A DNA stretch of 64,000 nucleotides, from positions 13,960,243 to 14,024,242 of the forward strand of contig NC_092642.1 of NCBI RefSeq assembly GCF_039555335.1, written 5' to 3'. The translations under genes were made by a program, and so were the position numbers. Of this stretch, positions 1-64,000 are shown one piece after another (the first letter of the stretch is position 1; every line of letters begins with the position of its first letter). The notes under the pieces were generated by a model. That model was not told where the DNA came from. It saw nothing but the letters and a program-made list of their open reading frames with translations, and ran no database searches. The stretch comes from Amphiura filiformis (Eukaryota > Echinodermata > Ophiuroidea > Amphilepidida > Amphiuridae).

Positions 1-207
1 GGCTCAAAATTAAAAGGGGGCATTTCTGACAGTAAAAGCTATCATTTTATGGAAAATAAATACTAATCTATTTTTACATAAATGTTATAATATGGCTTTA
101 AAGGGGCATTTCGTGATCCACAGCCTAATTATTTTCTATAAAAAAAATGTTGAGATTTTTATACCTCTGGCTACATGTTTATGTACAAAATATTTCTTGC
201 AGATTAA

Positions 208-874
208 GGGATCTAAAATGAGCGTTTATTGTGTTTCGACAGTATTTTTTGTGGGACATGAGAGCACCTCAGACCAATCGAATTGCATTCTGAATACGAA
301 GCATGTCTTTCTGATATCAAATAATTTTAATTTTTTGAAAATTACAATATAATACAAATTTTATGACAAATTATAAAAATTTGATATTTTTCAATTTTTG
401 ATATATAACAGTCCTCGAAGTAAATTATATAAATTTAATGATATATTCTTAAAGTGTATGTAGCAGGAAGGAAAAGCCGACGGTTAATTGAAAATTTTGA
501 CCTTTCATATTGAAGATATGGATTTTTTCCCAAAAAGACCTAATTTTTTTTTTGTATTTTGGGAAAAAAATCCATATCTTCAATACGAAAGGTCAACATT
601 TTCAATTGATCGTCAGATTTTCATCCCACCTACATACACTTTAAGTATAAATCATCAGATTTATAAAGTTTACTTCAAGTAGGCCTACTGTTAAATATCA
701 AAAATATCAATTTTTAATGATTTGCCATAAAATGTGTATTAAATTGCGAATTTCAAAAAATCAAAATTATTTGATATAAGAATGACATCTTTCGTATTCA
801 GAATGCAATTCGATATGTCTGATGTGCTCTAATGTCCCAAAATAAATACTGTCCAAACGTTCATACCCCAGCCC
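208..874. mobile_element. 667-bp palindromic piggyBac-type MITE
   Basis: The two halves are inverted copies of each other along almost their whole length and fold near position 545. The element is flanked by TTAA at 204-207 and 875-878, and the ends start with GGG. TTAA target duplication plus GGG-type ends is the signature of piggyBac-mobilised non-autonomous elements. No transposase is encoded; the short ORFs inside are chance readings of the palindrome. The arms differ at many scattered bases, so it is not a recent insertion. Confidence 0.85.
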
Positions 875-878
875 TTAA

Positions 879-2718
879 TTCGTTTAGCAAAATACAAATT
901 TAACTACGTTCCGGAGTTTTTTGGCCCAAATTTTTTCGAACAATGTAACAAAAATATTCTTGAATAATTTTTTTAAACTAGATATAAATATCTATGACCC
1001 GTTTAATTTTAATTTTATTTTTATTGTGATCAACTTCACAATAAATCAGGCTTTTTTATGATTTTTGGGCAAAATCAGAGCATTTTTCAACCATTTTGGG
1101 TGAAAATTTCTCAAAGTTGGTCAAAATTTAAAAAAAATTTAAAACGGATCCTCTTTGCACCCTTCGTCGTGAGTTTTGTGATTTTTATCATCGTCATCGG
1201 TGGTGGGAGTGATTTTGTCTGTTCTGCACCGGATGTGAAGTTGCACCGCTGGGCGTGATACCACGTATGGTCTACCCAGAATTCACGTAGAAGTAGAAAA
1301 AGCACACATTTTAAGAGTAAAATTTGTATGTATTTCTTAGTATATCCTTGGTGGTATTTACCAATAAATACCCATATGTCCGGCCCATCCGGTTAATTAT
1401 TTTACACACAAAACAAATTACCAGCATATCAGGCACTTATCAATGCTAAATTATGAAACTTGATCTTCAGCCGTGGCATTGTCTTTTAAAGACATTTCTT
1501 GTTAAAAATTAATTGAAAAACACTTTTTTTTACGTTTCCGAAAAAAAAAAGTTGAGCTAAATTGGGGATTTTCTCCAAACGGAGCATTTTTGCCCAAATT
1601 TAACCTCACAGGTCTTTGCCATTCTAAATATGTATAGGGCTTACTTGATCCGCCTCACAGGCTCTGGATGGGCCCGGGCTACTTTCCTGACAGTAACACG
1701 GCCTTATAAATGTTAGCAATTCGTGGACTTTGTGTTGCGATCATTTTGATCGTGGTTCCGAACACAGATAGCGTAAACCAGTTGACCTGGCATCGATTAA
1801 TTTTGACGTTACACTACGACGGCGAAGACATTCCCGTTCAAACATGTCTCTTGGTCATTCCATTTTAAAGGAATTTTATTTCAATTATAGCTGATACCAT
1901 TTTGTACATAAACTATTATCTTAAGCTGAACTAATTGACACAGTGATTAGGCCCGATGACCAGAAGCACTTTGGATGGTCCGGGTTCAGAAGTGATGTCC
2001 GATTATTAAAATCATCTAGTAAATTAGAGCTGTTCTCGGGTTGCGCGGTTTTCGGCATACGTGGTTGGTGGGTAAGGTTGTTGGGTGATGATATAAAAAA
2101 AACCACGTGTGGTAATGGTGGTCGTGTTTGGTCGCAGACATGATAGTCACTGGGGAAAACGGGGGACGAAGAAGGAAATAAATATGGAAATGTAAGGGGG
2201 AAAGGAAACCCATGTTTTTTAATGTGGTACAGAGGTATATTTTTGGTTATACATGTATTATAAATTGGTAGGTGATGCCAGTGCTTTCTAAGGTCAAAGT
2301 TTAGGGCCTACACAGGAGACAATTGTTTGTGTCATGTAAAATACGTCCGAAAAGGAATAGCTTGCACCGTCTAAAAGACTTCTCCACTTGGGAAACATCA
2401 CCAAATAAGTCATAGTCAATAGTATCCCCAGTAACGAAGTATATAGACTGCAAACTATATTATTTTTTACTGATTTTTTCATGACAAACAATTTGAGGGT
2501 GTTTTTTTTTTTTTTGTTTTTTGTTTTTGTTTTGTTTTTATCCCTATAAGCCCAACATTAGTACTCCCAGCGAACAAAGAAGAAACCCTTCTTGGTTTAT
2601 GTCTTCATAACATTTTAAAGGACTCGCAAAGCGGGTTACCAGATAATGTCGATGCTAGTAAAGTTTCTGAACAGTGGCGTAGCCAGCACTTTTTCAGAGG
2701 GGGCGGCAACACAGATTT
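879..2718. other. Intergenic AT-rich DNA without a recognisable gene
   Basis: About 1.8 kb with only short ORFs under 75 codons, none with a recognisable motif. I see poly-A/T runs and no convincing exon with splice sites. A stretch at 2671-2690 matches the 'cagtggcgtagcc' end sequence that recurs in this window (for example 61195), so at least its right edge is repeat-derived. Confidence 0.5.
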
Positions 2719-2914
2719 TAAGGGGGTGGCAAACATTAATTGACAAAATGGGCTAAAAAGTACAAAAAAGGCCTAAATATCTTAAATATCGGGGCGACCA
2801 CCATCCCTTGCCCCACTCCTCTGGAGTGGTGGCTGCCCCGATATTTAATATATTTAGGCCTTTTTTGTACTTTTTAGCCCATTTTTGTCAATTAATGTTT
2901 GCCACCCTCTTAAA
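2719..2914. repeat. Foldback repeat, about 196 bp
   Basis: The left arm starts 'gggggtggcaaacattaatt' and is repeated as its reverse complement ending near 2914. The arms are about 85 bp and nearly identical, with a short centre around 2815. It is next to a 'cagtggcgtagccag' motif at 2673, so it is probably part of a hAT-like non-autonomous element. No coding capacity. Confidence 0.75.
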
Positions 2915-4149
2915 CAGCGAATGCTATAATCGTAGCGTTCTATGATGAGTGCATCGTATTGTAGATCTTGAGGACAATATCATTTAGATGTTGCTAATGC
3001 GTAACGGGTACTTTAGTAGGCCTATTTGAAAACCCCTTATTAGTTATTGGACCAAGTGGGATACCCCCCATTTTCCACCATTATTTATCAACCCAGGGAA
3101 CTTCATAGAATAATTTTCATTTATAATATGTACAGTGTGTCTCATAAAAAATACCAAGGGAATTAATTTGGACATAAGTCGAGAAATTAAAAACATTAAA
3201 AATCATCGAGTATGTCATTTTATATTGCATCATAGTAAATTTTAATTGATTCGGTTGACTGGTTGCGACGAAATGAGCGATAATAATGCGCGCGTCAAAT
3301 GTATGCAGTCCAGTACAACTTTGATCAACAGGTCATTTACTCATTTCTTCATACTCACTTTACTTGCTTACCCTTCCTAAAGTTTGTGTATGAAATGTTG
3401 CATGCTCTTACCTATATTTTGTTATCAGTGCCGCCGAGAGCCATTACGGGACCCGGATTAAATGAATGCACGGGCCCCTTTGACCAGCCACGCAGGACTT
3501 CACACGTGTAGGGGTGGGTGGGGGTGTGTGGGGGGGGCAACAGCAGTGGCGTAAATTTCTTCGTGACAGGGGGAGGGAGGTTGCTGTAAAATCCTTGAAC
3601 ACATGTTGAAGTGGAGTGTTTAGCTGCCAATGATCAAATATGCGCACAAATTTGCAATTGAAAGTGGCATTTTGCTCCCTGATCGGGTCCAAGATAAATT
3701 TCTCTGAACAACTTCCGTGTGAAGTGCAGAAAATTCCAATGCCAATTCCAATGCCAAAATGATCAAGTATGAACTGTTGAATTGGACAGGTGCGTGCGGA
3801 GCGCGCGAAAATGTGTAATTCGAAAAGCAGCGAGTGCTCCCAGATTGAACTTATCATGCTTATTGGAACAAGTTTCACGCGAAGCACGGGATAAAGGTGC
3901 CAATTTTAATCTAAATGATAATTTAATGATGAACATTGCGCGCGAATCACGCGAAAATTTGCAATTTGTGTTCCCCTGATTTATCGAAGTCTTCATTATA
4001 TCGAGGATGATCATTCTGGAACCACCAGACTTCACCAGGTGGTCAGTTGCCTGATGAAGCCTGGTGGTTCCAGACGCAACGTCGCAATAGTTGCTAAAAG
4101 TAATTTCCAGCATTCGATTTAATTCCAAAACTCTGTTTGAAACTACTTA

Positions 4150-4315
4150 GTCTAGTTCCCAGCTATTGTTCCCCATGCACCCAGATGATATATTTTCCTA
4201 ACCTATTTCTTCGCAATCCTTAAAAACCCTAGTGCACAATTTTACGGATTACGAAGAAATAGGTTAGAAAAATACATCATCTAGGTGCATGGTGAACAAT
4301 AGCTGGAAACTAGAA
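4150..4315. repeat. Foldback MITE, about 166 bp
   Basis: Left arm 'tctagttcccagctattgtt' is matched by its reverse complement ending at 4315. The arms are about 70 bp with few mismatches. It lies inside the larger element at 3130-5863. Confidence 0.7.
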
Positions 4316-4379
4316 TAACTGGCTGACTAACATGACTAAGAACATTCACTCATTTACTACCTTGTATTGTTAATGTTTT

Positions 4380-4830
4380 TGCGGGCCCGCTCTTTTAAGA
4401 GCAAAGAAAACAGACCTATAATGGACCCGTCAAGGCAAAGAAAAGAGACCTAGGCCTATACTGAGACACTATAGTGGGCCCGTAAAAAAGCAAAGAAAAG
4501 ATATCATGGGCATGTAAAAGGAAGAAAAGAGACCTTAGCGCAATGCAAAAAAGATTAATAAGCAAAGAAAAGATACCTTCATTGACCCGTAAAAAGAGAA
4601 AAAGGAGACCTCAGAGAGCCCGTAAAAAGCAAAGAAGAGATATACCTTGGTCCTAAAGTAATGGACAAGAAAAGAGACCTATACTGGCCCGTATAGTAAA
4701 GCAAAGAAAAGATGCCTATTTTAACCTACAAGGTACCTTTTCTTTACTTTTTTACGGGCCCCGAGGTCACTTTTCTTTACTTTTACGGGCCCATAGTAAA
4801 ATATGTTTTTTCTAGTTTTACAGGTACACT
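4380..4830. repeat. Purine-rich minisatellite with inverted right end
   Basis: A degenerate unit of about 35-50 bp reading roughly 'ggcccgtaaaaagcaaagaa' followed by 'aagagacct' recurs about eight or nine times from 4385 to 4715. The array then flips: 4735-4800 carries the same motif as its reverse complement ('tttctttacttttacgggcc'). The 82-codon reading at 4712-4960 is an artefact of this repeat. Confidence 0.7.
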
Positions 4831-5055
4831 AGGACCCCGTACTCGGGGTAACGTACCCCTTTTCCCCCCCCACCTTGTCGGCGGCACTGTTTGTTATTCA
4901 TGCTTTCACTGTGAAGGTGAACAACCTGAATGTATAAACTTTGATTTGCCTTCACATTGATACATAGTGGTTCAATATTTCGTGATCCTAGCATCCTCTT
5001 TTTGTGGCATTTTTCAGTAGATTTTACGTTTGTGAGTTTAATACATGATTATGTG

Positions 5056-5436
5056 TATTGGGCTATTCCAGAAAATAGATGCACACCCCCTTTAGAGGAG
5101 TTCGGATTTCCGGACTTTTTGACCAGTCATGATTGCTGGAAATCCAGACTTTCAAAGTGTCTAAATTAGAAAAAATCCAGCAAAAACTTTTTCACAATCA
5201 AAACTCCTAAATTTGAGGGGCTCATTTTGGACAAATCCGTTATTTTTTATACATTTTATTGTGTTTCCAAGCTTTTTCCAGTAACATTGGCAACTGGAAT
5301 TCTAGTCATTTTCAAACATTTTAATTACGTTCTGGTACCAGAACGAAATTACAACACATTGGACTACGGTATAAGAAGCAGTGTAGGGCCTAATAAATGG
5401 GATATTCCAGAAAATAAGTGCACATCCCATATAGAG
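5056..5436. repeat. Two direct copies of a dispersed MITE end
   Basis: 'ggctattccagaaaatag' followed by 'tgcacaccccc' at about 5060 and 'gggatattccagaaaataag' followed by 'tgcacatccc' at about 5402 are direct copies about 340 bp apart. The same end family is seen at 10247, 10800 and 27250. This is a degenerate insertion of that abundant family; no gene. Confidence 0.55.
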
Positions 5437-5863
5437 TAAATTTTCGATTCTTTATCCAAGAAAATGATTTTTTAGTACCGAAAAGGGTTAACACTACTTT
5501 GTACTTTTCTTAACTTTGTGTCGGGTCCCTGAATTAATTAATTAGAACGTCCCTAGGCCTATTTAAATCTTTAAGGTTCTTTATAGAACTGTTTAAGCTT
5601 CTTTATAGAATCTTATCACTGTTTAGGGTTCTGCATACAGGACAAAACAGGTTCCAAGTTGCACTTTTTTTCTAAGAGTGTACGATATGCAATCGCTCAT
5701 TTCTTAATTCACAACAAACCGTTTCAAGTATAAAATTAACGTAGATGCAGAATATTATAAGATGGGCTCCAAAGGCTGCTTTGTAGGTTTTGTTGTCTTA
5801 TTTCTCAACATATGTCCAAATTAATTCACACGGTTATTTTTTCTTGGGACACACTTTTATGTA

Positions 5864-6241
5864 CAATGCTGTTCGGTATAAAAAGTTAAGGTATTTCCCC
5901 GGGTATTTTATTTATTTGCTATCGTGTAATTAAAGGCAAAACAAATGTCACCTTACCCTGGAGTGCGGACTTTACCGTCTGAAGATGTTTATAACAAAGA
6001 CTTTTGTAAATAGAAAAGATAATTATAAAAAAGATATCAAGATCCGATATTGCGATTAATGTAAACACTTTGGTGTGATAAGCTATCAAGCTCTATCAAT
6101 TTCTGGGTGAAGACTACGATTAGTAATCATCATGATCATGGTCATCCTCATTTCGAATTAAGGTGTTTGTTTTTTTTTGCATATGACGTAACTTTTAGCA
6201 AGGAGTATTTAAGAATGACACAACGCGCATGCGTTGAACAT
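5864..6241. other. Upstream region of the PKS gene
   Basis: About 380 bp between the transposon end and the TATA box. No ORF or repeat was recognised. It contains 'catgatcatggtcat' near 6130, a palindrome-like motif. By position it is the best candidate for proximal PKS regulatory DNA, but I cannot assign factors. Confidence 0.35.
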
Positions 6242-6251
6242 TATATAAAAG
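6242..6251 (+). promoter_or_regulatory. Candidate TATA box of the PKS gene
   Basis: The sequence 'tatataaaag' is a strong TATA match. A consensus splice donor ('cag|gtacgt') follows 82 bp downstream at 6333/6334, and the coding exon at 7422 is preceded by a good acceptor ('tcttattttgatag', ending near 7391). This arrangement predicts a start near 6275 and a short untranslated first exon. Confidence 0.5.
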
Positions 6252-6274
6252 TTGAAACTTTACTGAACATGTCT

Positions 6275-6333
6275 CATTATCAAAGAAAGATTCAAAAGAA
6301 GTTTGGTGAGCCTGAAGCAAATGCTAACTACAG
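6275..6333 (+). other. Predicted 5' untranslated exon of the PKS gene
   Basis: Bounded by the predicted transcription start about 30 bp after the TATA box and by the donor cag|gtacgt. If it is spliced to the acceptor near 7391, the joined sequence reaches a stop before the ATG at 7422, so this exon would be non-coding. Prediction only; transcript data would settle it. Confidence 0.4.
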
Positions 6334-7421
6334 GTACGTAGATATACTGATATTATTGTAAAAAATTTTATGGTAGGCCCAAACTGTAAATATATAATGT
6401 ACCAATTGTTCATTTTAGGATATATGAGTACAGCAGGCCCAGCTTGGACATGTTGGGGGATACCCCAAAGGAGCACTTCGTGATCCACAGCTTTAAAAAA
6501 AACGCTCTTGCATGCACGATTCAGTCGTTTGACAAAGACGTCGTCCAATTTGTATTTCCTACTCGCAGATGTCCGAATCCACTGACATTTTGGAAATAAG
6601 CGCTTTTCGTGGATATGTATTTGAATCATGCACGAAGAGGATGCTGAATGCGGTGTGATGGCGTAAGCGTACCGGTTAAAGGGGTTTTTTCGGAGCTGCA
6701 TGCGAACGGTCAAAATAAAGGGTCTTTCTTGGCTTTCTGGTCGAAAGCTACCACAGTTATTTCATGATTTACCATTTACATTTTCTAACTATATACTTAT
6801 TTGTTAATATTTTGGTGAACTTCAGCAAACTATGATATCCAGGTATATAAGTAATAGATTCCGCAGATACGTACTTATTCTTTCTTCATTTCTCTTTTTT
6901 CTTCACGGTTCTCTTTCTTCCTTCCGTTCTCTCTTTCTTTCTATGTTTCTCTGTTCCGCTCGTTCTTTCATTTTCCCTTCTTTGTTTCTTTCTCCTTTCC
7001 CGTTACTGTTTTCTTACATAACAATGACTGCCTGAAATAACTAAACCACATGTTTATACGTATGTATTAAATAACTTTGTAAAAAAAAATAATTTTGTGA
7101 AAAGTGCTTACAAAACGTGTTTATTTCACTAATGAGTGCGACTTTGTTTAAACTTTTTTTTTACCTTTGTGGCTTTATTTCTTCTTCTTTCAATGGCCCA
7201 TTATGTCATTCAAGGCCCAGAAGATTTTTGAGCTCGTGTTCACATTGTTTCTCCAAAATATTTCTTCGTTCATTTCAGCCTTCTTTATCTCATACCATTT
7301 TATTGAAAATCATTTCATTCTATTTTAATTTGTCATCTTTTTTTATAACAAACACAATTTTATCGTGTTTATTGTTGTCTTATTTTGATAGATTAATATT
7401 ATAATATTGAAGACAACAACA

Positions 7422-7482
7422 ATGAGTTCGGATCAGACAAGCGAGAGAAGCAAGAAGTGCCCAGTAGCGGTTGTTGGAATTG
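7422..7482 (+). CDS. pks: PKS coding exon 1
   Basis: Encodes [20 protein letters not shown] plus the first base of a Gly codon. 'PVAVVGIG' is the first strand of the ketosynthase fold. The donor is g|gtgagt. It ends in phase 1 and joins exon 2 to give GIGCRMPGG, the standard KS start. Confidence 0.9.
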
Positions 7483-10400
7483 GTGAGTACTGGAATGTTT
7501 ATAGCCATTATTTTCGATTGACTTTTTCGGTAAATCCCATAAGCCTTTGCGAGTAGACCTGAGATGCCGTCCTTCGATGTCACGCCGGCGCACACCGATA
7601 GTGAACATCGCCAATTGCGAATTTCCAAGCCATGAAGTAGCGACATCCTATGTCTACTCGCAAAGGTGTATGGGATTTACCGAAAAAGGTCAATTGCAAA
7701 AATCTTGTAAACTGTGAACATTATTTTCCCCTGTTTCTAAACTTGGACTTTCTTCCAATTTCCGTATTGAATATGAATCCGGGGTCTCCCTGGCTAGAGG
7801 TATAGCCTATACGAGAATGTACCACGGTTTGGGCGGGGGTTTTCAGTGGAGACCAATGCACCAATTGGGCGCATTTGGACCAAAACTGCCTTTAAAAGCG
7901 CCAAATTTGGACAAGTGTTGTTGCATTTTGTGAAACATTTGTATAATGATTCTATTTTATTAATGTGTCATAAGGTGCATTACAATAAAGCTATACATGT
8001 ACGATCTTTTAAAATGAATTGGGTATTCAAACGTTAGCACGTGTCTTAATTGGAATCGGCCATATGTGTTGTATTTGTGGAACAAGTAATTCTGAATAAT
8101 GTCTTATTAAAATCCCCATAGAACACCACAGTTTAGCAACCAAGATAGTATGGCTTCTTCCATTTTGCATTAATAGGTCCGCTTTAATTGCTAAAATATA
8201 TTTCAGCAATTTATTAGCAAGTAGGCTAGGCCTATAATAACAAAAATAAAATTTGGCCGAAATCGTATATTATGGTTTTTTTGTTTTGCACCCCCTAATT
8301 TTCAATATTTGGTACCATAGCTATGGGTCTCCTCTATCCAGTGATGCCAAAATAAGTACAAACATTCCCCACATAATATCGCTATGACGTCATAATGTGA
8401 GGGCACCCATGCAAATTTTGGAAATTCTGGCTTTATGTACAAAAATATATAGCCAAAATTGATTTTCGGCTAAAAATTCTACGAACTTGTGATTTTCACC
8501 GAATTTTCTCCTAGATAGAAAAGGCAATGACTATTTCAACCTAACTAACAAATAAAAAGTCAGTTGCCCTTTAATTTTTCAAGAGCGAATTGAAATTCAT
8601 GGATTTTACTGTAGAAACCAATGGTGAGCCACATCAACCCCCTCTATGGTCATCTTTGATGGTCGGTCCGTCCCGGTCCGCGGTTAAGGTGCTGGGGTAA
8701 TATATTTTATCACTAAAATGAGCGCAAAGGATGGATCTACGATTAGCTTAGGTCGTTAGGTCGTAAACTCGCGTTTTTTTGTTTTTTGTTTGTGACGGAT
8801 AACAAATCTTGGGAAAGGGGTGGTACAACCCCCTCCCCCTTTCGAAGTTCTAGGGTTAAATTAATATATATTTAAAACTATACATCTCACGCAAACATTA
8901 GGCCTACTTACATTTTCTGAAAGAATAATATGTTCCAAAGAATCTAACTGTGTCAAAATCAGGTTGAGAGATCAAGGTGTCCTAGCAGTTATCCATTGCG
9001 TTCGACGCATGACCGCGAGGTTGCGGGTTCGAACCCCGTCAGAGCCAACAGGTTGTGTCCTTCAGCAAGACACGCTTGTCCATTCCACCCAGGTGTAAAA
9101 TAGGAGAGCTGGGGTAGTCATACCAGCGCCGTTGTTGACTGCCTAACTTTTTAATACTTGCATATCCTAGTAAAAGAGGAGGCTGTGTTTAGCGTTAGAT
9201 TTAATTTTACAAAGCGCTTTCAAGTTGATATTCGTTTAATTGCTGATCTAAGGCGAAATTCTTACGTTTATCATTTATTTTCAGGCCCTGGTATTTTTAT
9301 TTATGCAGGGTGCCAATAAGCTTATTAGGGTAATGTCGATAATTTTTTATTCAACTGCATGTTATGAAATATTTCAAAAGTAATTTCATGTTGTAACATG
9401 GCAAAATATGATAATGAGCCTTAATCAAATGTATAATATTGCTTTGTTATGATTGACCGAAGTGGTGATATAGGGCGTCAACAAACTAAGGGTACAATTC
9501 TGGTTTACCCTGCGCAACCTGTGTTTTAGGGTTAGGGTAATTCGTAAGGGTTAGGGTTAGGGTATAAGGATTAGGGTTAGGGTTAGGGTATAAGAATTAA
9601 GGTTAGGTTGGGATTAGGGTTAGGGTTATACTTGTGACCAGGGTATACCAGAATTATTTCAAAATAGGTAATGCATGCAGGCAAAAAGGTTTTGTTACAT
9701 TTTTGAAAATATTTTCTCCAGGGTGTATCCTATTATTTTACTTGAATATGGATATCTTTCTTCCAAAAATGTATAATCTTCATTTATCATAGATGGCGAT
9801 AGGGGGTGGGGGAGGGTATTTTTCCATGAGGAAGGCACCCCCCCCCCATTTTTTTTTTAATCCTTAAAGAAGAAACATCTAGCACTCACCTTCACTTTGA
9901 ATCTTCTGCGTAGATTTCGGCTCTAGATTAGGATCCATTTGATATAAATGTCTAAAATGTGCATTTGCATTTTTTAAAAGGTTGCCGCATGCCAGGCGGA
10001 GTGACCACGCCACAAGAATTCTGGGACGTGTTGGTCAATGGACGAGATATGATTACAGAAATCCCACCAGACCGGTGGTCAATTGAATCATTCCATGATC
10101 CAGACCAATCTAATCACAGTAAGATGGTCACTAAAAGATGCGGGTTCATCCATGATATCGACAAGTTCGATAATACCTTCTTCAAGGTAAGTACATATGC
10201 GCGGACTTTTGAATGTTTGGTCAATAAATTGACCTTTTTAGTAAAATTGGGATATTCCAGTTGACATCCATTCCATGCAGCCCTATGGAAGACATGACCT
10301 TAAAATCCCACATATGGGGTGTAGATTTCAATATAGCCACCCATTCACTCAGGTAACCCCAATATAAATTCACACCCCCTGTGTGTGATATATTCGCTGT

Positions 10401-11826
10401 CAAAGTGATGTAATAATCGGATTATAACTACCACAGCAATAGGTTCAAACAAATATATCTCGCTGCACTACAAGCAGGTTGCTCAATACTCATCACCTGT
10501 GTATATGTCTGCAATCATAGGTTGAATAAAATACCGCATTTTTAAAGATACTAATCTTACAGGTGCGAGTGATCAGCATAATATGGATATTCTATAGATA
10601 AGAATTACGATCCAGGTCTTTATTTCTGCTCTTTAAAATCTATGGTTAAATGTAGAGGTACCGCGTGAACGTACCAGTGCAGCGCGATATATTTAAAAAT
10701 TGTTTTAACCTATTGCTATATGGTAGTTAATCCGATTATTACGTCACTTCGACAGCGAATAAGGTATTATGCCTTCCAAAGAGGGCTTGTGGATTTCAAC
10801 AGGAATATCCCAATCCCGATAGCCTTTGCGATTGAACCCCGTTGAACCCATGATACCGTACAACCGCGGACACATCCTCGCGACGTAATTCTGTAAAGTG
10901 CGCGTAATATACGTCATCATGGGTCTAATTGCAAATGCTTTTGGGATTTACCAATAAGGCCCATTATTTATCAATATGATCGATATATTATCAATTACAA
11001 GTTCATTTTTATTCGATTGTGTTTGATTTTGAATCCTTTAAGTATGTCAAATAGTACAAGTGAAAGTTAAAAACATATGATATCATGTTTAGTTATAGTC
11101 TGCATGCAATGTTTTTGTTTGCAGCAAAAACTCTCTATAACACTGGTTAATTTCGCTTTTAAACATTATTTTTTAGATTTCTCCAAGAGAAGCAGCTTCC
11201 ATGGATCCGCAACAACGTCATATTTTAGAAGTAACCTATGAAGCTTTTCAAGACGCAGGTATGTTAACTTTTAATATAACACGTTAACATACAGCAAAGG
11301 AAACAATTGAAAATAGCATCACCATCCATCAACAATAACTCTATCCCCCAGCATAACAAACCTAAGCTATATAGATACCCAGGGTTCACGATTAATGTGT
11401 CTTTCCTTGGCCGACTCAAGGGAAAGAAATTTCATTAATTGCGACGAAGCTTAAATTTTAACTTCACTTTCTGCTGTTTTCAAATCGATTATTATCCACC
11501 CCGACGCAGTTTGGAAGAGGACTCTAAACACCGGCGTGTCCAGGATCTGTTCCTGCGGGGGGCTCAAAGGGGCTTTCAGAGTTATGCAGGGGCTTAATGG
11601 CTAAAATCGCCACTGCTAAAATGAGCTCAAATATGTGCTGTCCACAAAATGTTTACCCAAATGTTAACCCTTGGCTTCTTTTGTTGGGACTTGTACACAA
11701 TTACCCTTCTATACATTGACATGTGCGATCCTAACACGTGTGAGGTCAAAGTTTATCTTGGGGTCACTTGAGGTCATTCTACAGATATGTTATTCTTTTA
11801 TTTTTGTTTTTAAGGTTTTCTTTGTG

Positions 11827-11886
<60 letters not shown>

Positions 11887-14800
11887 TTTTTTGTTTTGTT
11901 TTGTTTTGTTTTTAAATATATTTTTATTTATGTTTATTTTCTATTTTCAGGCATTATTTCCGAAACATTGGGTGAAAGCTGCGGTGTTTACGTAGGCGTT
12001 GGCATGATGGATTACCCCATCATGTTAATGGATACATCATTGACCAATCCATACACACATACAGGTATCGGGCATTCTGTAATAGCAAACCGTATTTCCT
12101 ACGCATTCAATCTTCGTGGTCCAAGCACTGTAGTAGATACAGCCTGTTCATCTTCTGTAACCGCCTTGCATTTGGCGTGCTCCGCCATATGGGACGGAGA
12201 GTGTACGTCAGCAGTTGCCGGTGGCTGCAACAGTTTACTTATTCCAGAAGTCACGGTAGGATTTAGCGCACTTGGGGTACTGAGTCCGGAAGGCAAAAGT
12301 TGCCCATTTTCTGACACCGCCAAAGGTTACGTAAGAAGCGAAGGATGGGGCACATTTATACTGAAGCGTCTGGATGATGCAGTGGCCAACAACGACCACA
12401 TTTATGCAGTAATTAAAGGAAGCGCCATCGCCGCCAATGGCTACAGCAAAAGTCTTACTATGCCGTCTGCAGAAGCACAAGAAATGGTCATGCGCAACGT
12501 ATACGATAGATTTAATGTACCAATGTCGTCAGTGCAGTACGTAGAAGCCCACGGAACTGGCACACCTGTTGGAGATCCAATAGAAGCAAGTGCTATTGGA
12601 GCAGCTTTTGAGCAGAACAGGAAAGTCCAATCAAAATTGGGTCTGTGAAAAGCAACTTCGGCCACAACGAGTGTGCTGCTGGGATCACAGCTGCGATCAA
12701 GGTTGCTCTGATGTTGAAAAACAAACAACTGGTTCCAACCATCAATTTTCATGATCTTAACCCAAAGATCAACAAAGATGATCTCAATATTGAAGTTCAA
12801 AGGGAGATAGAAGAAATGCAAGACGACGGTTCCCCCTTTACTGTTGGGTTGAACAGTTTTGGCTTTGCTGGTTCGATCGCACACATGGTGTTCCAAGAAG
12901 CACCTAAATCAGATGTGGCACCAAAAGAAAAGTCTGGCTGGTCGTTCGGGAAGGAAGCTCAGTCTGAAGGCAAGTCAACTATTGTTCCTTTATCTGCAAA
13001 GACATCCGAAGCACTTAAAGACCTTGCCGTAAAATGGGAGTCATTTGAGTGCGACAAAGATGCCCTCTCCGTCGCAGGTTGGCAAGCAACAAGGAGGGAT
13101 CACCATCCATACAGGATGACTGTAATAGCAAACTCTGCTACAACCTTCCGCAACGCCACTCTCGCTTTCACTCAGGATTTGGGATCTGAGTCGGTAGTGA
13201 CTGGTACAGCGAATCCAAACAAACCAAAGATCTGCTTTGTATTTCCCGGGCAAGGACAGCAATGGATTGACATGGGACGAAGGTTGTTTGAAGATGAGCA
13301 GGTTTTCCATGACAGTGTTGTTGAATGTGACGAGCTATTCAAGGACCTAAGTGGATGGTCAGTGCTGAAGTCATGTGGTCTATTTGGTAGCCGGGATATC
13401 ACCGACGCTACTTCGCCATATACATCTGCTGACGATGCTCTGCAAAATGTTGAGGTGATCCAACCTGCTATCCTCTTCATTCAGGTCGGAATGTACCGGC
13501 TGTGGCGATATTGGGGAGTAGAGCCTGATGTAGTTGTAGGTCATAGTTTAGGTGAGGTGGCAGCAGCTTATGCATGTGGAGGTTTGACTATTCAAGAAGC
13601 AATTGCCGTGATATACCATCGAAGTCACGAGCAAGCAAAACTGACGGGAACTGGACGCATGGCTGCACTACGAGCTACTGTAGAACAAGCTAAAGCCATC
13701 TGTCAACAGCACCAGAATGTCTACATCGCTGCTATCAACGGCCCCGGTGCTATCACTCTTGCTGGAGACAGTGATCAGATTGCAGCCATCGTTAATGAAA
13801 ATCCTGGCAAAGCAAAGCAGCTGCGTGTTACCTGTGCCTTTCACACACCAGAAATGGATCCGATAGAAGAGCCTTTCAACCAGGCAATGCAAGGTGTCAT
13901 TTGCTCAGAGTCAGGGAAACGTCAAGTTCCTTTCTACTCTACGGCAACTGGACACTATCACCAAGACGCTCTGGACGCTAAGTATTGGTGGAACAACATC
14001 CGCAATGCCGTTCTCTTTCAACCTGCAGTGGAAGAGCTTCTTCAAGACTCCAACATTGATATATTCCTAGAAGTATCTGCCTCAGCCACACTACTCTCAT
14101 GTGTGAAGCAGATTGTCCGATCCATAGATCCACAACTTAGTGTTTCAACAGTCAATTCTAGCCTCAGAGACAAGGATGATTTGCACTCAATTCAGCGAGC
14201 TATAGGAAGTCTTTACGTTGCCGGTGTAGATCTTCACTGGGATAATATCACCAAGAAAGCTGCAGAATGGGCACCGATACCAACATACCAATGGCAGCAT
14301 CAAAGCTTTTGGTTGGAGACAGACGACCGGCAGAAACAACGCTTAGGACTTGATGACAGATCATTCAAAGGACAAAATGGCAAGATCAACATGACCAATT
14401 TCCCATACTTAGCTGATCACGTGGTGGACGATAGAATTGTCTTTCCAGGAGCAGGCTATGTAGAGTTCATCACTGAGATGAGTTGCAAAGACACCGAAGC
14501 TCCATGTATGAAAGATGTCAACTTCACTAGGGTTTTACCATGGCCTGAAGATAGTGACAAGAGAGGCGTTCTCCATCTAGATCTTCACAAAGAAGGAGAC
14601 CGTGTACAAGTCAAATGCGAAAACAATAGTCACTGCAATGCTATCATCGACACCACCAAACGGATGCAGGGTCTAAAGAAGAGGCACTACCAGTTGAGAA
14701 GATCATTGAGAGGTGCGACAAAGAGGTGACGAAAGAAGAGATGTATGAAAGGATGCAGAGAGTTGGCCTATCTTACGGTCCTGCTTTTCAGATGGTAGAG

Positions 14801-17800
14801 AAAGCTTTCATGGGTGATGGCGAGTCAATAGCCTATTTATCTCCGATTACAGACTCGAATCAGAGAATTTCCATTCCTCATTTGGATGCCACCTTCCAAC
14901 TTGCTTTGGCTACCGCTGGTCCAGTGATGTACCTGCCAGTTCATATAGACTACCTCCGGATGACCAATCTATCTCTACCAACAGGACAGTCAATCCTTGT
15001 TTACACCAATATCGTTGACTGTGACAGCACTATTGTAACGGCTGACATCACCATGGCTACCGAGAGTGGGAAAATCTTAGCTGAGGTGACAGGATACCGA
15101 GCCCAAAACTTTCATGGTAGTCATTCAGATGTTGATATTGATACGTGTATTTACACGACTCAGTGGCAACCAATAGCTGCTTGTACACTCCAACCATCAG
15201 TCATCAATGAGGTTTTTGCGGCATCTCATCTTGCTTCCACTTATGAAGATGAGATGGATGCTATTCATCGTGCTGAGGAAGTACTTGATGACATTGAAGG
15301 AATGTGTACATCCTACATCAGAAATGCGTTAGAAACAGTTCCAGAAGAAGAACGATCAAAAGGACAAAGCTATGAAAAATATATCAGCCGTTTCAATACT
15401 ATCGCATCATCTACTGCAGTGAAAGATATACCATATGATGCAATCCCAGAGATCATGGAAAGAGTCCAGAAGCACTGTCCAGAGCTGGATGCGGAGATCA
15501 GTCTTACAAAGAGTCTTGGCGAAGCCCTTCCAGATACCTTTAGAGATCCACAAGTAGCTGTCCCAATCATGTTTTCCCCGGAGGGATTAGACAGATACTT
15601 CTACGATTCTCTCAGCACAAGAGTACATTACAAAGCAGCAGCAGAGGCTGTCAACAAAGCTGTGATGGAAGGATTAAAACAAAAACGCGTGGTTCGGATT
15701 TTGGAGCTGGGAGCAAGAATTGGAGGTTTAACACGCTTCATCGTTGAACCACTCAAACAGCTTGGATTTTCCAATCAAGTCGAGTACGTATTCACAGATG
15801 TCAGTGCTACATTCTTCAAACAAGGCCAAGAAAATCTATCAATGTATCNCTTCATCCAGTACAAACAGATTGATATCGAGAAGGATATTGCAGAACAGGG
15901 ATTTGTGCCAGGCAGTTTTGACATTGTCGTATGCTTAGATACCCTACATGCCGCTGTCGATGTCAAAAGAAGCTCAGGTTACATGGCCAACCTCCTCACC
16001 CAAGATGGTCTCATGTTTATCATTGAGGGTACGAATACCCACTTCATGACAGAGTTGTGGTTTGGTGCGCTGGATGTGTGCTGGGTGTTTGATGACTTCC
16101 GCGAAGAAAGATGTTGGATGGACCGTCAAACTTGGATGGATGTCATGCGCAGTATTGGTCTTCATGACGTCACTTCGGCTTCAACACCTAAAGAGTTTTT
16201 CCATAGCATTGTTGTTGGACGAAAGGATGAGGGGAATAAAAGACTACTTCAAAGGCGAGACAATAATTTGATCATTGCTGAGGCTGACCCTGCAAAGTTG
16301 ATGATTGTCCGAGAAATCAGCAACAAGTTTAACAACGAGATTGAAACAGCCTATAGAGGAGATATTGACATCAGATCATTTTCTGAAGCCAGCAAATTTG
16401 ACGATCTTTTCAGCGAACACACCTCTTCTCCGATGGAAGTGATGTACATCTACAGTGATGCTGATAGTAAACTACATGCCCTGTTGAAGCTTCTGCAAGC
16501 AGTTGAGCTTTATCCACAAAGTGTTAAGCGTGTTTGGGTGTTAACAAAAGGAGGCAACAAGGAATCAACCTCTCCTAACGCATCCTTGGCTATTGGACTG
16601 GCTAGAGCCGTCAGCAACCAGGTTCCAAATGTCCCGATCTACTCAATTGATTTTGATACAACCTGCAGTCTTACAGAAGACGTCCAAACACTGATGAAAT
16701 TGATGAAGGAGCCAAACATACCAGAGAGAGAATTTGTGATCAGAAAGGGAGTTCGATTTGCTCCTCGTATCGTTCACCAGGGGTTGCAAACCAAGAGAAC
16801 AGTTTCTACAAGTTGGAGAGTGGAACAAGTTATCTCTCAGAAAGGTAGTGGGTCTATTGACGATCTTGCTTTCCACGATATTGGTAGTATGGAAACGCCA
16901 CCAGGACATGTCAAGATCTGTGTTCGAGCAGCTCCTCTGAACTTCAAAGATGTAATGATGTCGATGGGTCTGCTGGAGGGATTAGAATCAGAATCGCACC
17001 CGTCTTTTGGAATTGAATGTGCTGGAATTGTAGAAGAAGTTGGAGTTGGAGTGACGGATGTGAAAGTTGGTGATGAAGTGATTGCGTTTGGCAAAAGGTG
17101 CTTTGCTTCTCATGTTATATGTGATGCAAAACTGACAGCCCTGAAACCACAGCGACTTGATTGGAAGGAAAGTGCCTCAATTGGAGTGGTGTTTGTAACA
17201 GCCTACATGAGTCTAGTTGAACGTGCTAATCTTCAACCAGAGGAGACAGTTTTGATTCACTCTGCCTGTGGTGGTGTTGGATTGGCAGCAATTCAAATCG
17301 CCAAAATGCTGGGAGCTAAAGTAATCTGCACGGCTGGCACAGAGGAGAAACGACAATACCTACGAGATGTAATTGGGGTAGAGATGGTCAGTGATTCTCG
17401 ATCAACCAAATTCTACGATGATGTCATGAGCTTTACAAAAGGTAGAGGTGTGGATGTTGTCCTTAACTCCCTTTCAGGCAAGCTATTAGCTACAAGCATG
17501 TCAGTTCTTGCTCCATGTGGCCGATTCTGTGAAATCGGCAAACGGGATATTCTACAGAATTCCAACCTCTCAATGAATGCTCTTCTGGAAAACAAAAGCT
17601 TCATTTCTTGTCAAGTGGACATACTCATGCGACAGAGTCCCAGCTCCGTTCAACGGCTGATGCAGAAAGTAGTCAACTTATTTGAAACACATAAACTGAG
17701 TCCAATACCAACATCAGTGTATTCAATGGAGAAGTTGACAGATGCATTCCGCTTCATGGCTAAGGGATCACATATTGGCAAGATTGTGTTTGATGTATCC

Positions 17801-19241
17801 GATGACTTCCAACCAGAAGAATTGAAACCAGCTGTACAACAGTTTTCAGCTGCAGCAACATACATCGTGACAGGTGGATATGGTGGTATTGGTCAAGCTT
17901 TGTCCAGGTGGCTCTGCAACAATGGCGCAAGACATATCGTACTTGTATCTCGAAATGGCCCAAGAACTGCAGCAGCACGACGAATGGTGAGATACTTGAA
18001 AACTAATGGAGTGAAAGTTCACAAGCACCAAGTCGACATAGCTGATGAAAAAGCTGTAAGGTACATGTTGGACAGTCTACGTGATGACAGCTCAGTTCCA
18101 CCAATTAAAGGTATCTTCCATCTAGCTGGTGTGATCGAAGAGGAGAACTTTTCAGAGATAAACCACGAACAAGCGAACCGTATCCTTGGTGCAAAGGCAT
18201 CTGGAGCTCATCACCTTCACACTTTGACCAAAGAAGATAATCTAGATATATTCTTCCTTCTTTCATCTATTTCTGCTGTCTGGGGTCATCCAGCACAACC
18301 AATCTACTGTGCTGCCAACAACTACTTAGATGGTCTTGCAGAACAGCGCCATTCTGAAGGCTTACCAGCTCTCTCCATTCAACTAGCACCAGTCAAGGGG
18401 GCTGGGTACTTGGAGGACAAAGATGACACGGTGAAAATTCTGGCAATGAAGGGCAATCTGCAGATTCATGTAGATGAGTTTCTGGATGTTCTTGGAAGAC
18501 TACTTCAACAGAGAGATCTACCAGTCGTGTGCTTAGCAAATCAGGTAAGGGTAAAAGCATTTAGTACTTTATATTAAAGAGCAAAGTATAAATCTTCACA
18601 TGACCACAGTATGCGGACACACAATAGTATCACACAGATTAATGTATATAAATTGACAAACTCTACAAATTAATCATATCCAAACTCTATAAAGGCAATA
18701 ATATAATCGAATTATACTAGAAGACCACTATTAAAAGTTCACTTTTGGATCGAAGTTAACAAAAATATTTAATATCTGCAGCAAAAATATTAACATTGTG
18801 TGTTGTAATGATTGCCATATAAAATGTTACTGGTCATTCTTTGTACGAACAGGTATTCAAAAGATTTATTCTTAATTATAAACACGTATTTCTATTGTTG
18901 CTATTTTACAGGAATGGGGTTCAACTCAGCAATTCTGCCACAAGTCCATGCTCAAATTTCACCATCTCACAACCAACAGCAAGGCAACTGACAAAACAGA
19001 CAGCGCTATGGGCAAAGAAGACATGGAAAATGGGATCAAATCCAAGATGGCTGACTTACTCTGCATGCCAACAGACGCCATTGATGTTACTCAACCTATG
19101 ATCAACTATGGTGTGGACTCACTGGTTGCCTTGGAGATGGTTAACTGGGCAACCAATCAGCTCGGTGTTATCATATCTCAATTAGACATTCTTGGAGGTA
19201 TTACCACTGCTGCATTGCTCCAAAAAGCTACAGGTTCATAA
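7422..19241 (+). CDS. pks: Animal FAS-like type I polyketide synthase (KS-AT-DH-MT-like-ER-KR-ACP)
   Basis: Coding exons are 7422-7482, 9981-10186, 11177-11258, 11951-18544 and 18912-19241, all with GT-AG junctions and matching phases. The start ATG follows 'caacaaca', a good context. With one base restored in each of two A-runs of exon 4 the total is 7,275 nt, or 2,424 aa. Domains by approximate residue: KS 13-440 (C182, H317, H355), AT 560-860 (S649 in GHSLG), DH 900-1180 (H940, D1096), methyltransferase-like 1340-1520, ER 1737-2060, KR 2085-2290 (Y2236, N2240), ACP 2330-2424 (S2385). There is no thioesterase, unlike animal FAS. The AT motif CAFH (745-748) resembles the malonyl-type HAFH. 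The family makes reduced or partly reduced polyketides in the cytosol; the sea urchin relative is needed for echinochrome-type pigment. Product release must use another enzyme or a spontaneous step. The alternative call, a fatty acid synthase, is less likely because the thioesterase is absent. Confidence 0.93.
7512..7700. mobile_element. MITE in PKS intron 1, about 190 bp
   Basis: The inverted ends read about 'actttttcggtaaatcccat' then 'aagcctttgcgagtaga' on the left and the reverse complement on the right (7655-7697). The arms are about 45 bp around a GC-richer core. A relative with the same 'gcctttgcga...gggatttacc' ends lies at 10812-10957. Confidence 0.75.
8280..8750 (+). repeat. Dispersed repeat, related to 48010-48290
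   Basis: Segments such as 'ggtctcctctatccagtgat' followed by 'gccaaaataagtac', and 'aaaatgagcgcaaaggat', recur in inverted orientation at about 48020-48180. The shared blocks have the same order, so both are copies of one family. No coding region is visible in either. Confidence 0.55.
8966..9245 (+). mobile_element. tRNA-derived SINE
   Basis: The head looks like a tRNA with a B box 'ggttcgaaccc' at 9026-9036 and a weak A box upstream ('tagcagttatccattgc'). It is followed by 'tgtgtccttcagcaagacac' and 'ccacccaggtgtaaa', a body known from deuterostome tRNA-SINEs, and a tail with 'aaagcgctttcaagttga'. The anticodon arm does not fold into a clean tRNA, so this is not a tRNA gene. It lies sense-oriented in PKS intron 1. 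Confidence 0.75.
9496..9655. mobile_element. MITE-like unit with telomere-like core
   Basis: The ends are inverted: 'aattctggtttaccctg' at 9496 and 'cagggtataccagaatt' at 9639-9655. Between them, about 9523-9631 is almost entirely (TTAGGG)-like: 'ggttag' and 'ttaggg' units in irregular runs separated by 'tataagga' spacers. See the finding on this. It is in PKS intron 1. Confidence 0.65.
9981..10186 (+). CDS. pks: PKS coding exon 2 (KS N-terminal part)
   Basis: The acceptor is 'tttttaaaag|gt' and the donor ttcaag|gtaagt. It encodes [20 protein letters not shown] and on to FDNTFFK, the conserved N-terminal KS stretch with EIPPDRW. It enters in phase 1 and leaves in phase 0. Confidence 0.92.
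10247..10813. mobile_element. MITE split by a second MITE, PKS intron 2
   Basis: The outer ends are 'ttgggatattccag' (10247) and 'ggaatatcccaa' (to 10813), with 'tggaagacatgacctta' close to the left end. A partial copy of the same family lies at 27099-27266, and end fragments at 5060 and 5402. The middle, 10391-10761, is a separate palindromic element. Confidence 0.7.
10391..10761. mobile_element. Palindromic MITE nested in another MITE
   Basis: The arms read 'tattcgctgtcaaagtgatg' then 'taataatcggatta' on the left and the near-exact reverse complement on the right. The arms are about 60 bp and the total is 371 bp. It interrupts the element at 10247-10813, so it is the younger of the two. 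Confidence 0.75.
10812..10957. mobile_element. MITE, about 146 bp, relative of 7512-7700
   Basis: The ends share 'agcctttgcga' and 'tttgggatttacc' with the intron-1 element. The core includes 'tcctcgcgacgtaattc'. It abuts the outer MITE directly. Confidence 0.55.
11177..11258 (+). CDS. pks: PKS coding exon 3 (KS)
   Basis: The acceptor is 'tttttag|att' and the donor gcag|gtatgt. It encodes [20 protein letters not shown] and on to AFQDA, the conserved KS block with MDPQQR. Phase 0 in, phase 1 out. Confidence 0.92.
11829..11888. repeat. (TTTA)n microsatellite in PKS intron 3
   Basis: About 15 uninterrupted 'attt' units just upstream of a T-rich tract and the exon 4 acceptor. It reads through as an open frame into exon 4, which makes the apparent ORF start at 11671 misleading; the true exon begins at 11951 after 'ctattttcag'. 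Confidence 0.9.
11951..18544 (+). CDS. pks: PKS coding exon 4, 6.6 kb (KS to KR)
   Basis: A single exon carries most of the protein. KS active site DTACSSS at 12136-12156, EAHGTGT at 12544-12564, KSNFGHN near 12650. AT GHSLGE at 13539-13556. [13 protein letters not shown] from 14418 and DATFQ from 14885. Methyltransferase-like motif LELGARIGG from 15701. [12 protein letters not shown] from 17267. [10 protein letters not shown] from 17870 and YCAANN from 18305. The reading frame shifts at about 12622-12625 and again at about 14658-14661. At both places adding one A to an A-run restores a normal domain sequence. An N lies at 15849. All other sequence is open and family-like, so assembly error is more likely than decay. 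Confidence 0.92.
18912..19241 (+). CDS. pks: PKS coding exon 5 (acyl carrier protein, stop)
   Basis: The acceptor is 'ctattttacag|gaa', phase 0. It encodes EWGSTQQFC... and the ACP with the phosphopantetheine Ser in [10 protein letters not shown] (S2385), ending TAA at 19239-19241 soon after the domain. There is no room for a thioesterase or reductase. Confidence 0.93.
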   Translation, partial: EWGSTQQFCHKSMLKFHHLTTNSKATDKTDSAMGKEDMENGIKSKMADLLCMPTDAIDVTQPMINYGVDSLVALEMVNWATNQLGVIISQLDILGGITTAALLQKATGS

Positions 19242-19734
19242 GTACCGAACATTTCCTTAAAGGGGCCGTTTGTGACCATTCCACACTAGGCTACTCGTAA
19301 AAAGTGAGCGACTTTTTTGCTACCCTTTATTATTTTCGCCGAGAAATACAGCCATGTTATGAAATTTCTGGCTAAATAAATGTTGCATTTTTACATAGGC
19401 TCTTTATGCACTACGTGAAAATTCAATGATAAATCTAGTGTTCATTTATCCAATCAACCAAAAGGTTTTTTTAGTTCAATGGCCAGGTGAAAATGTGTAT
19501 TTATAATCTTTTTACCCAAGATATTTCATTATCTGCAGCATTTAATTTCATTTATTCAATAAAACCATAAAACATGTTTTGGAATGTGTGATACCTAAAT
19601 CGGATAAGGGAAAAAGTTGTCCAACACAAATCGATGCATAAAAGGCATAAAGAGCTTTTGTACAACAATTCAACTTTTTTACATTGGTTATTGTTCTGGT
19701 CCTGTGTGAACATTAATTAATTCACATTGTGGAC
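19242..19734 (+). other. PKS 3' untranslated region and flank
   Basis: The first polyadenylation signal is 'aataaa' at 19375-19380, 134 bp after the stop; a second is near 19558. No ORF or repeat stands out before the satellite begins. Confidence 0.5.
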
Positions 19735-21110
19735 TTATTTGAGCCATACTTTATCCACATTAATTTGGTTATGTATGCCTACCCTGATGCATCTCAGTCT
19801 TGAAATTATGAGCAAAAACCATTGGTAGCTGATTATTGTATATATTAGGCGAAAGAATTAATTTCATTAGAAAATCAGGGACATTTTGTATCATATGATG
19901 CATAATACTTTGGGCTATACTTGATGCATATTACTTTCATGCTTACTTGCATTTCTTAATTCATCTCAGTCTTGAAGATACGAACAAAAACGATTGGTAG
20001 GCCTAGCTGATTATTGTATATATCAAGCGTAAAAATGAATTTCAGTGAAAAACAGTGAAATTTTGTATGATATAATGCATTTTGTGGATACTTTGAGCTA
20101 TACTTGATCCACATTAATTTAGTTATATATGTCTACCCAGTTGCATCTCAGTTTTGAAGTTACGAGCAAAAACCATTGGTAGCTGATTATTGTATATATC
20201 AAGCGTAAAAATTAATTTCAGTGAAAAAACAGGGACATTTTGTATGATGACATTTTGTGGATACTTTGAGCTATACCTGATGCACATTAATTTGGTTATG
20301 TATATCTACCCAGTTGCATATCAGTCTTGAAGTTACGAGCAAAAACCATTGGTAGCTGATTATATACATCAAGCGTAAAATGAATTTCAATTGAAAAAAA
20401 AACAGGGAAATTTTGTATGATATAATGCATTTGTGGATACTTTGAGCTATACTTGATCCACATTAATTTGGTTATGTATGTCTCCCAGTTGCATATCAGG
20501 CTTGAAGTTACAAGCAAAAACCATTGGTAGCTGATTATTGTTATATATATATATATATATATATAGGAAGCAAAGAAGCGAAGAAATACAAAAAAAAAAA
20601 AAAAATACTGAAATTTGGGCATACAGGGTGTCCCAGAAAAATTACTGAGTGAATTTAAAATGTCGTAATTGAATATTTTATTATTTTATATATATATATA
20701 TCAAGCGTAAAACTGAATTTCAATGAAAAAACAGGCACATTTTATATGATATAATGCATTTTGTGGATACCTTGTGCTATACTTGATCCACATTAATTTG
20801 GTTATGTATGTCTACCTAGTTGCATCTCAGTCTCGAAATTAAGAGCAAAAGCCATTGGTAACTGATTATTGTATATATCAAGCGCAAAATGAATTTCAGT
20901 GAAAAAACAGGCACATTTTATATGATATAATGCATTTTGTGGATACCTTGAGCTATACTTGATCCACATTAATTTGGTTATGTATGTCTACCCAGTTGCA
21001 TCTCAGTCTTGAAATTAAGATCAAAAAACCATTTGTAGCTGATTATTGTAGATAGGGCCTATCAGGCGTACAAATGAATTTCAATGAAAAAAACAGTGAA
21101 ATGATGGGGA
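19735..21110. repeat. Satellite array, about 175-bp monomer, 7-8 copies
   Basis: The anchor 'accattggtagctgattatt' recurs at about 19820, 19993, 20175, 20348, 20523, 20853 and 21031, spacing 172-182 bp apart from one 330-bp gap. Other shared landmarks are 'cttgatccacattaatttgg', 'catctcagtcttgaa' and 'ggacattttgtatgatataa'. The large gap holds an insertion at about 20540-20700 with (TA)n runs, an A17 tract and 'cagggtgtcccagaaaaa', a tip typical of mariner-like elements. Confidence 0.88.
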
Positions 21111-21445
21111 AAAAGATAAATGTGTGCAAGGACATAATACCCAAAAAATACTGAAATTTGGACATATACGGGAATTAGAGTTAAAACAGAAAAACTCTCA
21201 TGCCTGATATGTGAATATTGAAAACGAGTGAAAGTAGGTTCTTATATTTCAACATGTGTTATTTATATAGACCAAAATTGCAACATTGACATTAATGAAA
21301 TATGTATTGTGTAATTTGAACTCAAGGAGTAATGTAAATAGAACCACCGCATTCTAAGTATTTATCAACCGAAATGTGGTATAAGTTATCTTATTTTATC
21401 CGTAAGCATGTTTGTTTTATGTCTGTTGGTTTTCTGTAGTTTATG

Positions 21446-21790
21446 AGGTGGTACAACACCCTTGATAAATTTGTGATATTTTTGCATTTTCTCAAAAATA
21501 ATAACACATATTTATTATAGGGAAATTCACTGAATTTCAGTTCTCACAAAGCGGTAATTTCATGACTAAGAAAGCGGTACCGCTTATTGTACCTCATTAT
21601 TAAGAAAGGAGAATGTACCTCATTTCTTAACATATAAATTTTACCACTTGTATTGAATCACTGAAATTTCAGTGAAGTAATTGGATTCCTTGCCCCTATA
21701 ATATACATAACTTTCGTTACCAGTGTGTAGTTATTTTTTGAGAAAATGCAACATTGGTCACAAAATCTATCAGGGGGTGTAGTACCACCT
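21446..21790. mobile_element. MITE with GGTGGTAC ends, 345 bp
   Basis: The ends are 'aggtggtacaacacccttga' and its reverse complement ending 'gtagtaccacct'. Homology continues inward about 70 bp through 'gcattttctcaaaaa'. No target duplication is clear. Confidence 0.75.
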
Positions 21791-24772
21791 TAAAGAGCAT
21801 TGAGAAACTGCTTTGTTTGTAACGCGCTCTAAGTGCATGTTATTATTATTTTCATTATTATTATTATTGTTGTTGTTGTTATAAAAAGTTGCATTGCATT
21901 CTAAGAAACCCATTATGATGATGAATGTACTAATTAGCTGATTAAACTTTGTGATATGTTTTTGACATTTATCTCTAATATTTGCGAAATCTAAAAATTT
22001 ATTTTTAACGACAAATGACTCGGGTTGCTTGATAACATTAATTACTTCTGAACATACTCTGTATTAATCCTGTAAAGTACTTTTGAATAAAATAATTGCC
22101 CTCATAAGGCGTAGATAAGAGATTTTTAATGATTTTCTATATATTCAGGAATGGCGCATCGTCAGTTAATGACTAAAATAAGACTACATTTAAAAAAAAT
22201 AAGTGTAGCAAGGGTGAAAATAAGTTGACAACCTGTTCAGTTTTATACATAATTTTATTATGAATAACAAATTACATAACAGCTAGCAGTATTTTAAGTC
22301 CCATACTTAACTTTTTGATCAAGCACAATTGCTGTGTTTAAGTTGCCCTCAGAATTATCCACAGGCCTGTACCTAATATAATCATATTATGATTCCTAAT
22401 TTTCTGTTAACAAAAGCATACAAATTGCATAACAATTTTAATAATTAGGTCATATACACATTTATAGTCTGTCCATTTGTATCACTGGTATATTTACAGT
22501 TGCATGCCACATGAGCCCTATAACGTGAACATGACCCCAATAATAAGTAAAATGCATGGACCTTGCAAAATGGGTCAAAGGTCATGTTGCGAATTTTTTA
22601 GTAGAACATATACTTTATAGTTGTTAACGATCCTTAAAGATGGAGCATGACTTTGGACAGAGTGTATGCGATAACAAAGGTTAATGGATGGGGTCACGTT
22701 CCCCCTTATACTGAACAGACTGCATAGACATGATGAGTCCTTATACACAGATCTGCTAATATTAAATCATACAAATTGCAGAACAATTGAATATCTAAGA
22801 AATAACATCCACAAATTTTTGAGATATTAAGAAAAACTTAATTGTGAAAAAATATCTACCTCAACTCAGATTTTTGATTCAGAATTTCGAATCGTCGCAG
22901 AATGCAACACTGTCGTACGAAGTGAAATTTTTGTGTTTTTGGCATAAAAAGAAGAAATATATAAATATGCACATTTTTAGATCAAATAGAAGTTCCATCT
23001 CTCAATATTTAATTAAAATTGTGTAGATAATTAAGTGTAAAAAATGACGTTAAGTTTGGTAAACTGCATCGGAAATGTTGGAATGCAACACTACCGTTAG
23101 TGCTACTTAAGTCACTACATCTGAAATGTTACTGACTTACGTTAGTGTTGCATTCTGCTGCAGAGGTGCAGCAGATTTGCATGGCTGCACATACGATATT
23201 CTATTTTTATATTTTCATAGCATATGGACAGGTTTCTATACAAAACTATTCTCTTATAAACTATCATGCGCACAGTTTCCACCTCGATACACCTGAGCAC
23301 ACATTTTCCTCCAAGAGCTTCCAAGCTAAGAACAACAAGCAGTGAATGTCTCCATTGTGGAGGAGCTGTGGAGGTTCTAGCTGAAAAATGGGCCTCTTTG
23401 ATTGGTTTTTGTCGAAACTCTTTTAGTCACTAGGTCAACAGATAACGCAATTCAAAAATTTTAAAGCAAGGCGAATGGATGGGGTCATCTGTTGAAAGAC
23501 TGCATAGACATGATGATCCTTATATACAGATCTGCTAATATTAAAACTACAAATTATATCCCTAGAACAATTGAATATCTGAATCAAAACTAGGTTTTAA
23601 AAAGTCAAAACCTCAAGTGTTCCTTACAATATTTGTCAAATTTTATGTCATTAAATGAAAAAGCAAACTTATATTGTCCATACACTAGAGTCACTAGAAT
23701 GAGCAATGGCCAATTCTCTTTAAATTGCAAATCTTGTGCAAAAAGTTATTTTCGCCTGTTTTGTCATTCGGTTGTAAATTCAATGAACTATGACTTTGCT
23801 AAAAGAGCGCTTACAAATTGATATGTCATTTAATTTAAGGAATTGAGGATTTTTTTTTTAAATGCGTAGAAATGGAAGGAGTCTGCCATGTTTGCTGTGA
23901 ATTTTTGCCTTGCAGGTACAAAATTGATAGTGCATATCAATGGCCAAACTCTCTAGTTTTATATTTGACCATGATCACTTGTGTAAGGTCATAAGAAATT
24001 TTGTTAATAGGCTTGCATATTGATGTTGCATTTTAGCTCACGCACATTTTTCCAGCCACGATTTCGTAAATTTTCCGTGCGGCGATTGCCCTATACTTTG
24101 CATTGGTATGTTGAACACTCCAAAGAAATAATTATGGTACATACTTCCAACTTTGGAGAACGGTATATGCCTTACTATACATGCCTTCTTTTATCAACAC
24201 TATTTTATTTCATTCATTAAAGTAACTTAGTCACATTTTATGTCAAATATTCATAGATAAAAACGTTTACCAACTAGTGAAAGGGACATTTAATACATGA
24301 GCGTTATTATATACATGTAAATATTATATGAAATGATGTTTCCATGGCAACGGTACAAGTCGTTTAAGACTTGTATTAAAATACAAGCCAGAGTTGGGCC
24401 CTTCTTCCAATAGTATACTGAAAAGTGTTTGAACCTAATGTTTTCATCTTCAAGAAACCTATAATATTATTACATACATGTGAAATCATATATGTTTCCA
24501 TGAAAACATTTAAGGTTTTAATATGAGCCTTTTTCTTCCATAATATACCCAATATTAATGGAAAATCGGCCCAACTTCCATGGAAACCAAGATTAAGTAT
24601 ACTTGGAAGACTATTTTAGAAAGTGGACCATTCTTTCACACACAAATACTGGGTCTAACTCATTTTTATAAAATGGTGGAGTTTGGGCCCTTGTTCCACT
24701 TAGGTATTCAATTATATAGTTAAGCCATAAGCCAGATCTTAAATATCATATGACTAGGACATATCTACTTCT
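21791..24772. other. Space between the convergent PKS and TRPM genes
   Basis: No gene recognised. It holds (ATT)n near 21840-21865, a direct duplication of about 130 bp (22670-22800 and 23470-23600, anchor 'gactgcatagacatgatga'), and an inverted pair 'gaatgcaacact...agtgttgcattc' at 23082-23157. A reverse-strand AATAAA near 24203-24208 lies about 570 bp past the TRPM stop and could be its polyadenylation signal. Confidence 0.45.
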
Positions 24773-25452
24773 TCAACAAGACAGACCACGAGAATACTCC
24801 TTAGATTTGCTTCCTTGAGAGCCTCTTGACCCTGCTTGACCTGAACTCTTTCCATTGGTGTTCCACGTTGCCACGGTTCTCTCCATGGTTTCTTTACGTC
24901 TTAATCTGCGGTCTTTTTCCTCGCGTCTTTTTAATTCCTCCATGTATAACGCCATTGCTTCAACCCTGCAGTGTGTCAAAAAAAATTAAATTTCAAAAGT
25001 AAACAAGAAAAAAAAACCGGGTTTTCTGCTCAAAAGCTGCAGATCGCTGCCGCAGCATGCAGGACGAATAATTGTGGTACAATTATTTTTCAAGAAGAGC
25101 TAATGATATACATGACAAAACAACTTTTTAAAATATGCCACTTTCTAAACACGTCTAAACATCACACGTTACGTTTTTAATTGCTAAACACTAGCTATCA
25201 AAACTCGAAACATGCTTAGATTAAAGACACTTCTCATAGTGTTACAAAATGTGTTAAATGTTTTTAACTCCTAAACACTTTTTAGCCATTTATAGCGCAT
25301 TATGCCTCGAAGTTGGTACCTTTCATTTATCCTTTGTATGAGTCCAGGCATTGAGGCTTGTTCCTGTAATGTGAGTTGTCGTAAGTAATTTCCCATACAT
25401 TCCTCTTCAAAGTTGTATAACAGTGTTTCACTTTGGTCGTCAAATACGATTC
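24773..25452 (-). CDS. TRPM: TRPM C-terminal exons (24-25), coiled coil and tail
   Basis: Exon 24 gives RIVFDDQSETLLYNFEEECM, matching the FEEECM block that follows the TRP helix in TRPM proteins. Exon 25 begins with a charged helix (MEELKRREEKDRRLRRKE) and ends in a Gly/Ser-rich tail with the stop at 24775-24773. The protein stops here without the kinase of TRPM6/7 or the NUDT9-like domain of TRPM2. Confidence 0.88.
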
Positions 25453-28400
25453 CTATTGATGAATGTTGTAAAGAAAGATGGTGATAAAAAGGCATTTACG
25501 TTGAAGACTGGGGGGAGGTGAGTGCAAGAAAAAAAATTGGAAGAGACGGTCATGATGGAGAGAATGATTAGAATGAGAGTTTTACAACAACCCAAAAAGA
25601 GTTTAATTGTACCAACAACATACAACATTTCCAGTCCCTTCTCCCTAAATAACAAACAGTTTCGCCACAATTTACCCTATTTTACCTTTTTTGACGTTAT
25701 TTGAGCGCCCCTGCCCGAACAGGATACAAAATTTGAAGAAAAAAGAAAAGTGAGAAAGGGTGAACAGGAGGAAATAAAATGAGAGAATAGTATGCGATAT
25801 AACTTATTAAAAAGTCAGTGTTAAAGGAATGAGTGGGGTTGACAGGAAAAACATTTAATAACAGGTGGGTAAAATAGTAGTGCTAACATGAATAGAGAAA
25901 TACATTCCACCCGTTATTGCCAATGGTGTAATACAGATAACTGCAATGAAGATGCATTGCTTGGGTATTTGGCCGGGGCATTAGGCAGAGTCGTTCTCTA
26001 CCCCATTTGCTATTCATTTTGATCGTAAATGACTAGTCAAGTTTGGGCAGGTGATAAGTGGTACAATATCTAAGAAGCAGATTACTCTCAATCATGACTG
26101 TTTAATGGCATATGTAACAAATGATTTGGAAAAATGTATCGAATATCTCAAAGAATTGATTTCCCTCCAGAAATAGGTATTAATATATACCATCAGACGT
26201 GAGCAAGATGTGAAAAAAAAAACTGTCGTCATCAAAAGATATTAGGACAATGCGATTTTCAATACTGTTCATTAGTTTTGAGGTTATGATTAGGAATATG
26301 ATATAAGGTTATTGTTAGGGTTAACGATATGACCTGTTTAGGGAACTTTGGCGGTCATTCTTCTAAAATGCTCCACAAAATATTTTCTTACTCATTTCCT
26401 TTGAAAGATTTGATTTATGACAACAGCAGCGCAGAAACCATTGTATCACCATCCATATATGTTGTATCATGATGAACGGCGGAGGAACACCAGGTCGACT
26501 GCTGAATTCGACGATAAGGCGATAACGTTGGAACTTCCAGATTTCGTTTGCATTCTCTTGCACTGATGTAAAGGTGTTGCTACAATAGAGAACACATAGG
26601 TCACGTGATAGTTACTTCCTTTTAAGAGGAACGATAATGTATTTAAGTTCATTTCATCAGGACACAAGAAAAATTACACCGATAATAAAATGCAGACACA
26701 TAGCTTTTATTATTGCAATGGAAGCCTTGCTCGAATTTAAAGTGTTTCTGTTTTAATTAATTGTAAAAATCATAGAATTGGTGAAACATTACATTATTCT
26801 TTAAAGTACGGTAAGTGCTCCCTAAATGGGATGCCCCATACTCCTTTATCAAGCAAAAATCTCCGATCATACTATTTTAATTGCTGCTTAACCGTCCAAA
26901 AACGAACACATATTAAAGTTGGACAAATGATAATTAACTTACTTGAATATAGCGATGAGCATGTTGAGCAGCAATACGTTAGCAATGAGAAGGTACACAC
27001 TCATAACAAATGGAACAAAAGCTGCGCCCAGTGAACACCCTTCACTGCCTTCACCACGACACTCTACTGGAAATTCACAAGACAATAGCGGTAATAATGC
27101 ACCCCCTATGGAAGACATGACCTTAATATCCCATACAGGGGGTGTATATTTCAAATGGAGTCACCCATTCAGGTAACCCCATTTGAAATTCACACTCCTT
27201 GTCTGGAAGATTAATGTCATGTCATCCATAGTTGGGGTGTGTTGATTTCAACTGGAATAGCCCAATGCTTGAATAAAACATAGAGCTTGGCTGGGTTTTT
27301 TTCGTTTTTTTTTGTTTTGTTTTTGTTGTTGTTGTTTTTAATTGTGCAGCACGCTTGATACAGTGTACTTCGCACTTGTCTTGAAATGCGTGAATTAGGC
27401 CTAAGGCTTAAAATAAGATTTGTAATAATATTTATTGCCCTTTTCGACCGACCCTAAAATCTTAAAAGATAGAGTCATTTTTTTTCATATTTAAATTTTC
27501 ATATTTGGTATAAAATAAACAAAAATGTGAAAATGTTTTGCCTGTTTGTAATTCGTACTGCAAAAATTAACTCTGATATTAAAAAACAAGCCTAAGAAAC
27601 CCTATAAACCATAGTTTACCATGGTATTTTGTGGTGAACTTTCATTTCTTGATATAGTACCTGGTAAAAAAAGTAAACCGACCGACCCTGACTTTGGAGC
27701 TCTAAGGGCAATACAATTTAAGGTCTAAATATAGTGGACATTCAATACAGCTGTATTACATTTCAATTTTCGTGCGCCTTTAAATTCTTGGTTCATTCAA
27801 ATTAAATTAACACTTTTATGTGACTGTGTTTATAGGCAGTTGGTGTGGTAGATTTGTGATTCTGTTCTATTGCGCACCTACACGGCATCTATAGTAAAAA
27901 TATTATCCAAAACTTCCAATACATGTTTACACATTCTGAATCGCCAATATATTTGTACTGCATGTTCATTTTGTGATGTATTCATATATGGATATTACGT
28001 AGCCAGTAATTATTCGTCGAATGTTTCACTCCAACAGGATCCAATGACTCAAATTACCGCACCCACCAGGAAGCAATTTTGCAACCAATGTACGCTTACA
28101 TGGGCATATTTATAAGGATAGCACTGCGTTTAGCAATTGTAACGGTTCATTCATACACGGGATTCCGTAATATTCTATAATATGCCATGCTTTGGATGTA
28201 CAAGCCTAATAATTAAAAATATTTCATTTTTATGAATTAAAGTTTTAACTTCAACACTACACTAGTTTTCGCTCACCTGGAACGTTTTCACTAGTCCAAC
28301 AAGCGTCTTCAGCAGATGTATGGTATCTTGTCTACAATCGGCTCTCACTGATGACGTCATATGATTGACAGAATGACGTCATAGGATGTTACGATGTAGC

Positions 28401-31400
28401 GCCCCCCCCCCCCTGTGCATCAGCAGGTTATCCCAAATAGGATCTATTTCTAGTCCTACTCCTTGGTCACGATTTAGCCTCGGTTTTAGAGTCCTTATCT
28501 GTATGGCTTCAAGATCATCATGCATCACCATCTGCTGAAGACGCTAGTCGGACTAGTGAAAACGTTCCAGCGAAAAATAGTGTAGTGTTGAAGTTAAAAA
28601 ACTTTAATTCATTTTATCTAATAAGATGAATATCCACTCGTATATTTAATTTTTAGTTTATAATCCAAGAAGAATTGTGAGGCATTATTTATTTTTAATC
28701 ATTACCTTTTTAAAATTAATTTAACAAAATTATGTTAGCACATCAGAAACGTGCGATTTGTCGAGCACTACTTACACATTCCTGTATCGTCCATGAACAA
28801 TTCTCCGTATATCTGCCAGTATGGTATAGCGAATATATCAACTAGGTTATCCCAATTCCATGTGCCTGTCGGACTGGGGTAGAGGATCGACTTACGAGCA
28901 ACCCCATAGCTTGTCAAAAACACCAAGAGAATCACTGTGAAGTATACCATATCCCAACACTGAAATGTACACATTTAAAGGGTTTATGATAAGAACAATT
29001 TACAGAGGCAAAATGCAGAGGAATTACATTACAAGCAAAAGAGATTAAATTGAAGCCACATAAATAATATACGTCATATATCGATATACCCTTTGAGTGC
29101 TGCCTCATTTTAACAGAAAACTAATATTTTGGGAATGTGGCAATACTTTGACTCGTGTGTGGGTTAAAGTTAGTGACGTTAATCTTTCTTTCTCAAGTTG
29201 ATAAACCTATGCCTGGCTCAATGTTTCTAACAATAAAAATGTTATCGCCTAAAAGTAAAGAAGAAAAAAATCACTTACCATTTTTCCAATCATATTCACA
29301 TACGGACCCATGATTTTATGGACACTGAAGATATCCAGTAACCGTATGTACCATACCATGATATCCGTGACCAGGAATACCCTTGCCGGTACTAAGAAGC
29401 TTGGGAACGGTCCATATGGCCATCTCAATATAAAGCCAATAGCATAGAGGGATATACCGAAGAGGTCCCAGATGTTCCATCGATTGTTAGCCCACATCTT
29501 GATCTTCTGCCAGAATGTAAAGGTTTCGCGTTCTCCTTGCATCAGTACCTATGAAGGTAAATACATTATTTATTGTGTTTTATATCAAAACTGTCTCTTC
29601 TTATCTTACTGACATACTGTAAAGATTCGCCTAATGGCGCAATGGGCTCACTTGACCTAAGTGTACATTTTTGCACAACCAGAAAGAAAGTGCCGTAAAA
29701 AAAAGGGCACAAAACATTACGTCTTGCAGTGGAAGTGTCTGAATTTAATCTGCGGATGTTACCAATTATTCATTTCGAACTTTTTCCACAAAGTCAATAT
29801 CCCACCAAACCTCCACCACTGGGAATATAATTCGGGACCTCATACACCGGGAAAATGGGAGAGAAGCTATTTTGTTGTATTTTGAAACACAATAAATCGT
29901 ATTATAGGGCATACAACAACATAGCTTTTGTCTTTGTTAATGAAAAACACATAGACTACTTTACCAGTCGCATAAGTGATAGCTTACCTGTCGTATTTCT
30001 TCTGTACCGAGAGAGAATACTGTTATGGCTACGAGAATTTCACCAATCCGTAGGGAAGATGTGTCAAACTCATGGAGGACCACATATGTGAACAGCAGCA
30101 GAAATGCAAGATAGAACACCTGTAATTGAATTAATACATTGGATATTGGTGAATTAAATACGATTTAACTTTAATGATACCATTGACATAAATCTTATAA
30201 TCGGTATTATGTATGTGATCACTTGTATATTATTTCACACGTCCCCATAATATTTGTAAGGCTGATGTGGCATCAAACTTAAACATTCTTATTAAAGTCA
30301 TGTGAATTTCATTTTAACCTCCGAACAACGATACGATATGATTTTGATTTTGATATGCTCTCTTTGACTATGTCGCTTTTAGGTTAATATCTAGGGCTTA
30401 GATCCATGACCACATATGTCCATTTGTTTTCTCAATTACATGTTACTCATTTCGGCAACAAATGGACGGTTAATTATGCCATATAATAAATGCAAATCGA
30501 CTTTGGGGTATATGTATGTGTTACTTGAATGTTAGTTAGACGCAAGTGACCATGCATGTGCCCCAAAGTCACTTACATTTTTATGGAGGGCAGTGATATC
30601 CGTCCATTTGTTACCGAAATAAGTGAGAAAACAAATGGACAGAGGTGGTTCTGGCTCTAAGCCCTAGATATTATGCGGTACTTTACTATAGCAGTGAAGT
30701 ATAGTACTGTGTTAGAATAATTTTATTTTGTTACCGTGTTAATCCAGAATTTGACAATCGGTGCTTGGAATGCTGCCTGAACTCGTCTACCAAATGATAA
30801 CGTGCGATGGTTGAATGGTTGTCTGTTGTGTAGTAATGTGTTGTTCCTCATATCAGATGGCGACATACTGTGTCCTGAACACAAACTCAGACTTCGACTC
30901 ATGCTTCGTGCTACGTGTCCGTTGGAATCTTCCACGGTCGACTAAAATAGGGTAAGTGAAACAGAACATTTACGTTACACGTGCATGAAACATTTAGGTA
31001 TAGTTCACCAATGATTAGGCTAAAAAGGCGGTAATGATTCATTCAATTATACTCTGACCAAACAATGTTTCCAACATGACACCGTACCTGTTACCAATTA
31101 TATAACTCCTATAAGAAGAGTCTTGTCATTTGAGTTGGCCAATTGATATTGATTATTTTTACTAGTTTTAGAGTCAGCTGCTATAAACAGACCATTGCAC
31201 TCCACGCGAGTCCAGTGCGGTCATTCTTTGGATGCTCGATTAATAGCTGGTGATTGCTCCAACATATTAAGTAACTTCACTTATCAGTTTTACCGCACTA
31301 CTCTTGCACTCCTTTCTTGTAGAATGTCGTGTTCTCCACAAATAATTTTCTCTGGTGCAAAAATACTATCACAAATCACTCAAACATATCTCAATGAACA

Positions 31401-34400
31401 AGTCTCGATCACCCAAGTACGTTTACTTTGTTATAATAGAGAGCTTGCGATTTCCAAACGTACGTATTTTACGCCGGTGCACCTACTCGAAATCCCGTCA
31501 CATGAGAATGATTTTGAATAGATGCATGGGAATATGAAACGTACGTTCGGAAATCGCAAACTCTCTGTTAGAGAGATTGCGATTTCCAAACGCCATGATG
31601 GTACGCACGTCTATTTATTAAAAATCTAGCTAGTTTTGAAGATTTTGCACGTACGAAATGAACGTGGAGACAACGTTGAAGTGCACACAATTTGTCTACT
31701 TAACAATATAATTAAAGACAGTAAAGGATAATGAACATACAGAGAAAAGTTTAACTATTAATATGACCATTTTTTGTTTGTAAGAAATCATTATAAAAAG
31801 CAACAGTGAGGTGTGAAAATTTGACTTCATTCATACGTGCAGATTGTCAATTAAAATGCGTGTCAGATTTGCCGTATAAAAATTAGATTGCGATTTGTTT
31901 GCGATTACTTGTTTTTTGGCAACTATGATATTAAGCAGCGTGTTAGCTTTGGTTTTTAGTGAAAATCAAGATAATGCTGTATTGAAGTAGACATAAGACC
32001 CGGAGACAACTTAACTTCAATTGTTTCGTCCTCTTGTGACCAGATCAGATGTTAGTCTTTGTTCCAGCCGCCTTGTTCTCCTTCGTTATGAAGGAGCACA
32101 ATCCAGCTTGGAACCGAGACTAGCAATATGTACGCACGTTTTGAACGCCGTATAAACACACGGTCCACGCAACACGTCATGGAACATCGTAATCTCTATA
32201 GTAATAGTTTTACATCTTTCGCGCCGATGAAAACTTGTATAAGTACATCATGTACATATAAGATTAACTGTCTTTTGGCAACTTTACTGAGTATGGGAGA
32301 TGAAACTGTTGATTTGTTTAACCAAATTGTTTTCACACTTTCTTTAATATTTCCAGTATGCCTGACTATATTCTTACCCGTAATCCTTCACTCATTTCCA
32401 GACCGTCACTGTCGCCTTCAAGATTGTGCCCGCCACTACATTGCCGGGTATATCGTCTGCTTGTAACTTGGCCAGTGTGTTCTTCTTCCAGTTTCCTCTT
32501 CCCGAATAGCCAGACGACAAACTCCTATTAAAAGTTTGGAATGCAAGCAGTTATAGGTCCTTATATTTTGTGTATTATAATTGGCGAGTATTTTGTGGTA
32601 GATGTTTCGTAACGGATATGATGCCGCATCACAATAAAATGGTTTCAATGGGTTTATACTGTCGGACTGTCTGTTAATATTTCTTAAGAACATATTTAAG
32701 AGCATATAATATTTAAGTTAAATCCTTGCATCCTAAGAAAAAAACGACTGTGAAACCTGACAATGAATACTAATGTAACAACAACTTGTCTTAAGTATAC
32801 ACGGTAGCTCTGAAAAGAGCTGTTTCAAGAACAGACTGTCAAAGAAGTAGACTGCATCATCAATTAAACTTGTATTGTGCAGAAAAGTTAAGATACGTAT
32901 GGGATAAACGAGGGCAAGGCTTACGGGGTATAGGAGGATACAAACGGCGTCAACATATGGCGAGTTAGTGATCCATAATAGGTATAGGGTTATTCTCCAG
33001 AAGAGCTACGTATTGAAGATATTTAAATGTTGCTATTCATTAACTGCGTACCCCAGCTACGTACACAACGCATTCTGTCACCAGTGGTGAAAAGTTTACG
33101 AACCTGTATTGTGGATATTTTCCTCAATTTCCCATACCAATAATGCTGCAGCAAATCTTGTACGGCTGGGTGTGCTATGAATTTGTATACGTTGTAACTA
33201 GCAGCCAATGACAGACAAGTCTGCTGGCTCCATTTCTCCATTTGTGCACATAACAAACATCTTGTATAATCAGGTGCCATTGTGTAACACTGATCTAACA
33301 GGCCTATGGCTACCTGCTCGTAGCGCCTGAAATAAAACGGTTTTTTAAAAAGAAAATGTGTTTGTCAATCGATAAACCACATTGGAATATAAAGAACGTG
33401 GCCTAATCGTGATTCAAACGCTGGGTCTAGTCTCAATTCCCATCTCGCTGCTGTTGTCATCCAATCGCGAATCGCGATGTTAACGTACGGAAGACCTATC
33501 AACCGTCTAACCTTCATTTCCACACCAAACCTCTGAGTAGTGACCAGGAGCATAGTGTATGTTACACTATTTTGGCTCATGATGGGGCGAAGTTTGGCTG
33601 AAAACGGGCTCCTTGCTCCTTTTCTTTTCCTTTGCCTTCCCGATTTTCTTTTCCCGATTTTCTTTTTCATTTTTTTTGTCAGATGGGCACTTTTTCTTTC
33701 ATTTTTTGCCAGTGACTTTAAAACTCGAAAGTGCTCCAGTGGTTTCAACCTTAAAACATTACGTTTTAAATGCTAAGTGGCGTCATTAATTCGATGAATA
33801 AGATATCGAGCACTAGAAATCATCCACGACCCGACGTATTAAAGTCAATGTCATCAGACAGTATGTAAATAGAATAATAATTCAGTTATAAATTAATAAT
33901 GTACCGCATATTTTATTATACAAACCTTGATTCCGCCATGATGATATCGGCCGCGTCAGTATTGTATTTGGCTCGTGCTATTTCAGACATTTTGCAACAC
34001 AATCTACTGCCAATCAACGCTTTGGCAATGGATTGTCGGCCACGTTGCCACATCAGATAAGCCATCTGGAATTTCTTAGTTAAAATTGCCCATATGAACA
34101 GATCGTCAAAAGGTGAGGTGTCTTCCTCGTCAAACATATCCAGCCCGTCAATTTCGTCTTCCTGGGGAACAATTAATGCACATTTTTCAAAATTTTTTAA
34201 TATTTTTTCGATTCATAAGTATACCCATAAAACCTTCGAAGTACGTGGGCGGCTTTCAAAGAGCTGTGCATTTATTAAGTATATAGTGGTGTGGTGGCTC
34301 TGAAAAGAGCTGTGTTTTTATCAACTATACGTTAAATCGGATCTGAAAAGAGCTGTGTATTATCAAGTACATGGTGGCAGCTCTGAAAAACTGTACATTT

Positions 34401-37400
34401 AATAAGTTCATGGTAGTGGCTCTGAAAAGAGCTGCGCATTGTTAAGTACATGATAGTGGCTCTGAAAAAGCTGAAAATTTATACAGAACATGGTGGCTGC
34501 ATTGAAAAGATCTGTGCATTTATAAATTTTGAGAACAATTTCATATACAAGGCAAAAGATGATGATTCTAATATGAGCGGTTCATTGAATTACAAAGAAT
34601 TTGTGTTACACCACTTACCCCTGGTCGTTCAATACACCTATCTACACAACTAAAAAGACTGCATGGTGAGGAGCAGAGTGATTTGCTCTCGTCCCCATTG
34701 CTGGTGTACATGTATTTTGATACATAGCCTTTACCAAGGAGGTACTGGATGATTCTTCCTATATCTTTCATATCTGTGAAATTTCCACCCTGAAAAGCAA
34801 AATTAAAATATTAATCAGCAACCAATTTGTATTACTTGATTGACTCTTTAACTTAAAATCCCTAGACCGGTGTGGCCCTTTGGCTTCTTCCGAGTAACCC
34901 TCCGCCATCTAATTCCGGTTTGGGCCTTCTGTTAAATATCCTCCTGTATAGTGGCATCATTATGTTGTGTTGTACTTTGTCTTACCATCTGGTAGGCTGA
35001 CGATCTGGTCATCTGGGGACAGTGAAGTCGTTCTGGTAGGATTGGAGAGAGGAGACGGTGATTGGACATACAGATAACATGGCCTGTTGGATTACTTCTT
35101 CAAGAATATACTTTGTTACGTTCATGTTTTCATGTTGTTTTTATTTAGATGGTATGTAAATCGTAAAAATAATGTATTTCATTTCATTCGGCTGCGAAGC
35201 ATGCGACTATAAAGTTTCTCCATGTGCTACGATTTGAAGCCAAGGTGGTAATGGCAACTGGCAGTAAAAAGTTGTCAAAGTCCTCCAACAGTTTTTGCAC
35301 GTAAGACAAGTAGGATGTTCTTTGCCTTCCATGTCTTCTTTTACCATGTGATGTCTTCTTTTACAATGTATTAAAGTCATAATAATAATAAGGATGTTAT
35401 ACTTTCTAACAGACTTCTAACGTGATAATGAGTAACGACATTGGACTTATTGCCGAAAACATTATTTTGATTGTTTCTTAACCTGTTTTTTTTTCCTTTT
35501 TTGCCTTATATCCTTCTCTGTTTTCTTTTTCGTCTTCATCTTCTTCTGCTGCTGCTGCTGCTGCTGATTCTTTCTTCATATTCTTCGTCTTCAGCGTTTA
35601 CAAAGGTCCGTGCATAGTGCAGTTATACTGCACAGCAAATATGATTTGACCTTAGCAGTACTTAAACCTGGTTAACAGGAAACTACTCCAGCAAAATCAA
35701 TTGATAAAGTCTAGTTTATCCTCCACATTGAATGGTGGACTGCACTTATGTCCAAATATGGCACTTGCCAAGCAATAATCACCCACTTGAATTCCCTGAC
35801 TCGCTGCACTCACCAAAGTTATGGACAGATATGGGAGCTGTTTTTTCTGTTATCTGTCATTTACATATCAGGGAGGTACGAACATTTGCAGATGCCCCAC
35901 ATACTCAGTTTTTAGCCTACATGTAATGTATACATTATTCTTGATTGACAGCAAGTACAAAAAATATCCGTCAAGTGGTTTAGCTTTAATGCCCTTCGGA
36001 AGAGAGCGGTCTACAAGTGAGTGATAGTCACTCGATTTACAGTGATATTTTGCAGGACATGCCGTGCCCTACTTACTAAAGTGCGAATATTTCCAAATAT
36101 CTAAAAATTTAGGACATGTTACAAAATTATATTTCCTAGAATTTCAGAGCGTACAAACAATATTGGCCGGTTATTTTTCACACAGTGACGTTAACTAGGA
36201 AATGCCCTATACCTCAAACATACACTGCTTGTAGAGGTCACACCTCAATGGTGAGAGCACTGTGTAATGTGTATAGGAAAATGAATAGTAACTGCAGTAT
36301 GGTTAACATTAACCAATTCTACTTACCCTGGGTGGAGTCAAATGTGCAACCTTGTATAAGACAGCCAGTGTTGGAAACGGTTCTTCAACCTTGGGATAAC
36401 AAAATATCGTGTAATTACCAGTCATTATTCAATGTAATATAAACTCATAACTTTTCCAACTTTATTTTATCCAAGAGTAAACAAGTTTAAAGATATCGAC
36501 GCACATACCCAAACATTGCAGTGTCAGTCTGTCTATCCAATCAATCAACTTTATTTTCATCATCAAAATACAAAATCTTAAAGCTACAAAACAATGAAAT
36601 TAGGGAGATGATCGAGAAGCCAATAAGGCCATATATATATGCCCGGGCATATATGATCATCCACTAACCTAAATCAACACATAAGACATTTGTGATATTT
36701 TCATTTGCGATCAACGGTATAAACCTCAAGTCATCCATGTATGATCTCAGTTTAATCCGTAAACACAATTGGTGATATATACCCAAACAGCCTATATGGT
36801 ATCTCGTCAGGTGACGATAACTTAATCTACAAAGCGGGATGTCGTGACACTGTACAGCTTGCAAAAACAATTCAAGTATTTGATGATTTTTAACACATCA
36901 TGGAGCTGTACTTCAAAGTCTGTGCCCAGTCAATCTTCGACGAAGGTTGCAAACTGATAAACATGCAATGTATGATATTTCGTTCATTTTCAACATACCA
37001 GATAACTGTACAAAGTCTGCAGTTTATCTGCGACGAAGTTTGTCATCAGAAGTCCTTCTTCAAGGATTGGTTTGACAAAGTCAACTCGATTTCTTGTCAA
37101 AGCTATCTCCATGGCGTCCTCTAACGCCTTCTCCTGTAAAAAGCAAATGTTCTAATGACAATAACTATTGATTTATCTTTAAAACATCTTTGAGCAAATA
37201 CCACATTAGTTTATAATCCAGATTGGTACAATGAGTTAACCACACTACAACCTTGTACCGCAAGCCTTGGATGTGATCTTCGTTTCATTAAGACACGGGT
37301 TGTCAAATGTTTCCTCATTGGCACCTTTTGAATAATGAGTTCTTACCATCAATGTAAATGGCGGTGAAATATTGCATATTCTTTAACATGTAACTTAATG

Positions 37401-40400
37401 CGATACAGACCCTACATTATACCTGGTAATATCGTTTGCAAGGTCTGTGTACGTGTATTACAATATTGTCATTTTGTCCTAAACATAATTATTACAAATA
37501 ATTAGCCATTATGTAGTGAAACCAGAACAGTGAAGTACTATCTCTTCTTTGACCAGTAGAAGCAGGTCTGTCAAAAATTGTGTTTCAAAATGTTTGCGGA
37601 TATTAAATAGCTTTACATTTATTATAGCTAGTACTTACACTCCAGTGTGTTGTTTTACTGAATATTTGTTCTTGTGCGATGTCCACTCTATTCCAGACCA
37701 AGGCTAGTTTCAGTTGATCTGAGATTGACAAATTGCTTGCTGAAATAAAATAGATCATTTTGTTCGTAAACTATCTGCATCATGAATTATGTTGGTTAAT
37801 TTGATGTAAATTGTCGTTGCAATTAATAATCCATTGTGACCAGGTATATTTACAGTGTCCCCAAGAGTAATGCATTCCACAGTTGTTGAAGCATCAGTAC
37901 TATAACTGTATAATGTCTTCATCTGCAGATTGCATGCATCAGATATAAACATCTACCCAACAGTAATTACCCCCTTACCCCCTTAATGAATGACCATTAT
38001 TCCAAAACGCTTGATTGTATGCCAAATTTGGGATATGCATGAGAAGCAGAATTTATTTTGGCGCATTATGACACCTCATTTGTTGCAATGATCCCAATAT
38101 TGATGTCACAGGGTACATTTAAATGAACGTAAACCAAGATTTGAAAGTTGCAGTAAAATCCTATTACCTTGTATTCGGTTTCCATTGAAGGAAATCTGTC
38201 CTTTTTGCTTCATGCTCTTGAAGGGATCAACACATGTGATAATCAATAACAATTGTCATTATTCAGTGATCATTATTCACGTAATGTCGAATCGTAACGT
38301 GATGATTTCAATATTTCTCTGATCAACAAACAAGGTCCTAAATGGCCTACAATTGCAAGTTGTCATTTCAGTGGTACAGTTAGATTCAACATTTCCTGAT
38401 TGGGAGGTGTTATAACTGATGAAACCCTTGGTTTTCTGCTTTTTGTGACCTTCTTGTAAACAATGACAACTGATGTGAATAATTACTTGATTTTCATATG
38501 TTTTGATCTCCTCCAAATTCATGAAACATGAAGACCAATCAAATGAGATCCGTAAACATTTCCTTCAATGGATACTGAATACAAGGCAATATGATTTTGC
38601 TGCAACTTTCAAATCTTGGATTACTTTCACTTAATTGTACGCTGCGACATCAATATTGGGACCATTGCAACAAATGAGGTGTCATAATGCGTAGAAATAA
38701 ATTCTACTTCGAATACATATCTCATAGTTGGCATTCAATCAGGCGTTTGGGAATAATGGACATGAATTAAGGGGGATTACTTTTTGGTATAGGCTAGATG
38801 TTTAGCTTAAGTAATGTAAGTATACATGCATCTTTGCAGGCATCAGGCAATCAGGCGGAAGTTGTACTCATGCTTTTACCTTTCAGTAATGCACTGAGAA
38901 TGGCATAATCTATACCCTGATTAACGTCGTCATCATCTACACTGAATATTGTGATCTAGTAGGAAAATATTTGAATACAATTTCACCTTTCTTGTAATAT
39001 ATCTCCTCCTCCTATTCCTCCTCATCCTCCACCTCTTTCAGTAATTACATTGGGACTTTCCTAACCTAAATGTTAGTTCTTGCACATTCTGTAAATGATT
39101 CCTAGTCATTTTCAATCTTAGGCACTAAGCAGGTATTCTATAAAGTTTGCTACTGGTTTGAAAGCGCTACCTCTTTTAAAGAATATGGAGCTGCTCTAAA
39201 ATGAAATTTAACATACTAAACATAAGTATTACAACATCCTCAAATTAGATGTTTTCGTTTTAAAATGAGTTTACCACTCAATCGGATCTTATCAATTCTA
39301 CATTTCAAGATTCCATTCACGAACCAGTTTATACTAGCCTAGTCTCAGGGCGAAAAGGTGTTCAATTTGGTGGTAACACACTCAAGTTTGCACGAGCTTA
39401 AAATGCCGGAAGTGCAAAACATAAGTATTGCAACATCTCCAAAATAGGGGTTTCTTTTGCAAATGACTCAACTGACACTCAATCGGCTTTTGGCAATTCT
39501 ACATTGCGTAATGTATGGCAAGGTTCTTCCCATGAAAACTAGCATAGCCACAGGGTAAAGTGTGTTGAGTTTGGTGGTGGTGGTAAAATACCTGGGTTAC
39601 GAGAGGTTAAAATTGCAAGAAGGTACAAGAAAGAAATCGTCTAACGCAGAGAGGGTGGGGCTTTTGGTACAGGGAATACGGTTTTTTTAGCCTGGGTATG
39701 GTGCCCAGGAAGTTGTGACGGGAGAAAGTTACACAGAAGTAGTGATCAGAAGAAACTGATAGGGAAGGTAGACAGAAGTATTCCAAAGATTGCGAGACTG
39801 AAAATATCCGACTGCTATGATAGGTCATGTGCGTACTACAAAAATATTTTATTCAGAGTGTCCTTGATGTGATTAAAGTCGTTAAAATTGTTTTTCAATA
39901 GTCACGTGACCTTGTTGTTGCAGTTGAAGATTTTTCGTCTTTTTTCCGTCAGTCTCGTAATTTTTGGAATACTCAATATGTCTTCTTTCCATGTCGGTCA
40001 AGTTTCTCCTGACCACTTCTTCTGTGAAACTTTCTGACGTCATTCAGTGGCGTAACTAGGGTTGGTAGCGCCCGGGGCAAGAAACAAAATTGGCACCCCT
40101 ACCCCATCCCCCACCCCGACCACCACCACCCAGTGGCGTAAATTTCTTTTTTGACATTGGGGGGGGGTTGGAAAAAATGTCTTGAAGTATAGTTAATCCA
40201 GCACCTTTTTGCGACAAAATAAGTTTATGCGACAAATGCGTACTAAAAATTTGCCATTTTGAAGCTAAACTGTTGAAATATGGTGCAAAAGTGGAATAAA
40301 TTCGCAATTTGCAGTTTTGTGGCTAAAATATGAGGTTAAGTGAGGCCGATATGGCGCCCCCTAGTGGTAGCGCCCGGGGCACGTTGTCCCCCCCAGTTAC

Positions 40401-43400
40401 GCCACTGACGTCATTGTTTCTTATCCAAGCCAAATAAACCCTTTGGATCCTATACTGAAGCCTTCATACTAAAAAAAAAGTATTCCATGAGCCAAAATCC
40501 TCACCATTTCTGCATCCGACGATTTCTTGGACAAACCTCCGCAATTTTAAACTCTCGTAACGTAAGTATTTTCCACCAACAAAATCAACACACTTCACCC
40601 TATGGCTAGGCTTGTATTAACTGTTTCATGCGAAGAACCTTGCCATACTTTACGTAATGTAGAATTGATAGAAGCCGATTGAGTGTTGAGCAAAAGAAAC
40701 CATCTGTTTTGGAGCTGTTGCAATACTTATGTTTTGTGCATGACACTAGAATATGGGAATAAATGAACTAACGGGCGTTACAATATTACTTTGACCATGG
40801 CTGTTGGTGTTTGTTACTTACCAGGTGTTTTCTGGCTACTATCTTCTTCAAGTATTGCATGATGTTATCATGTGCGTCTACTTCTCTAGGGAAGGCTTCG
40901 GCTATTTTGGATTTCAGTTGATCGATTTGCTTGGATTCGAGTAGTCTAGAAAGAAGATAAAAAGGATACTTTTTTGTAACAAAATCAACTTTAGATTATC
41001 CGCTGATCACGTTAATCCATTTTGTATGAAAACACTCTACAACAATATTTTTAAAAAAAATTTAAATGTTATTGTAAACTACTTTTTGCAAATATATTTT
41101 GCCAAAGATTTTGTCAACACTTGAATAACATTTGTTAAAATATTTGCAGTAGGTTATCAAAAAATGTTTTTTAATGTTATATAACGCGACATTTTTCTGA
41201 CCTTTTATAACCTTTTGCGAATGATGTCGAAAACGTTTTGTGTTTGCTGGGCATACGGGCCTTGGTGTTTTATATCAAATGTGTCAACCATCCGCGCTCG
41301 GTGTTTAATATCATTTTGAACTTTCACTTTTAGCATTGTTTAATTGCTATAATTTGTAACGTTTATGTAATTACTATGTATGGACAGCTCTTTTCAGAAA
41401 CACCACTACCACCATTTATCCCACAATAATTATCATTCTTATAGTTCCTACCCTTGTCTGGTGGCACAATCGTAGGCAAATGCAATAAGATCAGCACCCC
41501 TACCACTCCCTGCCGCTATGACAGCTGGTATTGGTGGATCTTTTGATACATTCTCAAGCACTGTCCTGATGGTATTCACTCCGCCTTCTAAAGCCAAACA
41601 TACTGCTGGAATACCACGATCACCTAAAATGTAGATAAAGACATCACATCAGATAAGATCTCTACTCAATTGAATCTATGTAAATAGCACCGCTCTAAAG
41701 ATACAAAATGTAGATCGCGATATCCATGATATCGAGAAAATTCCTGAAAATCGCATAAGATTGTGCTAAATTGTGGAAAATCGCAGAAAACCGCCCTACA
41801 TTTTGCTAAAATCACAGAGCATGTGGCAAATTGCAGATAATTGTTCAAAAGTCTGCTAAATACAGAAGTTTGGGCTAAAGTATCGTAACTCGCACAATAG
41901 TCTGCTAAAATTTGTCAGAAGATCACAGAAAATGTCTACTGAATTCTGTCAGAAACTCCTCAACAAAAGTTTGGAAAGTTTTTTCAAGCATCTATATCTC
42001 AGATTATTTGTGACATGTTCATATCGTGTTGCATATCAATGAATAGCTACGTTACGTTTCTTTACAATGACACCACATTTGAAACAATCACCCTTTTCAC
42101 GGCTGAGTACACGTCTTGTGAATGTAGTGGGGTTTCAAACAGAATATGCCAAATTGACCATTATTCTGTGCTCAAACAACACTAATCATTAACCTCAATA
42201 GCGTATGGTCACACGTTGCTGTGGAATGGTATCTATTCTTCAACCAGGATTCTTCGCAGGTCATTCAATGTGGTTGCATTGGCTACTCTGGCACGCACAT
42301 CAAGACCAAGCTGACCTAAGTGTTCAATCCGGTTGAGGTCTGGGCTGATGGCAGGCCATTCCATTCTCTACTCCCATATTCTGTAGGTAGTCGTTGACTA
42401 CCCTGGCTCTGTGGGGACGAGCGTTGTCATCTTGGAGGATTACATTAGGTCCCAGATGGTGACGATATGAGATATCAACTTGCTGCACAGAATAATGGTC
42501 AATATGGCACATTCTGTTTGAGACTCCACTACATTCACAAGACGTGTACTCAGGCGTGAAAATGTGATTGTTTCAAAATAATGTGGTGTCATTGTAAAGA
42601 GCAATAAAGTAGCTATCTATTGATATGCAACACGATATGAACATGTCACAAATAATTTGAGATATAGATGCTTGAAAAAACTTTCCAAACTTTTGTTGAG
42701 GAGTTTATATCCAGCTAACTCAGAGTAAAAATAGCGCAAAATACGAGTCGAGTGCGATGTTACTGTTATTTCCTCGGTGACACAACCTATTTCCTCATAA
42801 TGTGGCAGTGGTTTATCAATTATAAATTTATTAAATAGCTCAAAATCTAGGCGGGGTAAAGTATAAAACAATATGCGTTACTGCTATACTTACTATCTGG
42901 ATCGATTCTTTGTTGAGCGATGAGTTTTTCCAGTTTAGATCTAAGTTGAATCTCGACTCCATATTTCCCAACAGATCCATCATCCACTAGAACAAAATGC
43001 GTGTGATTCGGGTCTAATGACGCACCTTTGCTTTCCATTGAACTCGTCATACGGTAATGGGTTACTTTCTGTCGAGAAAGCAAATACACAAATCAACTTT
43101 CTCCTTTTTTTCTAAACAATTCAGACCACTCTTTTTTTATATTCAATTAGGTTTTGTCGTTATTTTTAACCTTCCAAGTTTTTGTTGTCTTTTCTCGACA
43201 ATAAAGTAAATTCAGACTATCTTTGATAAAACCTACACATGCATGAAGCTGTAAAGTCGTATCTTGTGAATACATGTTCTTGTTTCTTTTTCTCAACAGT
43301 ACTAACATCTTTGATTCTGTAATTGTTACGTACCCTATGTTGTCCTCTGTGCCTTTTCTCGACAATCAGATCATCTTTATTGTCTATGATGCCCCATGAA

Positions 43401-46400
43401 GCCACTCCTATCGCAAAAATCTTATTCCGTGATCTTAATGTGTGCTCGCGTAATGCTTTGCCTACGTGCTTCATTACGCCTAGAAGGGAAACATAATATC
43501 AACAGGTGTACAGTGTAGACAATCATATTTGGCCATGCCGTAATAAGAATACATAAGAATACAGCAAATATCCACAACTTACGTTACAGATCCCTTCTAC
43601 AATTTGTCATATTTTACCAACATTTTAGCCAATACATTGGTCAATAACTCATTCAACCATCCTGGCCAGACTGAAGCAAAAGTCATTTTCTGGAATCTGG
43701 AGGGTCATTCAATGTAACTTCATCTGGATCACAAACTGCCCAAAGGGTCGTCGTTGAGGGGAAAACATCTGAACCAGTTCATGTAAAGTCTGGAATTCCC
43801 CAGTGAACAGTACTGGGGCCACTCATGTTTTTAATATTTATTAATGACATTGCCGATTCACAGTGAAACAAAAACAAGATCTCATTGCCATTCCCATACC
43901 GGAATATGTTCAGAAACAGACAGCATCCCATACCCGCCAATACCATCTGGCCAAGTTTAGAGTCATGGGACCGACAACAAATGCTTACAAATGCAGCTTT
44001 TACCCACGCACCATTCTAGACTGGAACTCATTGCCAACTTCAATTCACAATATTCAAAATAGGTTCAAAAATGCACTGGTAGATCTAAGGTTGTAGAGTA
44101 GGGTAAATTAAGATTGTATAGGGGCCTCAACATAAGAATGTAGTTTGTAGTGTAGTATTTGTTTTTCATCCAGTGCCATACTGTTTCTCAGACTTGGAAG
44201 AAGCCAAAGGCCCACACCGGTCTAGGGACTTAAGCAACAAAATTATAGAATGATAAATGAATAAAACTGTCACAATATTTTAATATTAATTAAGCTAACC
44301 TGTATTGGTTCCTCCGGTAATTATCCACGCATTGGTAGACACAGCCACGTTGACGATACCCTGTCTGAAAATCCTCTTCAGTTTTGGCTGCAGGACAAAA
44401 TCTTTGGCACCACCTGTGACTTCTATGAGTAGTTTGGGTAATTCTAAGCCCCATCCCTCCGTGAAAAGTTGAAGAACATCTTCCGCTGAGGCATTGTGGG
44501 ATACTCTTGCATACTGGTGTTGCAAGAAAAAACAAACAAACAGATGATTGGTCAATTTAATTTATTAAGATTCTGGTAACAGATCCAAAAGAAATGTAGT
44601 ACTCACTGGATATATTTCAGTTCCAATCAGAAACCTTGCTCACTCTGCAATGACTGTAAATAGTGTTTCTAGATGTCAGCAGACCCAAGTGGCTGTGATG
44701 CCGTCGCCACTTTTGTTGGTTGCCGTTGTGAGATGATCTCGTCATAGATTCTGTCCAGTTTGTATGCCCCCTCGTCCTTGTTCATAGTGTTTTTGCCCCT
44801 GCTCCTGATCCTAGTGGCTTCTTTTAGCCAACGCGTGGTTTTGTCTGCCTCTTGATCGATGATTTTGGCCTCGTCCCAACTGATTACATACAAAGACTGA
44901 CCCATTGGCTTTTTCTTTGTCGTCTTTCTTCTCCCTTTTCTTGGTTTTTGGATGTTGTTTATCTTCCTTAACCTTGTCGATGGCCCAACCGGGGTATCCA
45001 CATTGAGAGAGAGAGAGAGAGCGTCCTTGATCTCGCTTTCTTCTTCTACTTTGCCCGCCTCCTCTGTGACGATAGCATCCTTTCTGTCAAGGAAAGTCCT
45101 TACCACTCCCAATTTCTGGTGTAAGGGGTGGTGTGACTGGAATTGCAAGTATTGGTTTGTGTGTGTGGCTTCCTGTAGATAGACAACGTTGTGGTGCCAT
45201 CTGGTTTTCTGGTGATTTGAGTGTCTAGAAAAGGAATGCTGCCATTTATATACCTCCTCCTCAAATTTAAACTTGATGCTACCAGCGAGATCAATTTGGT
45301 TGAGATGGTTTCACCTTTTTTTTTCAATTTCAAGCACATCGTCCACGTAGCACTTCCAAAGCCTACAGCCGGCTGGCTATAACCTGGACTTCCAACCATT
45401 CCATGAACAAGTCGACAACAATCGGGCTGAGGGGACTGCCCATGGCGGCGCCTTTTTCTGCTGGTAGATGATGCCTTTGGAGGTGAAATATGTAGTTGTT
45501 AAAATAAATTCAACCAATTCCACGATGTTGACAACTGTCAATCTTGTTCTTTGGTGAAGAGTTCGATCTTGAGTCAATTTCTTCCTCCGGATTATGTCCA
45601 GGGTCAACTCAATAGGTGTATTGGTGAAAAGCGAGACTACATCATGAGATATCAGACACTCATCATATTCAATTATTATGTCCCGTAGATCCTCAGCTAA
45701 CTGTTTTGAATTCAACACATGGTGGCTTGTGGTACCAACTAATGGACTGATGATGTCGCAAAGGGAACGAGACACGTTATAGCCGATGGAGCCTGTGTAA
45801 TCTATCAGTGGGCGCAAGGGCATACGCATTGGGCATGCAAATTGGACAGAATCTATGACCAGATCATCTCACAACAGCAACCAACAAAAGTGGCGACGTC
45901 TTCACAGCCACTTGGGTCTGCTGACATCTAGAAACACTATTTACATTCATTACAGAGTGAACAAGGTTCCTGATTGGAACTGAAATATTTTGAGTGAGTA
46001 CTTCATTTCTTTTGGATTTGTTACCAGAATCTTGACTTTACCAACACTTGACTTTGACCGATCCTGATGAATCTCATCAATAATGATTGGTCAATGTTTA
46101 CTGGCCTTTTAATTTTATTCTGTTTTGGTGTTTGTGTTTATCTGTTTACTTAAGCTATCCTCATTGCAGCTACGCATGCGTATTTATTTCATTATATGTC
46201 ACACCCTAAAAATTCCTTGAAATTTATCATAGATGATACATGTAGCTATGTCTAATATAAAAGCAATTATCATGATCTTTGCACCGGCGGACTGCTCAGT
46301 GCCAAAAGTGGGTAAGTGCAATAATGAACATTTGGCAATTTACGCACAGTATATTGTACTCATCTACACGTTACAGATACACATGACAGCTATTGCACTT

Positions 46401-49400
46401 ACCCACTTCTGGCACTGAGTAGTCCGATGGTGAAAATACCATGATAATTGCTTTTATACATACACACCTACTTTGAATTAGACATATCTATATACCATGT
46501 CTACTTTGAGTACTTGTTGAACAATGAGTCATGATTATGTGACCTCGAATATATGGAGTATAAATGTGACCGTCCAGGTCGAAACGCTCGTAAAGTCGGC
46601 CCCTGGTCAAATTTGTTTTCTTCCGTGTTTAGAAAATATATATCATAAGCTTTACAATGATATATCATTTGACTTCAAACGATATCCAGAAGCGGAGTTA
46701 TAACTTGTTAAACTTTGCTCCTTCAGTAAAAGGGTACATTATTTTGGCACTACATTATTTCTTTTTTTCCACATTGCTGGTATTAAATATCAAATGGTCA
46801 TAATTGACGGTCACTTCAAATCATCCCCAACTGAACGAGGTTCAGGAATGTCCTCTCTTTGTTAATTGTTGGTTAACCCACCACTTGACCAGAATTTAGC
46901 CAAAGCAAATAAAGACTTAAGCTTTTTACGAATGCTATACATAAGTATAAGCTTATTATCCTCTTCAACAATAGGATTAAAGATTGGTGTTTGACTGGAC
47001 TGAAATGAGAAACATGTCGGACAAATATTAGGGACATATGAATACAACCTCTATGCATATTTTGCACTGTAACTCGAAATACAATTTGCCGACTTTACGA
47101 GCGGTTTGAGATGGATGGTCACAAATTGGCCTTTAGTAACACCCAGGTAAAAATTCAGGCATGAGTCATGCCCATGAACATGCCAAGATCTTGCCATGAA
47201 CATGCCAAGAACATGCCCTATTTTCGCTAGCAACGGGCATGAATTTTCGTGAATTTGGGAATTTTTGATGGGTTGTTCATGCTCACACATGCCCTTGCAT
47301 GCTTTTTTTGTGTCTTGCGTTTAGTCAGAACCTTGACATGTTCAGGGCATGTTCATGGGCAACTCATGGGCATGAGTCGCAGTCAATGTCAAATTCTCTC
47401 TACTTTCATGCCCATAAATTCCTTATTCATGGGTAACTCATGGCATGAATCATGGTCAATGTCAAATTTTCTCTACTTCCATGCCCATTAATTCTTGATT
47501 CAAGGGCGTCAATTAAATTTTAATGGGTTTAAAATTAACGACTCATCAATTCTTGATAGAGGATTTTCATGCCATATATAAAACAAAAGAATCAGAATGT
47601 CTTGCCACGTTCATGGCACGAGCATGCCATGTTCATGGCATGATTTGCATAGCAACCAGTAGCGAATTTTGGGAATACCCATGATTTTTTTTGCCTGGGC
47701 AATATAGTAATATAGTCGCAGCTTCCGAGATTATCGAGCTTGTGTTATCATCTGACGTTTATTAATATTATTCAATTGCTTACCTTTGCTCTTGTGGTCG
47801 TCCATGCTCCTTGGAATTCCAGTTCCCCAAACGCATCAGTAGGATGTTCCTTAGTATGTGTTTCAGGACACCATACTTCCTCTGGTTCACCTATTGTTTT
47901 CGTCGGATTATGCTCCTCTTCTAATCGTCCACATTGACATCTAAAAATTTGAATTAAGGTAGGTTTAAACAGAACTTAACATATTTATTTTCAAACATAT
48001 TTTCCCGGTCCGCTAAAATGCTCAAATACGCGCTCGAATGACGTAATCGTAAATTTATCCTTTGCTCTCATTTTAGCGGGGAAAGATCTGCCATACCCGG
48101 GGTAGGAATATATTGGTACTACGGAATATATTGGTACTTATTTTGGTATCACTGGATAGAGGAGACATACCGCTATCCATTGGTGTCATTTGAATTTCGT
48201 GATCCACAGCCTCGTCCTCCCACTTTTCGCAAAAAAGTTGAGATTTTTATACCATTGGAAGCCTCTGGCTACATAATGGGGCGACGTTTTGGCCGTGATT
48301 ACGTAAGTACTTCACGTGTTAATCGGCGGCAATGGACGGATATAAGTAGTATGGTATTCGTCGGTTTGCGGAATTATGTTATTTTAACCAGGTTTCGTCA
48401 AGAAATATCATCTTAAACTAAAATCACAATTGCTGTTTATAGTCATTATAACGGTTCCTAAATAATAATAATATATTTTAAAGATTCTATGTGGGAATAT
48501 AGAAATAAATAATTATTATTATGTTCATTTATGAAAATAATCCTCTTACCTGCCCGGTTCTTCTTCAGTAAACTGAAAACGAATGCAATCTCTCCTCTTG
48601 AACGTATCTCTAATCCAATTGTATCCGCAACAAGTCTGTTATAACAAAGATTTGTCTTAGTTTGATGAAATCTCCTTCGTGTTATTTGTGAGCTACTTTT
48701 TTGCATCTAGCACTAGAGGACTACTTGTAGCCAAGTAATATGAATACTATAGTAAGCATCATTAGCTTTAATTCCAAATAGCGAAAAAAAATTATCTATT
48801 TCATTATATTGAAGGATTATTTACGACAGTTTTGCACCTAAATTATGTCCCCCGGTTAGTTGAACCGTTTCAATAATATGAGTGTAATATCGACTCCCCC
48901 TGCCTCCCTCGCCACATCCCATCGTAATTTGACATAAACGGTATCGTTATGTGCACTCAGAATCTAATTTAATTATTTATTTTTGTTTACAACTTGAAGG
49001 CATGTCATGAGAAATAAGATATGGGGAAAACCCTTGGAAGTAATCATGCAAGAGTTTGTGTATTACAACATGTTTTAGGGAAAATCCCATTGGCTACAGT
49101 AAACACACTCAAAGTTATTTTAAAAATCCCCTGTGATATTAAAATATCACAGGGGATTTTCCATATTGCTCAATGTCCAGTGCATTGCACCATCAAGGGA
49201 AAACCCTGATAATAGATTGTGAAATGACATCATTGGGAATCACCCACAGGTAGTGCTGTAATATAACAGAATGGTCTATTAATAGATTTAGGGTTTTCTG
49301 GTGTATAAAAGAGCTGGAAACCTGAGTTTGTACTTTGCAGAATAACATGAGAGATTGTAAACTCTACATGTGTGTGTTGGTCTTCGTGCTTCAAAAAAGA

Positions 49401-52400
49401 AGTACATTTTAACCAGTTCGCATAGCCAATAATGTGCTATTTTAATACAGCAACAAATGAGATTTTCGAGTATACGCGAATGTGCGCCTCCTCATCAAAG
49501 AATAAAGTTATTCTGTCGACTTGCTGGAGCCTGGTTTATAAAACAACACATATGTCAAATACAGTGGAGCAGTGCCGAAAGAAGCTTGTTTCCAGGAGAT
49601 AAGTGTTTGGAGAAAGCAGCGTTTGGAGAAAGCAGCGCAAGGAGATATAAGTGTTTGGAGAAAGCAGCACCATTTTAGTGTGAGGATTTATACGCAAGGA
49701 TATTATTAAATGCAGAGTACAATGTAAAATGGACTTCGCTAATTTTCGCAGGACAAGTGAATAAAGATATATAGGCCTACATCAGCTGTCCAGAACATTG
49801 CAAGAACTCTGTTACCATCAAGAAGAAGCATGCTGGCTACCCATATCAAAAAATGAGACCTTTCCGGATAACTTCCCGATAGTCACCGGGTAGACACCGG
49901 CAAATTTCACATGCAAATTAGTTAGGTAGCGGGTGACTACCCGATAAATTTTTGGGAAACCATAGTGGATACCTTTCAGGTAATAGGTACCGGATGACTA
50001 CCCGATGACTTTTTTTGGGAACTAGCGGATAACTACCCGGTAACTTTTCGGGGACCTAGCGGATACCTTTTGGTGACATACCTGGTGACCTCTTTGGAGA
50101 CTCCTGTTGACCTTTTGGGAATGCAGAAATATAAATTCATGAGTATGCACAAATTTATTAGACAGTTAGTAAGCTTATTATTTGAATTGTAATTTTTGGA
50201 GAAATACAACTCTGTAGGCATGGCAGTTGAGCTTATAAAGTGCTATCTTGCAATAAGAAACTTGAAAGTGTACAATGTAATTGTAGTTATTGTACAAAAA
50301 TATTCTTCTGATGTAATTTGGTTCACACCTTTATAAGGTGCATACCTTAATTAATGTACAACCAAATTGTTATGATATAGCATATATATTACAGCATATA
50401 GCATTTACAGTAATGTGATGACACAGCCTATAATTTTTATATCAAATATTATAATTTATTTACAACAAATAGCTTAACATAAAGCTATATGCAGTTAATT
50501 GACACATTAGCTGATGATTAGCAATTTAATTGACATTAATTTACTGTCAAAATCATGTATGATTTACTAGAAAAGATATAAACTAAAACATTCAAATGTG
50601 TCATATATTAGGTACATTGTACATGTACATTGTATAAAGACTGCATCAATATACAAATCATTTCATACAAATTTTCCTACCTGCATTATCATATGAAATC
50701 AAGCATTCAATGCTTTATAATTCCTACAGCATGTTCCAGATTAATTAGTAAACATCTTGTAATGTCCTACATGTAAATCCATACATTTTGGACCATAAAT
50801 AACTTGAATATTCTGCACAAATGTATTCCAACTGCCAACAGCTAGCTGCTCCATTTTGAATTGATTCAGTGACCTTTGACCATACACCCACCCACAATGC
50901 ATTCTTAAGATGCTTTATGCTATTTTCAAGGTCAAATTAAAAGCGGATAACCACCGGGTAACTCCTGCAAAGAATCTATGTTTCTGGGAACCTTCTGGGT
51001 AACTCATTTGAAATATTTGAGTTTATGGGAGACTACCGGATGTCTACCCGAAAACTTTTGGATAACTTAATTAGGTATCCGCAAGGTATCCGCTAGCAGG
51101 CACTTTTGGATAACTCTGGAAAAGGTACCCGAAAGGTTTCTGATGACCACCGAATGGTCATCGGGTGGTCACCGGGAAACTTTTCTTTTTGCTATGGGTA
51201 AGTACGGATTAGTTAAAAGAGTAAACTCAACCCAGAAAGTATCGAAACGATTATAGATGGTCAGATATATCGGGAACTGAAATATATTGCAAAAACTTAT
51301 TTAATGTATTTAAAGCGCAGCTTTCTCTTGCGTATTTTGATACCTCTTTTGTTGCTCTACGATATCATTTGGTCGAGTTATGGGCGCATGAGTGGCTTCA
51401 AGTCGGATTTTGAAAGTTGCTCCTATTCAAGCCAAATGCATTCGTCGTGTACACACACGAATCCAGGCAGTGATATACAGTGATGGTGGGCACACCAAGT
51501 ATTGAGATGTCAGCAGAAAGAGTTCATGAGATAAGTCAGAGATAAGTAAAGGAGCTTAAAGGGTAGCAAGTATTGAAGTTGGAAGTCGAAGGAGTAAAAT
51601 AAAGCAAAGTTCATGGTTAAGTAAACAGAGCACATCGGTCTCCTTTGTCTTGATTTTGTGTGTGTGTGTACACGACGAACGCATTTGGCTTGAATATGAG
51701 CTAAGTGCAACTTTCAAAATCCGACTTGAAGCCACTCAAGCGCCCATAACTCGACTAAATGATATCGTAGAGCAACAAAACAGGTATCAAAATGCGCAGG
51801 AGAAAGGTGCGCTTCATATACATTACATACGTTTTTGCTATATATTTCAGTTCCCGATATATCAGACCATCTATAATCGTTTCGATACTTTCTGGGTTGA
51901 GTTTAATTATATTTGATTATTTTGTATGTGCATTTGTTGTCATATATTGTGCCAATCATATTAACTTTCAATTAAGGGAGGTGTAATGGGCGTGAACCCG
52001 GTTTGGACTCCAGAGGGGGTGTGCCTGTAAAGAGTCACAGCCATCAGAAAAGAACCAGCTCAGATCGCGCGCCAAATAAGTTTGCATTTCAGAAATAGCT
52101 TTTTTTTTCAGCCTTTCAGTTTGTAAAACTCAGTGCATACCACTGAGCCAAGTAACTATTAGCTACGAGAAATTTGATCCTTGATATTGCTGAATAGAAT
52201 AAATCAATACTTATAGTCTACTCCTATCTATCTAATGTACGATAAAATTTAAAATTAAAAGGGCCTATAAACTAGGAATATGTGTGAAATGGCTATCAAT
52301 CGATCAATCAACCAAGTTTTCAAGTTATCAATAATAAACCGATGAATCATGGAATATTATTAATTAATTACTAATCTACCAAACTAGTCAGTAAATAAAC

Positions 52401-55400
52401 AAATAAATAAATAGGCATAGGCTTAAAGAGAAGTAAATAGGCCTACATAATGCAGAACGCAGTTAGTATTTTAGGTACAAAATTATATTATTCTATTATT
52501 TACAATTTTCTACTATACACGGGATTAGGACCTGTGCTTTTAATATCCGCGCCTAATCAATAATGGGTCTTTCACCATGTTCACACAATAGTTAAACTAT
52601 ACTGTATCCCTGTAGGATTATCTACTGACGAGGTGCTAAAGTCGATGCTTTAACAGTACCCAAACAAGTGTACATATCAAGGTCATTATACAAAGAATGG
52701 TCAAAGCTCAACGTTTCCAAAGAAGTAGAGTATAGAAGTAGACGCAAGCTTTCGTGCGGGAAACATAAATACATACTCGCCAGTCGTGGCCTTTTTATGA
52801 GATTTGATACGGCGCCGAAGACTAGAGCTCTTCCATAATTTAGGGCGAAACCCGGTTTCCAGACGAACATTTGTGTGTTGTTACAAGGAATTCAAAGTAA
52901 TTTTATTATCAAGTGACCCACATAGAGGAATACGACATCTAGCGTGAGCCAATCTGCATTCTGTTGCCTGCAAAAGCCGACGATCAGGTAAAAATTATAA
53001 AAGGAGCGTGAGCAGATATTTTTCTTAATTTCATGATAAGCTTAAATTGCATTGAAAACGCCAAATTGCAGTCACAAAATATACTAAAGCGAATGGTAAC
53101 GTAGGTATGTGGAAAAGAAGTGCAATAGCAATAACAAAGTATGTGCCCAAAGAGTTGTCTTTGGCATGTCGCTTTTTTTGAAATATCACTAAAAATATCA
53201 AATTTTGGAAAAACGCCCCAAAATTTAAAACAAACACGAACCTTCCAAAATAAATACTTATTCGCACTCGGTGGCCCAGTCACTACCTGCCGCTGTGATT
53301 TGGGGTAACTCGTTGCTTCCTCTCTCCAGATGCCTGTACTTCAAGTTCGCCCTTACTCCATGCCTTAAAGACTTAGATAGATTTGTATTTGTGTTGTACA
53401 TTCGTGTGAATTTAGTGAAAATGTGATTTTGGCCTTGAGTTAGTTCGACTCGTAACATTATGTGGAACGTAACCGCTAACTTTTGAACTCGAGAACCATT
53501 CCAGATACAATAATAGGTCAATCTATAGCTTACTTATATATTGTGAATCGTTATGACGAGGGAATACTTTGACGAAGTTTCACCCCTGTATTAACTTTGA
53601 TGACCTTTTTCAATGACATCTTATACCATTTTTTGGGGGGGGGGGATGTTTCACAGGGGTAATCTATATGGTTATACCTTCATACCCACCAAACCTTTAT
53701 AACATTCAAGTTGAGGTAAATCTGTTTAGCCCCCTTAAGGGTATACGATGTATTGTAAAAAATGTAGTTCACAGCATCTTGCGAATGGTAGTGAGCTTTA
53801 GCAAAAATTGCATTGATCAATTCATAGCGAGCGTGTAGAAGAATTTAAATATCACAGATATACTTTTGTAGGTCCTGTGATTCTTGAGTTATGTTGTAAA
53901 GAGGGCTGAAACAACAACACTTTTGTAAAACGTACATAACTCATTAGCAACAATAAATTAAGCAAGTTTTCAAAGTATATGATTTGTAGAATGAACTTTT
54001 GCAAAACACCAAAGTATTATTTTTCGATAATATATTGATTCAGATAATGAAAATCGATTGTTTTGGCTGCTTCTACCAACAATACCTCGTATACCCTTAA
54101 GTATATGTGATTCATGTTGAATTTTCGTACACAGGAAACATCATAGCTTTACTGAGTCATCAAAACCCGTCAATCATAATACAAGAATAAGAAGCAATTT
54201 AACTCACAAATAAAAACTACTTACGGTTAATAGCTTTAATTTCACACATTTCTGAATATTAACAGCAAAAGTTGATTATGAATTTTAAAAATAATACGCT
54301 TTAATCGCCCCAAAATATTTATAGGCTACTAAAATGTGTTTACATGCTGCTAAAATATGTTTGTTAAACAGTACGTGTATTCGGAAAGAAGCCCCCCCCC
54401 CCCATTTGGCAAACGCATTTTGTCATGAATCTGAGTCACTTATTTTATCACGTTTAGACACATTTAGACACGTTTTTGAAATTGACGTGGACAACTTTAT
54501 AAATTAAAATCACCTACAACGCCCATTAAGTCCGGTTCTTACTCCACATCGCAGCGCGATGCGATGCTGCGATGCTATAAAAACCTGAAATCTGAGCCAG
54601 GTTTTTACGAGCTTGGGGTGAAAATTCTCATCGCACGGTGGAAATTTCGGTCCGCGAAGGAGTTGGATTTTGTGATTGGCTGCTGGAAAATCAAGGTCGG
54701 CAGAATGACCTTAAAAGGAGATGCAGACCCCACATGCTTTTAAAATGTACATTTTAATTTCATCGCGCGATGCTGCGATGTTTTAAAAGCAACGCAGCAT
54801 CGCATCGCGCTGCGATAAGAATCGGACTTTAGACATCTTTTTAAAAAAATTCTAAATTTGAAATAGATATCAATGGGGCTTTGAACGTTGATATAGGTCT
54901 TCTTCCTGTCTGATTGAACTTCTCAAATATTTTAAAGCACCAGTTTATATTTTGACAAAGAAGCGGTCGTTTATTTTCTAATTGCATTTAAAAGCAATGG
55001 AATTAAAATATTATATTATTACGAATCATCATTATTGCTTACAATCAAAATATTGCCAAGTGCGTCGACCTTTCCTGTAAAATAGTTGTAATAATCAGCT
55101 CCGGAAAGGAGACTTAATAAGGTGCAAACGTTTCATTATGTCACTCGGATATTGAATCACGCTGACAAGTGTTATAGACGTTAGAATCAGTTCAAGCAAC
55201 ATGTGCAAAAGGAGTCATATATAGTATTGGTAATTATGCGATTTAAAAACATTAATGGTTTAAAAGGGGGTTGCCGTCTTTATTGTTATAGTGTAATCTT
55301 ATCCTTGATAAAAGGCTTTTAAACAAAAAGTTTTCAATATAATGGTAAGTAGGCCTATGCCAGTTGCAATATTACGATTTCTTATTGCATTTTGCAAGAA

Positions 55401-56022
55401 TTATGAAGATGCAGATGTAATTTTATGTGTGTGAAATATTTAACATTTTAGCTTGCCAACAGCTCCAGCAACAAGGAGTGCCCGCCATTGAATTTCGATT
55501 TTGAATTTGAATGTTGATCTAGAAAATGTGTTTATGTCTAGATAAAGCGAAAATGTGTTTTGTGGAGCGAGGAAAAAAATCAGGCTGTTATATTAATCCT
55601 TATACCTGCTTTGAAAATGCTTTGCCGGTTGCCGGTTGGCAATATGCATGTTCTAGGCCTACATCTGGAATATAATGTGTACCCAAAAATGTTCTTAAAA
55701 TGTTTGTATAACATTTAAATGTCGGGTTTTATAAAGGTCATAAAAAATGTTTCACATTTGGCTAATTCCAATTAGGCCTAAGTATATATGCCCCCACACC
55801 CACAAAAAAAAAATCAGGCTTAAAAAAGTAGCCAAATTCATTCAAAGATCGTTCCGAGTCATTATGGCTTTAACATTAAATTGCATACGGGCAACTTACC
55901 GTGAAGTGATCTTCTTGCACACTGAGAGCTCTATCTTGAAAACTTTTATGAAATTCAATCGATGTCGAAGCTGTACCCATGGTATCTCCAAAAGACCGCG
56001 TGGACATCATGGACGAATCCAT
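24773..56022 (-). CDS. TRPM: TRPM-family cation channel, 25 coding exons
   Basis: Exons 5' to 3' (minus): 56022-55900, 48635-48550, 47940-47784, 44513-44300, 43479-43334, 43068-42894, 41623-41452, 40945-40822, 38955-38880, 37739-37639, 37133-36999, 36389-36327, 34789-34619, 34161-33926, 33326-33104, 33005-32925, 32524-32378, 30941-30735, 30119-29988, 29548-29279, 28959-28776, 27066-26943, 26579-26392, 25452-25320, 24965-24773. All junctions are AG/GT, every phase matches, and the sum is 3,861 nt (1,286 aa plus stop). The ATG has an in-frame TAA three codons upstream. Homology regions, six membrane segments, TRP helix and a short coiled coil are present; no alpha-kinase or NUDT9 domain follows. 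The family conducts Ca2+, Mg2+ or monovalent cations. Orthology within TRPM is uncertain: the N-terminus recalls TRPM2, the pore TRPM1/3/6/7. Confidence 0.92.
26392..33005 (-). CDS. TRPM: TRPM channel-domain exons (16-23)
   Basis: Residues 735-1179. Exon 16 is a short hydrophobic pre-S1 piece (FWRITLYLLWI). Exon 17 is a charged linker, and exon 18 starts Ser-rich and then reaches S1 (APIVKFWINT), continued in exon 19 (VFYLAFLLLFTYVVL) with S2. Exon 20 has S3 (WNIWDLFGISLYAIGFIL) and S4 (FLVTDIMVWYIRLLDIF). Exon 21 has S5 and the pore loop IPYWQIYGELFMDD, whose YGE matches the FGE filter of divalent-permeable TRPM6/7-type pores rather than the FGQ of TRPM2. Exon 22 has S6 (MSVYLLIANVLLLNMLIAIF). 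Exon 23 holds the TRP helix (IWKFQRYRLIVEF). Exon 23's acceptor at 26580 is chosen over one at 26568 because only it keeps phase and gives NNTFTSVQENANEIW. Confidence 0.92.
27099..27266. mobile_element. Partial MITE, family of 10247-10813
   Basis: 'caccccctatggaagacatg' then 'accttaatatccca', a near-palindromic centre ('gggggtgtatatttcaaatg'), and the right end 'caactggaatagcccaa'. The left end is missing. It sits in TRPM intron 21 close to the exon 22 acceptor. Confidence 0.65.
28240..28610 (-). mobile_element. Penelope-like element, 3' fragment
   Basis: On the minus strand, about 28530-28430 reads EAIQIRTLKPRLNRDQGVGL then IDPIWDNLL, like the C-terminus of the GIY-YIG endonuclease domain of Penelope-like retroelements. 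Terminal inverted copies of 'tctgctgaagacgctagtcg' then 'gactagtgaaaacgttcca' (28545-28575, and reversed at 28285-28320) flank it. A C-run of 13 lies at 28405. It is a short 3' remnant in TRPM intron 21. Confidence 0.7.
29622..29660 (+). repeat. Single end of the 59265-59487 MITE family
   Basis: 'gtaaagattcgcctaatgg' then 'cgcaatgggct' matches both ends of the element at 59265-59487. Only one end is present, so this is a fragment. Confidence 0.5.
30388..30676. mobile_element. Palindromic MITE, TRPM intron 18
   Basis: The outer ends are 'atctagggcttag' and 'ctaagccctagat'; inner paired blocks are 'gtccatttgttttctca' with its complement and 'actttgggg' with 'ccccaaagt'. The total is about 289 bp with 100-bp arms. 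Confidence 0.75.
31436..31566. mobile_element. Small MITE with CGTACG ends, plus an extra end copy
   Basis: 'agagcttgcgatttccaaac' followed by gtacg at 31440 pairs with its reverse complement at 31540-31566. A third copy of the same end begins immediately at 31570 in direct orientation, suggesting two adjoining insertions. Confidence 0.6.
33104..56022 (-). CDS. TRPM: TRPM N-terminal homology-region exons (1-15)
   Basis: Residues 1-734, cytosolic. Exon 1 encodes a Ser/Thr-rich leader (MDSSMMSTRSFGDTMG...). Exons 2-6 carry the MHR1/2 core: YNWIRDTFKRRDCIRF, HPTDAFGELEFQG, GLELPKLLIEVTGGAKDF, NAWIITGGTNTG, GVASWGIIDN and HTHFVLVDDGSVGKYGVE, all characteristic of TRPM proteins (nucleotide-binding-like Rossmann fold in known structures). 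Exon 7 gives LALEGGVNTI and AAGSGRGADLIAFAY. Exons 9-11 give DYAILSALLK, LALVWNRVDIAQEQIF and LTRNRVDFVKPILEEG, the ankyrin-like MHR3. Exon 14 is acidic at its start (EDEIDGLDMFDEED) then FDDLFIWAILTKKFQMAYLM. Introns 1-14 hold most of the transposons in this window. Confidence 0.92.
34240..34530. repeat. Minisatellite, about 40-bp unit, hairpin-forming
   Basis: About seven degenerate copies of 'gtggctctgaaaagagctg' plus 'tgcatttattaagtacat', spaced 37-43 bp, in TRPM intron 13. The best copies contain gctct-gaaa-agagc, a 5-bp stem with a GAAA loop. Isolated single copies occur at about 32805 (same strand) and 41390 (opposite strand) in other introns of the same gene. Confidence 0.75.
34857..35110 (-). 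mobile_element. LINE 3'-end fragment
   Basis: Its reverse complement ends with 'gaagaagccaaag' then 'ggccacaccggtctagggatt', matching the 3' tail of the LINE at 43640-44245. Only the extreme 3' end is present, as usual for 5'-truncated LINE copies. TRPM intron 12. Confidence 0.65.
35545..35566. repeat. (CTG)n microsatellite
   Basis: Seven uninterrupted ctg units in a pyrimidine-rich tract of TRPM intron 12. No coding context. Confidence 0.85.
37963..38780. mobile_element. Non-autonomous DNA transposon, about 0.8 kb
   Basis: The ends 'gtaattacccccttac' and (reversed) 'gtaatccccc' lead into shared blocks 'catgtccattattcc' and 'gatgtcacagg'-side homology running over 200 bp on each side. Matching interior pairs such as 'caacaaatgaggtgtcataa' and its complement confirm the arms. 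No transposase. TRPM intron 9. Confidence 0.7.
39214..40750. mobile_element. Tc1/mariner-like element with duplicated left end and nested hAT MITE
   Basis: The end 'gcaaaacataagtattgcaa' then 'catctcc' appears at 39415, reversed at 40705-40745, and a diverged second left copy starts at 39214, so the left inverted repeat is tandemly duplicated. The arms of about 190 bp share 'cactcaatcggcttttggca' and 'tggcaaggttctt'. No intact transposase is seen in between. A hAT-type MITE (40045-40407) lies inside. The call to Tc1/mariner is by end sequence and arm length. Confidence 0.6.
40045..40407. mobile_element. hAT-type MITE with 8-bp target duplication
   Basis: The ends are 'cagtggcgtaactaggg' and its complement 'ccagttacgccactg'. 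Both sides carry 'acgtcatt' (40037-40044 and 40408-40415), an exact 8-bp duplication as expected for hAT transposition. It contains a second 'cagtggcgtaaatttc' at 40132, the left end of a related family also at 3546. Confidence 0.88.
41953..42716 (-). mobile_element. Tc1-like transposon, internally deleted
   Basis: The inverted repeats are about 230 bp ('actcctcaacaaaagtttgg' then 'aaagttttttcaagcatcta' at the left, complement at the right). The minus-strand remnant of the transposase at about 42440-42250 shows QDDNARPHRARVVNDYLQN (the second catalytic Asp block) and, after it, LNRIEHLGQLGLDVRARVAN, the C-terminal block. The N-terminal two-thirds is missing, so it is non-autonomous. TRPM intron 6. 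Confidence 0.82.
43640..44245 (+). mobile_element. LINE (Jockey/CR1-type), truncated and internally deleted
   Basis: 43710-43860 reads RVVVEGKTSEPVHVKSGIPQ and LGPLMFLIFINDIADS, the reverse transcriptase block before the FADD motif; one codon inside is a stop. The next part jumps to the C-terminus with CSFYPRTILDWNSLPTSIHN (about 44000-44060), the usual end of such ORF2 proteins, then the 3' tail. The catalytic core between is deleted. TRPM intron 4. Confidence 0.78.
44562..46045 (-). mobile_element. Penelope-like element with inverted terminal copies
   Basis: Minus-strand segments match the Penelope RT: RPLIDYTGSIGYNVSRSL, NSKQLAEDLRDIIIEYDE, ISHDVVSLFTNTPIELTLDI, then IPFLDTQITRKPDGTT and SHHPLHQKLGVVRTFLDRKD, and finally WDEAKIIDQEADKTTRWLKE with MNKDEGAYKLDRIYDEI from the GIY-YIG endonuclease end. 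The ends at about 44565-44740 and 45850-46045 are inverted copies of the same 3' region. The coding part is interrupted and incomplete. TRPM intron 3. Confidence 0.85.
46239..46500. mobile_element. Palindromic MITE, TRPM intron 3
   Basis: The paired arms contain 'ataaaagcaattatcatg' and 'cactcagtgcc...tgggtaagtgcaata'-type blocks on both sides. About 260 bp with 95-bp arms. Confidence 0.75.
46565..47123. mobile_element. MITE with TGTGACC ends, about 559 bp
   Basis: The ends read 'tgtgaccgtccaggtcgaaa' then 'cgctcgtaaagtcggc' and, reversed on the right, 'tgtgaccatccatctcaaac' then 'cgctcgtaaagtcggc'. The terminal repeat is about 37 bp, the interior AT-rich with no ORF. Confidence 0.75.
47142..47700. 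mobile_element. Motif-array DNA transposon, 'CATG' type
   Basis: The ends are 'cccaggtaaaaattcaggca' and (reversed) 'cccaggcaaaaaaaatcatg'. Inside both flanks are arrays of short variants of 'catgaacatgcc' and 'gttcatggcatg', about 20 copies. No transposase. Its plan resembles the element at 49840-51198, with a different motif. Confidence 0.65.
48010..48290 (-). repeat. Dispersed repeat, inverted copy of the 8280-8750 family
   Basis: Reverse-complement blocks match 8316-8360 and 8712-8730. The adjoining 'atttcgtgatccacagcct' and 'aagttgagatttttatacc' recur near position 105-165, and the first also at 6478, so this area carries pieces of a third family as well. Confidence 0.5.
49123..49160. 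repeat. Perfect 18-bp hairpin
   Basis: 'aaaatcccctgtgatatt' then aa then its exact reverse complement. The surrounding 49010-49210 has weak further symmetry ('gggaaaa...ccc'), so this may be the centre of an old foldback element in TRPM intron 1. Confidence 0.8.
49257..49563 (+). mobile_element. LTR-like remnant (possible solo or 5' LTR)
   Basis: Starts TGTAATATAACAG and ends ...ACA, with 'gtataaaagagc' (TATA box) near 49300 and 'aataaag' near 49501 in promoter-to-polyadenylation order. A 'tggagcagtgccg' stretch follows directly and could be a primer-binding site. No coding part is attached. It is treated as a fossil of uncertain LTR family. Confidence 0.4.
49602..49669. repeat. Three copies of an 18-mer
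   Basis: The unit 'gtgtttggagaaagcagc' or its core occurs three times within 68 bp with slightly different spacers. Confidence 0.7.
49840..51198. mobile_element. Motif-array DNA transposon, 'GGATAACTACCCGG' type, 1.36 kb
   Basis: Terminal 'cccatatcaaaaa' and (reversed) 'cccatagcaaaaa', flanked on both sides by TA. The outer 250 bp of each end is an array of degenerate 'ggataactacccggtaactt' and 'ccgatgactacccg' motifs, about a dozen per side, in inverted orientation between ends. The AT-rich middle (50120-50930) has no ORF. It is non-autonomous, in TRPM intron 1. Confidence 0.7.
51222..51906. mobile_element. Large foldback element, about 685 bp
   Basis: The left arm starts 'taaactcaacccagaaagta' and the right arm ends with the complement. 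Homology is extensive ('agtggcttcaagtcggattt' and its complement, 'cgtcgtgtacacaca') over more than 250 bp per side. The small ORF at 51650 runs across the right arm and is not a gene. Confidence 0.8.
51907..53738. other. TRPM intron 1 interior, no gene recognised
   Basis: Contains several short minus-strand ORFs (for example 52870-52622 and 53521-53258) without family motifs. One stretch, 53363-53289, has plausible splice sites on the minus strand but does not fit the TRPM phases. Otherwise AT-rich; a G-run lies near 53634-53643. Confidence 0.4.
53739..54096. mobile_element. piggyBac-type MITE, 358 bp
   Basis: The ends are 'gggtatacgatgtattgt' and (reversed) 'gggtatacgaggtattgt', flanked by TTAA at 53735-53738 and 54097-54100. 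It is a second TTAA family distinct from 208-874 but sharing the GGG tip. Confidence 0.85.
54529..54828. mobile_element. MITE with TTA duplication, GCGATGC-rich ends
   Basis: Starts 'agtccggttcttactccaca' then 'tcgcagcgcgatgcgatgc'; the right end is the complement. TTA at 54526-54528 and 54829-54831 suggests PIF/Harbinger-type insertion. Exactly 300 bp, with about 50-bp arms much GC-richer than the neighbourhood. Confidence 0.75.
54850..55890. other. Start of TRPM intron 1, no feature recognised
   Basis: AT-rich, without ORFs over 60 codons on the minus strand and without clear repeats apart from short poly-A. Confidence 0.4.
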
Positions 56023-57165
56023 TGCGATTTATTTAACAATTGATCAATTAAAAAAAACATCAAAAATTGATCAATTTTAAACAAAAAACATACGATAGAA
56101 GCAAGTTAGTCAATCATGTTTGTGTAGGTCGATATGAAATGTCCACTGCATTAAAAATTCAATCTTTCTTGGTATAATTCCAGTAGATTCCATGCAGAAG
56201 CTTCCAGTAGGCCTATATAGTGCATGCAATTTAAGCTTCAATGGTCCACTTGATGTGCCAGTCAAATTAACTGCACGAAGAAATAATTGCATTTGCAAAA
56301 TTAGATCACTATTGTTTAGATCAATTTTTTGCAGCAACCCACTATACGGCACTATGCCTTCAAGAAAACATCGTTTGCAAACTGAGATACATCGCAACAT
56401 AAAGCATGCAGCAACTTCTGAACATTGCAGCAAAAGGTGTTTTTCTGCCTTGCAGTTTAACAATAAAAATGGTGCAATATTTCCAGACCAAAATAGTAAT
56501 TACATATTTTACCCCCTTCCTATCAAAGTTCGCTGACACGTAATTATGGGAAAGTTGAAACGGAAGGAAGGGTATGCTGGCTTTGAGCCCAGGGAAGCTC
56601 CAGGGGAAGGTCATCAGTACATTTTTGTATTACGCCCTCAGATTAGATGCAGATCTGAATGGTCCTGCAAGAAAACCGGGTATAGAGGGCACTCAAATAT
56701 AATAATTATTCAATCTTTCCATGTATTATTTTTAATAACTTATATAACTCATTTCATATTGGCAGATTCTTGACACTTAAGTCGGGTACAACTTAACTGA
56801 AGTTATTAATGCTTCTTTTTTATACTTAAAGTGCAAAAGTTGTCAAACATAAATTGATGCATAAAAAGCATTAAAGGCTTAGGGTCTAGTGCAACTTATT
56901 TGGCCGAAAATTTCATGAATGGCTGTATTAGCCTGTATTTCTCAGTAAACATGATAGCATATGGTAGCAACAAAACCCACCAGAAATGATAGATTGGTTT
57001 TTGGATTATACCAAAATGTCAATAGAGGAGACTTATTTGAACTTTAAATGATTATTGCATGAAAATCACTGAACTATATAACGCATCAAAATCTAATAAA
57101 CTATTTTAAAATCCTAAGATTATATTTTTTTCACCCAAATAAAATATAAGCTAAGGTAGACCTAC
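56023..57165. other. Region upstream of TRPM exon 1
   Basis: Expected to hold the TRPM 5' untranslated sequence and promoter. A 117-codon minus-strand reading (56463-56110) has a protein-like stretch ending FLMQWTFHIDLHKHD but I recognise no family. Inverted or dispersed repeats were not obvious. Confidence 0.35.
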
Positions 57166-57224
57166 CTTTGTGAGGCTTTGACAAGCATCGGGTCGTCAAT
57201 TAGCTTGTCGAAATGATTTTTCAT
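57166..57224 (-). CDS. Candidate short first exon, unknown gene or alternative TRPM start
   Basis: The minus strand reads MKNHFDKLIDDPMLVKASQ followed by a good donor (aaag|gtaggt). It ends in phase 2, which does not match TRPM exon 2 and would meet stops before the TRPM exon 1 ATG, so it cannot simply extend that protein. It could be a 5' untranslated exon or a different gene. Weak evidence. Confidence 0.2.
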
Positions 57225-57764
57225 GCGATCAAATATTTTAAAATAGCGATATAGATTTTAACGTGTGTCATTTGAAAAGATACCATTTTGACTTTTTTCT
57301 ACCAAGGACATAATAATCGCGCATTACATACGCGCCGCTATGCTATTTTTCTCCATCCCATAAATGTATTTTTGTACACAACTCAAGATCAGAAAATACA
57401 AAACAACAATTATTTCGATAAGCGTATTATTATTGTTTTTTAATTTTCATATTGGTCCTTTTAAAGTACAGTTTTCGCCTCGGCAACATATATGTTAATG
57501 TACACTTATTCTTCCATTACAATGGAGATAAAATCTATTTTGTCAAATCTATAATGCAATTCTTCTATAAAAGGTGGCTCTCTTTATGAGTATTGGAAGC
57601 AATATCTAGCTATATCAAGTCACTCCTTGTCACATTGCTTTAATCTAACCCCTTTAGGTATATCATGTTGAATTATTAAGTGTACATGTAGTGGTACACA
57701 ATAATAATATTCATTTTAAACCGCTTTTTTGTTTTAACCAAGTTTCCTTGACAGTTTCAGATCC

Positions 57765-58010
57765 CGCGCAAGAAGACCGTAAGTCCACTTGGCCCCTCAA
57801 CATGTATACACTAAAGTTACGTATAGTTTCTTAAGGTTTTATAATGTTTAATACAAATATATTCCAGGGTGAAAACATCATGAAAGGTTGTAAAGATTTG
57901 TTTTGGCCCCTGAACATGTATAAAACATTACCAAACTAAACGAAACTATACGCAACTTTAGTGTATACATGTTGAGGGGCCAAGTGGACTTATTGGCCTT
58001 CTTGTGCTCA
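57765..58010. mobile_element. Foldback MITE, about 246 bp
   Basis: The arms share 'aagtccacttggcccctcaa' then 'catgtatacactaaagtt' exactly over about 38 bp and more loosely to the tips 'cgcaagaaga'. An internal 'ggcccctgaacatgtataa' repeats part of the arm. Confidence 0.8.
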
Positions 58011-58337
58011 GGTCTTCAATTACCTACTGATTGAAACGTTGGCAATAACTGAAGATAAATGACGTCGATGTATGCATGCCATACTTTAACATCAACCTGA
58101 GCTTTAAGCTGAATTACAGGAGTCCTATAGGGATATGTGGGTAGCCCTATAGCGGTAAGTAAAATTAATGAAATAAAAATAAATAAAAAAGTATAACCCC
58201 TCAAAATTTGAAACGGTTGAACATCGGGGTCGTGTTTTGGTTCTGCAAAATAGACTATTTTACTACAGTATTTTATATAGGCTATACTTTTCCCCGAATC
58301 CCTGCCAACTAGACAGCAATCAAGTTAAATACTGATA

Positions 58338-58795
58338 GTATACAAATATTAACTGTCTATGAGTGTGATGGTCAAATATAATCACGAGGTGAAAGATGGA
58401 TTGTTCCATTCCACGAGCCAGAACGACGAGTGGAATGGAACAATACATGTTTCACCGAGTGATTATATTTCGACCATTACACGAATTATAGACAGTTAAT
58501 ATTTGTTTTATATCACTCATACATAAATTCTATTACTAAAACACTATTTAAGGTAGGAAATACATTTTTTCATCAACATAACACCATGTTTTGCCGTGCT
58601 ATACTACACATTTTGGGGTCCACCCCATAACTAAATCGGCGAGTCTAAGCGTCAGCTCACGGCTTGGCGCAAGCGCACTACGGCGCAGCACTATGATGGT
58701 AAAAACTATCACACGGAGAGGCTGATGGTAAAAATGATAAATGGTAATCAACCAATGAACTGTCTAGAATTTAAGTATGAGTGATATAATCCTAA
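58338..58795. repeat. Foldback repeat with 'tgagtgatat' ends
   Basis: 58338-58505 is palindromic ('attaactgtctat...', 'gattatatttcgaccattac', 'attgttccattccac' paired with complements). The motif 'atgagtgatataa' returns at 58780-58792, so the full element may extend to about 58795. Confidence 0.65.
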
Positions 58796-58896
58796 ATAAC
58801 AACCTCTGAAATTGGAACTTGTTTCTATACTGCACTTTATACATTTTGGGTATCTTTCTCGATCTCACATGAAAAGGATATCCACTTTTTATTTTG

Positions 58897-58934
58897 TTTA
58901 TATATATATATCTATATATATCTATATCTATACA
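58897..58934. repeat. (TA)n-rich microsatellite
   Basis: Runs of 'tatata' broken by 'tctata' units. Confidence 0.8.
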
Positions 58935-59264
58935 TTTTTATTTCTTATTATACAACTCTATACTATAATGTACTACAAATCAAGGTCACGTGAATATGCA
59001 TTGATTCAAAATACAGATACAAGTTAACTTTTCATGTTCATAAAAAATGATAGAATCAACAGAGTGCCAACGATCACCACATTCCACAATGTCATTAGAG
59101 GGATGGTCCGATTTGAGGAACACCCTTCATCAAACGATTACTGTGTCATATTTTGTCCACTGATGGTGGTCAGTATACGACAACTGTGTCACTTGATAAC
59201 ATGAGTTTTTACAACATCTATAAATAATCTTTAAAAAAAATTAATGGGACTTTCTTGAACTATC

Positions 59265-59487
59265 GTAAAGATTCACCTAATAATGGCGCATATGGGCTCC
59301 CGGGCATCCTCCACATAACTGCATGGAATTATGCACAAACTAAAATTGGCGTCCCGTAAAATCCTACCTGCAAAAGGGCCATGGATCCTTAATTTTGTTG
59401 GGATTGTCAGAGGTGGGAGCTCTCGCTGTGTACGTGAAATTTATCCTAAGGCTGACCATGTGCGCCATTAAGCGAATCTTTACGGTA
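59265..59487. mobile_element. MITE with GTAAAGATTCGCCTAATGG ends
   Basis: The left end 'cgtaaagattcacctaataa' then 'tggcgcatatggg' and the right end reversed 'ccgtaaagattcgcttaatg' then 'gcgcacatgg' make 35-bp terminal repeats around a 150-bp core. A single end of this family is at 29622. Confidence 0.75.
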
Positions 59488-60521
59488 TACCGTATCGAGT
59501 TAGTTTATAATGTTGCATTAAAACAATTATCAACCAATTCATCGATAATTTTGCCTACTAAAGTATTGCTGCAAACGGGTAAATATTAGAAAGACCCCAG
59601 CAAACGCAAAATGTTTTTCAAACGTTACGCGTGTTACGTTACGAGCGCGTTTTGGTTTTGGTCAAAGTGTTTTAGGGACCGTTCACAAACACTTGTTGGT
59701 GGGCTGATGCAAAATGGGGCGGGGGTTTAAAAGTTTTGACCCTCCTAAGGGGGGCCCTGAAAAAATGACCACACATTTTCCCGGGAAAATTGAGTTCATA
59801 TGCTTTTCTATGCGATAAAATTGTTTTGCATCAGGCTCCAACCCGACATTTAAACGTTTCCTGTAAAACAATTTGTGTTTATACTAGGACCCCGGGGCTA
59901 GGACTCGCTGCTTGAATGAAATCGAGTTCAAAATTGAACTTTCTTATAAGCATAACGTGCAACTGTTGTGAAAAATAATTTATCATATACTGGACAAAAG
60001 TGTATTGATCAACAAATAAAGTGTTAAACAACAATAACAACACCAAAACAAATTACGCGCAATCGGCGCCTCTGGAACTATTTTACACTACTTTCAAATA
60101 CAATGTTTTACGAATTGCGCTAATATACCTTAATTCGGCCTGCAAGGTTAGTTGCACTTTCAGCAACACTGCATGATGATTGGTTTCGTGTATCTTATTT
60201 TATTCCAAGTTATCAACTTTCTGAGCCGCAAAAAGCACTAATAGGTGGCATAGGAAGATCCTATATTATCAGTGGATCCCCGGCCCGGTAGAAATCAGAT
60301 CCGCGATAACTGCATTACCGGTATATGTTCTGGACACCAACGTCAGAGACAGACCACACCCTTAAATTAAAAGTTGTAATCTTTTTTCTTGTACTTTCGT
60401 GACTTTAGGGACAAGTTGGATCAAAAGATTGGTTATTCAATCTTTGAACGACTGAATACTGTATAAGAGATTGAATATTCATTCCTTCCACCTGATTTGC
60501 CCTTAACTGCTGTCGAAAAGA
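59488..60521. other. Intergenic, no gene recognised
   Basis: AT-rich with a few scattered GC-richer patches (59700-59760, 60270-60310). No ORF with a recognisable motif. Confidence 0.4.
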
Positions 60522-60885
60522 TTAACATTTCATTCTTGCCCTCAATTGCAAAGGGCTGCAACGCAAACGCATAACAAGCAGTATATAGAAATAAAACCCG
60601 GGAAATACAAAAACTAAACAAGCACACATGCCCTCTAAAGTACACATATCATTTAGTTGGGAGTGTTCTTCATGTACAGTAAAACTTGTCAAAAAAACCA
60701 ATTCTAAAGTTGCTGCAGCGGTCAGTGTCCCCATAATTATTGCGGTATAAATCAGTTTGTAACGAATTCGCTTATTTACAATGACCAATCTTAATAAGCA
60801 GAATGTCATCAACAAAATGCATAAAATGAAAGACACCAAATGGCTTATATTAAAGGGTTTTCGTATGCATATGCAAAATACTTAA
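60522..60885 (-). CDS. Membrane-protein-like ORF, possible GPCR fragment
   Basis: An open minus-strand frame of about 120 codons without an ATG near its start. It has three strongly hydrophobic segments: VSFILCILLMTFCLLRLVIV, then YTAIIMGTLTAAATLELVFL, then ACLVFVFPGFYFYILLVM, separated by charged loops (NKRIRYK, HEEHSQLND). The spacing recalls TM1-TM3 of a seven-helix receptor, with a Cys before the third. No family was recognised. It could be one exon of a receptor, a pseudogene, or chance hydrophobicity from T-rich DNA on this strand. Confidence 0.3.
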
Positions 60886-61732
60886 CACTATACTGGGGGT
60901 TACAATTTTTCAGGTCATAAGTCAACGCATTAATGAATAATTCTGCACAAGTTTTACTTATTTGTATATGACTATATAGCTGGGGTGTTTGTAATAGCAA
61001 TATTAATAATTTATGGGGAATTTTTATCTGTTATACCGATCGCAGAATATACGGTGTATTTATCATGTATATAATCTGAATTGCATAAGATAAATTGAAA
61101 ATGGATATATTTCTACATTATACATATTATAAACTACTATTTGTTGACATGTACACACGCTAAACGGTTTGAATTTTGAAGCTGGTATTTTCGCTCAGTG
61201 GCGTAGCCAGGGGTCGGGTATAAATCGCATGAATATTGGGAGAAAAAGGGAGGAAGCCCAAAATCAAAAGAAAAGCTAAAGATGGACATGAAAACCAAAT
61301 TTAAACAATAGGAGAAAGGTGGAACACGAATGAAAGTAAAAGAATTGGATGAATGAATAAGGGGTAACAAAATATTTTATATAACATGATAACACAACAA
61401 GTAATAGAAACGTTTCAGAGCAAAGCGGATGAAGAGCAAAAGTGGGAACGATTTAGAGTACAACTGGAAAGTGGAACATACCGTATGGGATGTAACTGAA
61501 CTCAGTGGTGGCACCAGGGTGGGGTGGGAGGGGGGGCAAGTGGCCGGTCGAGTGCAGATCCGTCGGAACAGGCTTTTCAATACGGAATAAATGCTAACCC
61601 CATCGTGACATCTTCCAAGCAGCAAAGTTCATTTCCCATTGAAAAAGCGTTATCCGACGGATCTGCAGTTGACCATTCTGGCAATGTGGGTCAGTGGGGG
61701 ACATATGACAACGCCTCTGGTCGATTTTTCCA

Positions 61733-61955
61733 TTACATAGGTGTTTCTAAATCTTTTATAACAGCCTCATAAAATGTAACATCTTTGGTAAGTTTCTTGA
61801 TGTCTTCTGGCGGGATACTTTCTGCGCACTTCTTGAAATCAATTGTACGACTCGCATACCACTTGAGACAATGATTATTTTGAACAAACCACGGCATGAC
61901 GGGAATCTTTGGATCCCATTGTGAGATTCGAACTACGGACGTCTTCTCAGGGGTT
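61733..61955 (-). CDS. Candidate terminal exon, START-like C-terminus
   Basis: After a good acceptor ('ctctttacag|a', minus strand) 74 codons stay open only in one phase: TPEKTSVVRISQWDPKIPVM, PWFVQNNHCLKWYASRTIDF, ending EAVIKDLETPM and TAA at 61735-61733. The spacing of 'QWDPK.PVMPWFV' resembles the last strand and helix of START lipid-binding domains, but this is a tentative match by eye. The upstream exons would lie to the right, beyond the transposon fossils or outside the window. Confidence 0.45.
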
Positions 61956-62031
61956 CTGTAAAGAGTATCGAATAGGAAAAGTCAAAAATCAATGGTTAGA
62001 TTTAGCATCAGCATAAATATGTATTTAAAAA

Positions 62032-62063
62032 CCCCCCACCCCCCCCCCCCCACACACACACAA
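62032..62063. repeat. Poly-C / (CA)n tract
   Basis: A run of C followed by 'cacacacacaca'. It creates a spurious Gly-rich end in the minus-strand reading. Confidence 0.85.
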
Positions 62064-62089
62064 AACAAACTTCAAATCAATAAGGAGAC

Positions 62090-62580
62090 AATGTGCCTTC
62101 TTTATAAATGATTTCATTTGAACAAAGCCAAAAACTTGAGGCATCATCAGAATGACGATTGTTGATCCTACTTTCGGTTGGACGTATCCCGACTGAAGGG
62201 GGTGTATTATCAGCCAAGAGAGGATCATACACATGACTGCCACCTCGTCTCTGTTCATGACATTGGGTGCTCGCCTTCTGATCAAAATGGATCCTCGAAT
62301 TCTTCTTGTATTTGCATCACACCACACTCCTTACCAAGGATTTTAGCATTGTCCCAGTTGATGACATGGTTTTCTTGCACCGCATGGTCGGCAATGGCAT
62401 GACTTAGACTGCTCGCTCGTCGATTGCTTGCGGGATTGCTGAGTGTAGTTTATCAGGTGGCATAAAATGCCACACTGATATATTGTTGAGCAGGCGAATC
62501 TGATTCTTCTGATTCTTTCGTCAAACCATCTTTTAAATGCTACTATAGTGCCAGACGCTTGCATCAATTTCATCCAAACT
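62090..62580 (-). mobile_element. Penelope-like element fragment (GIY-YIG part)
   Basis: Minus-strand pieces include QENHVINWDNAKILGKECG and TRRIRGSILIRRRAPNVMNRD, matching the order of the endonuclease C-terminus in Penelope-like elements (compare 44669-45148). RT is not seen here. It is the third Penelope-like remnant of the window and is broken. Confidence 0.6.
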
Positions 62581-62770
62581 TTTCAAGATCTCCCTGCCTT
62601 AGACTTGTCCGTCTGTGTGCATAATTGGGCTTTGCTATTCTAGATACATAGATGACAACATCTTCCTTGGAATCCGTGGTAACATATCGAAATCCCTTTT
62701 TAACGCTGTACCACTTAACTGTTCCATTTACGGCAGTAGCTATTGGAGCTGGCTTTGGTAACTTGGCTTT
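62570..62770 (-). pseudogene. Cold-shock (Y-box-like) domain relic
   Basis: The minus strand shows NGTVKWYSVKKGFRYV followed by SKEDVVIYVSRIAKPN, close to the GTVKWFNVRNGYGFI and TKEDVFVHQTAIKKN of Y-box proteins. The two RNA-binding motifs are changed (KGFRYV, VVIYVS). It lies between an LTR-type primer-binding-like site (62990-63005) and Penelope-like sequence, so it may be a Y-box copy carried by, or inserted into, a retroelement fossil. Confidence 0.55.
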
Positions 62771-62859
62771 GGACACAGATATTGGAACACAGGAGTTATT
62801 AGTCGCTGATTTCTGCATGTACATTTTGATATTTGGCGCTGCATATCAATCAGTTTAGT

Positions 62860-63393
62860 TTCCAATTGTCGAAAACGTTTTAATATTCTCTGCACAGATT
62901 TTGGAGCCATGGTGAGATTGCAAATTATCGAGAAATCAGTCCATTTCGTGGGTATACCCTAGCCACGAAGTCACATAGAAAATCCAAGCCCCACGTTGGG
63001 CGCCAATGTGACAGAAATAAATGTTTCCGGGCTGCTGGACTATGACTAGTGGCCATGGGGATATTTCTAAACTGCAAAACGATGACGAGGAAATTCACAA
63101 TATGACATTTTTGTAGAGTTAGTAGAGTAGGTTGACAAAGCAGGTTTTATTTTCGGACATACAAGTTGAAACAAACATTTATAAAATTGCTTTATACCAA
63201 TCAGATGGATACTTGAGCAAGCAAATGAGCTGAGGTGAGGCCAGCATGGTCTTGACTCGGTGAATGTCAGTGCTGGTCTGACTAGCACATGGTCAAACCA
63301 GATGGTCAGGGATGGGGTTACAGGTCAAACTTCAAGGGGAACATAATGCTAATGAGGGTAAAACAAGAAAAAGGAAATGTCATATTACACAAG
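62860..63393 (-). mobile_element. Ty3/Gypsy-like fossil: LTR, primer-binding-like site and leader
   Basis: On the minus strand 'tggcgcccaacgtgggg' begins at 63005, a typical LTR-retroelement primer-binding sequence. It directly follows a sequence ending TGTCACA, a plausible 5' LTR end. A TGTAATATGACA at 63393 could be the LTR start, giving about 387 bp with an AATAAA near 63145. A short leader follows to about 62917. It looks broken and incomplete; no 3' LTR was found. Age cannot be estimated without the second LTR. Confidence 0.5.
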
Positions 63394-63615
63394 CAAGTTG
63401 CTGGGCAGAAATCATGGGATGGGAGTGGTGAGGGGATGTAAATAAACAGTCTTTAATTTTGATGACATTTCAATACTGCTACATATATTTTGAGATATAG
63501 GGCCCATGTTGCTGACTCTAAAATAAAACAATAAAATAAATATCGGCATTTCACATTAAGGGTTTCCAGCCAGTAAACAGCCACCTGCATGAAACAAATT
63601 TATTTTCTCTCAGCC

Positions 63616-63950
63616 TTATGACAGAAGGATGTTGACAATGTACCCTGCATGATTAGTACTGCGCATCAGTTGTTTTAATGGTATTGTAAAAAATCTCAAC
63701 ATTTTGCTTTGAACCGAAGGGCGCAGCCCCGAAGGATATTCCGAGGTCCGAGCATAATGTTTTAGATTTTTCACAATAGAGAGTGTCGGTAAGCAATACG
63801 ACGTCATTGGATGCTCTGTTTCTTGCTTTGGACACAAAGTGTTCTCGCACTCCGTCTCGAACTTGAGTACTAGCGTCGCGTGCTTTCCATTGATTAGAAC
63901 ATTAACATGCAATTTTTCATTCTGTCCCTTCCTTGGGTTTTACAATGTTT
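63616..63950 (-). mobile_element. Ty3/Gypsy-like protease-region fossil
   Basis: The minus strand reads HVNVLINGKHATLVLKFETE at its start, like the entry to the retropepsin region of echinoderm Gypsy elements. It is decayed at the catalytic site and no neighbouring RT is visible. It could belong to the same or to another element as the LTR at 62860-63393. Confidence 0.4.
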
Positions 63951-64000
63951 TACATTGTTTTAGGTCACTTTAAATTTCTTTAATTCTCAACCAATGAGCT

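Follow-up and report, generated by a model that had tools for sequence, protein, structure and literature searches.

A type I polyketide synthase locus of Amphiura filiformis with SpPks1-like architecture and a residue-complete KR domain

Few animal polyketide synthases (PKSs) have known products. A PKS gene located in a stretch of 64,000 nucleotides from the brittle star Amphiura filiformis, here called the window, raises the question of which kind of animal PKS it represents, and whether an enzyme that is built like the sea urchin enzyme SpPks1 and that has every catalytic residue of a KR would release an aromatic or a reduced polyketide. A preceding reading made from the nucleotide sequence without database searches (the sequence-only reading) had described the gene as a complete animal FAS-like PKS without a thioesterase (TE) and as a likely working iterative synthase with full reductive capacity. 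We therefore consider the gene model, the domains, the family of the KS and the likeness to characterised relatives, and relate them to the possible chemistry of the enzyme.

Gene model and reading frame

The PKS gene consists of five exons on the plus strand (7422-19241) of the window, whose DNA is animal-like in its GC content (37.5% by base counts), its introns and its many repeats. Exon 1 (7422-7482) is preceded by upstream in-frame stops, starts with ATG, encodes the N-terminus of the KS and ends at a GTGAGT donor. KS homology continues through exon 2 (9981-10186; AG acceptor, GTAAGT donor) and exon 3 (11177-11258; AG acceptor, GTATGT donor). The 6.6 kb exon 4 (11951-18544) contributes the remaining KS together with the AT, DH, methyltransferase-like, ER and KR domains, while a linker, the ACP and the stop codon are found in exon 5 (18912-19241; AG acceptor). 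All four introns are bounded by GT and AG, and joining of the exons yields a coding sequence of about 7.27 kb for a product of about 2420 residues. The start at 7422 and the stop at 19241 given by the sequence-only reading are both identical to those of our gene model. AATAAA signals are present downstream of the stop at 19375 and 19558, and no second PKS copy was detected within the window at an E-value of 0.01.

Several repeats accompany the gene. Intron 1 contains a TTAGGG-like array (9526-9628; period 6, 16.5 copies, 71% matches), a perfect TTAT run of 15.5 copies (11828-11889) lies directly upstream of exon 4, and a tandem array with a unit of 173-176 bp (19738-21054) begins about 500 bases past the stop.

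Exon 4 is not one open frame, as two one-base frame changes occur in it, each visible as an overlap of two open plus-strand frames. At the first slip (12612-12648) the upstream frame, with the initial part of the KS, ends at 12648, and the next frame, open from 12612, continues the KS; at the second (14630-14729) this frame ends at 14729, and a third frame, open from 14630, continues the DH. Because the Ketoacyl-synt_C profile runs ungapped across the first slip (profile positions 1-75, then 76-119), no intron fits there. At the second slip, coding scores, which were trained on the PKS gene itself, extend into the overlap from both frames, so that an intron is unlikely at this position as well, although it is less firmly excluded than at the first. 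The sole N of the window is likewise situated in exon 4 (15849, plus strand). With two frame slips and one N, exon 4 does not bear out the designation of the gene as complete.

Taken at face value, two one-base slips across a coding sequence of about 7.27 kb would fit a decaying or recently dead PKS, in which the slips are genuine and no full-length protein is produced. We regard this as quite improbable, given that the frames between the slips stay open over 6.6 kb, that GT-AG borders are kept in four of four introns along with intact catalytic motifs, and that the N within the same exon marks an uncertain base call. With motifs and splice sites intact, assembly error is a likelier cause than loss of the gene, and both slips most likely arose in the assembly.

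Further features were observed elsewhere in the window. Minus-strand open frames at 33-42 kb match TRPM2-like channels, with exons at 33023-33364, 33916-34212 and 41454-41624 and Pfam matches to PF25508 (2.8e-10 and 1.6e-12) and PF18139 (SLOG in TRPM; 4.1e-16). At 44669-45868, also on the minus strand, overlapping and mutually shifted open frames encode peptides such as CYVDDVLEIE, which we take to resemble a decayed Penelope-like reverse transcriptase; Pfam gave no match to a reverse transcriptase domain in this region. A sub-threshold Pfam match to RPAP2_Rtr1 was obtained at 56138-56536 (17.3 bits at a cut-off of 33), and the window returned no Rfam match and no tRNA.

Catalytic motifs and family of the KS

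Pfam identifies KS, AT, DH, methyltransferase-like, ER, KR and ACP domains in this order on the plus strand, all far above chance (for instance AT 9.5e-66, KR 8.4e-59 and KS 2.8e-43), while among the NCBIfam matches listed at E-values up to 1e-10 none lies above its curated cut-off. In the KS, the motifs DTACSSS, EAHGTGT and NFGH place the Cys and both His residues. The AT (13236-14231; PF00698) was aligned to CurL and EryAII and has its Ser and His in place within GHSLGE and CAFH. The letters of the latter motif distinguish malonate from methylmalonate. Since CAFH pairs with the HAFH motif of CurL, whereas EryAII reads YASH at this site, the AT probably uses malonyl-CoA, as the sequence-only reading had proposed.

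The two halves of the DH (14379-15118; PF21089 4.1e-10 and PF14765 1e-17) flank the second slip. Its His motif aligns to DH domains of the PDB with E-values of 5e-5 to 0.013, and its Asp is placed by a weak 3.3-bit alignment alone. A DH defect, suggested by an Asp in place of the Gly in HxxxGxxxxP, was considered and rejected, as the PpsC DH (4ooc) carries the same Asp. The PpsC DH is active. The ER (16901-17596; ADH_N and ADH_zinc_N) keeps GGVG, and the ACP (PP-binding, about 19035-19217; PF00550 3.7e-10) has its Ser within GVDSL. In the KR (17855-18397; PF08659), TGGxGGIG is accompanied by Lys (codon 18194-18196), Ser, Tyr (18305-18307) and Asn (18317-18319), and in alignments these four residues are common to two bacterial KRs and mycocerosic acid synthase. 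The earlier statement that all catalytic residues are visible thus holds for the motifs of KS, AT, DH, ER, KR and ACP, with the weakly aligned DH Asp as its least secure element.

The methyltransferase-like domain (15701-16012; PF08242 1.5e-11) had been absent from the domain list of that reading. Its SAM loop reads LELGARIGG, as against GAGTGG in all four aligned relatives (CurJ, AprA, LovB and DisA), and because of this degeneracy the domain is probably merely structural.

With regard to the family of the gene, the KS was compared with the PDB. CurL (PDB 4mz0), a bacterial modular enzyme of the cyanobacterial curacin PKS, gave the best single-KS match (408.7 bits, 45% identity), whereas six animal FAS rows scored between 245 and 267 bits. 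The top row, 7zma, owes its 637 bits to a pair of KS stretches (326 and 309). CurL is also the best match of the combined KS-AT piece among the PDB matches listed. The mollusc enzymes EcPKS1 and EcPKS2 are not among the best 60 of 151 matches of the window KS, the lowest of which scores 240 bits. As a control, the human FAS KS was used as query and gave 442 bits with EcPKS1, 407 bits with EcPKS2 and 281 bits with CurL. The KS, KS-AT and ER-KR pieces all score higher with bacterial PKSs than with FAS, and the methyltransferase-like query has seven matches at E-values up to 0.01 (CurJ, AprA, LovB and four others), with no FAS among them. A contig search yielded eight bacterial loci with 40-46% identity in the best segments.

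A KS tree of 14 rows was calculated, including two FAS rows and seven of the eight bacterial loci (L008 was omitted for its weak, short match). Here, human and mouse FAS form a pair with 100/100 support to which the window KS does not belong, while the placement of the window KS itself is poorly supported. The sequence-only reading had named a position of the KS inside the animal FAS clade as an outcome that would refute it. The KS stays outside the FAS pair, but a sister position to it is not rejected by the AU test (p-AU 0.371), and the family assignment made here rests on the scores and not on the tree.

Animal FAS-like PKSs (AFPKs) share a clade with animal FAS and are reported solely from molluscs and arthropods (PMC10764717). 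Several features could be quoted in favour of placing the window gene among them: it has no detectable TE, its gross domain order is that of FAS, the AU test leaves a grouping of its KS with vertebrate FAS unrejected (p 0.371), and a 2020 study names a hemichordate PKS among the animals with the methylmalonate motif, which are distributed over both the PKS clade and a FAS-like group (PMC7280274). Against these stand the higher scores of the KS, KS-AT and ER-KR pieces with bacterial PKSs and the FAS-free matches of the methyltransferase-like domain, which leave this assignment very improbable. EcPKS1 and EcPKS2 (PMC10764717, PMC7280274) are AFPKs which share the missing TE and a similar gross architecture with the window protein, but whose own KSs, unlike that of the window, resemble animal FAS closely (407-442 bits with the human FAS KS); EcPKS1 is reported to use methylmalonyl-CoA as its only substrate. 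Animal FAS itself differs by its C-terminal TE, none of which was found after the window ACP. As the window KS scores far higher with CurL than with FAS, while the human FAS KS prefers EcPKS1 and EcPKS2, the AFPK label is a misfit, and judged by these scores the window KS falls with the PKSs in the division drawn by Lin et al. The designation as an animal FAS-like PKS was consequently abandoned.

Likeness to SpPks1 and the KR tyrosine

The sea urchin enzyme SpPks1 and its crinoid relative CrPKS, both pigment PKSs, have the domain order found here, an inactive MT and no TE (PMC11414698). The window protein resembles both in domain order, pseudo-MT, absence of a TE and a GxMD motif at a near-equal position of the KS. 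This motif reads GMMD in every sea urchin, sea star, sea cucumber and brittle star sampled, and GLMD in 17 of 18 crinoids (PMC11414698). The window KS has GMMD near the active site (12001-12012, plus strand; residues 134-137 of the joined protein) and in this respect agrees with SpPks1 rather than with crinoids. Its first Met is residue 135, compared to residue 133 for the Met of the GMMD-type motif that was mutated in SpPks1 (PMC11414698). At the aligned site, the other 13 KS rows, from bacterial PKSs and FAS, all lack GMMD. In domain order, TE absence and GMMD the gene matches SpPks1, and its build is that of the echinoderm pigment PKSs; the sequence-only reading had mentioned a role of related sea urchin enzymes in pigment synthesis.

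The two characterised enzymes differ from the window protein in the KR. Its essential tyrosine is missing in SpPks1 and CrPKS, and the authors tie this loss to the aromatic products (PMC11414698). Likewise, SpPks1 appears in the table of Hojo et al. as KS-AT-DH-MT-ADH-KR*-ACP, the asterisk denoting that an active-site residue of the medaka enzyme is missing (PMC4604110). In the window KR the tyrosine is present (18305-18307) and aligns with the Tyr of other KRs; matched by motif and numbering, it would correspond to Y2209 of CrPKS. As for substrates, SpPks1 and CrPKS build their products from malonate units, and the likeness of the window protein on this point is limited to its malonyl-type AT motif. 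Taken together, the likeness in architecture and in one short motif, as judged by published descriptions, suggests a gene that is SpPks1-like in build. It is not filed as an SpPks1 orthologue, since the KR feature common to both characterised members fails and SpPks1 is known here by description only.

A plain SpPks1 orthologue would make an unreduced aromatic pigment precursor of 10-12 carbons, with the KR idle because cyclisation outruns reduction. GMMD, the architecture and the absence of a TE are indeed as in SpPks1, and SpPks1 needs no domains besides KS, AT and ACP to form its product (PMC11414698). We nevertheless consider such an orthologue unlikely, as SpPks1 and CrPKS lack the very tyrosine whose loss is tied to aromatic products (PMC11414698), and as a residue-complete KR, DH and ER suggest that these domains are used.

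Proteins that combine this architecture with an intact KR are not without precedent. In Table 2 of Hojo et al., three Branchiostoma proteins are given as KS-AT-DH-MT-ADH-KR-ACP and two more carry one extra element, all without the KR asterisk (PMC4604110); the domain order agrees with that of the window protein, and the table is silent on the function of these amphioxus PKSs. Moreover, SpPks1-like proteins have been reported from acorn worms (PMC11414698), and a further study groups a PKS of Xenoturbella with that of sea urchins (PMC10951248). All three observations would agree with a gene of another deuterostome PKS lineage, of the amphioxus, acorn worm or Xenoturbella type, that makes a reduced non-pigment polyketide. 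The occurrence of GMMD in all examined non-crinoid echinoderm genomes (PMC11414698) argues weakly against this origin, which we hold to be conceivable, if rather doubtful, and which overlaps with the explanation preferred below. Among the literature matches listed, considered by titles and abstract openings, no SpPks1-type PKS with an intact KR is described, which is not proof of its absence.

Product release and proposed chemistry

The protein ends about 40 residues past the ACP Ser. When the TE of human FAS was compared with all 2154 stop-free segments of 20 aa or more in the six frames of the window, no FAS-type TE was found; the best match (E-value 0.14) covers 27 residues on the minus strand (3503-3619). 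In the same segment set, a KR query matched the PKS at 1.2e-21. As a further control, a degraded TE was planted as three exons of 93-95 aa per run, and a run counted as a success when at least one exon was found. Of 20 runs at each level of kept identity, all 20 succeeded at 50, 40 and 35%, and 19 at 30%. This sensitivity applies to exons of that kind, and the scan could overlook a TE of another family or one split into far shorter exons. With a best match of only E 0.14 and a sensitive control, a FAS-type TE exon within the window was rejected. The statement of the sequence-only reading that the protein ends right after the ACP without a TE is hence confirmed by the stop that follows the ACP and by the lack of a FAS-type TE within the window.

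Absence of a TE is normal among echinoderm PKSs and therefore no anomaly, and SpPks1 and CrPKS yield aromatic products without one (PMC11414698). Sea urchin Pks2, which acts in the skeleton, is an animal type I PKS that, as listed by Hojo et al., differs from the window protein by a TE after the ACP; in the same source it is given without MT and ADH in Table 2, yet with an ER in the discussion (PMC4604110). Were the chain of the window enzyme reduced, it might no longer be able to close to an aromatic ring, and its release would depend on a separate hydrolase or acyltransferase. Pfam found no tailoring enzyme among 20 open frames outside the PKS; the whole window, PKS included, holds 122 frames with a length of 75 aa or more, and one of the 20 searched (41454-41624) is shorter than that.

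The sequence-only reading had deduced a working iterative synthase with full reductive capacity from the catalytic residues. A TE-less synthase of the iterative type is supported by our analysis. The residues do not by themselves establish full reduction, because SpPks1 and CrPKS, with the same domains, make unreduced aromatics on which NADPH has no effect (PMC11414698). Reduction stays possible, given that the KR tyrosine missing in both enzymes is present here. The explanation that we favour, with modest confidence, is an iterative, non-FAS-like type I animal PKS of SpPks1 architecture that uses malonyl units, probably performs some reduction by its residue-complete KR and is interrupted in the assembly by erroneous frame slips.

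From the observed gene model, domains, motifs and lack of a FAS-type TE in the window, we infer activity, iteration, use of the KR, release and product as follows. The AT would load malonyl units, which the KS would condense repeatedly on the ACP, with the methyltransferase-like domain serving a purely structural role. The KR, having every catalytic residue, would probably reduce at least some beta-keto groups, a plausible step as read from its residues alone, and dehydration or enoyl reduction might follow. Release could proceed by cyclisation of an unreduced stretch of the chain to a naphthalene or pyrone, or by a separate hydrolase or acyltransferase. More tentatively, an echinoderm SpPks1-type PKS with a working KR might deliver a reduced or partly reduced polyketide, built on the scaffold that serves sea urchins and crinoids for aromatic pigments, with retention or loss of the KR tyrosine acting as the switch between the two chemistries; we put this forward as a possibility that is clearly less secure than the favoured explanation as such.

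In conclusion, the window contains a genuine animal PKS locus that belongs to a known kind, for which "FAS-like" is an unsuitable name and which illustrates that echinoderm PKSs usually lack a TE. Its residue-complete KR is the one notable departure from its best-studied relatives, and the two frame slips are the principal reservation. The combination of SpPks1 architecture and KS motif with such a KR makes it possible to test directly if this tyrosine determines whether aromatic or reduced products are formed.
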